From assembly GCA_964036045.1 (NCBI GenBank), contig OZ038379.1:76527992-76591991 (forward strand): a stretch of DNA of 64,000 nt, given 5' to 3'. Every line of letters begins with the position of its first letter. Within the stretch, counting starts at the first letter, position 1. Shown here in pieces: positions 1 through 64,000 of this stretch. The translations under genes were made by a program, and so were the position numbers. The notes beneath the pieces were generated by a model. It did not search any database, was not told the origin of the DNA, and was given only the letters and a program-made list of their open reading frames with translations. This stretch comes from Eutreptiella sp. 'Long Island Sound 2002' (lineage: Eukaryota > Euglenozoa > Euglenophyceae > Eutreptiales > Eutreptiaceae).

Positions 1-2084
1 ACCACGAGCCGCCACTCACCGGCCACCTTCTTGGGGACGACGAAGCAAGGAGAGGCCCATTCGGAGTGGCACGGCTCAAGCCAGCCTCTCTGGATGAAGT
101 CACGGAGAATCTTCTCCATGGCCTCCTTCCTCTCGCCCCTCAGGGCAAACTCCCGGTGACGATACACACGGGGGTCCTGCTTCAGTCGTATCTTGGCCTC
201 GCCATACAGTCCACGCACCGGTGGGGGAAACACAGGCTTTCCGCTGAAGAAGGTGTCCCCATACTTCTGCTGCAGCCTGGCCCTCAACGCCTGAATCTTG
301 GGGCAGTCATCGGACTCCGCCTTGGCTTTTCCGGGCACCTGGACCACGGAGCTTACTTGAGGGGTAGCGACCCCGCTCGTCTTTGGCTCAGGCGGTCTTC
401 CCAGGTGGCCCAAAGGGCCATCTCTGGTCTTGCCTCGGAATAGATCGCCGTAGGTGGGTGGGTTACCGCCAGGCGGCTCGTCCTGGCTGGACATGTGATC
501 CAGCACCCTCTGCACGAAGGTGTTCCCATCATAGGAACCGGAGACGATGGAGTCCACTTCCCACCAGGCTCTGTCCCGGCCCTTGCCCTCACGCTGGTTT
601 CCCCAGTCGTGAAAGGGCTGATCCATATACCCCTGAACCAGATCCAGCTCCTCTTCAGTGAGGGGGTCTTCCGATTCTCCGATGTCAACAGGGGGAACCG
701 CAAAGCATTGCCTCCAAGGCTCCGCTACGATGCGGTTGACACACACGAAGTCCGTGGCGTCGGCCTGATCAAGGCCCCCATCCACATAGTGGAATTCTGT
801 TGGCCATCTCTGGGGTGGCATGGGCTGTCCCTTAGCGTCCTGATAGACACTCTCTCCAGCCGGTAGGACGACCTTGTTTAAGGTCATGTTGGTCAATGAG
901 GCTACCCAATGTCGGGTACTTTCCTCCTCGGTGCATCCCATAGGAACAACCAGCACTGCCTTGGAGCGGTCCTTGCGAATCTTCGCTATCGCTCTTGGAA
1001 TGTCCCAACGGGGGCAATGGATCCACATCAATCCCTGATGCGGACCCCAGTGCTTCTTCCACGCGGAGTCCTGTGCGCTCCAGTACTTCTCACACACCCG
1101 AAGATGGGCGGAGGTTCCTGAAGAGAACGCACTCAGGGCCAGACCCGAAGCTCCCAAGTCCGCGACAACTCGGCTCGCCACTTCCGGCATTACGCCGTAC
1201 TCCTGGTTTGCAGGACCAGTTGGCTCAGGATCCAGCGCGGCCACCTCGAGCTGATTGCGTTCGGGGTGGATCCATTGGCATTCCACATGGTGCTCAGGTG
1301 ACGAGAGCCACGAGAGCTGGTCGTCCTGGTACAGGGTCATGGAGGCCTGGGCCGGGAGGACGCCGGAGTCCGTCTCCATCATGAAGTCGTACCCAACGAT
1401 CATGTCCCAGTCCATCTCGGCCTCGTAGAAGCCACCGTGCAGGAGGTTTCACTTGCCGAGGTCTGGGCGGCTCAGCTCACGATGGTTCACGAACTGCAGC
1501 GCAATGGCTGCTTCCTTCGTGCCTCCCACCATGTACTGGCCGTTCGCCACCCTCAGCCTGACAGGTTTCCGACTGTCGGTCAGACACTCTGGCGGAAGTA
1601 GGCCAGCCTTGACCAAGCTGACCTGTGCTCCCGTGTCGACCAATACGTCGAAGACCTTTTTCACTTCCCCGCACAAGGCACGGACTTTAAGGTGCAGCTG
1701 CCGCTCGCGCCCAACACGGCGCACGGCGTGCAAGCTCAGGATCTCCGGCCGTTCCAGAAGCTCAACAAGCGACTGGTGCAGGTCGTGGACAATGGGCTCA
1801 GGCTGCCCATCTGCATCATCCAGCTGCGGTCCGGGTGATCCTCCGATACTCTCGGAAAGATCTTGTAGTACATCAAACACGTTCTTGGTCGCGAAGGACG
1901 GACGGGTGCAAGGGTTCGTGCCTTCACTTGCCCTCACCCCGCCTCTGCGACTGGGTGCCAGACCGGGCCTTCCGCCCGCGGCAGTCCCCTTGTGCTTATC
2001 GACTCCCGACTGGGATGGTTCGGCGCGTCCCACGTCACCATCCTGCGACCGCCCTAGCTGGGGCCCTTGGCTGCAGGGGCCCCG
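1..2084 (-). CDS. pol: Pol of G1: aspartic protease and N-terminal reverse transcriptase (partial)
   Basis: The frame is open from 2084 down to the window edge except for one TGA at 1451-1449, where the G4 homologue appears to have Arg. The protease active-site motif is LVDTGAQVSLV (around 1650), with a flap-like region RKPVRLRVANGQ and the second conserved block IVGYDFM just after the TGA. A linker of about 350 residues with acidic and Trp-rich stretches follows. RT then begins with the typical gypsy blocks RLKQDPRVYRHREF, FIQRGWLEPCHSEWASP and PKKVAGEWRLV at the window edge. The product would be cleaved into mature enzymes by its own protease. It is in the same frame as Gag, with no start codon required, which suggests expression by stop-codon readthrough. 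The RT catalytic YxDD is outside the window, so activity cannot be judged. Confidence 0.85.
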
Positions 2085-2087
2085 CTA
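2060..2087 (-). promoter_or_regulatory. Candidate Gag-Pol stop-codon readthrough signal (UAG plus hairpin)
   Basis: On the minus strand, Gag ends in TAG (2087-2085). One base later comes a perfect 7-bp GC stem: GGGGCCC (2083-2077), loop CTGCAGCCAA, GGGCCCC (2066-2060). The downstream Pol frame is identical to the Gag frame and has no stop between the TAG and the protease. A stop followed by CGG and a close stem resembles known viral readthrough contexts. Readthrough is inferred, not shown. Confidence 0.6.
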
Positions 2088-4952
2088 GGGGGCGTCGGTT
2101 GTGGAAGAAGGGGTGTTCTCCTCCGCATCAACCTCGTTGACGCCCTTTTTCCTTCCCTTACGAGTAGGCTTCTTGTCCTTGTCCTTGTTCTGGTCGTTCT
2201 GGTTGTTCTCCTTGTTCTTGTTGTCCGACCTGGGGACCCAGTTCCTCTTGATCTCCTGGATCTCCTTGGCCAACTCGGTCCCCTGCGACACATGCTTGGA
2301 GAGCTTGTCCCTGTCCACCTCCACCTTGGCTTCCCGGATACCCGCGGGCGCACGCTTCTTCGACCCGTGCACCTTCTTGTAAACCTCCGTGTCGGCCTTG
2401 TGGGTGGGGCATGTTCGGTGGTCATGGTTGAATCCTTTCTTCCTCCCATAACACACGAGACAGCCATGCGGGTGAGCTCGTATGAACTCCCCAAAGGACA
2501 GCGGAGGGTCGTTAATGCGGCGAGGGTCCCTCTTCTCCTTCTTCTTCCAACCCGGCTGCAGGGGCTTCCAGCTTCCCCGGTTGTTCCCCGCGCTCAGGTT
2601 GTTGGCCACGAAGGCGCAAACGGCCTCCTCGGCGGGCTCATCGTCGTCGTCATCGTCGAGGAGAGTCTCGTCGCTGTCGGCTCCCGCCGGGTCCATGGCA
2701 GCTTCCCCGCCAGGTCCCTCGCCAACGTAGTTGACGTCGCGGTCGCCGGGGCTCAACCCGCGGGTGTGGTGGAGGTTTCGGTACTCCTTGAGCACCTCCC
2801 CTCCAACCCACCCCAGGATCTCGTCGCAGCTCATCCGCGCCGGGATGGCCTGCAGACGGATGGTCTGGCCGCTTAACTCACACTCGTCAAGGCGCCACAT
2901 CGCGGTCTTCTCGCGATCGCCTGAGACGGTGATGAGGAGAACTTTCCGCAGGGAGTGCCGTTTGACATCCCGGGCCACATTCTTCGTCGTCCAAGCCACC
3001 ACGTTCGTATGATACTCTTTGGGGACCATCATCTTGACCGTGTGGTTGGACTTGGCCCGCTTGGCTTCCTCCTTGGTGACCCTCTTGATCCATGCTTCCG
3101 GCAGCATGGAGAGCAGGCGAGCCTGCTCGTCACCCTCGTTCCAATCCTCCACGTTGCGGCGGAAGAGGGTGTAATGCCCTCGGAAGTCTCGCCAGTCCCG
3201 TAGGCGAATCTCCCCTCCATCATGCTGAAGCTTGATGGACTCCCACTGCTTGGCAGCCACCTGCGGAGCGTCCACCCGCTCCTGCTCGTTGAGCCACTTC
3301 TTGGCTTCCTTGAGGGTCTTGATTTTCCCCTCCTTGGTCGCCACGAAGTATAGCTCTCCGAGCACTTCCGGCAGGCGGTACCTTAACCGTCTGAAGACAT
3401 ACTTCTCCGCATCAGCGGGATGCATGTCCTCAGTAACAGTTACCCCCCAATCGTCCAGCTTCTCCAAGAAGCGGTCGAGGTTGAGGGGGTTGCCGTCGTA
3501 CATGGGGGGCTTGATGTCCTTCAAGTCTTCCCACACGGCGGCATCCGCGGCCTTAGAGACCATGAACGCCGGCCGCGAGGTTGACCGAGGTTCCCATCGG
3601 CCTCTCCCACGGACTCCCACGGCCGCCACGTCAATCTCCTCCATGGAATCCCTGTGGCTACGCCGCGGTTCCTCCATGTACGCTGAACCCAGATGTTCAC
3701 GCCGTATTCCTTCCATGTATGCCTGCTCATCACGGCGCCGGCGGCTGCGTTCAGCGGCCTCCCGTCGTACACCACGCGGCGGGCTGATGTCGAACTCCTC
3801 CAGGTCCAGATCCAGGTCCTCACCTCCGCCGACGTCCCACTCCACGTCTCCTCCGGGGACCTCATCCCTGAGTGCACCATAACGTCCTCCAGCCATTGAG
3901 ATTGGCTCCGGGGCTGGTGCCTGGCGTCGGGGGCGTACAGGCGTCCGCGGTGGAGCACAGCGGTTGTGGTAGTCCGAACTGAGCCACTCATCACGCCAAT
4001 CCTCACTGCCACTGCCGGGCGGCACGCGCTCGTTGCGGCGGCCTGCGCTGTGGTGAGAGGGGGCGGTAAGAGAGGGGGCACAGGCGCTGGGGCGACTCCT
4101 GGGGGCTCCGCCAGGGGCGTGGGGTCTGCCTGGACCTGGTCCGGGTCCCCAGCCGTCGTCCGACGAGCCAGACTCCAGGGGTGGGTGGTCGCTGCCGACG
4201 CTCCGACGGGCTTCCAGCGCGTCCAGCCTCGGCTGCAGGCCGCTGATGACCTTGTTCAGCGACTTGGTCTCGCCCCTGGCGATGTCCAGCTCCCTCTGCG
4301 CGCGCGCGGCGACCCTGGCGATGCGAGTCATCTCGCCCTTGCCCGTGTCTACCTCGCGCTCGAGGAACTGGACCCTCCTGCGGAGGTAGACAATCCACCG
4401 CCAGGTAGTATCCGGGTCGCCGTTCCCTGGTGGGTCGTCGGGGTCCCCAGGGGGTCCTCCAGGAGGGCCTCCGCCGGGTCCACCCGGTCCAGGGGGTCAT
4501 CCCCCGCCCGGTGGTCCGCCTCCAGGGGGTCCACTTGGTGGGCGTCCTCCAGGGGGTCCTGATGGTCCTCCGCCAGGGGGTCCCGGTGGGTCTCCGCCGG
4601 GTCGCCTCGGTGGGTCTGAGGATGGGCGCTTCTTCGTGATGCTGAAGTCCATGTCGTCATCCTCGTCCATGTCGCCCCACCTGGGCGTCTCTGTCTCGGA
4701 AGACTCCGAGCTCCGGTAGGGAGGAGGGAGATCCTCATCCTCGCCTTCCGGTTCCATGGGGACGTCGCCGCCTCCTCCGCCCGTCCAAGCCACCACTTGG
4801 CGATGTCGGTGGCCTCGTTCATCCCCGTCGCTGGCAGTGAAGAAGGGGTCACTGTCGTGGGGGTGTCCACCTGCTGGCCTCCGCGGCCTCTCGGGGGTCT
4901 TCCCCTTGCCCTTCCTCCGTCGATGGGCAGTGCATGGGGCCACTGCTCCCAC
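2085..4952 (-). CDS. gag: Gag polyprotein of G1 with extended CCHC zinc knuckle
   Basis: Nucleocapsid-type structural protein that would package element RNA. From its N-terminus it shows an acidic/proline-glycine-rich stretch (a long run of PPGG-type repeats), a charged coiled-coil segment, an Arg/Glu-rich region, then a conserved core beginning near IKPPMYDGNPLNLDRF that fits the retrotransposon Gag domain, and an Asp-rich linker. A zinc knuckle at about 2463-2410 reads C-x2-C-x8-H-x4-C, longer than the usual C-x2-C-x4-H-x4-C. The C-terminal tail is Lys/Asn/Gln-rich. A single in-frame TGA at 4499-4497 separates the Pro/Gly segment from the 748-residue main body; both sides remain open, so I read it as a nonsense mutation (Gly codon context) rather than a real end. 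Gag ends in TAG at 2087-2085, in frame with Pol. Confidence 0.8.
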
Positions 4953-6381
4953 TGCTGCCCGTGTCGGCCTCGTCCAGCGTCATCGTGGAGGAGGCGTCCC
5001 CTTCGAGAAGCTTTCGAAGGGTCTCCACTCGTGATCCTCCCGGGGGAGTCTCGCGGCGGAGTTTGGCCTCTGCCTCCTCCATTGCGGCGGCGGTGGCTGC
5101 GACAGCCCGCACTTCGGCTTCCTCCCGAGCACGAGCCGCCTCGGCATCCCGGGCCTGCTGCAGCCGCGCCTTCTCCGCTTCCAACGCCGCCAACTCCGCC
5201 TCCGTCCTGGCCCTCTCCTCAGCGACCTTCCGTCGCGCGGCCTCGATGGCGTCCTTCTTGGCGGCGTCCGCATGGGCCTTAGCCGTCGCTTCGGCGTGGG
5301 CCCTTTCCTCCGCCTCCTTCTTTGCCCTCTCTTGGGCAAGCGCCTCTGCCAGCGCCTTCACCTCGGCATCCTTGCAGGCAATGGCCTCCTGCGTCAGGCG
5401 GGCTTCCTCGTCGGCTGCCCTGATCCGGGCCGCCACTGCCTCATGGGCGGCCGCAGCCGTGAGACCGGCAGCGATGGCTGCAACGGTCGAGGCGTGGTAG
5501 CCCATGTCTCTGCCCCACTCGGTGGCCTCTTCATGGGTGATGCCGACGGCGCCCTCCACGGCAGCGTTCTGCTGCGTGGCCCGTTGCCGGGGAACCCGAA
5601 GGTTGCAGGGCACCCCACAGGTGCGCTCGCAGGCGCGCGCCACATCCCTTTGGTGGGGAGCGACACTGCTGCTGGAGCTGGCCTGGTCGGCTGGCATCCT
5701 CCCACGGTGGGCCGACTCCACGTCGCTGCTGGGGCCTGACTTCCTCAGGAGCAGCGGACGGGGCTTGGCCTTGGTCTGCTTGGCGACTTCCATGAAGTCA
5801 CCAAGGGTGGCGTGGCCGGGGTGGTGACCACCATTGGCCCGTTGGGGGCCGTGGGCTGGGGTTCCGCCCCTGGCGCCTTGAGCGGCTTCGGCGGCCAGGG
5901 ATTCCTGGTACTCCCGCCACTTCCTGTCCCGCCTCCTGTCCCCGGCGGAACGCTTCTCCTTCCCAGGAGACGCGCTGCTGCCCTGCAGCCTGCGCTCGTT
6001 CCCCAGCTCCGGGAACTCCTTCTCGATCATGTCCCACATGGAGACGTTGATCGAGGCGCCCGACGGGTACTCGTTGGGGGTCTCGTCCCCCTCGATCCTG
6101 TCGGGGCGCAGCCCTTCGCCGGGCCTGTCCGGGCGGGTCCAGGTCCTCCAGCGCTTGTGGCGGAAGCGGTACTCATACCCTTCCGCCCGCAGCCACTCCT
6201 CCACTGCCCGCAGGCGGTCCTTGCCCATGCCCTCGCGGAGCTCGAAGCTCCCGGGCATGCCGCCTTCGCACTGGGGATTGCTGTGGCGGTACTGCTGCCC
6301 CCACAGCAACCCACGCAGTAGGCGCGCCGCATGGGGGTAGGGCTGCGGCCAGGTCTTACTCGCCTCGTCCCAGATCACCAT
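4849..6381 (-). CDS. N-terminal Gag-like ORF of G1 with long Ala/Glu coiled coil
   Basis: A 510-residue ORF directly upstream of Gag in another frame. Residues 1-130 are Trp/Arg-rich (WDEASKTWPQPYPH near the start) and about residues 280-450 form a long Ala/Glu/Arg heptad-like coiled coil (runs such as AEERARTEAELAALEAEKAR). It overlaps the next Gag segment by about 100 bases, and switching to it requires a +1 shift. It may be the true N-terminus of Gag joined by frameshifting, a separate ORF, or one protein broken by an indel. I do not recognise a named domain. Start chosen as the first Met of the open frame. Confidence 0.6.
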   Translation of the reverse strand: MVIWDEASKTWPQPYPHAARLLRGLLWGQQYRHSNPQCEGGMPGSFELREGMGKDRLRAVEEWLRAEGYEYRFRHKRWRTWTRPDRPGEGLRPDRIEGDETPNEYPSGASINVSMWDMIEKEFPELGNERRLQGSSASPGKEKRSAGDRRRDRKWREYQESLAAEAAQGARGGTPAHGPQRANGGHHPGHATLGDFMEVAKQTKAKPRPLLLRKSGPSSDVESAHRGRMPADQASSSSSVAPHQRDVARACERTCGVPCNLRVPRQRATQQNAAVEGAVGITHEEATEWGRDMGYHASTVAAIAAGLTAAAAHEAVAARIRAADEEARLTQEAIACKDAEVKALAEALAQERAKKEAEERAHAEATAKAHADAAKKDAIEAARRKVAEERARTEAELAALEAEKARLQQARDAEAARAREEAEVRAVAATAAAMEEAEAKLRRETPPGGSRVETLRKLLEGDASSTMTLDEADTGSSGSSGPMHCPSTEEGQGEDPREAAEASRWTPPRQ

Positions 6382-9179
6382 CGGTGCTCTCGATGGGGTG
6401 GTCCTGGGGTGGTTGTTGAGGTGGGTGTTGCAGCACTGGACTGGGAGTGCGGCTGGTGCTGGTCAGCCGGTGGTTGTGGAGGTGGTTGACGCGACTGGGT
6501 GTGCGGCCTTGCTGGTCGGCCGATAGGACTCGCTGATGAGGGAGTCCTGGTCTGTTCACCTCCTTCACGGTCGCGGCGCGGTCAGGGCGATGCTCTGGAC
6601 GGCGCTGCGGGCTCTGGGATGAACTCAGCGCTGTCGCTGGGCGGCGCTGCGAGCCGCTGCGCTGCGCTGCGAGCTGCGAGCTGCGAGCTGCTGCGCCACG
6701 CTGCTCGGGGTTGGTGGCCCCGAGTGGCACGCGAGGGATGGGTAACCCCGCGGCGGTGAAACGCTTTTGACGCGTTCCCGTGGGGGGCCTGGCCACGGGA
6801 CGCTGCGGTGGACACGCGCAAGTGAGCAGGCAGGCAAAGCACTACGCTCACAGGGGCATCAATGCGCTCATGTCATGTGACAAAGCGTTTCAGGATCCTT
6901 GCCACTCTGAAACAAGGGAACAAGATTATGTACAGCAACACATCAGGATATGTACACATGGGGTTAAGACTGGACTGGGGTAAGGGCATCACAGGACAAT
7001 AGACACTCAGTCCCAACTCATATCCCAATTCCAGGTCCAACCCTCCCAGTGGCTGGTGGGGGCGGGGGCTCAAACACAACCCATGCCCTGCTCAGTCCGG
7101 ACCCTGAAACCCTGCCAATCGGGGTGTTGTCCCGCCCAGCCACAGGCGAGTTCCTGGGAATCAAGAATTTCCAAGGCCAACCGACAGTGGCTCCCTATGC
7201 TCCCTTAACGGCAGGTTCCAACTCCCCTCTGAGCCAGAGATATGGCTCCGCCATTATCCCCTAGGAGTTTGTAGCTGAAAATGGGCTGTTTCAGCCCAAA
7301 CTGATATTAGCTCAAAAATCTCCAGAATTGACCCCTCGTCTGGACCTGCCAGAGGTAGGGACGAGGCAACTGACCCTATGCCCTTCGAGTACGAACTCGC
7401 TGGAGCCCTCACCCAACCTGGTTCCCTCTGAGGTCCCGGCATCAGGGCACCACAGGTTCGTCAAGTGGGGTCATGATGCCAAAGTCACCACAATTGGCAC
7501 AATTCTCACGAGTGGCCCGCCCCGCCAGGGCAAGGCCAATGGCTCACAGGATAGGAGGTAGGACCTAGGACTAGTATCTGAGTGTACTACTTTGAATTGG
7601 GTCCGGGCTCCCTGTGGGCATAGAGATATGGGGCGGCCAATTGACCACACGGGGGGTTGAAATTCGGGTCCCAAAAGGGGGTCATTTTGGCTGCCTGAAA
7701 TGAGCCAAAATTTGGGGTGCCCCCAACAGTATATCTCCACGCCGGCTTGGAGATCTGATCTGCCATTCCATACACGATTAATCGGGAGTCTAACGAAAAC
7801 TCCCATGCACTTGGTTCTCAAAGATCTTCATGTCACTTGGTGTGGTGACAATCCCAATTGGGTCCACAAATGCCAAAATGGCAAAATTGCCCACACTCAC
7901 TCTGGGCTAGCACCTTAACGAAGGTTGCTCCGCTTCGCCCACGTGGTGTGTGAACCATGGGGACCAATATACATAACACCCATGTCATATATGGTCCATT
8001 GGTCCATGCGTCCGGCGTGCACGGGTGGGCTGAACATAGTGCACGGCGGGCAGCAAACGTGGAAAATTGCCCAAAATGGCCAAAAATGCGCACACTCATG
8101 GTTGGGGCAAATGAGGCACATGCCCGACTTGGACCGGAGTGTGCCATAGGATTGGTATCAAGTCATATGTGTCCAACATATCTTTTGGGCGTCGCCCAAC
8201 TCCTCCGGTTTTGGGAATGGCAGGGTCGCCATGTGAGCCAATGATTTGGGATAGTCCCAAATCGCCAACATGGCGGCCACGGTATGCCAAGCCCAAGATG
8301 AGTTATTCGCCGGTTCCAAGATATGTTGAGCACCGAAGTATGTACCCTCATAACATACTTGGATCATGATGTCAATTGAGCGCAACGTTGAGATACACGG
8401 TTGCCACTTGACATCATGACGGGCCAAAAACGGCAAAATTGGCAAAAAGACACACAAGAGTGCCTTGAAAGGCGCAAAAATATATTATAATATCTTCGGC
8501 GTGGATTGAGTAATCAGCCAATCCTTCTAAACACAATGACTTGACACCAATGACCTCAGATCCCACATATGTGCTCCACTTGGGGCGCTTTGAAAGGTCA
8601 CGAGCGCTACTTCCCAAGTGGGCACATGAAAATATGGAAAATTGCAAAACACACACCTTGCTCCCAACACATCGCTTTGGGATCGCCACACAAGCTTCCC
8701 TCCACGAAGGTTAGGCTTGCACTTGATCGTGGGGAGTATGGAAAATGGGGTTTGCGCAATATGAGGTCCATTGGCGGGTTTGGCTTGGAGCGATGGACCC
8801 GCCAAATGGGCACGCAACACAACACAAGGCACATACTCCATATTGCCCAAAAAGGTAGCTCCCCCCGCGATATGTCATGCCCCTCCAAGGGCATAACTTT
8901 GTGTCAATCGCTCATAGGAACTCAGGGAGAGTTCCTATGCAACATCAACACTCGCGCGCTACACTCGAAAGTTATCTTAACGCACGCAATACCATGGCCA
9001 AAGAGTTATAACGCAAACTCTACCCTCTTGACCATGATCCATTACACTAGCGCGCACGTGTGGAGACGCAAGGCATATAATGCTTCCTAAATTACGTCGG
9101 GAGTATGGTGAATACATCCCACGTTTCCTTACTCTCATTCCTCGCAAGCGGCACGAGATATGACCCTCACAAGTGGCCT
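6382..9179. other. Gene-free stretch upstream of G1
   Basis: 6382-6840 is GC-rich and probably the 5' leader of G1; it contains a short GCTGCGAGCTGCGAGC-type direct repeat near 6655-6690. From 6840 the DNA is AT-richer, with stop codons in all frames. Short phrases such as AAAATTGCC and CAAAATGGC recur near 7870, 8060, 8430 and 8630, suggesting an old degenerate repeat. I see no coding region, tRNA or LTR I can support. Confidence 0.5.
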
Positions 9180-9251
9180 CACGAATCAACTTTGTTTTGC
9201 CCATATCTATAAGACAAATGGAGGGCAAGACAAGAGGAAAGTTGATTCGTG
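9180..9251. repeat. Inverted repeat, 14-bp perfect arms
   Basis: CACGAATCAACTTT (9180-9193) is the exact reverse complement of 9238-9251. Inside, TTTTGCCC and GGGCAAGA nearly extend the stem, so the transcript could form a 72-base hairpin. It could be a MITE remnant or a small-RNA precursor; nothing else identifies it. Confidence 0.6.
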
Positions 9252-9457
9252 CATAGGGAAGCACGTAGGTCCACTCGAAAGAGGTCAAATAAAGTGCGGG
9301 GATGTCGAAGTCGAAAATCCGATTTCTTCATCCTGAAAAATTCGGATTAAGGTTGCGAGTGTAAGATGTGAAAATTGCGGATGCATCAATGCAATTCCTG
9401 AAGACTTTAGAGTCTTCGTCACGATTTGCGCTAAAATATCTGTATACAACAGTTAAA

Positions 9458-9493
9458 CTGGCGGTTACGCTAAAGTCGTGAGCTAACCGCCAG
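9458..9493. repeat. Inverted repeat, 10-bp arms and 16-base loop
   Basis: CTGGCGGTTA (9458-9467) pairs perfectly with TAACCGCCAG (9484-9493). Function unknown. Confidence 0.6.
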
Positions 9494-9602
9494 CTGTCAA
9501 AACAGTGAATATCGGAACGGAAGCGTAAAAATTGACGGAAACAATATGAAAATAAAACCCTGTTGATTCCTGATGTTCTGATATATAAATCTCCGCTGGC
9601 GG

Positions 9603-9621
9603 CGCATCGGTTGCCGATGCG
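9603..9621. repeat. Hairpin, 8-bp stem and 3-base loop
   Basis: CGCATCGG, loop TTG, CCGATGCG. It is terminator-like in shape but has no following T-run and no gene context. Confidence 0.5.
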
Positions 9622-9675
9622 GGGCTATACGGCACGGAACACGCTTCTGCCGGGCTCGCACCGGGCGTCAACGGG

Positions 9676-9755
9676 CGTCTTCCCTTCCGTACATGGGGTT
9701 AGTGGACCGGAGACCCGTCTTCCCTTCCGTACATGGGGTTAGTGGACCGGAGACC
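9676..9755. repeat. Perfect 40-bp tandem duplication
   Basis: The 40 bases at 9676-9715 are repeated without change at 9716-9755, which implies a recent duplication. It lies just left of a truncated gypsy fragment. Confidence 0.9.
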
Positions 9756-9802
9756 GGTTGTATGCCCTACCCTAGCCATGGGGTTCTGGGTACCGCTTCA
9801 GT

Positions 9803-10495
9803 AATGTTGGTACACTCTGCCTTGTGTGTACTTGGGACTGGAAGGGTATGGCGTGTTCGGGCCAACCTTTGGTGAGGGTAACGGTTGTAGAGTGCCGTCT
9901 TGATGACGTCGACAACAGATCAACTCAATCAAGGTTGGGCCTTATCGAAGTTCTTTGCCAAAGGCAACCCGAAGGCAGCGGTCTATGTCAGCTTCAGGAG
10001 GGTCACCAGGGTTGACTGACTGGTCTGGTATCTCGTTGCTAGCGTTGTCGGGGCGTGTTGCAGATTCGTGCAGATCCTCCGTTGCCAGCTCTTCGACTGG
10101 CAACGTCTCCAGCTCCCCCGGCTGGACGACTTGTTCTGCGTCAAATTGGGGTTCTGGGCACGCGTCAGTATTGGCATAGGGATCCTTCCCCACGGAACCT
10201 CCACTTCGAAGCAATACGTACAGATGGTAGTATGGCTGGGGCCACACCTCGTCGTCTGAGAAGGCATCTTGGAGTACACGCAGAAACTCATCAACAGGTT
10301 CCCCTTTAGGTAAAACCCAGTTTTGGACCAAGGGTACCATAAAAGGTCGCGTGCGTGTGGCCATGAATTGTCTCGACGTCAGGCGAGAACATTCGTCTTC
10401 GGCTGCGTTCTCGAGACCAGGCACAGATAACAACGTGAGGCTGTACTCCTGGTGTTCTGGATTTCGCAATTGTTTTTAAGTTAGCGAGCAAAACC
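9803..10495 (-). pseudogene. Gypsy pol fragment: RNase H end and RNase H-integrase linker (G2/G3 family)
   Basis: Minus-strand reading gives the RNase H exit ARYLKT-like (as LLANLKT), then YSLTLLSVPGLENAAEDECS, the usual gypsy block after RNase H (normally YVPGxxNxxADALSR), and an acidic linker ending GKELR near 9942. The same segment occurs at 18887-19437 and 44173-44654, at roughly 85-90% identity by eye. The left end stops near 9800 and the right end stops inside RNase H at about 10495, where R1 begins. It is a fragment only. Confidence 0.75.
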
Positions 10496-10497
10496 AA

Positions 10498-12060
10498 AAC
10501 CCAGCAGCAACGGAAACAGGACTAGAGAGCCCAACAGCACATCACCACACGGCAACACAGCACCACAAGACACAGCAGTGGGGAGCAGGACACCACAGGG
10601 AACCACACCAAGGCGCCGAGCGACAGGGCGACGGGCGACGCGGCTGGACGAGGACACCTACGCCGAGACACACCACCAGAGGACAACACCAGGCAACCAG
10701 CCCCGGCAGCGGACTCCCAAAAACAGGCAGCAACACCAGGCACCAACCGGCGACCAAACGACAGTGGAACATAGCACAGGGCGACACAACGCAGACACGC
10801 CAGCACAGCACACCACAGCAGCGCACAAGATGCGCCACCAAACAAAACACAAGGAGGAACAGCACAACACACCACAAGCAGCGCCACAGGGCAGAATAGC
10901 GCCACACTCAAGGACGCCGCTCCAAGACAGGAAACAGGGCAACGAACAACATAAACACCGCAACAAAATGGACCACACAACACAGCGAAGGGAGGCACAC
11001 CACAGCACAAGACACCACAACACGAGAGAGGTTCAGACCACCACCAACTGGCATGGGAAAGCGCCGAGGAAAGCTGCACCACGCGTAACAACACAAGACA
11101 ACACTACAGCACAACAGGACGCAGTGGCACCAGACAGCGGGACACAAGAACGGCCCGGCGCAGAGCGGCACCACACACAACGGACAGCAACGAAGCGCAG
11201 CGCGGCAGCAAATAGCACGGTACACAGGGACCACACAGAGCCAAGAAAAAACAGCGCAGCAAGCAACAACACAGGACTGCAAGCAACGAGACCACACAAC
11301 AAACCATTGCACCAAACAGCACAACACAAGCACGGGAGCACGGCACAGCACGGGAGCACACACACCACAAAAGGGACAACACCACAGGCGAGTGCACGAC
11401 ACGACAAGAAACCGAAACACGCAAATAAAAAGAACAAACAAGGCGGTCGGGACAAAAAACACCACAAACCACCAAGGCAACAGATGGGGGGGGGGGCGGG
11501 GGCGGCACCACCGCCGCCAGAATGCGCACCGCAACAAGAAAACACGTGGCACCAAAATAAACAGCACGGCACAACAGGGGCGCGGGGCAGCAGCCTCCCC
11601 CCAAAAAACAACATACAGCATGCGAAAAAAACAAGAGGAGGCAAACAACCATACAGCCCCGGGGGGGGGGGGGAGAAGCAGGGGCACGAAACTAGAGCAC
11701 CGAGAAAGACAAACCCGAAAGGAAAAATGAACCGCGAGGAAGCAGCAAGGGAACAAAACGAAGAGGAAAAAGGGGAAAATTTCAAAAAAAGACAGGGGGG
11801 GCAAACACACGGGGCCCAAGGCAAAAGACAGCAAGAAAGCCAAGGACAACAGCGGCGAAAAAAAAACAAAACTAAGAACGAAAGGAGGAAACAAACAGAA
11901 ACAGGGCAACCCCAGCCCAGAGGCGGCTGAGGAAACAACGCAAGCAAGGATAACGGCCACAGGAAAGCTGAGGCGCACCAAAACGCGCCCCGGAGGCCGG
12001 CCCGCACGACCCCGCCCAGAGGAGCACACGCACGCACACAAGCACGGGACCCGGGGGAGG
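10498..12060 (+). other. T-depleted tract of R1 (non-coding)
   Basis: The plus strand is almost free of T: seven successive 60-base lines (10561-10980) contain 12 T in 420 bases, about 3%. Short ACAACACC- and CACGGCAC-like words recur without fixed period, with C/A and G homopolymers (C6A6 near 11597, G runs near 11487 and 11661). Homologous tracts lie at 19440-21100 and 24430-25900. Long ORFs on both strands follow from the scarcity of T on one strand and A on the other, not from selection. It starts exactly where the gypsy RNase H fragment ends. Confidence 0.7.
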
Positions 12061-12600
12061 CGCCCTCCGACCCAAATGGGGAGGGTGTCAGCATCCACAC
12101 GAAACAGCCCCGGTGCACCGGCGGAGGCCTGCGTCGAGAGACCTACTGTACGGAAAACCGGACAAGTGAGTGACCGGGTCCAGAAACGCCAGACCTGCGC
12201 TGCGCACTCAGCCCAAGACCGACGCCGGAGGGACCTGCCAGGGACAACCCCATCGCAGGGCCCTGAACGGGTACGACACAGAGTGAGCCCAGGGCCCCTG
12301 CCTCGGCAGGGGCCAGGGGCTGGCACCACGAGCCCGGTTCTCGCCCCGCCTCCAGGTGTTCCGCGCAGCCGCCCAGTATTACCACGGGCAAAAGCCCCCG
12401 GCAGGGGGAGGCACCACGGCAACGAGAAAGCAGACCGGTGAACCGAGAGCGACCGGACCAGACCAGGCGCGGCGCACCACGCGGGGCCACGAGGCACGGC
12501 AGAGAGACACGCCGGCGGCCCCAACCAAGGCACAGGGACATGTGCCAAGCAATAACGGCCACTGGGTGCCGCAAACCCGGGAGGCGCGCCCACCACGCAA
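12060..12600 (+). other. Conserved GC-rich block of R1 with structured hairpin
   Basis: This block is shared with 21100-21640 and 25900-26480 and joins the T-depleted tract to the minisatellite. It holds a hairpin at 12293-12314: CCCCTGC, loop CTCG, GCAGGGG, extended by two more pairs. R2 keeps the same stem (21302-21323). R3 has CCCCTAC/GTGGGGG (26143-26162), in which a G-C pair becomes A-T. A compensatory change of this kind suggests RNA structure. No protein is apparent. Confidence 0.55.
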
Positions 12601-13400
12601 AGAACCACGGCATGAGAGAACGTGCCAGGCAACACCCAACCCACACACCGCAAACCCAGGCCAGGATTGGCGGGCTGCAGGCAGAGCGCGCACACCAACA
12701 CACACACCCCAATATCCCAGCCAGGAATGGCGGGCCACAGCCGAAACCTGAACGCAAGCACAGACCCAAGCCACGCGCCTGAGCCAGGACTGGCGGGCAG
12801 CAGGCGGGGCGCGCACACAAACACACACACCCCAACAGCGCACGCGGGAGAGGCGGCCCGAAAGCCAAGACCCGAACCCCAACGCACACACCACAAACCC
12901 CAACGAGGATTGGCAGCGTACAGGCGGAGAGGGCACACAAACACACACACCCCAACAGCCCCAGCCAGGAATGTCGGGGCTGAGCTGAAACCCGAACCCA
13001 AGCACACACACCCACACCGCACACCTGAGCCGGGAATGGCAGGGTACAGGCAGAGCGTGACAAAAACACACACGTGCCACCACCCCAGCAAGCACTGGCG
13101 GGCTGGAAGCAAAAACGCCAACTGAGAAACCCACACCGCACACCCAAGCCAGGATTGGCGGGGTACAGGCGGAGCGCTCACACAAACACACACACCCCAA
13201 TATCTCAGCCAGGAATGGTGGGGCGCAGCGAAAACCAGCACCCAAGCACACCAACCCACACCAAACACCGCAGCCAGGACCGGCGGGATACAGGCGGAGC
13301 GCGCACACAAACACACACACCTTAACATCCCAGCCAGTATTGGCGGGTGAAAGCCATAAACCCGTACCCAGACACACACACCAAAAACCCAAGCTAGGAT
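12600..13400 (+). repeat. Minisatellite array M1 (~60-bp monomers)
   Basis: Diverged monomers of about 58-65 bp share the core CCAGCCAGGATTGGCGGGG. Three types alternate, distinguished by what follows the core: TACAGGCGGAGCGCGCACAC, CGCAGCCGAAACCCGAACCC, or TGAAAGCCAAAACCCG; each then runs into CA-rich spacer. The same monomers form arrays at 21640-22400, 26480-28190, 28689-29045, 41890-43090 and 48480-49130. The minus-strand ORFs here (GVCGVGVC-like repeats) are by-products. Confidence 0.85.
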
Positions 13401-14030
13401 CACTTTCTGAGCGTTTATTTTTTTCCGATGCCAGCATTTAGTATGGCATCACTGACCCTGGCCAGCCCCGTAATGGACCTGGGAAGACAGGCTGAAAGCC
13501 AAGGCTTCAACAACAACAATAGCGAACTTCAACGCGGGTCACAGAAAAATCAGCTGCACCATCTCACTGGCCCCTGGCCTGGCTGTCTGATTGCTGAATC
13601 TCAAGAAAATTGTCGTTTTCATCGAGTTTTCTGATTGTTATTGTTGTCTTGGCTTACGCAGCGTGCTATTTGGACTTTCTGTACGTTTACAAGACTGCAG
13701 CTCTCCCTCGCCCCTGTATACAAACGTCCACTACTTCCCACGTCCTGCTTCAGCCATAAAAACATGGCCGCCACCTCGACAGGGCAACGAGACACACTCC
13801 ATTCTATTGCGCCCAACCTGCAACAGATGCTGATTGCAAAGACCACACACTAGCCGCCGCCTACGAGGTCCATCTTGACGCCAACCACAGCCCTGTCAAA
13901 GACGCTTCTGCCTCAAGCAACTCAAGGGACTATCCACGACAGACAGGTGTGAACAGCGAGGAATAACCCACACATTCAGAGGATGCAGAAAAAGGCCAGG
14001 GCAAACGACTAACGGGCCCTCACCATTGTG
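13400..14030 (+). repeat. R1 3' module (type B), truncated
   Basis: Homologous to 22400-23745 and 29046-30143. It starts with GATCACTTTCTGAGCG and includes a conserved short reading frame, MASLTLASPVMDLGRQ (from 13443), ending HHLTGP in the other copies. A later segment reads EVHLDANHSPVKDA on the plus strand and aligns with EVLLDADHSVVKDA in R2. It is cut off at about 14030, where G2 sequence begins. Probably relic coding or a decayed element tail. Confidence 0.6.
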
Positions 14031-16720
14031 TGACCGCTACTTGCTGGTGAATCCCTTGCTTTGAGCTCCTCCCGTTCATCGAGGTAAGGATAGTTTCAAA
14101 AGGAAGCCAGTTTGGACCAGTAATTTCCGTGTCGATCACAACCACCTTCGACGGGAGACATGACGTACTTCGAGGTCCCCAGGCGCCTAACAAGATCTCC
14201 ACTATCTTCGAAATGAGACAAGGTTTTTGTACCTCTCATTATTTGGCTGCAAATGTACAATGTTTCGGCTCTGGTCATCAAAGTCACGGTAGATAATCTC
14301 TCCAGTCAGGAAGTGATACGTCCTCGACAGCTGAACCAAATCGATGGGTGTGCCTCGACCAACAACATTGTAGGGGTATGGCCCGCGCAATCAGCCCAAC
14401 CCATGGTACTCCTGCAACTGAACCATCAGGTCTTGTGCTCAAATCCGGGTGCGTTGATACCTGTTGTATCGAAGTTGATCGGTGCCTCTTCGAAGTTGAT
14501 GCTTTCGAAGGTGTAAATGGGCGTTGTACCCAAGGAAGGGTGCTCGATCTTCGAGTAGCCAGTTGTCAACTTGACAGACCTTTGTGAGGTCTCGAATGAG
14601 TCCAAGAATTGAGAAAGCCACCGGAGCTATTCAACGCATCTTGAGCGCCGCCCCGGGACGTCGATATCGAAAGATCAGGTCGATTGCGCTGACAACGTTA
14701 ATCAGGTCCCACAGGGTTCTCCATGCATGCGTTTCAGGTAAAGGATCTCGCCCGGTAGCCTCTCTTCATTGATTGGGTACCGGTGCCTGTAGTCAATCTC
14801 CTCGTTAAAGTCCCTCCATTAGACAGGAGCTGCTCAAAGCTGACGGTAGGCCGCCTCAATTGCACCATACCATTGGTACCCGGGTGCGTTACCTGGATTC
14901 CAATTCTCATCGAGTGATGTGTGGGGAGCAGCTTGCATGAGTTTGATGGGAAAAGGTGCGGTTTTGTACCAGTCGTCCATATCGATGGGTCTGGTCGGCG
15001 ATGCAGGCTCTCGTTGTCGATATCAGCTGTTTGTGTTGCCGATTCAGCTGCATATGCTTGGATATCGGGTCAAACGCAATGACGAGCACATTGGGGTTTT
15101 GCTTGCTATAGAGTCGAGCGAGCTTGTCCTCTTGATGTGTCCCAAATCGATAGGGCGGTTTCATCCCAAATTCGCCCACATGTTGGAGTTCATCCACAGT
15201 TTGCAACTCGTTCTTGTGGCCCGCGAGGTAATATGGTTGCCACAGGGATTCCAGTCGATGGACTTCGTGATAGTCGGGTGCCTCTTCAGTCAAATAACTG
15301 TGATATTGCTTGAAACAGTAGTCCTGCTCGTAGGTATCCGGCATATTGTCGTCATCAGCGTATGTAGTGGTTGGAGTGGATGCTTGTGTCTCTCGGGACG
15401 TTCGCTTCTCCCATTCCAACGAATCGTTCCAAAGGTTCTTCGACCCATGCTTCGTCCCGTCTGAGCACTGAGCAAAACAAGAGAAATTCAGTCGTGTCCG
15501 GTCTAGCAGTTGACATCCTCCTCCTCATTTGGGTCAAACATCTCTTCACGTGAGTCGAACCATTCCTCAGATTTAGGTTGGGACCGGTCAACAGGCGTAC
15601 AAGGGTCTGCGAGTTGCTGTCGAAGATATTCAGCGTCGTCCGGGGAAGGGCATCCTGGTATCTTATAGGGTCTGAAGTCGATGTCGGGTTGGGGGTCCTC
15701 CGTCCCTAGTCGACACTAGGACAGGCATGTTGGCGAGGGCTCGTTTGAGTATCCCCAAGCCAGTGTTGCCTCCTGGCATGATGACGGGACCAATTGGTGC
15801 AATCCCGGCAAATGTCCCTCGAGGTAACACACCTTGGGGCTTGTAGCTCGAAGCTCCTTTGCCGCCTTGATTGCCTGCTTTGCCTTTCGAGCTGCCCGCA
15901 TAAGCTGATCGACTGAAGCTCGGCTGGGCTGAGGCCGATGCAAGTGACAGACTGTAGCTCGGCTGCACTGAGGATGATGCAACTGAGGTCGATGCGGCGT
16001 CGCCGACGTCCATCCTGTGGACATCGATGCAGTCTGCCGCTGACGCTCGAGAAGGTGGAGGTCAGGAGGAAGTCCGGGATGCTCGGCTGAAGGAGCTGTG
16101 GGACGAACGTGTCTTTGTGGCTTCAGTGGTTGATCTGGATCCACGCATGAGTTTTCCAAAATTCGCGCTGTGAAGGAGGTGAAATCACTCAGGCTGGCTC
16201 CGAAGGAACGCTAGATACACTGGGTCCTCATCTAGAGCTTTACTCGATTCCCAGAACCATGTGTCATCATCACAAACACATGGGCTCAAGAATGTTCGGC
16301 GCTTCCTGGACCCTACTCGATGTCTAGCCGGAACCTTAAAGAGTCGAGGGGAAGCTCCCGTCTTGACATGTGGCATCGGAAACTCCTACACTGGCTCTCC
16401 CTCTTGACGGATATAAGGCTTTATGCTGTTGCTTTTGAAAACGTGTGAACCGTCGAAGGAGGCAGGGATGTCCAGTTTAACATTCTCGCCCTTGTTGCGC
16501 ACTTCCAGAGTTTTGTATGAACTACACCAACCAACGTCCCATTACCCTTTTGGTCAATACTCAGGTACGAGCACCCACCAACGCTCCCCCAACACAGGCA
16601 CTCGAACGTGTCGGTCCATTTGTAGGACCACATGTATGTGGCGTGGAAATTCCTCAGCAAACATGGCGCGCACAGAATCGGAGGTACGTTCAGCTCCATG
16701 CATGCATCACTCATGGTTGA
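14030..16720 (-). pseudogene. Post-integrase tail of G2 pol
   Basis: Broken minus-strand frames continue downstream of the integrase core. They include a Tyr/His-rich 170-residue stretch (15419-14907), a Ser/Ala-rich stretch (16013-15663, repeated SYSLSLAS-like phrases) and a C-terminal segment around 14390-14020. In gypsy elements this position can carry a GPY/F or chromodomain-type C-terminus, but I cannot recognise one with confidence. The left end abuts the R1 module at about 14030. Confidence 0.5.
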
Positions 16721-16784
16721 AGGTTCATGTCAATGAGATGTCATTCTGGGGAAATGCAACTGAAAATGGGGTGTGTGTCCTTCA

Positions 16785-17445
16785 TCAATCGCAAAAGGTG
16801 ACAGTCGGAGACTGCTGGATGTCAGGTTGTTGAACTGAATTTTTTGGCGAAAAAGAGGTCAACGTCTGATTCGTTGTTGCCGAACATTCCATGTGGTCGC
16901 AAACTTTGAAGAATTTATTGGTTGGATCGCTCAGCCAGGCCATTCCCTCGAGGGCAGTATGCCACTGTGTGATCCATCTTAATCTTGAAGCGATGCGCCA
17001 ATTTGTTCCATGCCTGAGACTCGAACAGTTTGTCTCCATCGGAGACGATTCGTTGAGGAACTCCTTTGAGTCGGATCACTTTTCGCAGGAACATGCGGAC
17101 GAGGTCATCGGCTGTCATGTCCTTGGTACAAGTAATGAAGATGCCATGCTTGGAACATTGGTTGACAACAGTCATGATAACGTTGTGACCTCTCGTGGTC
17201 GGAGGCAGTCAGGGGAACCAATCGATAGATGGGCTCTGCCATTTGATGTCAGGCACTGGTAGCGGTATGGGCTGTCTGGTATTGTTGACATGTCGTGATT
17301 TGGCCGCTTGGCGGACGTCACAGCTCAGGATGGAGCGCTCCACATAGTGTCGAGGCTGGGAACAGACATAGTCACGTTTCATCAAAGCCATGGTTCGAAG
17401 TACTCCCGAAGGGCCGTAGAACTCAGAATCGTGGTACATGGCCAC
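16785..17445 (-). pseudogene. Integrase (zinc-binding plus catalytic core) of G2
   Basis: Would insert element cDNA into the host genome. The N-terminal zinc-binding domain is recognisable from MYHDSEFYGPSGVLRTMAL (17445 onward) but has lost ligands of the HHCC finger: Pro stands where the second His of GHSG is usual, and the Cys pair reads CDVRQ. The core shows GIFITCTKDMTADDL, IVSDGDKLFESQAWNKL and the late block AYCPRGNGLAERSNQ, which carries the catalytic Glu. Frameshifts separate the pieces. Upstream in the same frame, a TGA follows the block RVLVP just across the 18538 junction. Confidence 0.75.
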
Positions 17446-17447
17446 GA

Positions 17448-17468
17448 TGGATGTCAGGAGCGTTCAGG
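17448..17468. repeat. Target-site duplication, left copy (21 bp)
   Basis: Identical to 18538-18558; the two copies flank the insert at 17469-18537. Removing one copy and the insert restores the order of the integrase pseudogene. Confidence 0.85.
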
Positions 17469-18537
17469 CACCTAGGCTTTTAAGGCAGGTATGTTTCCCA
17501 AAAATGGTCCTCAAAAGCCAAAAGGTGCATCTATTGGCCTCATACACCTTGAACCGGTTGGTATGGTGCAACCTTGGAATGTTTGAACGATGACATACAT
17601 ATACACTGTGTTGTCCGCATGTTGCACTCCCGGCTTTTAAAAAACACCCCATGACACACTTTGTGACACGCAAACTGCGCTTCACAAGGTGTGTCACACC
17701 TATTCTTGAAACTTCTTGAAACTGACGAGGATAAGAGGCAAATGCATTCGGTGCTAAGTGTTGCCCCTTTATCCTGAATGCTTTGAAATATGTTTTTGCT
17801 TTTCCACAGGCTGATCCTCGCTGTTTTTTTCCATGGACTGTTTGTGAGACGCTTTTTTGGACACGAATATGCGTGTCCCGGAGGGTGTCGCTGGCTATCC
17901 CTCATTTTGTACCTCTGCACAGGCCTTTTGAATTTTTTTGCCACACCATTTCCTCTTCAAAACAACATTGAAGCACATTTTTCAAAGAGAGATGCCTCTG
18001 ATACACCGACAGCCCAACATAGGACAGCAACAGCAAATTAGCACACAGGGCACCGTGTGTCATCTGCCATGTGTCAAAGTCTACAGTCTGACTATCAACG
18101 TGGAGGTTGAAACACAAAAGCAACCTGATATCCGAGTTGTGGAACTGCTTGGGACTGCTGGCCCTGTTGCTGGCTCCCAGACTGGTCCACCAGTCTCTGT
18201 AAAGTGGTGTATAGCTGACATGAAGTATCCCCTTTTTGCTGCAAAATTAAAAGTTTGAATCAACTCACTTTGTGTTTCTTGGATCGAGGTTATATGTGTC
18301 TGTATACAGGCCGGAGCAGCCACTTCAGCTTGTCTGCCAGAGTGGGAGGACAGCAGCTTTGGATGAACAGGATACGCCCCATTTAGTGCAATGTCAGCAG
18401 GCCTTTCACAACACCACAGCAAAGGGAAGCCATATGATCTTTGATTGGCTTTGATCTGAACTTTGTCTCCACAGCGCAAGTGTAGTAACATGGGCATGGT
18501 GCGACGTACATCAACCTTTTCGTATGCGTTCCTATCC
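17469..18537. mobile_element. 1069-bp insert in the G2 integrase, flanked by 21-bp repeats
   Basis: AT-richer sequence unlike its surroundings, bounded by 21-bp direct repeats and lying exactly within integrase coding sequence. It has no clear terminal inverted repeats, no LTRs and no poly-A. The long duplication favours target-primed insertion of an RNA copy over a classical DNA transposon. Its longest open frame is minus 18497-18081, open to the right-hand junction. Possibilities are a processed retrocopy of a host mRNA, a SINE-like element or an unknown retroposon. Confidence 0.6.
18081..18497 (-). CDS. Hypothetical 138-residue ORF inside the insert
   Basis: Starts MPMLLHLRCGDKVQIKANQR; the frame remains open upstream to the insertion junction at 18537, so the first Met may not be the true start. 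The opening has alternating hydrophobic residues, as in a beta strand, but I recognise no family. If the insert is a retrocopy, this could be the C-terminal end of a host protein. Composition differs from the flanking gypsy sequence. Confidence 0.35.
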   Translation of the reverse strand: MPMLLHLRCGDKVQIKANQRSYGFPLLWCCERPADIALNGAYPVHPKLLSSHSGRQAEVAAPACIQTHITSIQETQSELIQTFNFAAKRGYFMSAIHHFTETGGPVWEPATGPAVPSSSTTRISGCFCVSTSTLIVRL

Positions 18538-18558
18538 TGGATGTCAGGAGCGTTCAGG
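18538..18558. repeat. Target-site duplication, right copy (21 bp)
   Basis: Exact copy of 17448-17468. Confidence 0.85.
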
Positions 18559-19437
18559 GTACGAGAACGCGCTTGCCCACTGTCGACAGGTGGAAGAACT
18601 TACTGTTGTCAACCGATAATTTGGTCTCTCCGAGTTGATATCGTGACGTAGGGCTTTGAATGGTCATCTTGTAGAAGTGTCTTTTGCGTAGATCCTCCCA
18701 ATATGCCGCCGCCCACACTGCTGACGAAGTCAAATCCTTGCATTGGTAATGTTGGTACACTCTGCTGTGTGTGTACTTGAGACTCGAAGGGTATGGCATG
18801 TTCGGGCAAACCTTTCGTAAGGGTACCGGTTATAGAGTGCCGTCTCGATGACGTTAACAACAGATCAACTACATCAAGGTCGGGGCTTATCGAAGTTCTT
18901 TGCTAAAGGTAACTCGAAGGGTGCGGTCTATGTCCACTTCGAGAAGGTCACCAGGGTCGAGTGAGTGGTCTGGTATCTCGTTGCTAGCGTCGTCCAGGCG
19001 TGGTGCAGATTTGTGCAGATCCTCCGTTGTCAGGTCCTTGACTGGCAACGTCTCCAGCTCCCCCGGCTGGAAGACTGGTTCCGTGTCAAACTGGGGTTCT
19101 TGACAAGCCTCAGTGTTGGCATAGGGATCCTTCCCCACGGAACCTCCACTTCGAAGCGATACGTATAGATGGTCCTATGGCTGGGGCCACACCTCGTCGT
19201 GTGAGAACGCATCCTCGAGTACATGCAGGAACTCGTCAACAGGTTCCCCTGTAGGTAAAACCCAGTTTTGGACCAAGGGTACTACAAAAGGTCGCGTGCG
19301 TGTGGCCATGAATTGTCTCGACGTCAGGCGAGAGCATGCATCTGCTGCTGCGTTCTCGAGACCAGGCACATACCACAACGTGAGGTTGTACTCGTGGTTT
19401 ATTGGATTTTGCAACTTGTTTTAAGGTAGTGAGCAAA
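18559..19437 (-). pseudogene. G2 pol: RNase H exit, linker and pre-integrase region
   Basis: From the right: HYLKT (RNase H exit), YNLTLWYVPGLENAAADACS, a linker ending GKELR at 18887, then broken frames to 18559 that include YQLGETKLSVDNSKFFHLS and KRVLVP, the block preceding the gypsy integrase finger. It is homologous to 9803-10495 and 44173-44654. The right end meets R2 at the same RNase H position as in the R1 copy. Confidence 0.65.
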
Positions 19438-19439
19438 TG

Positions 19440-21100
19440 CAAAACCCAGCAGAAACGGAAACAGGAATGGGGAGCCCAACAGCACAGCACCTCACGGCAA
19501 CACAGCACCACAAGACACAGTATCGGGGAGCAGGACACCACAGGGAACCACACCAAGGCGCCAAGCGACAGGGCGACGGGCCACGCGGCCGGACAAGGAC
19601 ACCAACGCCGAAACACACCACCAGAAGACAACACTAGGCAACCAGGCCCACCAGCGGACTCCCAACAACATGCAGCAACACCCGGCACGAACCAGCAACC
19701 GAACGACAGCAGAACACACCACAGGGCAACACGACGCAGGCACGCCTGCACAGCACACCACAGCACCGCACAAGATGCGCCAGCAAATACAACACAAGGA
19801 GGTACAGCATAACACACCACAAGCAGGGTCAGAGGGCAGAACAGAGCCACACCCAATGACGCTGCTCCAAGACAGGAAACAGGGCAATGAACAGCAGAAA
19901 CACCGCAACAAAACGGACCACGCAACACAGCACACAGAGGCACACCACAGCACGAGACACCACAACACCAAAACAGCCCAGACCACCACCAACCGACATG
20001 GCAAAGCGCTGAGGAAAGCCGCACAACGCACAACTACGCGCAACAACACAAGAAAACACCACAGCACAACAGGACGCAGCCCAGCAACGCACCAGACAGC
20101 GGGACACAAGAACAGACCGGCGCAGCACGGCACCACACACAACAGACAGCAACGAAGCGCAGCACGGCAGGGAGCAGCACGGCACACAGGGATCGCACAG
20201 AGCCAAAAAAAAAAACAGCGCAGCAAGCAACAACACAGGACACCAAGCAACGAGACCACACAACAAACCACCGCAGCAAAAAGCACGAAGCAAGCACGCC
20301 AGCACGGTACAGCACGGCAGCACATAAACCACAAGGGGGACCACACCACAGGCGAGTGCACGACACGACAAGAAACCGCAGCACGCAAATAGACAAATGA
20401 AACAGGGCGGTCGGGACGAAAAACACCACAAGCCACCAAGGCGACGGCCGGGGGGGGGCTGGGCAGCACCACCGCCACTAGAAGGCGCAGTGCAACGAGG
20501 AAACACATGGCACAAAAATGAACAACACGGCACACAGCACCGCAGGGCGAGCAGGCACGGCACAACAGGAGCGCGGGGCAGCAGCTCCCCCCCGGAAAAA
20601 AAACAAGCAGCAGGCCGAAAAAACAAGGGGAGGCAAAGAAAACAAAAAACAACAAAACAGCAGGGGGGGGGTGGGCAAGACGCAGGGGCACAAAACCAGA
20701 GGACAGAGAAAGACCGATCAGAAAGAAAAAATAAACCGCAAGGAAGCAGGAAGGAAACAAAACGAAGAGAAAAAAAAGGGGGAAAATAGGAACACAAGGC
20801 CGGGGGGGGGGGGGGCAAACACACGGGGCCCAAGGCAAAAGACAGCGAGAAAGCCAAGGGTAACGGCGGCGTAAAGAAAAAACAAAACAAAGAACGAAAG
20901 GAGGAAACAAACAGAGACAGGACAACACCAGCCCACAAGGGGCTGAGGAAACAAAGGAAGCACAGACAACCGCCACAGGAAAGGGGAGGCGCAACAAAAC
21001 GTGCCTGGGAGGCCGGCCCGCCCGACCCGGCCAAGAAGAGCACAGGCACGCACACAAGCAGGGCACTCAGACGAGGCGCCCTCCGACCCAAAAGGGGAGC
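19440..21100 (+). other. T-depleted tract of R2 (non-coding)
   Basis: Homologous to 10498-12060: the first ~40 bases after the gypsy junction match closely (AAAACCCAGCAG, GGAAACAGGA). It has the same scarcity of T on the plus strand and C- and G-homopolymer landmarks near 20587, 20664 and 20805. The long hydrophobic minus-strand ORFs and hydrophilic plus-strand ORFs are composition artefacts. Confidence 0.7.
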
Positions 21101-21640
21101 TGGCAGCGTCCAGACAAAAGAGCCCTGGTGCATGGGCTGAGGCCTCTGTCGAGAGACGGACGGTACGAGAAACCGGATGCGTGAGTGATCGGGTCAACAC
21201 ACGCTACGTAGCGCACGCAGCCCAAGTCCAACGCCGGAGGGACCCGCCAGGGACAATCCAATCTGCGGGCCCCGAACGGCTACGACGAAGAGCAAGCACA
21301 GGGCCCCTGCCTTGGCAGGGGTCAGCGGCTGGCACCATGAGCCCCGTTCTCAGCCCGCCTCCAGGTGTTCAGCGCAGCCGCCGAGTAATTCGAGGGGCAA
21401 AAGCCTCCGGTAGGGGGCGGCACTACGGCAACGGGAAAGCAGACCGGAGCACCGAGAGCGACCGGACCAGACGATGCGTGGCGCACCAGGCAGGGGCCAC
21501 GAAGCACACCAGAGAGGCATGCTGCCGGTCCCAACCAAGGCACACGGACAGGTGTCAAGCAACAACCGCCACCGGGACCGCAAATCCGGGAAGCGCGCCC
21601 AACCCGCACCGAACCACGGCATGAGAGAATGTGCCTGGCA
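21100..21640 (+). other. Conserved GC-rich block of R2 with hairpin
   Basis: Counterpart of 12060-12600. The hairpin CCCCTGC-CTTG-GCAGGGG lies at 21304-21321. Confidence 0.55.
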
Positions 21641-22400
21641 ACACCCAACCCACACACAACAAACCCAATCCAGGATTGGCGAATGCATGCGGAGCGCGCA
21701 CACCAACACACAAACCCCAACACCACAGCCAGGAATGGCGGGGCAAAGCCAAAGCCTGAATGCAAGCACAGACCCAAGCATTGAACCCCAGCCAGGACCG
21801 GCGGGCTGCAGGCGGAGCGCGCACAAAAACACACATACCCCAACAGCCCAGGCTGGATAGGCGGGGTGAAAGTCCAAACCTGAACCCCAACGCACACACC
21901 ACAAACCGCAACCAGGATTCGCAGGGTACAGGCGGAGAGCGCACACAAACACGCACACCCAAAGACTCCCAGCCTGGAAAAGCGGGGCGCAGCTGAAACC
22001 CGTACCCGAACACACACACACACACACCGCACACCTGAGCCAGGAATGGTGGGGTACAGGCCGAGCGCGCACATAAACACACACGCGCCACCACCCCAGT
22101 CAGCACTGGTGGGCTGAAGGCCAAATTTCGAACTGACACACCCAATCCGCACACTCCTGCAAGGATTGGCGGGGTACAGGCGGAGCGGGCACACAAACAC
22201 AACACCCCCCAAAATCCCCACCAGCAATGGCGGGGCGCAGCCAGAACCAGCACCCAAGCACACCCACGGACACCACACACCGCAGGCAGGACTGACCGGG
22301 TACAGGCGGAGCGCGCACACGAACACACACACCCCAACACCTGAGCCAGGGTTGGCGAGCTGAGAGCCATAAACCCGTACCCGGACACACACACCACAAA
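21640..22400 (+). repeat. Minisatellite array M2
   Basis: Same three monomer types as M1 at 12600-13400, about 12 units, ending in a monomer that contains AAGCTAGGATCA and leads straight into the type B module. Confidence 0.85.
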
Positions 22401-23745
22401 CTCAAGCTAGGATCAATTTTCTGAGTGTCTTTTTTTTCCGATGCCAGCTTTTTATTATGGCATCGCTGACCCTGGCCAGCCGTGTACCCGACCTGGGGAG
22501 ACAGCCCGTAAGCCAAGGGTTCAACAACAAAAATAGCGAACTTCAACACGAATCGCAGAAGGATCAGCTGCAACATCTCACTGGCCCCTGAACTGGCTGC
22601 TGAATCTCAACAAAACCGTCGTTTTCATCGAGTTTTCTGATTGTTATCTTTGTCTTGGCTCACGCAGCGTGCTATTCCGACTTTCTGTACTTTTACAAGA
22701 CTGCAGCTCTCCCTCGCCCCTGTATACAAACATCCACTACTTCCCACGTCCTGGGTCAGCCAAGGAACATGGCCGCAACCTCAACACGGCAACAAGACAC
22801 ACTCCATTCCATTGCACACACACCGCAACAAAAGTTGATTGCAAAGACCCCACACGAGCAGCTGTCTGCGAGGTCCTTCTTGACGCCGACCACAGCGTTG
22901 TCAAAGACGCTGCCGCCTAAAGGAACTCAAGGAACTATCCACCACAAAAACGTGTGAACAGCGAGGAATGACCAACACATTCAGCGGATGCAGAAGCAGG
23001 CCAGCGCAAACGGCTAATGGGCCTTCACCATGGTGTGACCGCCACTCATCCCAATGCCACGTCAAACCATAGGAGAGAATGCCGAAAACTCAAAAAGAAA
23101 CGGCGCGCACAACACGCAGTGGAAAACCGTGCACGTGCTCCAGCAGATGAAGAAGAGTTCGAACTCGTCATGTCCGAGTTGCGTTACTCTAGGGGCAACT
23201 CATCAAAAACAGAATGGAACAGCGAGACAATCAAAGAACACGATGGAAGGTTCTGTGAAACTACAAAAACGTTCGCCGTGCAGAGTAGAGAACCTACCGG
23301 CACTCCCAACTGTTGCAGTCGCCCAGGATGGCCGCCAGGAGATTCCACTGTAGCGATCTTCACACTACGCGTCATGCCCTCCCTTTTGCAACGAGCCACC
23401 CCTTTTCTGTGCCGATTGCAACTTCTACACAACAAGCTGCCACCTGCCCCGTGTGAAGCAGGCACTCAGAAGACCCCCAAATTTCACGATCTGACATCCA
23501 TTCCTAAAAAAGCGAATTCTCGGAGGGTCCGAGGGGAACATTTTGGGCGAGCTCTGATACTGACGAGGAGAGTGAGATCAGGGCGCTCCAAATGAGTGAC
23601 CCCGCTCATCGCCCAAAAAAGACCAGTAGTTTCAGGGCCCTCGGGCCTGGGCATACAGTACACCGTACCAACGTCACCATTCAAAAGGACACCTTCTTGG
23701 AGCTGCCAGACCATACTCTGGAGCGTCTACAACACAATGGGTTAG
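22400..23745 (+). repeat. R2 3' module (type B), longest copy
   Basis: Aligns with 13400-14030 over its first ~600 bases and with 29046-30143 over most of its length. R3 lacks about 200 bases present here (between roughly 22850 and 23090). Short frames are conserved between copies, which suggests relic coding sequence. It ends near 23745 with GGAGCGTCTACAACACAATG, shared with R3. Confidence 0.65.
23017..23595 (+). pseudogene. Relic ORF in R2 module (homologue of 29487-30143)
   Basis: A 192-residue open frame. Residues ~50-90 align with the R3 ORF: both contain ELRYSRGNS, then KTEWNSETIK and a DGR block, with mostly conservative replacements around them. After that, R2 drifts out of frame relative to R3 by an indel near 23280, although the homologous text (VENLPALPTVAVAQDG) continues in the next frame. 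No family recognised. It was probably once coding and is now broken. Confidence 0.45.
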
Positions 23746-24429
23746 CCTGATCCAGATGCGTCGCGCGCGCTGACACCAGAAGCGAGAATAAAAAAAAGCG
23801 ATAAGTAAAACAGACCGAAAAATTCTCTAAATAGCTGAAAAAAAAGCCAATTAGCATAAAAAACGCCTAGGGCAAAAAGCGCGCTGCGAAACGCTTTAAA
23901 ACGGGACCAAATGTTTTTAAATAGGTGAATAGTTAACGCCGTAAGCACCGTAATCCAAATAGGAGCATAATGCCGTGTTCTTCGTCGTCCAAAAAGCCGT
24001 CTACGCATAGAAAAACACGTCGCGAGCAGCGCGTAGAAGTCAAAAACAATTTTCTGAGCCGCCGCGCCCCTGTACATACTCGCTCTCGCACTCTTTTCCT
24101 ACCCATGTACCTATACCTCCAGTTCGCGCCTCACCCTCCCCGTTTGTGCCTCCCTTCGCGCTGCAGGTGGATTGCCCTGAGGCATACTCTGTTAACCCAT
24201 TGCGATACAATAATCAGCCACCGGTTTGACAACAACTTCAAGGACAAAGCACACCACGACAATATCCCTGACGGCGACGCCATGGGGGTCAACGGGTCAC
24301 ACGTAAGTTAGAAAAATATTAGTGGTTTTGTTGTTTGCGCGTGTGTTGAGTAGTGTATAATTTTTTATTTTTTTTTTACTTTTATTTTTTTTCAAAGACG
24401 GAAAACCATTTTTCTGGATGTTGCAGAGG
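23746..24429 (+). other. AT-rich spacer between R2 and R3, with an intron-like interval
   Basis: No recognised gene. One open frame (23970-24311, plus) starts MPCSSSSKKPSTHRKTRRE. It runs into GTAAGT at 24303, and a T-rich stretch is followed by TTGCAG ending at 24426, the shape of a 124-base GT-AG intron. The DNA beyond that is the T-depleted tract of R3. Support is limited to the splice-site match. Confidence 0.3.
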
Positions 24430-25900
24430 AAAAAGAAAAGGCAGCAAGAACAAACAAACGCCGCCAGAAAAAACAGAAAAGACCACAGGGCACCACAGCA
24501 CGGCACCACACGGACACGGGGTACCACAGGACACAGCACAGGGGAGCAGGGCACCACAACGAACCAAAACACACAACCGCGCAGCGGGCCATGTGGCCAG
24601 ACAGGGACACCTGCGACAACACGAGCCACCAGAAGACCACAGCGGGCAGGAGACACGGACAGAAACAGCCCAGACCAAGACAGAACAGCAGGGAAAAACG
24701 CGAAGCAACACCAGGCACCGACCAGCAGCCAAACGACAGCGGAACACACCACAGGTCAACACGAGGCAGGCACGGCAGCACAGCAGGCCACTGCACCGCA
24801 CAAGACGCGCCACCAAATACAACACAGGGAGGAGCAGCCCAAGACACCACAAGCAGCGCCACAGGGCACAACAGCGCCACATCAAAGGACGCCCCGCCAG
24901 GACAGGAGGCAGGGCAGCTAACAACAGAGACACCGCAACAAAACGGACCACACCACACAGCACAGGGAGGCACACCAGCAACGCAACAGACAGAGGGACA
25001 CAAGAACGATACCGCACGCAACGGACAGCCATGCAGCAGAGCACCGCATCAAACAGCACAGCACACAGGGACAGCACAGGGCAAAAAAAAAAACAAAGCA
25101 CCAACACAGGACAGCGAGCAACGAGACCACAGAACGCAACACCGCATGACACAAGCACGCCAGCACGGCACAGCACGGCAGCACACAGATAACAAAGCGG
25201 ACGACACCACAAGCGGAAGCAGGGTGCGACAAGACACAGGAACACACAAGAAAGAATAACAACGGGGCAGCCGGGAGGGAACACGCCAGAAACTCACACG
25301 GGGACGGCTGGGGAAGGGGAGAGGGCAGCAGCACGACCACCACAAGGCGCACAAGAACCAGGTATTACACGCCACAAAAAGGAACAACACGGCACACAGC
25401 ACCGCAGGCCAAAGAGGCAGAGCAGGCGCGGGGCGGCAGCCCCCCCCCCCAAAAAAAAAAGCAGGACGGCACAAACAAAAGGGGGACAAAACAAAAAGCA
25501 AAAAAAAACAAAAAGAGAGAAAAACAAAAAACGGTGGCATGAGTGGGAGGGGGGGAGGCGGCAAGGAGCCAAAGAGCCAGGGGGAAAGGAAAAAAAACGA
25601 AAGAGAGGAATTTGCAATGGCGAAAACAAACACGAAGAAGGCAGGGGGGGGGGCGGGGCAACACGGGGCGAGAGGCAAAAGACGAAGAGCAAGGCAAGGA
25701 CAACGGCAAAAAAAAAAAAAAAGAAAGAACGCAAAGAGGCAACAAACAGATACAGGGCAACCTGGGCCCGGTGGGGGCTGAGGAAACAAAGCAAGCACAG
25801 AAAACGGCCATAGGAAAGGTAAGGCGCACCAAAAAGTACCCGGGAGGCCGGCCTGCCCGACCCGGCCGAGAAGAGGGAGCACACACACACACGCACGGGA
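24430..25900 (+). other. T-depleted tract of R3 (non-coding)
   Basis: Homologous to the R1 and R2 tracts, with the same scarcity of T. A landmark run of 11 C followed by 11 A lies at about 25441-25460, matching the C-then-A runs at 11597 and 20587. It is not preceded by gypsy RNase H, unlike R1 and R2. Confidence 0.65.
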
Positions 25901-26480
25901 CCCGGGCGTGGCGTCCTCCCACCCGCACGGGGAGGTGTTGGCGTCCACACAAAACAGCCCCGGTGCACCAGCCGAGTCCTCCGTCGAACGACGGACGGTA
26001 CAGGAAACCGGATGCGTCAGTGACCGGGTCCACACACGCCAAACCACCACAGCGCACGCAGCCAAAGACCGACGCCGTAGGGACCCACCAGGGCTAACCC
26101 CATTGCGGGGCCCCGACGGGTAGGGCGCGAAGCGAGCACAGCGCCCCTACCTTGGTGGGGGCCAGCGGCAGGCACATAGAGCCCGGTTCTCGGCCAGCCT
26201 CCACCTGACCCGCGCTGCCGCCCAGTAAATCCGGGGGCCAAAGCCTCTGAGGTGGGGAAATGCACTACGGCGACGGGAAAGCCAACCGGAGCACGGAGCG
26301 TGACCGGACAGGACCACGCGCGGCGCACCACGCGGGGCCATGAAGCACGCCAGAGAGGCACGCCGCCGACCACAACCGCGGCATACAGACAGGTGCCAAG
26401 CAACCACAGCCATCGGGTGCCGGAAACCCGGGAAGCGCACAGAACACGCAACAAACCACGGCACGGGAGCAGGTGACAGG
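25900..26480 (+). other. Conserved GC-rich block of R3 with covarying hairpin
   Basis: Counterpart of 12060-12600 and 21100-21640. The hairpin at 26143-26162 reads CCCCTAC-CTTG-GTGGGGG. Relative to R1/R2 one G-C pair has become A-T and one T-A has become a T-G wobble, so pairing is kept. Confidence 0.55.
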
Positions 26481-28190
26481 CAACAGTGAACCCACACACC
26501 ACAACACCCGGGCCAGGATTTGCACGGCGCAGCCTAAACTCGAACCCAAGCACACACACCCACACCCCACACCCCGGTCAGCATTGGTGGGGTGCAGGCG
26601 GAGCGCGCACACAAATGCACACGCCCCAACATCCCGGCCAGGAGTGGCGGGGTGAAAGCCAAAACCCGACCCAACGCACACACAGCACAAACCCCAGCCA
26701 GGATTGGCGGGGTACAGGCAGCGCGCATACGAACACACGGCCCCGAACACGAAAGCCAGGGTCAGCGGTGTGCAGCCAAAACCTCAACCCAAGCACACAC
26801 ACCCTAACCGCACACCCCAGCTAGGACTGGCGGGGTGCACGTGAGGGGCGAGAACAAACAGACACGGCCAAATACCCCAGCCAGGATTGGCAGCGTACAG
26901 GCGGAGCGAGCGCAAAAACACACCCGCCTCAACACCCCAGCCAGCAATGGCGGGGCGCAGTGAAATCCCGCACCCAAGCACACACACCCCAACCGCACAC
27001 CGCAGCCAGGATTGGCGAGGTGCAGGCGGGGTGCGCACACAAACACACACGCCCCAACACTCTAGCCAGGCTTTGCGGCGTGAAAGCCAAAACCGGAACC
27101 CACAAGCAGGCACCAAGAACCCCAGCCGAAATTGGCGGGGTACAGGCGGCACGCGGGCAGGCGGGGCGGGCACACAAACACACACACCAGAACAGCCCAA
27201 ACAGAAATGCCGAGGCGCAGCCGAAACCCGAACCCAAGCACACGCACCCACACCGCACACCCGAGCCAGGAAGAGCGGGGTACAAGAGGAGCGTGCGCAC
27301 AAACACACACCTGCCAACGTCCCGGTTGGGAATGGCGGGGTACAGGCGGAGCAAGCACAAGAACATACCCGCCCCAACACCCCCGCCAGGAATGGCGCGG
27401 CGCAGCGGACATCCGCACCCAAGCACACACACCCACACCGCACACCCCAGGCGGAACTGGCGGGGTACAGGCGGAGCGCATACACAAACACACACGCCCC
27501 AACACCCGAGCCAGGTTTGGCGGGGTGAAAGCAAAAACCCAAACCGACACACACGCACCACGAACCCCAGGCAGGATTGGCGGGGTACAGGCAAAGCGCG
27601 CACCCAAACGCACACACCCCAACAACCCAGCCAGGAATCGCGGGGCGCAGCCGAGACCCGAACCCAAGGACACACACCCACACTGTACACCCCAGCCAGG
27701 ATTGGCGGGGCATCAGGAGCGCGCACACAAATGTAAACACCCCAACAGCCCAGCCATGACCCGCGGGGTGTAAGACAAAACCCGAACCCGGACACACGCA
27801 GCATGCACCAAAGCCAGGACTGGCCGGGTAGAGGTGGAGCGCCCACAAAAACACACACACCCCAACAACCTCGCCAGGAATGGCGGCGCGCAGCCAAAAC
27901 CCGAACGCAAGCGCACACGCCCACACCGCACACCCCTGCCAGGTACTGGCGGGGTACAAGCGGAAAGCGCACACACAAACACACACACACCCGAGCACCC
28001 CAGCCAGGAGTGGCGGGCTGAAGTGAAAACCCAAACCTACACAACACACCTCAGCCACAATCAGCCTAATCACACGCACCACAAGCCTGAGCCAGGATTT
28101 ACGGGTCGAAGCCCCAACCCGTACCGAACCACACACACCCTAGACCCCAGCCAGGATCGGCGGGGTTACCGCGAAACCCAGACCCAAACA
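26480..28190 (+). repeat. Minisatellite array M3 (largest)
   Basis: About 28 monomers of the M1 type, with the TACAGG, CGCAGC and TGAAAG variants in loose rotation. The last monomers (GGCGGGGTTACCGCGAAACC) lead into the type A 3' end, as at 43060 and 49110. Confidence 0.85.
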
Positions 28191-28688
28191 AAAGCGCCAC
28201 ACAGCAGTAGCAAACCCAGTGTCCATAGCCCGGGCACTGAGGCAGCCCGTGTCATGCAGGTGTCCCGGCTAAACGTGACCCAGAGCCGCGGGGTAGGGCT
28301 GCATCCTAAGGCCTGCGCTGCTTTGGGACTCGAGGCGGAGCGTGCGGCACCCAAGCACGTCGGAACCCAACTACCAAGAACACGCCGCTGGCATGCCTTG
28401 GGAATACGCCAGGAAATCCGGTGAACCCCTAGGGTTCTGCCCAAAGGAGGAAACGTGCGCAAGCACGGGGGCACACCCTCCTGGCGTGACAATTGCGTCA
28501 CGCCGGCGGCAATTGTCCCTCCTGGTGCTGCCCGGGGCCGCTTTGTTGCGGGCCACCAGTCAGGTCTAGCGGAATGTAAGTCGCCTCCGCTCTTCAAGCG
28601 CGGAGCCTCTTCCTGTTCGTTACAGGGGCGACGCCAGGAGGAGCCAACGGGCCCCTCTGCACGACCGAGTGCACCTACCTACCTACCT
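28190..28688 (+). mobile_element. Type A retroposon 3' end in R3, with (CTAC)n tail
   Basis: Shared with 43090-43590 (R4) and 49130-49638 (R5). It contains two hairpins: a GNRA-type CGTGC-GCAA-GCACG (28454-28467) and a 10-bp stem CTGGCGTGAC/GTCACGCCGG (28481-28506). It ends GAGTGCACCTACCTACCTAC, a microsatellite tail (28674-28688) typical of non-LTR retroposon 3' ends. The next base resumes minisatellite, so this element probably inserted into, or recombined within, an older array. Confidence 0.65.
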
Positions 28689-29045
28689 GGCGGGGTACAG
28701 GCGGAGAGCGCACACAAACCCATACGCGCCACCACCCCAGCCAGGACTCGCGGGCTGAAAGTCAAAACTCCAACCGACACACCCACACCGCACACTCCTG
28801 CACGGATTTGCGGGGTACAGGCTGAGCGGGCACACAAACACACACACTCCAACATCTCAGCCAGGAATGGCGGGGCGCAGCAAAAAGTAGCAACCAAGCA
28901 CAGCCACCCACACCGCACACCGCAGCCAGGACTGGAGGGGTACAGGCGGAGCGCGCACACAAACACACACACCCCAACACCCCAGCCAGGATTGGCGGGG
29001 TGAAAGCCAAAACCCGTGCCCAGACACACGCACCACAGACCCAAG
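28689..29045 (+). repeat. Minisatellite array M4
   Basis: Six M1-type monomers directly after the (CTAC)n tail, followed by the type B module. Confidence 0.8.
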
Positions 29046-30143
29046 TCAGGATCACTTTCTGAGCGTCTATTTTCTTTGCGATGCCAGCGTTTTATTATGG
29101 CATCCCCGACCCTGGCCAGCCCTGTGATTGACCTGCGAAGACAGCCTGTAGGCGAAGGCTTCAACAACAAAAATAGCGAACTTGAACGTGAATCGCAGGA
29201 GGATCAGCTGCACCATCTCACTGGCCCCTGACCTGGCCATTTTACTGTTGAATCTCAACAAAACCGTCGTTTTCATCAGGGTTTCGAATTGTTATCGTTG
29301 TCTTGCCTTACACAGCGCACTATCTGGACTTTCTGTACTTTTACAAGACCGCAGCTCTCCCTGGCCCCTGTCTGCAAACATCCACTGCTTCCCATGTCCT
29401 GCGTCAGCCAAGAAACATGGCCGCAACCTCAACACGGCAACGAGACACACTCCATTCCATTGCCCCCAGGCCGCAACAGAAGCTGATTGCAAACGAAACG
29501 GCACGCACAAGGCGCCGAGGAAAAACATGCACGTGATCTGGCAGATGAAGAAACGTTCCAACTGGTCAATGCAGAGTTGCGTTACTCTAGGGGCAATTCA
29601 CCGAAAACGGAATGGAACAGCGAGACAATCAAGGATCAGGATGGAAGGTTGTGTGAAAATAAAAAAAATTCGCCGAGCAGAGTAGAGAATTTAGGGGCAC
29701 TCCCAACTGTTGCAATCGCCCATGACGTGCCGCCAGAAGATATCACTCTACCGATCTTCACACTAGGTGTCATGTCCTCCTTTTTGCAACGAGTCAACCC
29801 TTTTCCTCGCCAATTCCAACCCCTATACCACAAGTCGCCACCTTCCCAGTGTCAAGCAAGCACTCAAAAGACCCAGAAGCTTCACAATCTGACATCCATT
29901 CCTCAAGATGGGAAATTCTCGGAGGGTGAGAGGGGAACATTTTTGGCAAGCTCGGATACCGACGAGGAGAGTGAGATCAGGGCGCTCCAAGTGATCAACC
30001 CAGGTCATCGCACAAAAGAGACCAAAAATTCCAGGGCCCTCGAGCCTGGGCATACAGTACACCGTACCAACGTCACCTTTCAACAGGACACCTGCTGGGA
30101 GCGCCCAGACCATAATGTGGAGCGTCTACAACACAATGAGTGA
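29046..30143 (+). repeat. R3 3' module (type B)
   Basis: Homologous to 22400-23745 and 13400-14030, beginning GGATCACTTTCTGAGCG. It includes MASPTLASPVIDLRRQPVG (29097 onward), conserved with R1 and R2, and a deletion of about 200 bases at 29490 relative to R2. Confidence 0.65.
29487..30143 (+). CDS. Hypothetical 218-residue ORF in the R3 module
   Basis: The best-preserved open frame of the type B module. It is hydrophilic, with Glu/Asp/Lys-rich ends, no membrane segment and no recognised domain. Blocks ADEETFQLV, ELRYSRGNS and KTEWNSETIK near residues 22-50 and HRTNVTFQQDT near the C-terminus have counterparts in R2, where indels break the frame. The start (29487, decided by the first in-frame start codon) lies next to the deletion junction, so the true N-terminus may be missing. 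It could be the remnant of an ORF from the parent element or an old host exon; I cannot tell which. Confidence 0.4.
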   Translation: MQTKRHAQGAEEKHARDLADEETFQLVNAELRYSRGNSPKTEWNSETIKDQDGRLCENKKNSPSRVENLGALPTVAIAHDVPPEDITLPIFTLGVMSSFLQRVNPFPRQFQPLYHKSPPSQCQASTQKTQKLHNLTSIPQDGKFSEGERGTFLASSDTDEESEIRALQVINPGHRTKETKNSRALEPGHTVHRTNVTFQQDTCWERPDHNVERLQHNE

Positions 30144-31460
30144 TAAACCGAATTGGTAGAGCATCTCTTCTTCCGATTAATGGGGAGCACGACCAATACC
30201 GCCATGCAGTATGCAAAGGGGCTCTCCTGCCAGGTGCCTGGGCACACATACGCAGTATCCAACAGAGTTCACCTGCCCAGGGACGAAGCAAAAAGTGGAC
30301 ATTGATTTGAACAGCACCAATGCGGTCGTCTCCAGAACGTCGCTCTGTTCAACGATCTTTGTCAGCAACAACTGAGTGTTACATGCCTTTGGACCATTAT
30401 CCATCAATGCACCAGTTTGCATGAAGAGCAGCAGAGGCTCAAGAGGAACGAATCTCCACTTGAAGACGCAAAGTTCTTGAATGAAACTACCATTGACTTA
30501 AGCAGACCCATTTTGCATTTATATGATCTCCGCTTGCTTGCGGGTGGCACAGTCTTGTTCAAACACTATGTATTTTGTAGGTGCGTCTTGTTTTTGCAGA
30601 CTCGACTACCCCTGCATTCTCGGTTTCTGTTGAGCGTGGAGCAAGAAAACAACTCTAGCGAGCGGTGAGATGACGTTCCTCTGCTGCAAACGGGATCCAA
30701 CACTGATTACTGCCATCCCCCAGTTGTTTACTGTCACAAGGATAGGTCTCATACCCTCGCTTTCATATATCAAACTAAAGCACTACATGTGTCCTCTTCA
30801 CACAAGCCCTCACACCACGTTTCCTTACTCTGACATGTGCTGATGGCTCAGACTCTTCACCTGACTTAGAGCAGCTCAGTTTCCTATCATACGAACAATT
30901 TACCAGTCATGTTTTGCCATTGCCCTGTTTGTCCTTTCCCTGATGGTAAACAGCAGTGTTGAAGCGTGAGGTGACACAGCACCACAGCACACCGATGACA
31001 CACACAACACCTGGCGGCTTGCCGCCTTGCTGATGGCTTTTCCTGCGTCACACTATCACACACCTACATAACAATCACTACCCACTAAACACACACAGCA
31101 GCAGTAGGTTAATTCAGGCCCGCGAGAATGTTGATACTGAGATTTAACTTACACTGCACACAGCCAGTGGTTTTTGCTGGCAGTCAGACACACCTACAGC
31201 CGGCTGCCTTGCCGCCTTGACACACACAGCACTGCTCCGTCTCCTTTCCTGCAGTATTCTGGCGGACAGCCGCCCAGGAGTCCAATTGGCTTACCCGGCC
31301 TTTTCTTTTGTACTCTTCTTTTTCTATTTTTTCTATGGCTGTTATGCCATAGCTGTAGCCGTGCCAGCAAAGACTGCTTTTGCACTTTTTGTGGCAAATG
31401 TCACACTTCAAAACGCAGCCCTTGTTTGCTGATAGTGAGCACAGGGTTGAAGTGACAGAA
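30144..31460. other. Unassigned 1.3-kb stretch between R3 and L1
   Basis: Mixed-composition DNA without a recognisable gene. Short open frames exist (30417-30668 plus; 31184-31783 minus) but none resembles a known family. GGCGGCTTGCCGCC near 31014 and a related GCCTTGCCGCC near 31207 are local repeats. The right end is the pre-insertion target of L1, up to its 16-bp duplication. Confidence 0.45.
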
Positions 31461-31476
31461 CTCGTCTTGCCCAGCC
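31461..31476. repeat. L1 target-site duplication, left copy
   Basis: CTCGTCTTGCCCAGCC, identical to 39574-39589. Confidence 0.92.
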
Positions 31477-31477
31477 G

Positions 31478-33336
31478 GAGACCGATGTACCACCAGTCAG
31501 ACACAGTGACCACGGCATACCACGCACGTGCTGGCACTGCGGCCCGGCAGCCCTCGACACTCCGTGGCCCCTGCTGCACCTCATCTCCACCCACTACCGC
31601 ACCCCCACCGCCGCCGCCACCGCCGACCAGCAGGCATGGCTCTCCCCCTGGTTTCACACGGTACCCCCAGACCACCCGGCGCACGTAGCCTGGACCCGAA
31701 CACCAACAGCAACATGGACGTTCACCAACGAGCGGGCAGACCCGGACAGCGTAGCCATAGAGTACGACCGCTGCGACCCACACCGCGCAGGACCTCAGGA
31801 CGCACCCATGCGCCCCCTACAGCACAAATGCCCCACCCTCCGCGGCGACAAAGACGACAAGGAGCGGCGACAGACCATCACGTGCCAGAAGTTCCACCCC
31901 AATACGGGATACCTCTTCCACCTGATGTACGCGTATATCACCCAGGGGCGCCCAGACAGGGGCCTCCTCCGCCTCACCCCACGAGCCCAGGCCATCATCA
32001 CCCAGGGGATAGGCGTCTATGCAGCGCCACTACTGCAACCCACGCAAATCACCGCCAGAACCGCCCAGGGGAATACCATCTACGTCTATCACCCGACAGC
32101 AATCGCCCGCCTACCCATACCCAGCGACACTCACATCATCTACTTCACTGACGCATCCGGCACCAAGCAACGCACCCCCACGGTCGGTTGCGCCTCAGTG
32201 CGCATCACCCGGCACACGGACAGCCTCCACGTGGAACACCACACCGGGGCCACCATCTTTGGGGCGTCCTCCCACGGCGAACTGCGCACCATGGCAGACG
32301 CCGTCACCGCCACACCGCCACCCACAACGATCCAGCCCCGCAACATCTGGGTAGTCGTGGACGCCACGGTCAACATCAACCTCACCAGGCGCCTTGCGGA
32401 CCTGCGCCTCCACAAAGCACTCCAGTCCGGCCTCACCACACAAGCGTTGGGACTATGGATGGCCTTCAAGGGCATGCACCCCCAGGACGCCCTACACATC
32501 ATCAAGCAGGACGCGCAGACACGCAGGCCAAACACCAGAACACCAACCACACCCCAGGGCTCGAACGTGTGCGACTCGACACCCCACATCACAGCCACCT
32601 GCAGCACCTGCCCCCGATACCCCCGGCCACACAGCCCCCCCAATGGATGCCCGAGGACACGCCGTACACGGATCGAGACAAGCAGTACCACTACCCCACA
32701 CCCATCCAGCAACTGGCCACCACACAGGGCCACCCAGCGAACACCGAACTCCTCCGACGCTTCGAAGACTCCGTCCACACCCCCCTCTACTACTCCGCCC
32801 TGCGCCCAGATTGCCTCCCAGCACACCTACAAAAGCCCCGACTCCAACTCGCCCTCGAACAGCTTCCCCTCCTCACCCGATACCACCGATGGTATGCGCG
32901 CCGCTCGATCCACGTCCCCGCAGGATACACCAAATGCATCTGCAGCCACGCGGAAGAAGAAACATGGGACCACTTCAAGGCGTGCCCCCTGTACAGAGGA
33001 CTGGACACCCTCACAGACTGGAACCCAACCCACACCATCGCACAGCACGCCGGATGGCTGACGCAGTCCCCGGCGACCCAACAACTCACCACCGTCCTCA
33101 AGCAGACTGAGGTGCTCGAGGCGGTCCGCAGGGGACTCGTCCCCACTGCCGTCTACACCTTGCTACGCACCCACGCGGAGGACCCCCAGGCCACGGCGGC
33201 GCACATGCAGCGGACGGCCGTTGCCAAGACGGCGGAGCAGCTCACATACCGCACCCACAAATACCTGCAGCATGCGGCAACCCTGCCCCCAACAGACCAA
33301 GCCCACCTCCTCAAACTCCTGTTCTACCAACCATGA
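31478..33336 (+). pseudogene. L1 pol C-terminus: RNase H domain and terminal zinc knuckle
   Basis: RNase H removes the RNA strand during LINE reverse transcription. The frame is open from the insertion junction: CWHCGPAALDTPW early (a Cys-rich motif), then the RNase H blocks IIYFTDASG (catalytic Asp at 32150), SSHGELRTMADAV (Glu) and IWVVVDATVNI (Asp). Near 32520 the frame shifts within the last RNase H block, and the text resumes in another frame with ADTQAKHQNTNHT. The C-terminus has CICSHAEEETWDHFKACP, the usual LINE end knuckle, and ends in TGA at 33334-33336, overlapping the ATG of the next ORF. Endonuclease and RT are absent because of 5' truncation. Confidence 0.85.
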
Positions 33337-34329
33337 GAACCTACCCCGTGACATACCAACACGGAACCCCCAACACGTCTACACACCGTCCACCGAGCAC
33401 AGCACTGGCACAGCACACACGGACACCACAGGCACCGCACACACTCCCACCAGCATGCGCGCGCCACCAGCCCCCATCCCCCCACGCCGCCGTCCGTCCA
33501 CAGGTACCACCAACCGCCAGCCACCGCATGTCCCCTCTGCGTTCGCCAGCGGCTACCACAGACAGCCCTGCCCTGCAACCCAGACCACTGGGTCTGCCTG
33601 GGAGCCGCGCACCGCCTCACCCACGGCCCCGACTGCGGGGACCTCAGCCCCCACCGGCGCGAGCGGCCCGCGGCCCCAGCCGCACCCCCCCCCGCCAGCC
33701 ACCCCAGCTTCTTCGGGTTCCTCACCGACACCCTCCGGAACCACCTGGGAGGGTACTACGTGGCGGACGCGGCGGACCACGCATGGACCATAGCCGTGGC
33801 CACAGGCAGCACACCCCTGCCCCCCAACAGCCCACCCCTACGCCACAGCGGAGGCGGCTTGAACGTGGCGGCCCGCCACATCCTCCTCGCCCTATACCTC
33901 CACCACCGAGACCTACACCTCCCAGACCCACAACTCCCGGCCCCCCAAGCAGCAGCCCTGACGCCGGAAGCGTGGGCCGACACGGCACCAGAGGAGATAG
34001 CAGCCTACCTCCGAATCACTTGCCGCCGGTTCAACAACGCCCTCGGCCGACGGAAGGGAACACCTTACCCACTCAGCGCACTCCTCTACCCGGCACACCA
34101 CCCCCACCCTGCACAACAGAAGCCCCCGGAGGGCTGGGCGTCTTTTCGGGACGCCCACCTGGCCGCCCCCAACGAGGCCCCCGCCACGCGGATGGGCCTC
34201 ACGGACCAGGAAACCTACGTCAGAGGCCTCAAGACGAGCCTCCAAGAGGCACACCGCTGGCACGCCCGCTCCCTGTCGCCCCAACGGGGACAGGGGGGTT
34301 CACCCGCCCCCGACACCCACCCGGCCTAG
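33333..34329 (+). CDS. L1 ORF3: protein with RING-like Cys/His cluster
   Basis: The ATG at 33333 overlaps the pol TGA (ATGA). A +1 slip is needed soon after, because the well-conserved-looking frame is open from 33352. Around 33525-33640 it reads CPLC, then C-x3-H-x2-C (PCNPDHWVC), then HRLTHGPDC: C-x2-C-x11-C-x3-H-x2-C, the first half of a RING finger. The positions of the sixth and seventh ligands are Ala and Gly (GGC, one base from TGC), so zinc binding may be impaired in this copy. A globular part follows (FFGFLTDTLRNHLGGYYVAD, LNVAARHILLALYLHHRDL, ITCRRFNNALGRRKG), ending in a basic helix. RING proteins often act as ubiquitin ligases; that function here is inference. Confidence 0.6.
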
Positions 34330-34545
34330 AAGACCAAGACAGGTCAGGGGGCCCGCCAACGCGCCCGCCAGCAGGGCGCGACGCCCCGACCAAGGCCCGG
34401 GTCCAGCCACACCGCACCACCCCACGCCCAGACCCCCGGGGCACACCAACAACACCGCCACCGCCAGCGCCCACCACCACCACCGTACCGCAGCACCCCA
34501 ACCCTGCAGCCCAGTCAGCCACCACCGCCCACACACGTCCACACC

Positions 34546-36780
34546 ATGCCAGGACCACCATACGTGCAGAACCAGGGGACATGGCACCACCAACACCACC
34601 ACCACGCCCCCGTCCCTCCCAACCCCTACCCCCTAATGCCCCCATGCTACAGCGACCCCCACCAGCTACATCCCCACCACGCCCCAGCACAACCAGGCCC
34701 CGAGAACCACCCACCCCACATAGCGCACATCACCGCACCACACCATCACCTATTCCACCGACACCAGCCCCTGCGACCACACCCACCAACACCGGGGTAC
34801 CACACACAACCAGCGGACCCTCCACACCGACACCACGCGGTCCAGCACCACCCGCCGCCCCCGCTACACGGGCCCACGACATACGAGCCACGGTACACCC
34901 CCATGGACCCGCGAGGAGCCGCGCACGCACGCCAGCAACACCAGGGCCTAGTAGGAGCGCCCCACCACCACCAACAGCCCCCTCACCCACACCCCATACC
35001 AGCGAGCACCATCCACCAGCAGCCACCCATTACATACTGACCACAGCCCCACCCGGACGCTCATGCGGCCGCCTCCCACCCACACCCCGGCACCACAACC
35101 AGTCAAGAACCGCAAGGGCCGCACGGCGCACACACGCAACACCCACACGACACACAGGGACGCCCGGACCCCCAGCCAGCACAACACCCACCCCCGCCCC
35201 CCCCACCCCACCACCACCAGCAGCCCCCCCACCCACACCCCATACCAGCGAGCACCATCCACCAGCAGCCACCCATTACATACGGACCACAGCCCCACCC
35301 GGACGCTCATGCGGCCGCCTCCCACCCACACCCCGGCACCACAACCAGTCAAGAACCGCAAGGCCCGCACGGCGCACACACGCAACACCCACACGACGCA
35401 CAGGGACGCCCAGACCCCCAGCCAGCACAACATGCACCCCCGCCCCCCCCACCACCAACAGCGCGACCCCCACACCACCCCCCCCCCCCCCCCGAGACCA
35501 GGCCACGGACACAACACGCGGCAGCCAACACCAGTTAATTGAGATCGATACCCCCGCCGACAAACGCCACCGCGAATCCCCCCTCCCGCGACCGCCACAA
35601 GAGACCCCATCACCGGACCCCACGCGCGACAACGACAACCACCCCCCCCAACCCACACCACCCCCCGGTCACACCCCGCACCACCAGCCGCCGCACCGGC
35701 CGAACCCTACGCCCTACACAACCCCGGAGCGGTACAGCAGCACCTCCAGGGACTCGGGGAACAGGACGTCGTGCTGTACTTCCGCACCTCCGGCACCAGC
35801 ACCCCCATCCGGGCGGCCACCCTGGTCCAGGCGGCCACCCTGGGGGAAGGCGTCAGAGACTTCCTCTTCGACGCCTTCCTCCACGTCGCCCGACACGAGC
35901 GCCCCACATGCGCCACCCCAGACGGCGAGAGCCCGCCCCCCACGGGGAGCCGGATCTGGGTGCCCCCCATCGACTGGGGGCGACACCTGGTCGGACACCC
36001 CGTGCCGGGGCGGGTGGACACCAAGGGCCGCACCCGCTACCACGAGCCCGACATGGCCCACCCCCCACCCGGCGCCATCCCCGACAGCACCAATGAGTGG
36101 GAGCGGGAAACATGGGTAGCCCGGATGGCCTCCCTGAGCAACTTCCGGCACCACGTCCCGGGGGACATCCCCACCCCCGACGAGCAGCAGCCAGCCCCCT
36201 CCACGTACATGACCCTCATGTACAATCTGCACTACACCCTCTCCACCACCAACTACCACGCACCCACAGACCACTGGGTGGTACACGGCACCGACTCCCT
36301 CCTCCCCGCCGACTACACCCCCCCCACACACAACCCAGGCACCGACACGTACGCCAGGGGGGACGACCCGGACGACCCCCACATTTGGGGCACGTGGGAA
36401 CCCCAATCCCTGGACACGCTGCTCTCCATCCGCAGCGGCTACCAGGGCCTTGGTAGGGCGATGTATTGCCTCGCCAAGTGGACCCAACGGACCTGGGGGA
36501 TCCCCACGGACCGATGGGTGTGGGTGGTCACGCTGCGCCCCCAGCAGAGGGAAGCCCCCGCAAACCGCAGGGGACCCACCCCCCCACGCCCCGGCACCCT
36601 ACAACTATGCCCGTACATGGTTGCAGCCCGCCTCATGACGCTGCTGTGGCCGGGCCCAGACACCCCCACCTCACAGAGGAGGACATGCCCGGCATCCAGC
36701 GATGCTTCTTCCAGACCCTCGACTACCTCCAGCAAACACACCCGCACGTCCTGGAGCAGATATGGCCACCCCCCGGGTAA
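34546..36780 (+). pseudogene. L1 ORF4: Pro/His-rich region plus unknown globular domain
   Basis: From an ATG at 34546 the protein is very rich in Pro, His and Gln (HHQHHHHAPVPPNPYP) and contains an in-frame 246-bp tandem duplication (about 34960-35451). The first copy has TGA at 35038 where the second has GGA. After a run of C at about 35475 the frame slips. A globular part then reads GLGEQDVVLYFRTSGT, EGVRDFLFDAFLHVARHE, RIWVPPIDWGRHL, WERETWVARMASLSNFRHH and RAMYCLAKWTQRTWGIP. One more slip near 36660 leads to EEDMPGIQRCFFQTLDYLQQ and TAA at 36780. It is Trp-rich and unlike any family I know. Two slips and one stop make this copy non-functional. Confidence 0.55.
34960..35451 (+). repeat. 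246-bp in-frame tandem duplication in ORF4
   Basis: CATACCAGCGAGCACC starts at 34995 and again at 35241, a period of 246 (82 codons). Copies are nearly identical; the notable difference is TGA (35038) versus GGA (35284). Confidence 0.85.
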
Positions 36781-37530
36781 CCCACGTGCCCGCGCAGCCG
36801 AGACAACGCCGCCACGCCAGCACCAGCACGCACGGATCACCAGGGAAAACGCGCGCACACGCCCGGTGCCCGAACCTGCACCCTCGTTCTCGCTACTTAC
36901 AGGACCCAGCATCATACGCCCGCCCCCGAAGCTCAGGACCCTCCACCGTCTCCCACGGCCCTCTCCTCCGCCTCCGACTCCACAATCTCAACCACCACGA
37001 CCACCTCATCCACCACCACCACCACGTCCTCATCCAGCACTCCACCCCCCAGGCCGCGGGGGACACCTCCCAAACGGGCCCCCAAAACCAACCCCACCGC
37101 GAGCAGCCTTGCCGCCGCCAAGGCCCACGCCCCGACGAAGCCCACACCCACGACCCAGCCGAAACCCAAGACCGCCGCCAAACGGCCACCCAAACCCGTC
37201 AGCACGCCACGACCGCAACCCGCAGCCAAGCCCAAACCCAAGTCCAAACCCGGTGCCACGACGGCAGCGCGAGCCCGGCCCCATGAGGACGTCCTCTATG
37301 ACATCCGGCCCCAGCCGTCCCAGGCCCGAAGGCAGCAGCGCCCAGCGCGGCGCCCCCCCAGCGTCACCGACGCCACCGCCACCACCTTCATGGCGGAGCA
37401 CGCCGCGGCCGAGGCACGACGCACCTCGTCCCGCCACCTCTCAAAGCCCGCACCCCAGGCCCACGGACCGCTTCCGACCAGGCCAGAACGACGCCAGGGT
37501 CCGCCAGCAGCGTCCCCGCCCTCCTACTAA
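36781..37530 (+). CDS. L1 ORF5: Lys/Ala/Pro-rich basic protein
   Basis: Open in the same frame as the ORF4 stop, ending TAA at 37528-37530, about 250 residues. A Ser/Thr run is followed by a Pro/Lys/Ala-rich basic tract (AAKRPPKPVST, AAKPKPKSKPG) resembling histone H1-type or other nucleic-acid-binding tails. It then ends with an Arg/Ala-rich segment containing EDVLYDIRPQPSQ and AEHAAAEARR. The start is unclear; translation might couple to the ORF4 stop. An ORF1-like RNA-binding role is a guess from charge only. Confidence 0.5.
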   Translation, partial: PTCPRSRDNAATPAPARTDHQGKRAHTPGARTCTLVLATYRTQHHTPAPEAQDPPPSPTALSSASDSTISTTTTTSSTTTTTSSSSTPPPRPRGTPPKRAPKTNPTASSLAAAKAHAPTKPTPTTQPKPKTAAKRPPKPVSTPRPQPAAKPKPKSKPGATTAARARPHEDVLYDIRPQPSQARRQQRPARRPPSVTDATATTFMAEHAAAEARRTSSRHLSKPAPQAHGPLPTRPERRQGPPAASPPSY

Positions 37531-37536
37531 CCCTCG

Positions 37537-38235
37537 ATGACAGCCCACATACAACGCATGCCCCACTACCGCCGCCGCCGCGAGTCCCCGCCCAACCCCG
37601 AGGCGGAGACCGTACGCGCACACCCGCGGGTCCACATCCGCGTGCGCCCCCACTCCCCACGCACCCCCACGGAACAGGACTACGAGGAATCCCCCAGGCC
37701 CGCCACCGCCACCGGTCCCCACGACCCCGTCACACCCACCCACGCCCACTCCTCCGCCCAGGACCGCAGGCCCACCGAGGAACAGTGGTGGCAGCGCTGG
37801 ACCCACACGCAGCTCTGGGAGCTGCGAAAGTGGGCCCGGGGAGAGCCCTCCCTCGAGGGCCTGGTCCATCGGCCCCGCAAGGGGTCGGTGGAGAACTGCC
37901 GCCTCCGGCCGGCGGGGGTGTGGATGCCGCAGGCCGCATGGGAAGCCATGCTGGCCGATGCGCTCCACCCCCTGGGAGTCCACCCCCGCAACCTCCACGC
38001 GCCCCAGGACCACCCGTATGTCCTCAGGCGCCTGCGGGAGACCCTCCAGGAAATGCAGCGAGACGGCATCCGCCTGTGGGACATCACCCAAAGCCCAGCT
38101 CCGCACAAACACACCCCCTCACCACCCCACAAGCGTCGGTGCACCGACACCGGCGACACCCACAGCACCCCAGGAGCCCTGCGCGCCACACAACACGACG
38201 CGCCTGACCCCCCGGGCAGCGGCGCCGCCATCTAA
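37537..38235 (+). CDS. L1 ORF6: hypothetical 232-residue protein
   Basis: Starts at ATG 37537, six bases after the ORF5 TAA, in keeping with a closely packed multi-ORF transcript. The N-terminal third is basic and Pro/Thr-rich. The middle is globular, with EEQWWQRWTHTQLWELRKWA, GVWMPQAAWEAMLADAL and a helix VLRRLRETLQEMQRDGIRLW. The C-terminus is His/Pro/Thr-rich. No family recognised. The frame is intact over its full length, unlike ORF4. Confidence 0.55.
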   Translation: MTAHIQRMPHYRRRRESPPNPEAETVRAHPRVHIRVRPHSPRTPTEQDYEESPRPATATGPHDPVTPTHAHSSAQDRRPTEEQWWQRWTHTQLWELRKWARGEPSLEGLVHRPRKGSVENCRLRPAGVWMPQAAWEAMLADALHPLGVHPRNLHAPQDHPYVLRRLRETLQEMQRDGIRLWDITQSPAPHKHTPSPPHKRRCTDTGDTHSTPGALRATQHDAPDPPGSGAAI

Positions 38236-39573
38236 CCCCGTTACTCAGCAAACCACCACCACGGGGCGCCACACCACAACGCACATGACAACGAGCACCA
38301 CCACGCCCAAAGGCACCGAACCGAGGCCCGCTACCGTCGCAACCGCCTAACTGAGCCAGAACCCAAGCACAAATCAAACCCGAGCCACACCCCGAAATTG
38401 CTAACCCTTGACTCCTAACCAAGCCCGCCGAGGGAACAACGTAACCACAGCCCACACCCACAGCCCACACAGCCGCCTAACCAGCCAGCTCCAGAAGCAA
38501 AGAGACACCTCACCAAACCCACCCTGACCCAAGCCCGTGTACATCAGGACGCGCGAGCCGCACCCCTGGGGCGCGACCGCCGCCACAGTGCCGACGACAC
38601 ACGCCAGAGGACACAACGCTATTGCACCGCCGCACCAGCTGCCCATGCCTGTGCCTGCAGTGTACGCGCGCCCCTGTTTTTTTCTTTTCTTTTTTTTTTC
38701 CCCCCAAAAAAAAAAACAAGTAAAAAAAAAAAAGAAAAAACAGGTAAAAAAAAAACGAAAATTAGGGGGGGAGGAAGAGGGACACAACCACCCATGGCAC
38801 ACGCGCACCGCACACAGCACGCACACCGGTGAACAGGAGCCCAGTGGCCCAGGACACCGCACATGCAACACAACACACCAACCGAGCACACCGGTGAACA
38901 GGAGCCAGCTGGCCCAGGACACCGCAGACACACCACAGCAAACCGCGCGGGCATACCGGTGAACAGGAGCCCGGCGGCCCAGGACACTGCACACACGTAG
39001 GGCGGCCGAGGGATAGGAAAGAACCAATACCCCATGGGTCGGACGCACTGGGGCGACCCAGCCGACCCAGCGGGCCAGTGGCAGGAGCGGTACTCCAAGG
39101 CCACCCGTCCGAGCCCGGCCAGGCTGCATCGGGGACCATGGCAAACGTCACCCGGAGCCATGGAAGCAACCGGTGACAGGCGAGCCGGTACACAGTCCAG
39201 GACGGGGTCACCTGCCAAGCAGAGTGGCCCCGCAACTCAAGCCACAAGGGTGAGGCGGTGGTACCGTAGACAAGCGGGAGCAATACCCCTTGTGGTGAGA
39301 GATACTCCACACGGCTGGGTAGCCCCCCAGAGCTGCCGCCCAACGGAGGGGGCATGTGGCCCTACCCATGGACACATGTGGGGACACCCTCCAACCTGGG
39401 ACACATGGACCGGGTGGCCGCGACAATGCCTTCCCAAGCACATGCGGGAGCGGCTCAAGAGGCACCTGACATAGGGCAGTGGGAGGGACAGGACGTCCCC
39501 TTGGTAAGACCTTCTTCCTGCAATGTCAAAGGAGGCATCCCGAGCTCCCGAAGATACCTACCTACCTACCTAC
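38236..39573 (+). other. L1 3' UTR
   Basis: Non-coding. It holds a T10-C6-A11 hairpin (38690-38716) followed by A-rich runs, a 65-bp repeat in three copies starting at 38825, 38890 and 38955 (each with ACCGGTGAACAGGAGCC and GGCCCAGGACAC), and a G/C-mixed segment to the tail. The tail is (TACC)4TAC at 39555-39573. Confidence 0.7.
38825..39000 (+). repeat. 65-bp tandem triplicate in the L1 3' UTR
   Basis: Three copies at exact 65-base spacing, differing by a few substitutions. Confidence 0.85.
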
Positions 39574-39589
39574 CTCGTCTTGCCCAGCC
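39574..39589. repeat. L1 target-site duplication, right copy
   Basis: Identical to 31461-31476 and directly after the (TACC)n tail. Confidence 0.92.
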
Positions 39590-40166
39590 TTGCTGGGGAG
39601 ATGGACTGTGCAGGCCCGAGAAAAAGGCCACACTGGTGTAGCATACCCCTGCCGTGCATAGATTTGGGTACGTGGATTAGCCACAGTGATCCGCAAGGAG
39701 CCACCTGTAGTCACCACAAGCGGCCTGCACTAACGCACATGGGGGTACAGACGCCCATGATGGCTTCGTCCAAACTCCAACAGAGACTCGAAGACAGCGC
39801 GTATCGTGGCGCGCAAATCGCTTTGCGTCAGCAAAGCTCCAGAGGACAGGAGCCAAGAGGCTCTAAATGCGTGCTGGCAGCCAGATTTTAAGGAATCTCA
39901 GTGTTCTTTGCAGATATTAATTCATTACGAATTATTTAAGTATAGTCTCGATGAAAGATTTGCAGCAAATTTTGCGTTGCTGTTTGGCATGTTTTCATGC
40001 GCGCCTTTTAGGCATGTAGGCCGTTTTGCTTGAGCCATGCAAGGCTCGTGAACTTATTTGTGCATCCTCAGCGCTGTCATTAGTGCCTCTCCCCGGCCGA
40101 AGTTTCTGGTCGCATCGTGTGAGCCAAGGTCAAAGTACAGCGGCGCTGCCGCTTACGTGATCTCTC

Positions 40167-40454
40167 TCAAGGCTGTGCTTGGTCTGAGTGTACCAGGCAG
40201 CGTGCTGCATCGAGGAGTGGGATATCAGTGGTCACTGTAGCTTGGCAGTGGCCTGCGCAACCCTCGGTGGGACTGGAACCTACGTGAACCACTGGTTCCA
40301 ATGGTATTGCTCGAAATGGCTTATGTGGTGCTTCTACCGCGTGCTTCCGGACTGTTGGATTTGCTGCGACTGTCTGTGTGTTTTGCCATGAAGGGTGAAA
40401 ACAAATTTGGACCTGCATTTGATGTTCGGCCGGAAGATCAGCAAACTGGAGCAA
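40167..40454 (-). CDS. Hypothetical ORF, copy 1 of the tandem duplication
   Basis: Ninety-five residues starting MLQFADLPAEHQMQVQI. It aligns end to end with the first 95 residues of 41635-41177, with many conservative changes and the identical block EPVVHVGSSPTE. It could be a real exon or simply reflect DNA similarity of the duplicated segment. No family recognised. Confidence 0.3.
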   Translation of the reverse strand: MLQFADLPAEHQMQVQICFHPSWQNTQTVAANPTVRKHAVEAPHKPFRAIPLEPVVHVGSSPTEGCAGHCQATVTTDIPLLDAARCLVHSDQAQP

Positions 40455-41176
40455 GACAAGGAAAAGCTACGCAGTGCAGTGACTGATCAAAATGCTCACG
40501 GAAAACAGAGTTCTGAAAGAGTTTGAGAAGAGAGCAGCTGTGGGCTTCGCAAAATATTGAATGTTTTCTCACTCAGGAGCACTGAAGAAAATCATGAGTG
40601 TTTGGTGAATTTCAAGCGCCCACCAGAGCAAGTGGCGGACCCCCACGTTTCTGCTTCAAAATAAGTTCAGCAGTCCCGGCCCGCTCGTCGTGAGCTGTGA
40701 GGTGACCAATTGCGTGAAGCTGGTGGCCGGCGGAGGCCTACGTGCTAAAGGAGAGCTGCGAGGAAGAAGGTGTCACAACCTGGAGGATGCAGTCTGCCGC
40801 CGAAGGTGAAGAAGAAGGACAGGGTCCTTTAGGGACGTATGCGCGCTTCCTGCCATTCGCCACCAACGCGCAGACACGCCACTGCCCCGGGCTATCCTCC
40901 TGGGAGGGGCGTGATGCAGATGGGGGTACAGACGCTCATCATGGCTTCGTCCAAACTACAACAGAGATGGACGACAGCGCGGATCATCACGCGCAAATCG
41001 CTTCACGTCAGCGAAGCGCCGAAAGAGAGGAGCCACGAGGCTCTAAATGCGTGCTGGCAGCCAGATTTTGAAGAAATTTCAGTGTTTTTTGCTTAGTTTG
41101 AGTTACTTACGAATCATTGAAGTATACTCTCGATGACAGATTTGCAGCACGTTTGGCGTTGCTTTTTGGCATGTTT

Positions 41177-41635
41177 TCATGCAAGCCTTTTAGGCATGTA
41201 GGCCGTTTGGCTGGAGCAACACAAGGCTCTTGAAACGTTTTCTGCATCCCCAGCGCTTTCATCATTGCCCCTCGTAGCCGGAGCTTCTGGTCGCATTGTG
41301 GGCGCCAAGGCCAACAGATAGCTGCGCTGCCGCTTACGTGATCTCCCCCACGGCTTTGCTGGGTCTGAGTGTACCAGGCAGCGTGCTGCATCGAGGAGTG
41401 GGACATCAGTGGTCATTGTAGCTTGGCAGTGGCCCGCGCAAGCCTCAGTGGGACTTGAACCTACGTGAACTACTGGTTCGAATGGTATAGCCCCAAAAGG
41501 CCTATCTTGTGCTTCTGCTGCGTGTTTCCGGAGTGTTGAATTTGGTGCGACTGTCGGTATGTTTTGCAATGAAGGCTGAAAATAAATTGGGACCTCAATT
41601 TCATGTTCGGCCGAAGGGCCAGCAAACTGGAGCAA
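41177..41635 (-). CDS. Hypothetical ORF, copy 2 of the tandem duplication
   Basis: A 152-residue frame starting MLQFAGPSAEHEIEVPI, homologous to the copy 1 ORF and extending further at its C-terminus, where copy 1 meets a stop. Both keep PLLDAARCLVHSD. Function unknown. Confidence 0.3.
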   Translation of the reverse strand: MLQFAGPSAEHEIEVPIYFQPSLQNIPTVAPNSTLRKHAAEAQDRPFGAIPFEPVVHVGSSPTEACAGHCQATMTTDVPLLDAARCLVHSDPAKPWGRSRKRQRSYLLALAPTMRPEAPATRGNDESAGDAENVSRALCCSSQTAYMPKRLA

Positions 41636-41889
41636 GACAAGGAAAATCTAGGCGGTGCAGTGACTGATCAAAATGCTGGTTGAAAACAGAGTTCTGACAG
41701 AGTTTGAGAAGAAAGCAGCTCTGGGCTTCGCAAAATGTTGGATGTTTCGTCACTCAGGAGCTCTGGAGAAAAACTTGAGTGTGTAATGAATCTTGAGGGC
41801 CCATCAAAGGAAATGGCGGACCCCCATGGATCTGCTGCAGCACCCCCAGTTGGGCCACATGTGAACCACATGGACCCTGGTGAATGTTG

Positions 41890-43090
41890 ACATAGTTTTA
41901 AAAAAACCCACGCCAGGATTGGTGGTGTACAGGCAGAGCACGCACCCAAACACACAAACCCCAACACCCCAGCCAGGAATGGCGGAGCTGCACCCGACCC
42001 AAAGCCAAGCACACACACCCACACCGCATACCCCCGCCAGAATTGGCGGGGTACAGGCGGAGCGCGCACACAAACACACACACCCCAGCACCCCAGCCTG
42101 GATAGGCAGGGCGAAAAACAAAACCGGAACCTAGACACACGCACCACAAACCCCAGCCAGGATTGGTGGGGCACAGGCGGAGCGCGCACACAGACGCAGA
42201 CACCCGGAGACCCAGCCAGGAATGGCGGGGCGCAGCTGACATCTGAACCCAGGCACACACGGCCACACCGCCGAACCAAGCCAGAAAAGGCGGGGTACAG
42301 GCGGAACGCGCACACAAACACACATGACCCAACCTCTCTGAGGGGATTGGCGGAGTGAAGGCCAAACACCAAATGGACACACACACATTACAAACACCTG
42401 CCAGGATTGGCGGGGTACAGGCGCAGTGCGCACACAAACACACACATCCCAACACCCCAGCCAGGAGTGGCGGGGCGCAGGCAAAACCCGAACCCAAGTC
42501 CACACACCCGAGCCATGAAAGGCGGGCTACAGGCGAAGCCCGCACACAAACACACACACCCCAACACCTCAGCCAGGATTGGCGGGGCAAAGTCCAAAAA
42601 CCGAACCAACACCCACACACCACGAACACCAGCCAGGATTGGCAGGGAACAGGCGGAGTGCGCAAACAAAAACACACACCCCAAGACCCCAGCCAGGAAT
42701 GCGGGGCGCAGCCGACTCCCGAACCCAAGGGCAGACACCCACACAGCACACCCCAGGCAGAAATGGCGGGGTGCAAGCGGAGCGCGCACACAAACACACA
42801 CACCCCAACACTCCAGCCAGGTTTTGCGGGGTGAAACCATATCCTAAACCAACACACACACACCGGCATCACACATCCCAGCCACAATTGGCGGGGTAAA
42901 GCCAAAGGCCTTGCCAGAATGCACGCACCACAGACGCCGGCCAGGATTGGCTGGGTACTGGCGGCGCGTGCGCACAAACACACACACCGCCACACCCCAG
43001 TTAGGATTGGCGAAGAAAAGCCAAAACCCGTACCCAAACACACACACCCTAGACCCCAGCCACGATTGGCGGCATTACCGCGAAACCCAA
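41890..43090 (+). repeat. Minisatellite array M5
   Basis: About 19 M1-type monomers with the CCAGCCAGGATTGGCGGGG core. Confidence 0.85.
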
Positions 43091-43590
43091 ATCCAAACAC
43101 ATACACCACACAACAGTAGGAAACCCAGTGTCCATAGCCCGGGCACTGAGGCAGCCTATGCCATGCAGATGACCCGGCGGAACGATATGCGGAGACCGGG
43201 TTTAGAGATGCATCCTAAGCCGTGCGCTGCTTTGCGATTCGAGGTGGAGCGTGCGACAACCAAGCACCTTGGAACCCAAGTACCAAGACCATGCCGCTGG
43301 CATGCATTGGGAACTGGATACGCCAGGAAGTCTGGTGAACCTCTAGGGTTATGCCCAAAGGAGGGGTCGTGCGCAAGCACGTGGGCACACCGTCCCAGCG
43401 TGACAGGTTTGTCACGCTGGCTGCCATTGGCCTTCCCGGTGTTGCCCGGGGCCGTTTTGCTAGGGGCCACCCGTCAGGTCTAGAGGGATGGAAGCCGCCC
43501 CCCCTCTTCATGCGCGGAGCCTCTTCCTGTAGGTCACAGCGGCGACGCCAGAGGGAACCATGGGGCGCCTCTCCACGACGGAGTGCACTG
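41890..43590 (+). mobile_element. R4: type A retroposon (minisatellite plus structured 3' end)
   Basis: Minisatellite monomers (41890-43090) lead into the type A 3' region, which matches 28190-28688. The GNRA hairpin CGTGC-GCAA-GCACG is at 43368-43381. The second hairpin, CCAGCGTGAC/GTCACGCTGG (43395-43420), differs from R3 by a compensatory G-C to A-T change. The 3' end GAGTGCACTGC lacks the CTAC tail, and no target-site duplication was found, so it may be truncated or rearranged. Confidence 0.6.
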
Positions 43591-44047
43591 CAATAGAACA
43601 GTAAAGATCAGGCTTAATTTGAACCTATCAACAATTAACCTGAATTCTGACCTATCCAGAGATTGGTTGTCGAAGCTGGAGGGAGCGCATGCATAGAGCA
43701 GGAGACGCGTGCGCGGAGCAATAGTTAATTGTAAGTCGAGATTTAGATCGGGATCTGAGATTCTGGTAACGGGAATGTCGATCTTAAGGTAGTTGAAAGA
43801 TTACCACACCCTCAGAATTTGTTGTCGTGATAATTCGGATTTTGGTATGCTCAGATGTGTAGTTTGTATTCATATTCTTGCTTGTAGACCCCATGACAGG
43901 CATATGACACTTTGGATTCTCTGGTGGGTTCCGGAGTTAAAACAAGCTCATCAAGGAGTTCGTTATTGCCTTTTGCCTTGCTCTTGGAATCAGGGTCATG
44001 GAGGAATCCACTGTGCAACTACATACACCCACCTACCTACCCTACCT
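43590..44047. other. AT-rich non-coding stretch ending in a (CTAC)n-like tail
   Basis: No gene seen. It ends ACCCACCTACCTACCCTACC (44027-44046), a CTAC-type microsatellite abutting truncated gypsy pol. It may be the 3' end of another LINE-mobilised sequence inserted in G3. No duplication was recognised. Confidence 0.4.
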
Positions 44048-44172
44048 CTGCGGTGTGTGCCCTTGAGACTCAAAGGGTATGGTGTGTTCAGGACAACCTT
44101 GGGTAAGGGTACCGGTCGTACAGTGCCGTTCCGATTACGTCAAAAACGGATGAACTCCATCAAGGTTGGGGC

Positions 44173-44654
44173 TTATCGAAGTTCTTTGCCAAAGATAACT
44201 TCAAGGGGGCGGTCTATTTCAACTTCGGGAAGGTCATCAGGGTCGACCGACTGGTCTGGTATCTCGTTGCTAGCGTCGTTGAGGCATGTTGCAGCTTCGT
44301 GCAGATCCTCCGTTGCCAGCTCGTTGATCGGCAACGTCTCCAGCTCCCCCGGCCCCAGAGATATTTCTGTGTCAAATCGGTGTGCTGGGCAAGTGTCAGT
44401 GATGGCAGAGGGATCCTTTCCAACAGAATGTCCACTTCGAAGCGATACGTACAGATGGTCGTATGGCTGGGGCCACACCTAATCGTATGAGAACACATTA
44501 TCGAGTACATGCAGAAACTCGTCAACAGGTTGTCCTTTTGGTAAAACCCAGTTTTTGACCAAGGGTACCACAAAAGGTCGCGTGCGTGTGGCATTCTCCA
44601 TGTCCATCTATTTTCTGGTACTGGGTTCTCAAGACCAGGCACATACCACACCAT
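44173..44654 (-). pseudogene. G3 RNase H-integrase linker
   Basis: VWYVPGLENPVPEN follows RNase H directly; the acidic linker ends GKELR at 44173. Homologous to 9942-10469 and 18887-19414. Stops and a frameshift are present near 44480. Confidence 0.7.
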
Positions 44655-44660
44655 GACGGT

Positions 44661-45095
44661 CTACTCCTCCAGGAACTGCGACCAATGCGCTTGTTGTGGC
44701 AAAAATGGCCGAGGGCACGTTTTGAGATAGCGAAGGCTTTCGTGGTCGGTATGTACGTGAACTTGTTGTGGTCCTTGAAGGAAATGAAACCATTGCTTAA
44801 GAGCTAGCAAAATAACCAACAGTTCCTGTTCTTGGATGGGGTATTGAGTTTCAGCAGATTGCATCTTGCGTGACATAACGGCAACAGGTGGAAGATGTCC
44901 TTTGTACTTCCTGTGCCCAAGTCGCCGTCCTAGCGTAGCCCCTGCGCAATCCTTGGAAGCCTCCATGTACAATTGGTACGCCTGTCGGGGGTCGATAGCA
45001 CTCAGATGCGTCGCGCTTATCATTCCTTGCGCCAGTTTGTCTAGGGCAGCCTGCTGCACGGCTGTCCACTCCCATTTGAAATCTGCCTTGAACAT
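44661..45095 (-). CDS. RNase H domain of G3 Pol
   Basis: A 144-residue open frame: FKWEWTAVQQAALDKL (thumb/connection end), LYMEASKDCAGATLGRRLGH, PIQEQELLVILLALKQWFHF and VHVHTDHESLRYLKT. The first catalytic Asp of the gypsy RNase H (usually in a TDAS motif) is Glu here; the later Glu and Asp are kept. It would degrade template RNA during reverse transcription. The frame is intact, but its neighbours are broken. Confidence 0.8.
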   Translation of the reverse strand: MFKADFKWEWTAVQQAALDKLAQGMISATHLSAIDPRQAYQLYMEASKDCAGATLGRRLGHRKYKGHLPPVAVMSRKMQSAETQYPIQEQELLVILLALKQWFHFLQGPQQVHVHTDHESLRYLKTCPRPFLPQQAHWSQFLEE

Positions 45096-45112
45096 GGCAG
45101 TGAAAGGAGCTG

Positions 45113-45774
45113 CTACAGCCTGGAATCCTTCGACAAATTGCGGATAGAATCAACAGAGACCGATAAACTATCAAACTTCATGGACAGTGGTCGGAGTAGG
45201 CCAACCTCAGATGACCCTGATCTTCTCGGGGTCCATGTGTACTCCATTTTCATCGATGATGTACCCGCAAAAGGGTACCTGTGATTGAAAGAAGGTGGAC
45301 TCATCGATGCAGGGAAACAACTAGTGTTGTTGCAATAATTCGTGTACCAGGTCAAGGTGCTGTTGATGTTCCTCCGCATTCTTGGAAAAGATGAGTATGT
45401 CATCGATAAGCACCCGCACAAATATTCCCAAGTGATCTCGAAGAACATCATTGACAACTCGTTGGAATATTGGTGGTGCGTTGCAGAAGCCAAAAGGCAT
45501 AACCACCCATTCAAAGGCTCCATACGGTGCATTGAAGGCAGTCTTTTCGATATCTTCGTCGTGGATTCAGACCCCCAGCGTGCTCAATATGGATTGGTTC
45601 GAAGGTAAAGGGTATTGATCTCGAACAGTTTGGGCGTTCAATGCTCGGTAGTGGACTCATATACGCCACTTCCCATTTGCTTTTCTCACTAGCAGGGAAC
45701 CCGCTTCGTACGGGCTTGAGGATGGTCGAATTTGGCAGACTGGTGTAGCTTGTCCAATTGACATGGAAGCTCAT
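45113..45774 (-). pseudogene. Reverse transcriptase of G3
   Basis: RT blocks in broken frames: the N-terminal substrate-binding block around 45700-45610, then [19 protein letters not shown] and [13 protein letters not shown] (45506-45321). The catalytic box usually reads YxDD; here Tyr is replaced by Leu (LIDD), although both Asp residues remain. At least two frame changes separate the N-terminal block from this core. Confidence 0.8.
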
Positions 45775-46100
45775 CCAATCAGCTCGGGTCCATGTTACAT
45801 GGGTGGAGCGTTGTCGTCTGTGTCAAGGCGTATTTGATGGTCTCTTGCAGGTGGATGTGAAGGTAATTCCCCAAACTCGGCTCGTTCCCGGTCGTAGATA
45901 GTCGCCCATTTGTGTATTCTAGTACACAATTTGACTCTAAATTGGTCAAGTCTGCTGTCATCGTCACTCTTGCCTTGCATGCTGTGCATTTGGTAGACCA
46001 GCACTGCGCGTCGAGGCATGCAGCACAGAAACACTGGGTCACTTGTGGGATGAGCCCGAGGGATCTCCCGTTTAACCTTCCTCAACGATATGTACTCCAT

Positions 46101-46797
46101 TTACATGTCGCTGCACTCCTCATCGGTGATACCATCCTCCATTTCGAAATCATTGAGGGTGTGGACATCTCTCTTGTTGTGTGTCCACGAACATAGGTCA
46201 GCCTGTTCTTTGGCGGGTGCTGCAGGGCTGCCAGCCATGCCCAGTTCCGAGGCAGTGGATGAAAGTGTCCAAAGGAGGTCCCACTTTGGAGCTGCTTGGA
46301 AATGTAAACGGGTGCAATCTGACGATCTGCGGAAGGACAATCGGTATGGAGTCGATCCGTGTTGTACGTCTGCATACCGCTCCTTCCAGTTGACAGTCAG
46401 GTTATAGCTTCGAAGCCATGGTAACCCAAGCACTACGTCCGGCGGAAGTTCAGGGACCTTCAAGTGGTGTCGAAAAGGGAATTCTGCAAAGCTGTCCTGA
46501 GCACCGTAATTTGACATGGACACCTCTTGTGGTCATGACGTGTCCTGGGTGTGTGAGTTTGTAGAGGGGAAGGCACGACCTCTTTGCTGTGTGCATCGAC
46601 ATGAAATCACTTGTCGCTCCACAATTGAGTAACACATGTACTCCTGAGTGGAACGAGTCATCTCGACACGCAGAAAGGCGTCCAAGAACTGTGAACAGAG
46701 ACGCATGTTCCGGTTCAGCTGACTGGACGTTGACACCTTCGGGTGTTGGGTTTGGGACTGATGGTGGAGTACAACTGTTCTTGGGGACGCCCGCCAC
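46101..46797 (-). pseudogene. Aspartic protease of G3
   Basis: VLLNCGATSDFMS occupies the place of the usual LLDSGAT active site, so the catalytic Asp is Asn. The second part, ELPPDVVLGLPWLRSYNLTVNW, lies in another frame about 200 bases on; VLGLPWL is the typical late gypsy protease block. The enzyme would have processed Gag-Pol. Inactive in this copy. Confidence 0.75.
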
Positions 46798-46873
46798 CAG
46801 GTATTCAAAATCGCCTCTGAGGCCGTCGCTGGTCGCTCCCTACTCTTGGAGCGTGATCGCAATCGCCCTTTAT

Positions 46874-47800
46874 TTATCTCGACTGTGCCCTCTTCCAGGC
46901 GTGCCGGACCTGGATCCTTGAACCTAAGTTTCCCCTGGATGATGGTTGATTCTTCTGGCAATCGAGGGCTAGATGTCCTTGCTCGCCACATTTGTAGCAA
47001 TGTCGGGTTTCTTGATTGTCATGACAATTCGCTCGATCACCTCTGCGTTCACCAATGTACGCATACAGTTCTTCTCGAAGCTTGGCGATGCAACCTAGCT
47101 TCATTGGTTCAGGTGTGCTCGAAGGCATGGGACCTGCACTTGGAGCCCGCTCGGCGTTGATTTGCGGTGTCGGCATGGGGTTCGAAGGAGACATTGTTGG
47201 AGTTGAAGCAGGAGGAATTGACACTGGTAGAGGTCTCGAGACTACAGCGCACGTGGCGTCTGCCATCGGCCTCGAAGCTTTCCGAACTTCTTCGAGTTGG
47301 TAACCAGCTGCCATGTACGCCTCAGAAATGGTTTTAACAAGCATGTTGAAGCCAAATGGTGTCTTCGAGCGCCACTTTGAGGGAACATCACCAATGTATT
47401 GCCGGCGTACAGCATCATCCAGCAAACCTTCCACAAATCGAGAATTAACGAGATATTCCATCTGCAGGTCATCGACGTTAACGTTGGACTTGATGACGCA
47501 GGTTCAAAACTCGCGGACGTAGCCCGTATGTCGAAAAAACTTGCTTTCCTTCAGCGTCAGCATTTGAGACAACTACACTGGCTGGTGTGATATACAATGG
47601 AAGCGTTGTTCCAATACTCGCATCAATTCATACCAGTGGTCTTGTACCTATTTCGTCACACTGTGGTGGTAATTGATAGCGTCACCTTCGAGGAAAAATG
47701 GCAGGGTAGTGACTTGATCCTTGGGAGACTTGATATTGGACAAAAAGAACGCTCGCACAAGGTCTTCCTTCCAGGTTTGAAACTCTCCTGATCCTGGCCT
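46874..47800 (-). pseudogene. Gag core and zinc knuckle of G3
   Basis: From about 47790: broken frames giving WKEDLVRAFFLSNIKS-like and NYHHSV-like Gag blocks, then an intact 195-residue frame (47461-46874). The frame starts MEYLVNSRFVEGLLDDAVRR, has a Pro/Ser-rich linker, and ends with the canonical knuckle CYKCGEQGHLALDC (C-x2-C-x4-H-x4-C). The left neighbour is the protease; the right neighbour is R5. Confidence 0.75.
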
Positions 47801-47834
47801 GCCAGTAAATTCTCAAACCAACTTGCATAAGCGT

Positions 47835-47847
47835 TCTACTCGTTGGC
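47835..47847. repeat. R5 target-site duplication, left copy
   Basis: TCTACTCGTTGGC; matches 49639-49651 at 12 of 13 positions. Confidence 0.75.
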
Positions 47848-49638
47848 AAACCGGAAGCACCAGCAGCCACCCGGTTAGCCACACCGAATGCCGACCAGTG
47901 CGTGCACCAGCCAGGGACCAGGGAGGGCAGAGGGAGGAACAGGCAGACCCCCCCCGCAAAAAAAAGGGGGGGGGACAAGAGACAGACACACAGCCGCGAA
48001 GCCGCGCACCCACTCCACAGGAGGCAGGCAAACCCCCTAGCCAGACAGCATCGAAGGCGGCACCCACGAGGCCCCCCGAAAGCACACCGGAGGACCGCCC
48101 TGCCAAAGGCAGCAACACCCAGCCGAGGGCAGCGGCCCACCAGAGGAAGGGACACCCCAGACACACCAACACCCCCTCCACTGGAGCAGTGATGGGCAAA
48201 GAAAAAACAACCCTTAGGCGCAGCCCAAGCGAGAGGGGAAGAGGGGACGGAGACCAAGAGACCCTAGACCGGGACAGGCAGCGGCGGACACCACAAAGCC
48301 ACGACACGACAGGGCGGTAAACCAGACACATCCCCGCAGCCCGGAAGAAAAAAAAGGGGGAGGGTGGGAGACAGACCCCATCCACAGCAACTCCCGCACA
48401 CCCCCACCCCACGGACAGCCCCACCAGAAGGTGGCGGGAAACAGGTGCGGCGCACGCAAGAGGCCACGCGCCCCAACACCCAAACCAGAAGAAAAGCGGA
48501 GTGCGAGCGAAACCCAAACCCACACACACACATCACCCTGCCAGGAATGGCGGGGTACAAGCAAAGCATGCACATAAACACACACACAGCCCAACCCCCC
48601 GGCCAGGACTGGCGGCGCGCAGCCGGAACCCGAGCAGCAGCACATACACCCACACCGCACATCCCGGCCAGGAGTGGCGGGGTACAAGCGGAGCACGCAC
48701 AGACACACACACACCCCCCAAACGCCCCAGCCGGGAATAGCGGGGCGTAGCCACAACGCGAGCCCAGGCACACACACCCACACCGCACACCCAAGCCAGG
48801 AGTGGCGGGGTACAGACAGAGCGCGCACACAAACACGCACACCCCCTAACGGCCCAGCCAGGAGTGGCGGGGGGCAGCCGCCAACCGAGCCAAACACACA
48901 CACCCACACCGCACAGCCCGGCCAAGAGTGGCAGGGTACAGGCGGAACGCGCACACAACCACGCACGCCCGAAAACCGAGCCAGGAATGGCGGGGTGCGA
49001 GCCAAAACCCAAGCCAAGCCGCACACACCACAACCCCCAGATGGGAATGGAGGGGAGAAGCCAAAACCTGTACCCAAGCACACCCACCGAAGACCCGATC
49101 CAGAGTTGGCGGGGTTACCGCAAAACCCAAACCAAAGCACAAGCACCACACAACAGTACAAAAACCGGCTTCCAAAGCCCGGGCAGTGAGGCAGCCCGTG
49201 CCATGCAGCTGACCGGGCCAAAGAAGATCCGGAGACCGGGCGTAAGGCTGCATCCTAAGGCCAGCGCTGCTTTGGGACTCGAGGCAGAGCGTACCGACAC
49301 CCAAGGACCTCGGAACCCCAGTACCAAGAACATGCATGCATGCCTTGGGAACGGGATACCCAGGAAGTCCGGTGAACCCCTAGGGTTCTGCCCCAAGGAG
49401 GTGACGTGCGCAAGTACAAGGGCACAATCTCCCAGCGAGACAAGTATCCCACACTGGCGGCAATCAGCCCTCCTGGTGTTGCCCGCCGCCGCTTTGTTGG
49501 GGGCCACCGGTCAGGTCTAGCGTGGAGTAAGTCGCATCCCCTCTTCAAGCGCGGACCCTCTTCCCGTCCGTCACAGGGGCGACGCCAGGGGGACACAGGG
49601 CGCGCCTCTCCACGAGCGAGTGCACCTATCTTCCTACC
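47848..49638 (+). mobile_element. R5: 1.79-kb non-coding retroposon inserted in G3 gag
   Basis: The element has a C/A/G-rich, T-poor 5' part (a C-run, then GCAAAAAAAA and a G-run near 47949), a minisatellite (48480-49130), the type A 3' region, and a degenerate CTAC tail (CCTATCTTCCTAC). Short near-identical direct repeats on both sides, with Gag coding resuming beyond, show it moved as one unit. No credible ORF: it would depend on another element's enzymes. Confidence 0.75.
48480..49130 (+). repeat. Minisatellite array M6 in R5
   Basis: About ten M1-type monomers with the core CCAGCCAGGAGTGGCGGGG and alternating TACAGG/CGCAGC followers. Confidence 0.85.
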
Positions 49639-49651
49639 TCTACTCGGTGGC
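49639..49651. repeat. R5 target-site duplication, right copy
   Basis: TCTACTCGGTGGC, after the CTAC-like tail. Confidence 0.75.
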
Positions 49652-50230
49652 CCAGGATCTCAGACGCTGGAGCAAAGGGGGATGGCGGTTGCTTTGGTGG
49701 AAACTGTGGTGGTGGCTGCGGCTGGTAGCTCGAAGACGGTTGTGAGTGAGGTGGTTGTGGGAGAGGAGGTTGTGGTGGCGATTGAAATTACTGGAACTGC
49801 TGCTGCTGCTTCTCAGAATCGCGTTGAAAGGACACCACAAACTCTCGGAGAATGATATAGTTCTTCAAAAGGTCATTTTCTAGTTGGTGCAGTTCGCTCT
49901 CAATTCGCACTGAACGTGTCGAAGCAGCAGCAGCATCAGCTGAGGCGGAGGCTGCTGTCCTGGTTGCTTTCTCCATCGATAACTGCAGAACTTCAATCTT
50001 CTGTTGGTGAACTTGAATTTAGCCTCTAGGTCGACGCACTTTGCTTGAAGTTTGGTAACAGCGGCTTGTAAACTGCGAAGATTGTGAAACATGAACGGGA
50101 ACCACTGGCCTTCTCGATTTGCGATACGCTCAGTGGTCAATTGTTCTAGCAAATTTGAGAACTCTTCGTGCAGCGGTGAATCAGGTCAAAACAGGCAGTC
50201 TCGAATAGAATGCAGGATTACCGAGCTGGG
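49652..50230 (-). pseudogene. Gag N-terminus of G3 (coiled coil)
   Basis: Two frames, 50152-49880 and 49976-49788, read LEQLTTERIANREGQWFPF, LQAAVTKLQAKCVDLEAKF and IESELHQLENDLLKNYIIL: heptad-patterned coiled coil with an Ala/Ser-rich linker and a Gln run. A Ser/Thr/His-rich segment leads to the R5 junction. One frameshift lies near 49975. Confidence 0.6.
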
Positions 50231-51010
50231 TTTACCCTGTAGAGGTTTCCCAGCACCTTTTAGGGTTCAAGGATGAGCAACACGTTTTAGCAGCAGCAGC
50301 AAGCAGTAGCAGCAAGCAAGCAGCAGCAGCAGGCGGTCCAAAAGTCCTTGCGACCACACGGTGGCTCAAAACCTGCATCCAAGTCGCTCAAAACGACCAG
50401 AGAGCAAAGGCGCATCACCACAAACATGTTTTGCTGCGTTACGAGCCGTCTAGACAGTTCTATCGCCGATTTAGTGTCCAAAAATGGCTGTTTTTGGGCT
50501 GTTTTTGGCTGTTTCAGGACAATCGTCCTAAAAGTTCAGGACGATCGCCGCTACGCCAAGCAGGTGTTTCCAATGAGGGCCGTTTTTCTTTCATGCAATT
50601 GGACTATCAAACGATGACAAATGGGTGTTCAATAAGGCGTGTACTACGCCGTGGTGCCACGCGTTGGTCCATTTTGAGGTGGAAACCAGCCGTTTTTGAG
50701 CTGTATTTCAGGACAACCATCCTGACTGTGGAGACAAATCTGCACAGCAAGCGGTCTTTCACCCGCAGTGATTTTCAAGGCGTTACACAAGACTAGGACC
50801 AAGCTCGGTCCTGATTCGAGTCTTGATAGTGGCCTCATCAAACGTCTTCTCCAATTCGAAGGTAGGTCAAGTCGAAATAATTAAAGACGCCGTCGAAGAT
50901 TGAAACGTAGAAGGTCGACAATAATGATTCCCCGCCACCTAACTGGCTGCCACTTGTTGTGGATCGACTTTGGGGTTGCCTTGTTTCTCGAAACTGTCTC
51001 GTTTCACAAA
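50231..51010. other. Non-coding leader/LTR-like stretch right of G3
   Basis: Contains interrupted CAG/AGC repeats (50288-50335), many TTTTTGGGCTGTTTTTGG-like T/G runs, and an interrupted inverted repeat AAGACT-GGACC / GGTCC-AGTCTT (50789-50824). By position it should hold the 5' leader and LTR of G3, but I could not match it to a second LTR. No gene. Confidence 0.4.
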
Positions 51011-53250
51011 CCACAACCCTGCTCCCCCTCCGGGGCGACCTCCTGTCACCTTCGCGACGTGCAACACCCTGCGCCGCACACACGCCAAAGGGACAATGCC
51101 GGGCCACCACGCCCGCACGCCCGCGCCCACAGCATGTGGACGGCGGACCCCAACTGCCCGCCCCCAGGACGGGCAGCCGGGGGAGGACGAGCGCCTAACC
51201 TCAGACGCCTCTCACAACGGCGCAAGGCACCCTTCCAGGGGACGCCCTCCCGCCACCCGCACAGGCGCGCAAAGCCGGCACGCAAGAGCGCACGCTGTGG
51301 GACTGGTGCTGGGTCCCCGAGCCCACACCACCCGCGCCCGGGCAATACGGAGCGGCGGGCCTGGCTGCCCGCCCCCAGGATGGGCGGCCGGGAGAGGGAA
51401 AGCGCTTGACACGAGACGCTCCTCACAACAGTGAGGGGTCCCACCCCCGGGCTGAAGTCCCGCCACCCCTGCGCCGCGCAACACCCCGCAAGGCACGCAC
51501 GCTAAAGGGACAGTGCCGGGACCCCACGCCCGCACACCCGTGCCCACGGCATGTGGACGGCGGACCCCGACTGCCCGCCCCAAGGATGGGCAGCCAGGAG
51601 AGGACGAGCTCCTGATCAGCGCAGACCCGTGCGTGGAAGCCCCAACAACGGCGCGAGGCACGCCCGCCAGGGGCGCCCCCCCGCCACCTCCGCAGTGCGC
51701 GTGTTGTGGGGCTGATGCTGAGTCGCCATGGCCACACCACCCACGCCCGAGAAACGCGGGCAAGGGGGCCTTGCTGCCCGCCCCAAGGACGGGCGGCCGG
51801 GAGAGGGAAAGCGCCTGACACCAGACGCCCCTCACAGCAGTGAGAGGCCCCCACCCCGAGGCGACCTCCCGCCACTCCCGCGGTGCGCAGCCCCGCACAG
51901 GGCAAACACGCCAAAGGGAAAGTGCCAGGCCCCAGACCCGCGCACCCGCGCCCATAGCACATGGGCAACGGACCCCGGCTACCCTCCCCAAGGACGGGCG
52001 GCCAGAAGAGGGGGACCGCCTGGCCCCAGACGCCCCTCAAAACGGCGCGAGGCACCCCCCCAGGGGAAGCCCGCCGGCCAGCCCCACAGCACGCAGGAAC
52101 GCACGCTGTGAGACCGGTGCTGGCTCCCCACGCCCACACCAGCCGCGTCCAGGAAACGCGGGTAGCGAACCCTGGCTACCCGCCCCCCGTAAGGGCAGCC
52201 GGGGGAGAGCGAGCGCCTGACCCGAGACGCCCCTCACAACGGCGAGAGCCCCCCCCCCCCCGGGGAGACGTCCTCCTGCCCCCGCGGTGCGCAACAGGCC
52301 ACAGGGCACGCACGCCAAAGGGGCAGTGACAGGTCCCCACATCCGCACACCCGCGTCCACAGCACGTGGGCAGCGGACCCCGAGCCCAACCACCCGCCCA
52401 GAAGACGGGCAGCTGGCGGAGGACGACCGCCTAACTTCAGGCGCTCCTCAGAACAGCGCGGGGCACCCCCCAAAGGGATGCCCTCCCGCCACCCCCACAG
52501 CATGCAGGAGCGCACGCTGTTGGGCCGTTGCTGCCCCCCCACGCTCACAACGCCCGTGCCTGGGACGCACGGGCAACGGGGCCTGGCTGCCTGCTCCAAG
52601 GATGCGCGGGCAGGGGAGGGAGAGCGCCTGACACCAGACGCCCCTCGCAACAGTGAGAGGTCCCTCCCCCATGGGCAACCTCCCGCCACCCCCAGGGTGC
52701 GCAACAACCTGCAGGGCAGTACCGGATCCCCACACCCGCACACCCGCGCCCACGGCACGCGGGCAGCGGACCCCGACCAACCGCTTCCAGGGCGGGCAGC
52801 CGGGAGAGGATGGGCGCCTAGCTTCAGGCGCACCCCTTGACGGCGCGAGGCGCCATCCCCGGGGACGCCCCCACGCCACCCCCACAGGTCGCGACGCCGG
52901 CTCGCACGAGCGCACGCTGTGGGCCTGGTGCTGATTCCCCACGCCCGCACCACCCACGCCTCGAGGACGGGCAGCCGAGACAGGGGGAGCGCCTGTCACC
53001 GGACGCCCCTCAAAATGGAGAGGGATCCCCACCCTGGTCGGCAACCTCCCGCACGACACCCACCACGGGGCACACGCGTGGGCAACAAGGCCTGGCTACC
53101 TGCCCCACAGATGGGCGGCCGGGGGAGAAGAGCGCCTGACGCCAGACGCCCCTCACAACATTGCGAGGTCCTCCCCCGGGACAGCCTCCTGCCACGCCGG
53201 GGGCGCGCGGTGCCGGGTCCCCGAGGGCGCACCACTCGGCCTTGGGCGGC
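51010..53250 (+). repeat. 5' monomer array of L2 (~205-bp units, ~405-bp higher-order repeat)
   Basis: About 11 units, each containing a block like GCCCCAAGGACGGGCAGCCGG followed by GAGCGCCTGAC. Two unit types alternate: one carries GCACGCTGTG (near 51291, 51700, 52101, 52511 and 52911, spacings 400-410), the other ACACGCCAAAGGG-like words. A tandem array placed before ORF1 recalls the promoter monomers of mammalian L1. Minus-strand ORFs through it are repeat artefacts. Confidence 0.85.
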
Positions 53251-53257
53251 CCTGCGC

Positions 53258-55059
53258 ATGTGCAAGGTGCCCCCACGGGGCCCGGAGAGCAACCCCCGGG
53301 CGCCCCTGCAATGTTCGGCAACGGCCCGCCGAAGTGTACGATGCAGAGCCAAGGTCAGGCTCTGCAACCCGCACCCCACGACACCCACAGCACGGGCCGT
53401 AAAAAGAGCCCCTACAGGCACAGGAAAGCCACAGGAGGTCCGTACCCCGTCGCTGCTCTCAGGCACAGCAACACAGCAATGGCAGAACCCACGGCCCCAC
53501 GCTAAACACGCTCCCGACCTCGGACGCTGGACGCAGCGCATGAGGTCATCAGGGCGCTGGGACTTCAAAGACGCGGCAGGGGCCCGCCCCCCAGAGGACG
53601 CAGAAAGGGACTCCGACGTGGAGCTGATCCCAGAGGCCCCCACAGGCGGCAAGCCAGCGGGACCCACGCCGCCGGCGGGCAGCGTGCAAGCCCTCTGCCC
53701 CGCGTGTAAGCGGGGGCACTACACCAGAGAGGGCTGGTGCCCGAGGCAACACCCCCGGCCCGCCGTCAACGACGGGGCGTTGCCTGCAGTGGGGTACGCG
53801 GCCACACGCGCCGCCCTGCGCTTCGGTGTGGCGTGGGGCTGGATCAAGGATGAGACCACGCGCGGCAGCGTGACCATCCAGGAACCTGTTGACCGGGTCG
53901 CCCACACAGGCCAGACGGAAGTGGCCCTGCAGACCCGGGGCTGCTGCGATGGACCGGCTGAGGGAATCGTCGTGGAGCCCACAGGGATGGTACTGGTCCT
54001 GGCCGCGGACAAGGTCCGACGGGTACTTCACGCGTTTCGAGTGCGGCGTACGCGCCCGCAGTGGACCATCCAGGTGTACACCCCGCCACAGGCCTGGCCT
54101 TTCTCCACGTGGCCAGTACTCGCCATCAATCGGCACCTGGCACCGGAGGGCACACCAACGGTCACTGTAGAGGAAATTGCCCGCGACCTGAACGACTGGC
54201 CGGCCGACCAGGACGTTGCCTGGCGCAGACCCCAAGGCGGTCTCCCAGCGGCTCCCACAACGGAGGGGTCCAGCCTCGCGGCTACCCTCCAGCAATACCC
54301 TGACAAAAGCGTGGGCCCCTTCCTGCAGACAGGTACAGTCCCGGCCGCCACGCCAGAGTCAGGATGGAAGTGGGACGCAGAGGAGGCAGAACCGCTGCCG
54401 CCCCCCTGGATCCCCCCACTTTGGTACTGGCCCACGGGTGTACCGGCCCATGCCAGCCAGGCTGTCAAAGGGGCCTTTCCGCCGCCCCAGCCCCCCGGCA
54501 CCGCCCTGCTCCGCAGCCTGCAGGCGGGAGCCGCCTGGGTTCGGTGGCGAGAGAACGGATGCCCGGGCCTGTACTTCCCCCTGGTGCAAGGGCGAACTCT
54601 GCTTCACGCCGAAGACATGTGGACCGTGGAATGGGGGGCGTTCGTGCCCGACACGGCGTGCAGATGGATAGCGGCTGCCGCCCCGCAACCCATGCGGTTG
54701 CCACCAGCGTGCAACCGCCTCCCAGGAACAGTCCCCCCCTTGACCCACCGTCACGCCCTCACACAGGAAGTGTGGCGGGCCCTACTGAGCCACCGAGGGA
54801 ATGGATGCCGACCCCGGGCGCAGGATACCCAGCGGAGCTGGTGCTTGAGCAACTAACCAGCCCCAGGCCTGGAGTCTGCCACGTCCTGCACAGGGCGACA
54901 GCCCCAACAGAACAGCTCACCAACGAGGTGCTGGACCTGGCGCTGGAACCCCTGCGGGTACTCTACCCGCAGGCCCATATCCGGCCGGCGGGTACGCCCA
55001 ACCAGCTTGCCCGCCTAGGACTGCAGCGCGCGTCGAGGCCACCCACGCGAAAGGCGTGA
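53258..55059 (+). CDS. L2 ORF1: zinc-motif protein
   Basis: Probable nucleic-acid-binding ORF1. The first Met beyond the array is at 53258; the frame itself extends further upstream into the repeats. A basic/Pro-rich N-terminus is followed by a CCHC/H-type motif CPACKRGHYTREGWCPRQH (about residue 145). A globular region then has AALRFGVAWGWIKDETTRG, GMVLVLAADKVRRVLHAF and PQWTIQVYTPPQAW. A further block follows (AGAAWVRWRENGCPGLYFP, EDMWTVEWGAFVPD). Near 54790 a frameshift moves the text to a second frame (VLEQLTSPRPGVCHVLHRA), ending TGA at 55057-55059. I know no named family for the globular part. Confidence 0.6.
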
Positions 55060-56561
55060 TGGGACAGTGGCTGGCACTCCACAACCCGTCCACTGTGCAA
55101 GGCCACTGGTACCTGCACCAACTCCTCTTTCTCCCGCAGGGGGTCCCGGAGCACCGCCGACAGAACCCATATGGCACGCACCCGGAGCGCCTGGGCAGAC
55201 ATATCTTCCCGCAGCCGGCCCCGCCCGCCCTCCCGCAAGGGCAGGGCCAGGGGGCACTGCTGCAGGGGTCCCTACATGACGTGAACACCGCGGAGCAGCA
55301 AAGAGGAAGCCGCAACGCTGACGGGGCCGAGCCGGACTGCGGGGTGGTGGCCTGGACCGCGGCCTGCAGGAACCTCGCCCGGGACACCACGGGACTCAGG
55401 CTGTACGGGCGGACAGCACGGCGCTGGCGTTAGAGGTGGCGGCTGTAACCATGGGTCCCGTGGCGGCCTGGCCGGCGCGCTTGCTGTCCCACGTCCCCTG
55501 CCAGGATGCGCGACCCCGCCGACCAGCCGCGACGGACACACCAACGGCGCCCCTCACGGCGGAGCAGCTGTATGCCGTCGCACGGGTGCTGCTGGCGGAC
55601 AGCGCAGAAAGCTTCGTCCGCCACCACGGCCCGGCACAGATTGGGGGCACCATACAAGGGCCGCAGCGCGATGCGCTGCGGCAGTGGCACGCCACCCTCC
55701 CTAATCGCACCCGCATCAGGGACAGGGGCGACGGAACACCCCCTCCCGGACCCCAGCAAGCGGAAGCGCTGGTGATACAGACAGCGGGCTACCAAGCCAT
55801 CCTACACGGCCACGCCGGGGGCTACCGGTCACACATCCTGGCCGAAGGCAAATCGACCGTCTGGCATGGCGCCACAAGGCAAGGGGCCTTTCCGCCGCAT
55901 GTCGATGGGCGGCAGGTGCCCACTCAGGCCTACTATATGGCGGGGACCCCTGGCCGCTGGCAGTCCTGCTGCACAGCATCAGCGCCCATAGCAAGCGGCA
56001 GGAGCCGGGATGGGCCAACCCCCCGAGCTGGTCTGGAGCCCCGACACGGAGGAGCATCTGCGGGCCGCATGGCAGGGCGACGCCATCCGGACCACAGATG
56101 TCCCGGACCTCCACGCGGGGCCCATCACGCAAGCCTGCCCGGCAGCCTCCCTTGCGGTGGCGCAACAAGGACAGCAGAGCCTGAAGTGGGTGGTCTGCAT
56201 GTTCAGCCTGGCGGACACACATATCGCCGTCTGCGACCCTGAAAGGCTACCGGGGTATGAGGCCGTGATCCGTGTGGCAGACTGCACCCGCGTGATTGTC
56301 AAGGCGCTGCGGGACGGCGAGCACCACACCCTCCTGCTCCAAGCCTGCCTCAAGGACAATGCCAGGGCAGCAAAACCGGGGCTGTTGCCGGCGACAGCGC
56401 TCCCCGCTGACCTAGGGCTCGAGCTGGCAGTCCCGACCACGGTGTACCACTGGCTCCCGGCCTTCCACGACCTGCGGTGGAGGGGCAAGCCCGACCGCCA
56501 AATCGGCGCCACACACTGGCAAGAGTGGCTACAGGCCGACACGCAGCGCGCCACTGTCTGA
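55059..56561 (+). pseudogene. L2 ORF1b: second ORF before the endonuclease
   Basis: The ATG at 55059 overlaps the preceding stop (TGATG). It reads MGQWLALHNPSTVQGHWYLH, slips near 55405 to ALALEVAAVTMGPVAAWPAR, and continues AEQLYAVARVLLADSAESFV and QTAGYQAILHGHAGGYRSH. Another slip near 55990 leads to ELVWSPDTEEHLRAAWQGD, KWVVCMFSLADTHIAVCD and FHDLRWRGKPDRQIGATHW, and it stops at TGA 56561. No domain recognised. At least two indels; the order of blocks suggests one ancestral protein of about 490 residues. Confidence 0.5.
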
Positions 56562-57131
56562 GGCCTCGGACCCGCGCCCACGGCCAGGGGCCTCGACGTG
56601 TCGCCCCCCTGCTGCGCGCTGGCGCCGCACACAGTCCCACTGGCCAGCCTGCCCTTTGACCCCGCACCAGAGAGCTCCGTCCGCAAGTCGGTACGGCTCC
56701 CTCCGCCGAGGGGGGCCACGGGACCCACCAAATGGCCCCTTTGTGCAGACAAGTTCTACACAAGTGGGGTGATGCTCGAGCACCTGGCATGGAACGCGGT
56801 GCACACTGCCGCCCCGGCGGAAGACAATGAGGCGGCCTCCCACATCCTCCAGGGACGGGCATGGAGGTCTCTGTGGCACGCCCCATACGCCCAGCGCCCC
56901 CCCTCCCAGGCCCCCGACAAAGTGGCGGCCGCGGAAGCGGGAGAAGAGGCGACAGACGCTGCCCCGGGGGATGGCGGTGCAGCCCACCAGAGGTCCATCA
57001 CCGCGAGACTGGCCACTGCCCCCCTGGGGGCCCCCCTGGGGGCGGTCTCCCCACTCCCAATGGCCCCAGCACCCCCCGGAAACCTGGCGCCCCCGGCGGA
57101 CCCCGCGGCGAAGCCGGTGAGGGTCACCTGA
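56562..57131 (+). pseudogene. L2 frame between ORF1b and endonuclease
   Basis: Open from the ORF1b stop to TGA at 57129-57131, in the same frame as the endonuclease. Contains KWPLCADKFYTSGVMLEHLA and a Pro/Ala-rich linker. It may be the N-terminus of ORF2 or the end of ORF1b. Confidence 0.4.
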
Positions 57132-58289
57132 CTCCAGGAGGATGAGTTGGGCGAAGCCCTCTGGCTCCTCTCCTGGAACCTGCGCAGCGGCCTCGTCCCG
57201 CCGGACTGGTCCCTCCGGGACACACTCTGACGACGGCGGGGGCCGGCGGCCTCTACCAAAAAGGAGCACCACATCACTGGCATGCTGCTCCAGGAGGGGA
57301 GCTTTGCAATCATGCTTCAGGAAACAGCGATCGCCACCCGGGCGCAGGAGATGCACGTGGCCGCGGCGCTTCGGGACAAGGGGTACACGGGATCCACCTC
57401 CACCTTGAGAGGGGGAGGCTTCCTCACCGCCGTCAGCAGCAAGTATGTGGCCGAGCACGAAGTGCTCAGTTCTACGGAACCCGTCCCTAGGAATGCCGCG
57501 GCCCTGGAAACCCGCATCGACAAGGGCGGCCTCACCTTCATCAATGTCCACAGGCCGCAGGCAGGCTCCACGCCCTGGGCGGGACGGGCAGCGTGCTGGG
57601 CCGACATAGAAATGTATGCCACGGCGCGCAGCCTCGGACGGAGGCACCCGGTGGTCATTGCCGGCGACACCAACATCTACATGGATGCCACCACCAACCC
57701 GGCCACGAAGCGCTCTTGCGCAGTCTGGGAGGTCTGCGGCTTCCAGAGGGCCAGAGCAGGCTGAATTGAGGACATGACCCCCACGCTCCACCCGTCCTGG
57801 CACCGGATGGAGACGTTCCTGGTCAACGAGCCCCTCCTGCCATGGTCCCTGCGGGAGAGCGTCTGGGCCCGCGGCATGGCGCACCCCGAGGTGATCGGGT
57901 TGGACCACCTCCCGGTCCGCCTGGCCCTGCCCGGCCTCCTCGACACTGCAGGGCACGCGGCGGTGCTCACCTCCTACAGCCACACGGAGGGCCGCCTCCT
58001 CCCGTACGACGTCCAGGCCGCGCCCGTCCAGCGCTGCCTGTGCGCGGCGGTCACCGTCACACAAGGCGAGCTCTCCCTGGCGCCCTGGCTGCGCCCCGCT
58101 GAGCAACACGTCTACACTTCCATGCCCGCAGCGGCCGTGGACAAGTTTTTTGAACACCTCCACGCGGGGCATGACGCCCTGGCGCGCAGACTGGGGCGCC
58201 AACAGCCGTCCCCAGGGGGGGGCAGACCCGGCGGGAGGGGACCCCCCCGAGAGCGGGAAACGGCTCCAGGCGGCTATTCTCCGGTATGA
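57132..58289 (+). pseudogene. L2 ORF2: APE-like endonuclease domain
   Basis: Would nick target DNA to prime reverse transcription. Motifs of the exonuclease-endonuclease-phosphatase fold in order: LLSWNLRSG (57170), IMLQET (Glu, 57311), GGGFLTAVSSKY, FINVHRPQAG, VVIAGDTNIYMD (57655) and GLDHLPVRL, the place of the usual SDH. In-frame TGA codons at 57228 and 57762, and the one at 57129 before it, break it, but the motif spacing is otherwise normal. The frame ends at 58289, with the following RT linker in the next frame. Catalytic Asn, Glu, Asp and His are all present. Confidence 0.8.
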
Positions 58290-60000
58290 CGCCCTCGCAG
58301 CGTTCGCACCAGTGGCGTACCAGGCGAACGCGGCCCGGCATGGCATGCACTCCGAGGCGGCGCTCCGGCTCACGGAGGCGCTGCGGGGTGCATCGCCAGG
58401 ATTCTGCACGGCCACGCAGCGCCAGCTGCAGCAGGAGCTGGAAAGGCAAGCAGCCGCCCTGGAGGAGGACATCTGCCAGCTGCGCGCACTCCTGGCTGCC
58501 GACCGCAAGCGCGCCATCAAAGACTTCTTGCGCCGCTACGCCCAGGACATTGTCGAGGGCCCGAAGGCCGTGAGAGGCGCCATCGAGGTTGAGCCCCAGG
58601 GCCCGTCGGGATTCTGGAACGTGTGGGTCCCCAACACCCAAAAAGCTCCTGACGGAGGTGCACGACGTGATGTCTGCGGCTCGCGCCTTCTTGCGGGAGC
58701 TGTACGACAAACGCAAGGTGGACCTCCTTGGCTTCCAGGCGGTCCTCGACCGCCATGTGCCCTGGGTTACTGAGGGGGCATGGGCCCACGTCCAGCAGTA
58801 TCCCATGCAGTACCTACGGTCCACGCAGGACAACGCCGATGGCAAGGCCCCAGGCCCCAACCACATGGAGGCCCGCTCCATCAAGGTCCTCCCGGCGCCC
58901 GTCCAGTGGCTCCTTGTCCACTGCTACCCGGCCATCCTCCTTGGCGCCCCGCCGCCCATGCACTGGAGAGATGCGCACATTTGGCTCAGCCCCAAAGTCC
59001 CGGGCTCCGCCAAACTGGACAACTACCGGCCCATAGCCCAGGGCCAACTTGACATGAAGCTGCTCACGCCCCCTCTCACCCAGCAGATCACGGAGGTGCT
59101 GACACGACACGGCGTGGTCAGCAATTGGCAGCAGGGGGCCCTCCCAGGCTCCAACACCGCCCCCCCCCCTGTTCATGGCGCAGCAGCAGCTCCAGCGGGG
59201 AAGAACCAACTACGTCTTCTCCTTGAACGCCCGCAATGCCCTCGACACCGCCCCGCATGGCACCTACCACCTCATCCTGCGCCACGTCTCCGTGCCGCCA
59301 GTGGTCATTGACCTCCTGCTCTTCCTCCACAGGGCGGCCAGACTGTGCATCACGACAGCACACGGTCTGACACAGCCAGTCCACATGCTGTGTGGCGTCT
59401 GGCAGGGCAACCTCGAACGCGCCCTGCTGTATGCCCTGCTCATGGAGCCCCTACTCCGGGCCCAGGAGCACCGCCTACGCCCGCCTGGAGAGGCCAAAAG
59501 GGACCTCATCCAGGCCTATATAGACAACCTGCAGGTGGTGGCCCACACGCTGCATCACTTCGTCGAGGACGTGGAGGCTGTGGCTGCGTACCTCGAGATG
59601 ATGGACATAGAGCTCAACCCCAGCAAGTGCGCCATGGCCGCCACGGATGGAGTCCCGGGCCCGCACCTGCGCCTCTGCCCCCACCTAGAGAACCCATGAC
59701 ACTGGGTACCAGCGGCAGACTCCGTCCCCTACCTGGGACTCCAACTGCAGCCGGACGGGGAATTCTCCCTGCAGCGCAAGCACCGGCTGCCCCTGGCAGC
59801 AGTGCACAACTGGTGCCTGAAAACCCTCGCGCCGCCCAAAGTGGTGCTGGAAGTCATCCTTGCGATCCTGGGGGGTCTGACCCAGTATGTTGCCCCCTTC
59901 ATCGCTGACGACTCCGACACCACGCGCCACCTGGACCACATCACGGTCCAGGTCGCAAAGGACAGGGCGCGGTGCACCTCCGACGCCTCCCAGGACAGCC
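58290..60000 (+). pseudogene. L2 ORF2: reverse transcriptase domain
   Basis: A helical linker (EALRGASPGFCTATQRQLQQ) is followed by RT blocks: KAPGPNHMEARSIKVLP, SAKLDNYRPIAQGQLDMKLL, WQQGALPGSNTAPP, YVFSLNARNALDTAPHGTY, LCGVWQGNLERALLYALL and QAYIDNLQVVA. The usual YADD box is YIDN and the usual Asp of the preceding block is Asn, so this copy should be catalytically dead. It ends in a thumb-like region after YLGLQLQPDGEF. Frame changes lie near 58610 and 59180, and TGA lies at 59697. Confidence 0.8.
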
Positions 60001-60786
60001 TACAGGATGTCTGGACCCTGGGGCTCACCCGGGGGCCGACATGTTGCCAGCAGGCGATAATGGCCCTTGTGGGCACGCTTGTCCAGCACCGCTCGGCCTC
60101 GTTGCGTGCCGAGGCCACCAGAATGTTCTGGGAAATCGCCAGCGCGCATGGCATGTTTCCCGAGGTGCACTATCCTGTCACAGAGTTCGCAACCCTGGCG
60201 GGGAGGGACTGGGTCAATTGCATACCCCGGGCCCTGGCTACTCTGGGGGTGGGGCTCTACAACCCCATCCAGTGCCACAGGGCGGCACGTGTCCAGCTGC
60301 AGTCTCCCCCGGGCAATGTCGTCACGCTGCGTACCGCCAAGAGGCGGCACCGGCACATGTGCCGCCTTAAAGTGCCACACACGACGCCCTGGCACGGGCA
60401 CCACGGCCCCACCATCCGTTTCCGGACAACGACGACCCATGGCCAGCAGCGGTGCAGGAGTGCCTCAACCAGTGCGCCCATGAGCACCTCCACTACTGCC
60501 GTTGCGAATAGGGGCCCACCAACCAGCCCGGATGGCGCGACGCCCTGGTCGACGTGTTCCACACCACTGGCACGCGGGACCCCCGCCTCAGGCTCATCCA
60601 CCCCACCAGGGCTCAACAGGACGCCCACACCGGACCGCGGGTGACTCCAGACTGCCTGCACCTCCACGTCGGGGGCTACCACCATCAGGGCAGCCTGTCC
60701 CTCCCCACGCAGGGGGCGGCGTACCACCCGCCGGCGGCCCTCATGTACATCCTCCATGACGTGCTGGCGGAGGGCGAACACCAGGC
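60001..60786 (+). pseudogene. L2 ORF2 C-terminal region (truncated)
   Basis: Follows the RT thumb: HRSASLRAEATRMFWEIAS, ALATLGVGLYNPIQCHRAA, then a frame slip near 60410 and FHTTGTRDPRLRLIHPTR and AALMYILHDVLAEGEHQAP. After 60786 the text becomes gypsy-like. L1 begins with a Cys-rich pol segment that could follow this region in an intact element. Confidence 0.6.
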
Positions 60787-61139
60787 GCCCAATTCGGACA
60801 TGGCGTGGATGGGAAGTCAAGGCCAAGGTGATTTTGCAGCACGATGGCACTGCGGTGAACAGGACCTAGAGAAGCCCCAAAGGGGATGGGACATCGGAGT
60901 TCTTCCCGCCACAAATCAGCAAAATTGAAAGAAGGAACGTACCCATGGTAGCCGAGAGGGCTCCAAAAGAGCCAACTAAGCTGAGCTCTGCAAGTTCCAG
61001 CCCATGGAACGCCCTTCCAAGGGAAGCGCATATAGATTTGGGTCGCGCACAATGAAATGATGGAGAGACCACGGAGAGCCCCCTGGATGGGCATGACCAG
61101 CCCAAGATCTACACCATCAGGGATCATACACCCGAAGAA
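60787..61139 (+). other. 5' edge of G4
   Basis: Broken frames, including EFFPPQISKIERRN and DHTPEELMQPSALG leading into the protease. No intact ORF. The junction with L2 lies near 60787. Confidence 0.4.
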
Positions 61140-61835
61140 TTGATGCAACCAAGTGCACTAGGGTTGCATGCCGTGAGAGCTGTCAATACTCCACATGGAG
61201 GGGAACGGCAGTCTCACTTGAAAGTGCGAGCAAGATGTGGAAAGAAAGAAGTGATTGCGGATGTACTGGTGGAGACGGGTGCCCAAGTGAGCTTGGTTTG
61301 GAAGGGATTATTTTCGCAAGAATTTCTGAAGCCCAGCCGAAGACCGGTGCGCTTGAAGGTCGCCAATGGCAAAATTGTGGGTTGGGGTACCCTTGAAGCC
61401 ACTACCGGCATGGAATTTTGGGAACATGATCGCTTGAACTGACCTGATTTGTCGAAGCGGATCGTACTTTCTGGGAATTTCTATGCGATGGATTTTTCTG
61501 ATTGAAATATTATTACGGGGTATGACTTTATGGTGAGCAACGCCATGGGAGCTTTTCCTCACTGTGCAACGTTGGTTCGAGAAGACAAGGAGCATCTTAC
61601 TTGGCTATCTACGGACCATGCCCCAGGATTATCTCAGTTGACTGGACATGAGGAGGAAAGAATCTTGTGGGCGGTCAAGACCGTGAGTACCAAGTTCAAT
61701 GGGGACCGCGGAGGTCAACTCATGGAATATGGCATGGCGCCACAAGTGTACAATCGCATGGTTCAACACATTGGAGGCGAAAAACACGAGACGGACGTAT
61801 TTGCTCCCCCGGATGCCCCGCAGCTACACCTATGA
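61140..61835 (+). pseudogene. Aspartic protease and start of linker, G4 Pol
   Basis: VLVETGAQVSLVWKGLF is the active-site region: the usual DTGA reads ETGA, with the catalytic Asp replaced by Glu. RRPVRLKVANGKIVGWG and IITGYDFMVSNAMGAF follow, separated by TGA codons near 61441 and 61501. The linker reads EERILWAVKTVSTKFNGD. Homologous to G1 1449-2033. It breaks into non-coding repeat at about 61836. Confidence 0.75.
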
Positions 61836-61869
61836 TTTTACGGGCCAAAACGTCACTTTACTCGGAAGT

Positions 61870-62345
61870 ACCCAAAAAGCAATTTTTTGACTGTGACAGC
61901 ATGTGTTTTGGATTCAGCGCCGCCAAATTAGGGGGGGTCCTCATGAAAACATTTCCAAAAGGCTCATTTACCCGTTTCTTCGAAAAAATGGCCCCGCGGG
62001 GGGGGTCGTTTTACCAGATTTCACCAGACGTGGCACTAACGTCCTGCATACAACTTTACTCAAAACATAGCCCAAAAACAATTTCTTGGACTCCGTCAGA
62101 ATGTTTTTTGATTTCAGCGCCCCAAAAATAGGGGGGGTCCTCACGAAAACATTTTCAAATGGCTCATTTACCCTTTTTTTCCAAAGAATGGCCCCCGGGG
62201 GGGGGGCGTTTTATCAGATTTCACCAGACGTGGCACTAAGTACCTGCATACAACTTTACTCAAAACATACCAAAAAAACAATTTTTTGGACTCCGGAAGC
62301 ATGAGTTTCGATTCAGCGCCCCCAAAATAGGGGGGGGACCAGAAA
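61870..62345 (+). repeat. Tandem repeat, 200-bp period, ~2.4 copies, inside G4
   Basis: TCACCAGACGTGGCACTAA recurs at 62021 and 62221, exactly 200 apart; the preceding CAATTTTTTGGACTCCG-like word occurs three times (61880, 62082, 62282). Each unit has a G7-9 run and GGGGGGGTCC. It interrupts pol coding between protease and the RT linker. Confidence 0.85.
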
Positions 62346-62932
62346 TGTGCTCAGGATGTCGAGTATGCTTAGTTACGCAACCCGATATGCTCAGTTCCTG
62401 CGTGCCGTGGAAAGTACGCCCCAAATCGACCAAGCAAACTATTTACGCTCGCGTCGCTGACGCTAAAGCGCGAATGAATCTGCGATTACGGGAAATATTT
62501 AGTGTGTGCAATGCCGGATCAGAAATGCATTCTCCAAGAGATTCGAATTTTCAAAAACTGACTTCGCAGTCATGTAGAGATTTCAACGCTGTTTGCAAAA
62601 ATGCCCAGATACTGAGTTATGTGACAAAATGAGATTTGAAATGATAGGTGAAGGAAGTGTACGAGGCATTGGCACAACGGGGACTCTGCGTGGTCAATAC
62701 ATTGGGGATTGAAGGAGTGGGGGCTCATGTACTAGCATGGTGCTCAAGAAGATACCAGACGTACGGTGAACAAGCTTATTGTGGATAGAGCAATGGGTAT
62801 CCTGGTCGTGACGGGCATAGGATGCAGCCCATGTCCGTTGGAGGATCTTAAACCGACGTTGGATTCCATCACCCTCAAAGATATGTAATTTGGACCTGAG
62901 GTGCAGTTGTTCATCGACGCCAAGAATATCCA
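62346..62932. other. Non-coding stretch after the G4 tandem repeat
   Basis: No confident gene. From about 62690 gypsy linker coding may already resume in broken frames (VNTLGIEGVGAHVLAWCS). Before that the sequence is AT-rich and unassigned, probably part of the insertion that carries the repeat. Confidence 0.4.
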
Positions 62933-63496
62933 ATGCCCGCCCCGGGACAAGCATGGAGGGGCAAGACCTTCTTGGTTGCTGGTTCACAGTGCCAACCCAC
63001 TGGTGATGAAGTGTTCATCAGGAGGGGGGAGGCCGTGTCAATGAGGGTCATTTCTGAAGAAAAGAGTGACCCTACGGAGAGTGTTGACGTAAGCTTTCAC
63101 TCTGAGATCGACCGAGATGTCCCCTACATGCGGATGGGTATGCATGACCGAGTGGCTCCTCGAAAGGAGCGCCCCCAGGCCAAGTCACCCCATTGGTGGG
63201 ACGACCGGGATTTTGTGACCGGGAGGTTTGAGAAGGATGATTTCGTGGCAAGGGTTATGGACCATTCGGCCGACCAATACGATGTTGCCATAGGGTCTGA
63301 CACTCTCACATGGGCGTTTCCAAGACTGGGTGACAAATGCGACAAATTGCAGCCTGTGGCCCGAAATTTTGGAAGATTGTTGGTGGGAACGGCCGGCCAT
63401 GTCAGTAAACACAGCATATCGGACAAGGAGATGTTGGACGTGGATCCACAAGAGGCATACACCGCCGTGAAGTTGGTAGTTTCAATACCCCGGTAG
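62933..63496 (+). CDS. G4 Pol linker ORF
   Basis: 187 residues: GKTFLVAGSQCQPTGDEVF, then acidic and Trp/Asp-rich text (SPHWWDDRDFVTGRFEKDD, FVARVMDHSADQYD), matching in style the protease-RT linker of G1 (FVQRVLDHMSSQ there). It ends in TAG at 63494-63496, after which the same frame continues AAEEAKENPKVVVLKDRL into RT, so the TAG is probably a mutation. Confidence 0.6.
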   Translation: MPAPGQAWRGKTFLVAGSQCQPTGDEVFIRRGEAVSMRVISEEKSDPTESVDVSFHSEIDRDVPYMRMGMHDRVAPRKERPQAKSPHWWDDRDFVTGRFEKDDFVARVMDHSADQYDVAIGSDTLTWAFPRLGDKCDKLQPVARNFGRLLVGTAGHVSKHSISDKEMLDVDPQEAYTAVKLVVSIPR

Positions 63497-64000
63497 GCGG
63501 CAGAAGAAGCCAAGGAGAACCCAAAGGTAGTCGTGCTCAAGGATAGACTTATTGAAGCTTATCCGAGGCGATTTAGTGGAGGTGCCAACCACAACCCTCC
63601 AGATCGCGGGAAATTTGCTACAGCCAGGATCAAGCTGAAACCAAACCCAAACATTTATCGTCACCGGGAACATCAACTCCAAGGGGAACGAGCGGAGGTG
63701 AGTGTTGTTGGATTGAACCCTCTGATAGCAAGTGGGCAAGCCCGGCCTTCATCGTTCCAAAAAAGGAGAAGGGTGAATGGAGATTGGTTGTCGATTACAG
63801 GGGATGGAACGCAAAAAACCGAGCATGACTCCTACTCGTTACCGCTGATTGACTTCATACTACAAAAGCAGCAGAGCAAGCGCATCTTCACGGTGTTGCA
63901 CTTAAAGCACGGGTACCACCAGTTGCCGCTGCAAAGGGACTCAAGGCCTTGCACAGCGATGTCCATTCCGCTGGGGCGCATGCAATGGAGGGTAGTTCCC
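63497..64000 (+). pseudogene. Reverse transcriptase N-terminal half, G4
   Basis: DRGKFATARIKLKPNPNIY and YRHREHQLQGERAE precede the RT entry block KWASPAFIVPKKEKGEWRLV and DYRGWNAKN. A frameshift near 63822 leads to DSYSLPLIDFILQKQQSKR, IFTVLHLKHGYHQLPL (His where the first catalytic Asp is usual: VLDLKHGYHQ) and RPCTAMSIPLGRMQWRV at the window edge. The YxDD box is outside the window. Confidence 0.8.

Follow-up and report, generated by a model that had tools for sequence, protein, structure and literature searches.

L1 elements are about 6 kb long and end with pol, those of the mouse carrying tandem monomers at the 5' end too. LINEs are in general regarded as compact, with pol as their last gene, and accessory ORFs normally lie upstream of it. 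Terminons, which are giant Penelope-like elements found in bdelloid rotifers and carry several accessory ORFs, are described in passages of two papers (PMC6431247, PMC5718144) as telomeric and endonuclease-deficient, with a Penelope-type RT; their RT unit lies at the 3' end, which would place the extra ORFs before the RT. Some LTR retrotransposons have an ORF3 or env after pol, according to part of the text of PMC5718144. A review from 2019 on giant transposons of eukaryotes covers LTR, Penelope-like and Polinton giants, and no giant LINE is named in the passages available (PMC6431247). Neither giant LINEs nor LINEs with ORFs after pol were found among the open-licence papers listed, as judged from titles and abstract openings.

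The window (the whole stretch of 64,000 nucleotides of Eutreptiella sp. 'Long Island Sound 2002' that was analysed) hosts at 31477-39573 a 5'-truncated copy of a giant LINE, delimited by alignment with genome copies; this and all features below lie on the + strand. With a probability of roughly 85%, the sequence data suggest that the element is a giant polycistronic LINE of the APE type, featuring an accessory module after pol. The copy resides between perfect 16-bp target-site duplications (CTCGTCTTGCCCAGCC at 31461-31476, found a second time at 39574-39589; two given sites would share 16 identical bases by chance with a probability of about 4^-16), and a (TACC)n tail (39555-39573) abuts the right one. 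In the five genome copies reaching the 3' end, homology starts at 31474-31475 and stops at 39570-39576; as these limits coincide with the 16-bp repeats, the latter mark the edges of the element, and the single 5'-truncated LINE insertion of the original prediction is upheld. Four of the six copies compared are 94.5-95.6% identical to 31477-39573 over the whole length, the match to the other two being broken by inserts. The left end of the window copy falls inside pol, and the copy is damaged: pol is frameshifted near 32510-32590, stops at 34327 and 35038 interrupt a frame which is single in unbroken copies, a further frameshift occurs between about 36600 and 36700, and another stop is found at 37528. 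It is very probably a dead, 5'-truncated member of a giant, abundant and recently active APE-type LINE. Rfam searches of the window and 14 loci gave no match at the gathering score.

The organization of the element is best seen in copy C6, which spans 22.8 kb between perfect 53-bp duplications, and in which tandem 5' arrays are followed by ORF1, pol (endonuclease, reverse transcriptase, RNase H-like domain, Cys/His end), ORF3, ORF5, ORF6, the 3' UTR and (TACC)n. As all modules lie inside one pair of duplications, the element moved as one piece. The region initially described corresponds to the last third of it, tandem arrays and a large ORF1 lying upstream. Other copies begin at different points, as a result of 5' truncation, and the extreme 5' end (the first few hundred bp) is known from one copy only. 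Copy C4 is flanked by a 640-bp direct repeat, 98.6% identical; C1 has an 8-bp match only as duplication candidate, and no target-site duplication was found for C20 in the comparison of copy flanks, which covered C6, C4, C1 and C20. The 3' untranslated region (38236-39554) holds 2.7 copies of a 65-bp repeat (38821-38996), 73-84% similar to the unit of the C6 5' array; when self-matches longer than 150 nt are listed by position along C6, nothing but this unit, shared with the 3' UTR, appears at the 5' end in the first 40.

Nesting is common in these elements, inserts being present in C1, C5, C27 and C2b, and ORF3 to ORF6 might have been brought in between pol and the tail by another element or a piece of host DNA. 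The order from pol to ORF6 is nonetheless collinear in six of six copies, as well as in C2b, which has a later insert; the junctions are identical in all seven other copies for which the end of pol was fetched, downstream coding following pol in each. Neither in these seven nor in two downstream regions of a second family of the same genome does pol run straight into a 3' UTR. Among 40 listed matches to the 5' end, eight have a listed same-strand ORF5 match 5-30 kb downstream, and in five of these pairs, which speak against nesting, the spacing is nearly constant (14,548-14,557 bp); the eight pairs, which include C6 and C2b, were drawn from 118 of 126 ORF5 matches, eight on small contigs being excluded. 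The second family keeps the module order too, one copy having its own target-site duplication. ORF5-ORF6 lacking a preceding ORF3, which would favour nesting, occur at three loci (L012-L014); 5' truncation would explain these loci. Shared junctions, near-constant spacing and the order in family 2 led us to reject nested insertion, which is extremely improbable.

What the window retains of pol is a 3' portion with the greater part of the RNase H-like domain (31478-32515, frame 1; 87.7% identity to homologue P0001, 44% to P0010), followed in a shifted frame by the C-terminal part with a CxC...H...C motif (32509-33336; 95% identity to P0001 up to 33333, 45% to P0010). The frame stops at the TGA at 33334-33336, and the 1,727-aa P0001 terminates at the identical residue. 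Acidic residues of the RNase H-like domain are conserved in the alignment (FTDAS/FVDAS, SHGEL, VVVDA/VVDA), D, E and D being invariant in the four aligned proteins, with no Pfam RNase H match; GNG-x-x-D, which we take to be an RNase H-type motif, is present in the three proteins reaching that stretch. An RNase H domain behind the RT would be expected of I-like LINE clades. Pfam domains detected in P0001 are RVT_1 (E 7e-15) and Exo_endo_phos (E 1e-6), the latter above cut-off also in copy C4; Exo_endo_phos is not reported in P0010, yet the corresponding stretch aligns with P0001. All four PDB sequences matched by P0001 at E <=0.01 are LINE-1 ORF2p (E 3e-4 to 1.4e-3; best match at residues 355-601). 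The element thus has an RVT_1-type RT closest to LINE ORF2p and an AP-like endonuclease upstream of it, duplications of variable length (16, 53, 15 and 640 bp), 5' truncation, a simple-repeat tail and no visible LTRs, all features of APE-type LINEs. Terminons and Penelope-like elements would have a Penelope-type RT and no endonuclease; APE and RVT_1 were found instead. The usual LINE layout is departed from, as three supported coding blocks follow pol, but a coding part ending with pol is customary in LINEs rather than a condition for belonging to them.

The open frames listed in the original prediction after pol are all present. As the strand is poor in T, the length of an open frame says little by itself: after pol, long stretches are free of stops in all three frames, and an additional frame of 1,002 aa extends over 33111-36116. 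An ATG overlapping the pol stop (ATGA, 33333-33335) is kept in eight of eight copies; the frame it opens (928-931 aa in four of the eight, 928 in the window) was a candidate for ORF3, discarded because codon phase does not favour it. ORF3 as favoured by codon phase (33352-34326) encodes a Cys/His-rich stretch, CPLC...C...C...H...H...C; the label RING-like of the original prediction comes down to a Cys/His pattern, no Pfam match being found. No AUG occurs in the ORF3 frame before +859 in any of the eight copies. At least four ORFs had been counted after pol, and ORF3, ORF5 and ORF6 hold as supported coding blocks; the putative coding stretch called ORF4 (34330-35535, with a TGA at 35038 and a 246-bp tandem duplication at 34960-35453) is a Pro/His-rich, low-complexity continuation of the ORF3 frame with almost no codon phase. 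ORF3 and ORF4 form one frame, unbroken in two of the eight copies compared (C6 and C27).

ORF5 (35543-36777) runs in frame 1 to about 36640, then in frame 0 after the frameshift, and ends with QIWPPPG-stop. The frame regarded as histone-tail-like (36781-37527) fared less well, as codon phase does not favour its first ~400 nt, which score modestly better one base back. ORF6 (37531-38232) features a W..L.ELRKWA...MPQAAWEAML.DA domain. In seven of 19 other ORF5 loci (L005, L006, L011, L014, L015, L017 and L018) a single frame of no less than 446 aa follows the ORF5 stop, and in each it includes one or both of two tags of the ORF6 region. Pfam gave no match for ORF1, ORF3, ORF5 or ORF6.

In DNA poor in T and rich in C stops are rare, and the frames after pol could be chance open frames within a very long 3' UTR. 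An earlier scan on seven copies gave weak, partly contradictory coding signals, and a codon-phase model trained on pol alone was used instead. This model supports ORF1, ORF3, ORF5 and ORF6, as well as a fused frame of family 2. Gains per 300 nt in C6 are 9-42 for ORF3, 35-45 for ORF5 and about 15-26 for ORF6, the last peaking at 41-44 in C27, C20 and the window, whereas shuffled ORF3 sequence reaches 14 at the 95% level and 20 at most; some windows of other DNA score as high as the ORFs, the background being wide (22.7 at 95%, maximum 44, in 184 windows of the stretch). The predicted dN/dS below 1 was borne out within the family by ORF5 only (0.71, z 2.6, a modest value for the best of 24 frame tests). 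Between copies this young, dN/dS is otherwise uninformative: constraint is not supported for ORF3 (1.12, z -0.54) and ORF6 (0.92, z 0.50), as would be expected of chance frames; ORF4 (1.05, z -0.30) and the post-ORF5 stretch (0.91, z 0.76) gave similar values, and the 3' UTR control ranged from 0.83 to 1.10 across three frames.

Further evidence against chance frames comes from family 2, whose pol is 55% identical to that of family 1 over the RT part and 51% overall, and whose ORF1 is 37% identical over 729 aa (E 1.6e-109). Homologues of ORF5 (26% identity, E 1.6e-14) and ORF6 (37% over 97 positions, E 4e-5) follow pol, joined in one copy in a 1,388-aa frame; reversed queries in the same sequences gave a best E of 1.1. 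The order is ORF1-pol-ORF5-ORF6, with no detectable ORF3 between pol and ORF5, and no match to ORF3 in the family-2 sequences compared. The family-2 copy at C3 has 15-bp duplications and a (TACC)n end, the same tail being found in two of two copies. Family-2 copies are 99-100% identical, and 26 of 27 scored matches, a set selected as the best of 35,849 first-look candidates, are stop-free across 1,737 aa; near-identity and open frames point to recent activity. Codon phase, conservation in family 2 and the ORF5 dN/dS led to the rejection of pure chance frames, a reading largely refuted by the sequences for ORF5 and ORF6 and highly unlikely overall. The main claim of the original prediction, a single LINE whose coding sequence extends for kilobases beyond the 3' end of pol, stands.

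ORF5-ORF6 might alternatively derive from a host gene captured by 3' transduction, a process established for L1 according to a passage of PMC6431247, and be cargo with no role in transposition; the module lies near the 3' end, where transduced DNA lands. Such a capture must predate the split of families with 51-55% identical pol, and have been kept in frame since, which makes this origin very unlikely.

If the element is a polycistronic LINE, a single RNA would carry all genes, and would be copied from the 3' tail by target-primed reverse transcription. This RNA may also serve for translation of the post-pol ORFs, through recoding or coupled termination-reinitiation, as suggested by the ATGA overlap at the family-1 pol stop and by overlapping ORFs in family 2. 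Least certain are the roles of the modules: ORF5-ORF6 could have belonged to the ribonucleoprotein machinery since early on, a structural or RNA-binding role being the likeliest, and ORF3 could have been gained or lost in one lineage. There is about an even chance that a whole lineage of giant polycistronic LINEs exists, with a second, possibly nucleoprotein, module downstream of pol expressed by reinitiation or programmed recoding; to our knowledge, a second module after pol is otherwise found only in LTR retroelements. If so, a unit of about 23 kb must be reverse transcribed by target priming in one run, and one may ask how the reverse transcriptase of a LINE manages a template of this length. 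Conserved genes after pol in a LINE of about 22.8 kb would broaden the possible content of LINE ribonucleoproteins, and would make a nuclear element of eukaryotes a natural example of polycistronic translation.

The giant LINE resembles LTR retrotransposons, as partly described in the source cited, in having an extra ORF 3' of pol, and differs from them in duplications of 15-640 bp, a simple-repeat tail and the lack of visible LTRs. Giant size, several accessory ORFs and many 5'-truncated copies are shared with Terminons, as these are portrayed in the passages available, but the APE-type endonuclease, the L1-like RT and ORFs placed after pol are not. With LINE-1 it has in common a pol that encodes an AP-type endonuclease and an RT and is preceded by ORF1, together with 5' truncation, target-site duplications and a 3' tail; unlike L1, it reaches 22.8 kb in one copy, has an RNase H-like domain, continues with ORFs beyond pol and ends in (TACC)n.

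The direct repeats, the (TACC)n tail and the truncated pol which mark the family-1 insertion at window positions 31477-39573 were all found where the original prediction had placed them. The genome (2.28 Gb, 2,205 contigs) was searched with the protein encoded by ORF5, one of the frames residing 3' of pol. The 126 places scored, window included, are 93-100% identical to the query, but are the top scorers among 10,386 first-look candidates, and hence a non-random sample; 111 of them are free of stops over the matched part.

Six more family-1 copies were taken from the ORF5 matches. Four of the six can be aligned with the 8.1-kb insertion from end to end, at 94.5-95.6% identity. C1 does so too, but features a 570-bp insert within the 3' UTR, and the alignment of C5 stops at position 6,422, inside ORF6, with different sequence thereafter. 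A seventh copy, C2b, agrees with the others apart from one inversion and one insertion; the sequence obtained for it stops short of the tail. The copies C4 and C6 have 17.9 kb in common. C6 extends further 5' through tandem arrays of 64-bp and 65-bp units, and reaches 22.8 kb in total, with a perfect 53-bp duplication at its bounds. The arrays belong to the element, because C2b too carries them, attached to the body seen in C6; the 65-bp unit is present in 13.5 copies in C2b vs. 44.8 in C6. The 65-bp unit is found again in the 3' UTR, at 73-84% identity. In C4 one insertion lies between direct repeats of 640 bp that agree at 98.6% (positions 5429-6068 of locus L030, 3899-4538 of locus L032), apparently an unusually long target-site duplication. 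At the C1 flanks a match of 8 bp only was found, and no flanking duplication was found in C20. A 5'-region probe scored at 40 places (of 1,255 candidates), and eight of these, C6 and C2b included, have a listed ORF5 match downstream on the same strand (118 of the 126 matches were used in this count). The spacing is 14,548-14,557 bp in five of the eight, and 14,434, 17,292 and 12,447 bp in the other three. Among 20 other sequences projected on locus L002, three (L012-L014) match it only over the stretch that begins at about the conserved part of ORF5, which truncation would explain; the sequence compared stops short of their 3' ends. The family-1 insertion is one element rather than a mosaic.

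The RT part of pol, used as a protein query, retrieved 38 proteins, at 81-97%, 45-55%, 35% and 28% identity. P0010, the top of the 45-55% group, is the pol of a second family; 27 places were scored in the genome (of 35,849 candidates), all 99-100% identical, 26 without stops. About 9.8 kb 3' of pol was compared at two of them, L042 and L043. Both hold a homologue of ORF5 (about 26% identity over 300 aa) and, beyond it, one of ORF6. In L042 the ORF6 homologue shows 37% identity across 97 positions (E 4e-5), and in L043 34% (E 1e-4). With reversed queries as a control, no match was better than E 1.1 among the family-2 sequences or better than 0.20 elsewhere in the window. The two homologues lie within a single 1,388-aa frame in L043, and are separated by a frame change in L042. 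ORF3 has no match in the family-2 sequences (best E 4.5). The family-2 copy at C3 features a 15-bp duplication at its bounds and the same tail as family 1. Upstream of its pol lies an ORF1 that shares 37% identity with family-1 ORF1 (E 1.6e-109). Family-2 ORF5 retrieved 165 proteins, the best 120 listed at 55-98% identity; contig sizes suggest that these proteins belong to the present genome.

Codon phase was monitored by a model trained on C4 pol alone, gains being expressed per 300 nt. In C6 gains are about 19-50 in ORF1, 9-42 in ORF3, 35-45 in ORF5 and 16-26 in ORF6, in one frame per ORF except where C6 is itself frameshifted. For the most part the arrays and the 3' UTR stayed at 0-11, peaking at 15, 21 and 22. 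With training on pol and ORF1, ORF6 peaks at 41-44 in C27, C20 and the window. Shuffled ORF3 had a median gain of 4.5 and never exceeded 20. For 184 windows of other DNA from the 64-kb stretch, DNA that may itself contain genes or further elements, the median was 5.5, the 95% level 22.7 and the highest gain 44. The family-1-trained model gave 36-45 for ORF5 and 35 for ORF6 in L043, in a single frame. ORF4 gained about 0-5 only. Directly after ORF5, codon phase leans modestly towards the frame one base back for about 400 nt, against the predicted histone-tail frame (36781-37527). Upon pooling 21 young copies, ORF5 showed 72 synonymous changes where 57.8 were expected (z 2.6, the top result among 24 frame tests), and no synonymous excess was found in ORF3 (26 vs. 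28.2), ORF4 (43 vs. 44.5) or ORF6 (38 vs. 35.7).

The ORFs 3' of pol would be read by coupled termination-reinitiation or by recoding. Sequence features make one or the other likely: in family 1 pol ends at an ATGA and frames are shared and split by stops, and in family 2 a candidate ORF5 start falls inside pol. The ATGA is found in all eight family-1 copies. The ORF3 frame differs from that of its ATG, and has no in-frame AUG before +859 in any of the eight. Pol and ORF3 make up one shared frame, split by TGA at +1 and +16, both kept in 8/8 copies. At window positions 33333-33540, the first 100 nt or so weakly prefer yet another frame. ORF5 and the frame holding ORF6 are in the same frame, with one stop between, in seven of 19 other ORF5 loci. 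Predicted family-2 ORF5 proteins start with MPCMTQ in 9 of 20 aligned, and the corresponding ATG falls within the end of pol in L042 and L043. At window positions 36769-36780, CCCCCCG directly precedes the ORF5 stop, codon phase being better one base back thereafter; this is a possible frameshift site.

The window holds further candidate elements and repeats. An older LINE-like element (51054-60644), with its own tandem array of about 200/410 bp upstream, includes an RT stretch (59115-59693) 25% identical to the 1,727-aa family-1 pol protein P0001 (E 9e-5). Open frames on the minus strand of 1-6470 resemble, as judged by eye, gag-pol of a Gypsy-type LTR element, and parts of this region reappear in the C4 flank at 88-90% identity. 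Dispersed satellite-like arrays of 60/120/245 bp, made up by AGCCAGGAATGGCGGGG-like units, are found at 12642-13400, 21644-22341, 27257-28050, 41904-42864 and 48518-49029.

As judged from RT, endonuclease, duplications, truncation and tail, the family-1 element is a LINE. Among the papers listed by literature searches, none was found to describe LINEs of this kind, and both layout and length depart from what is usual in LINEs.
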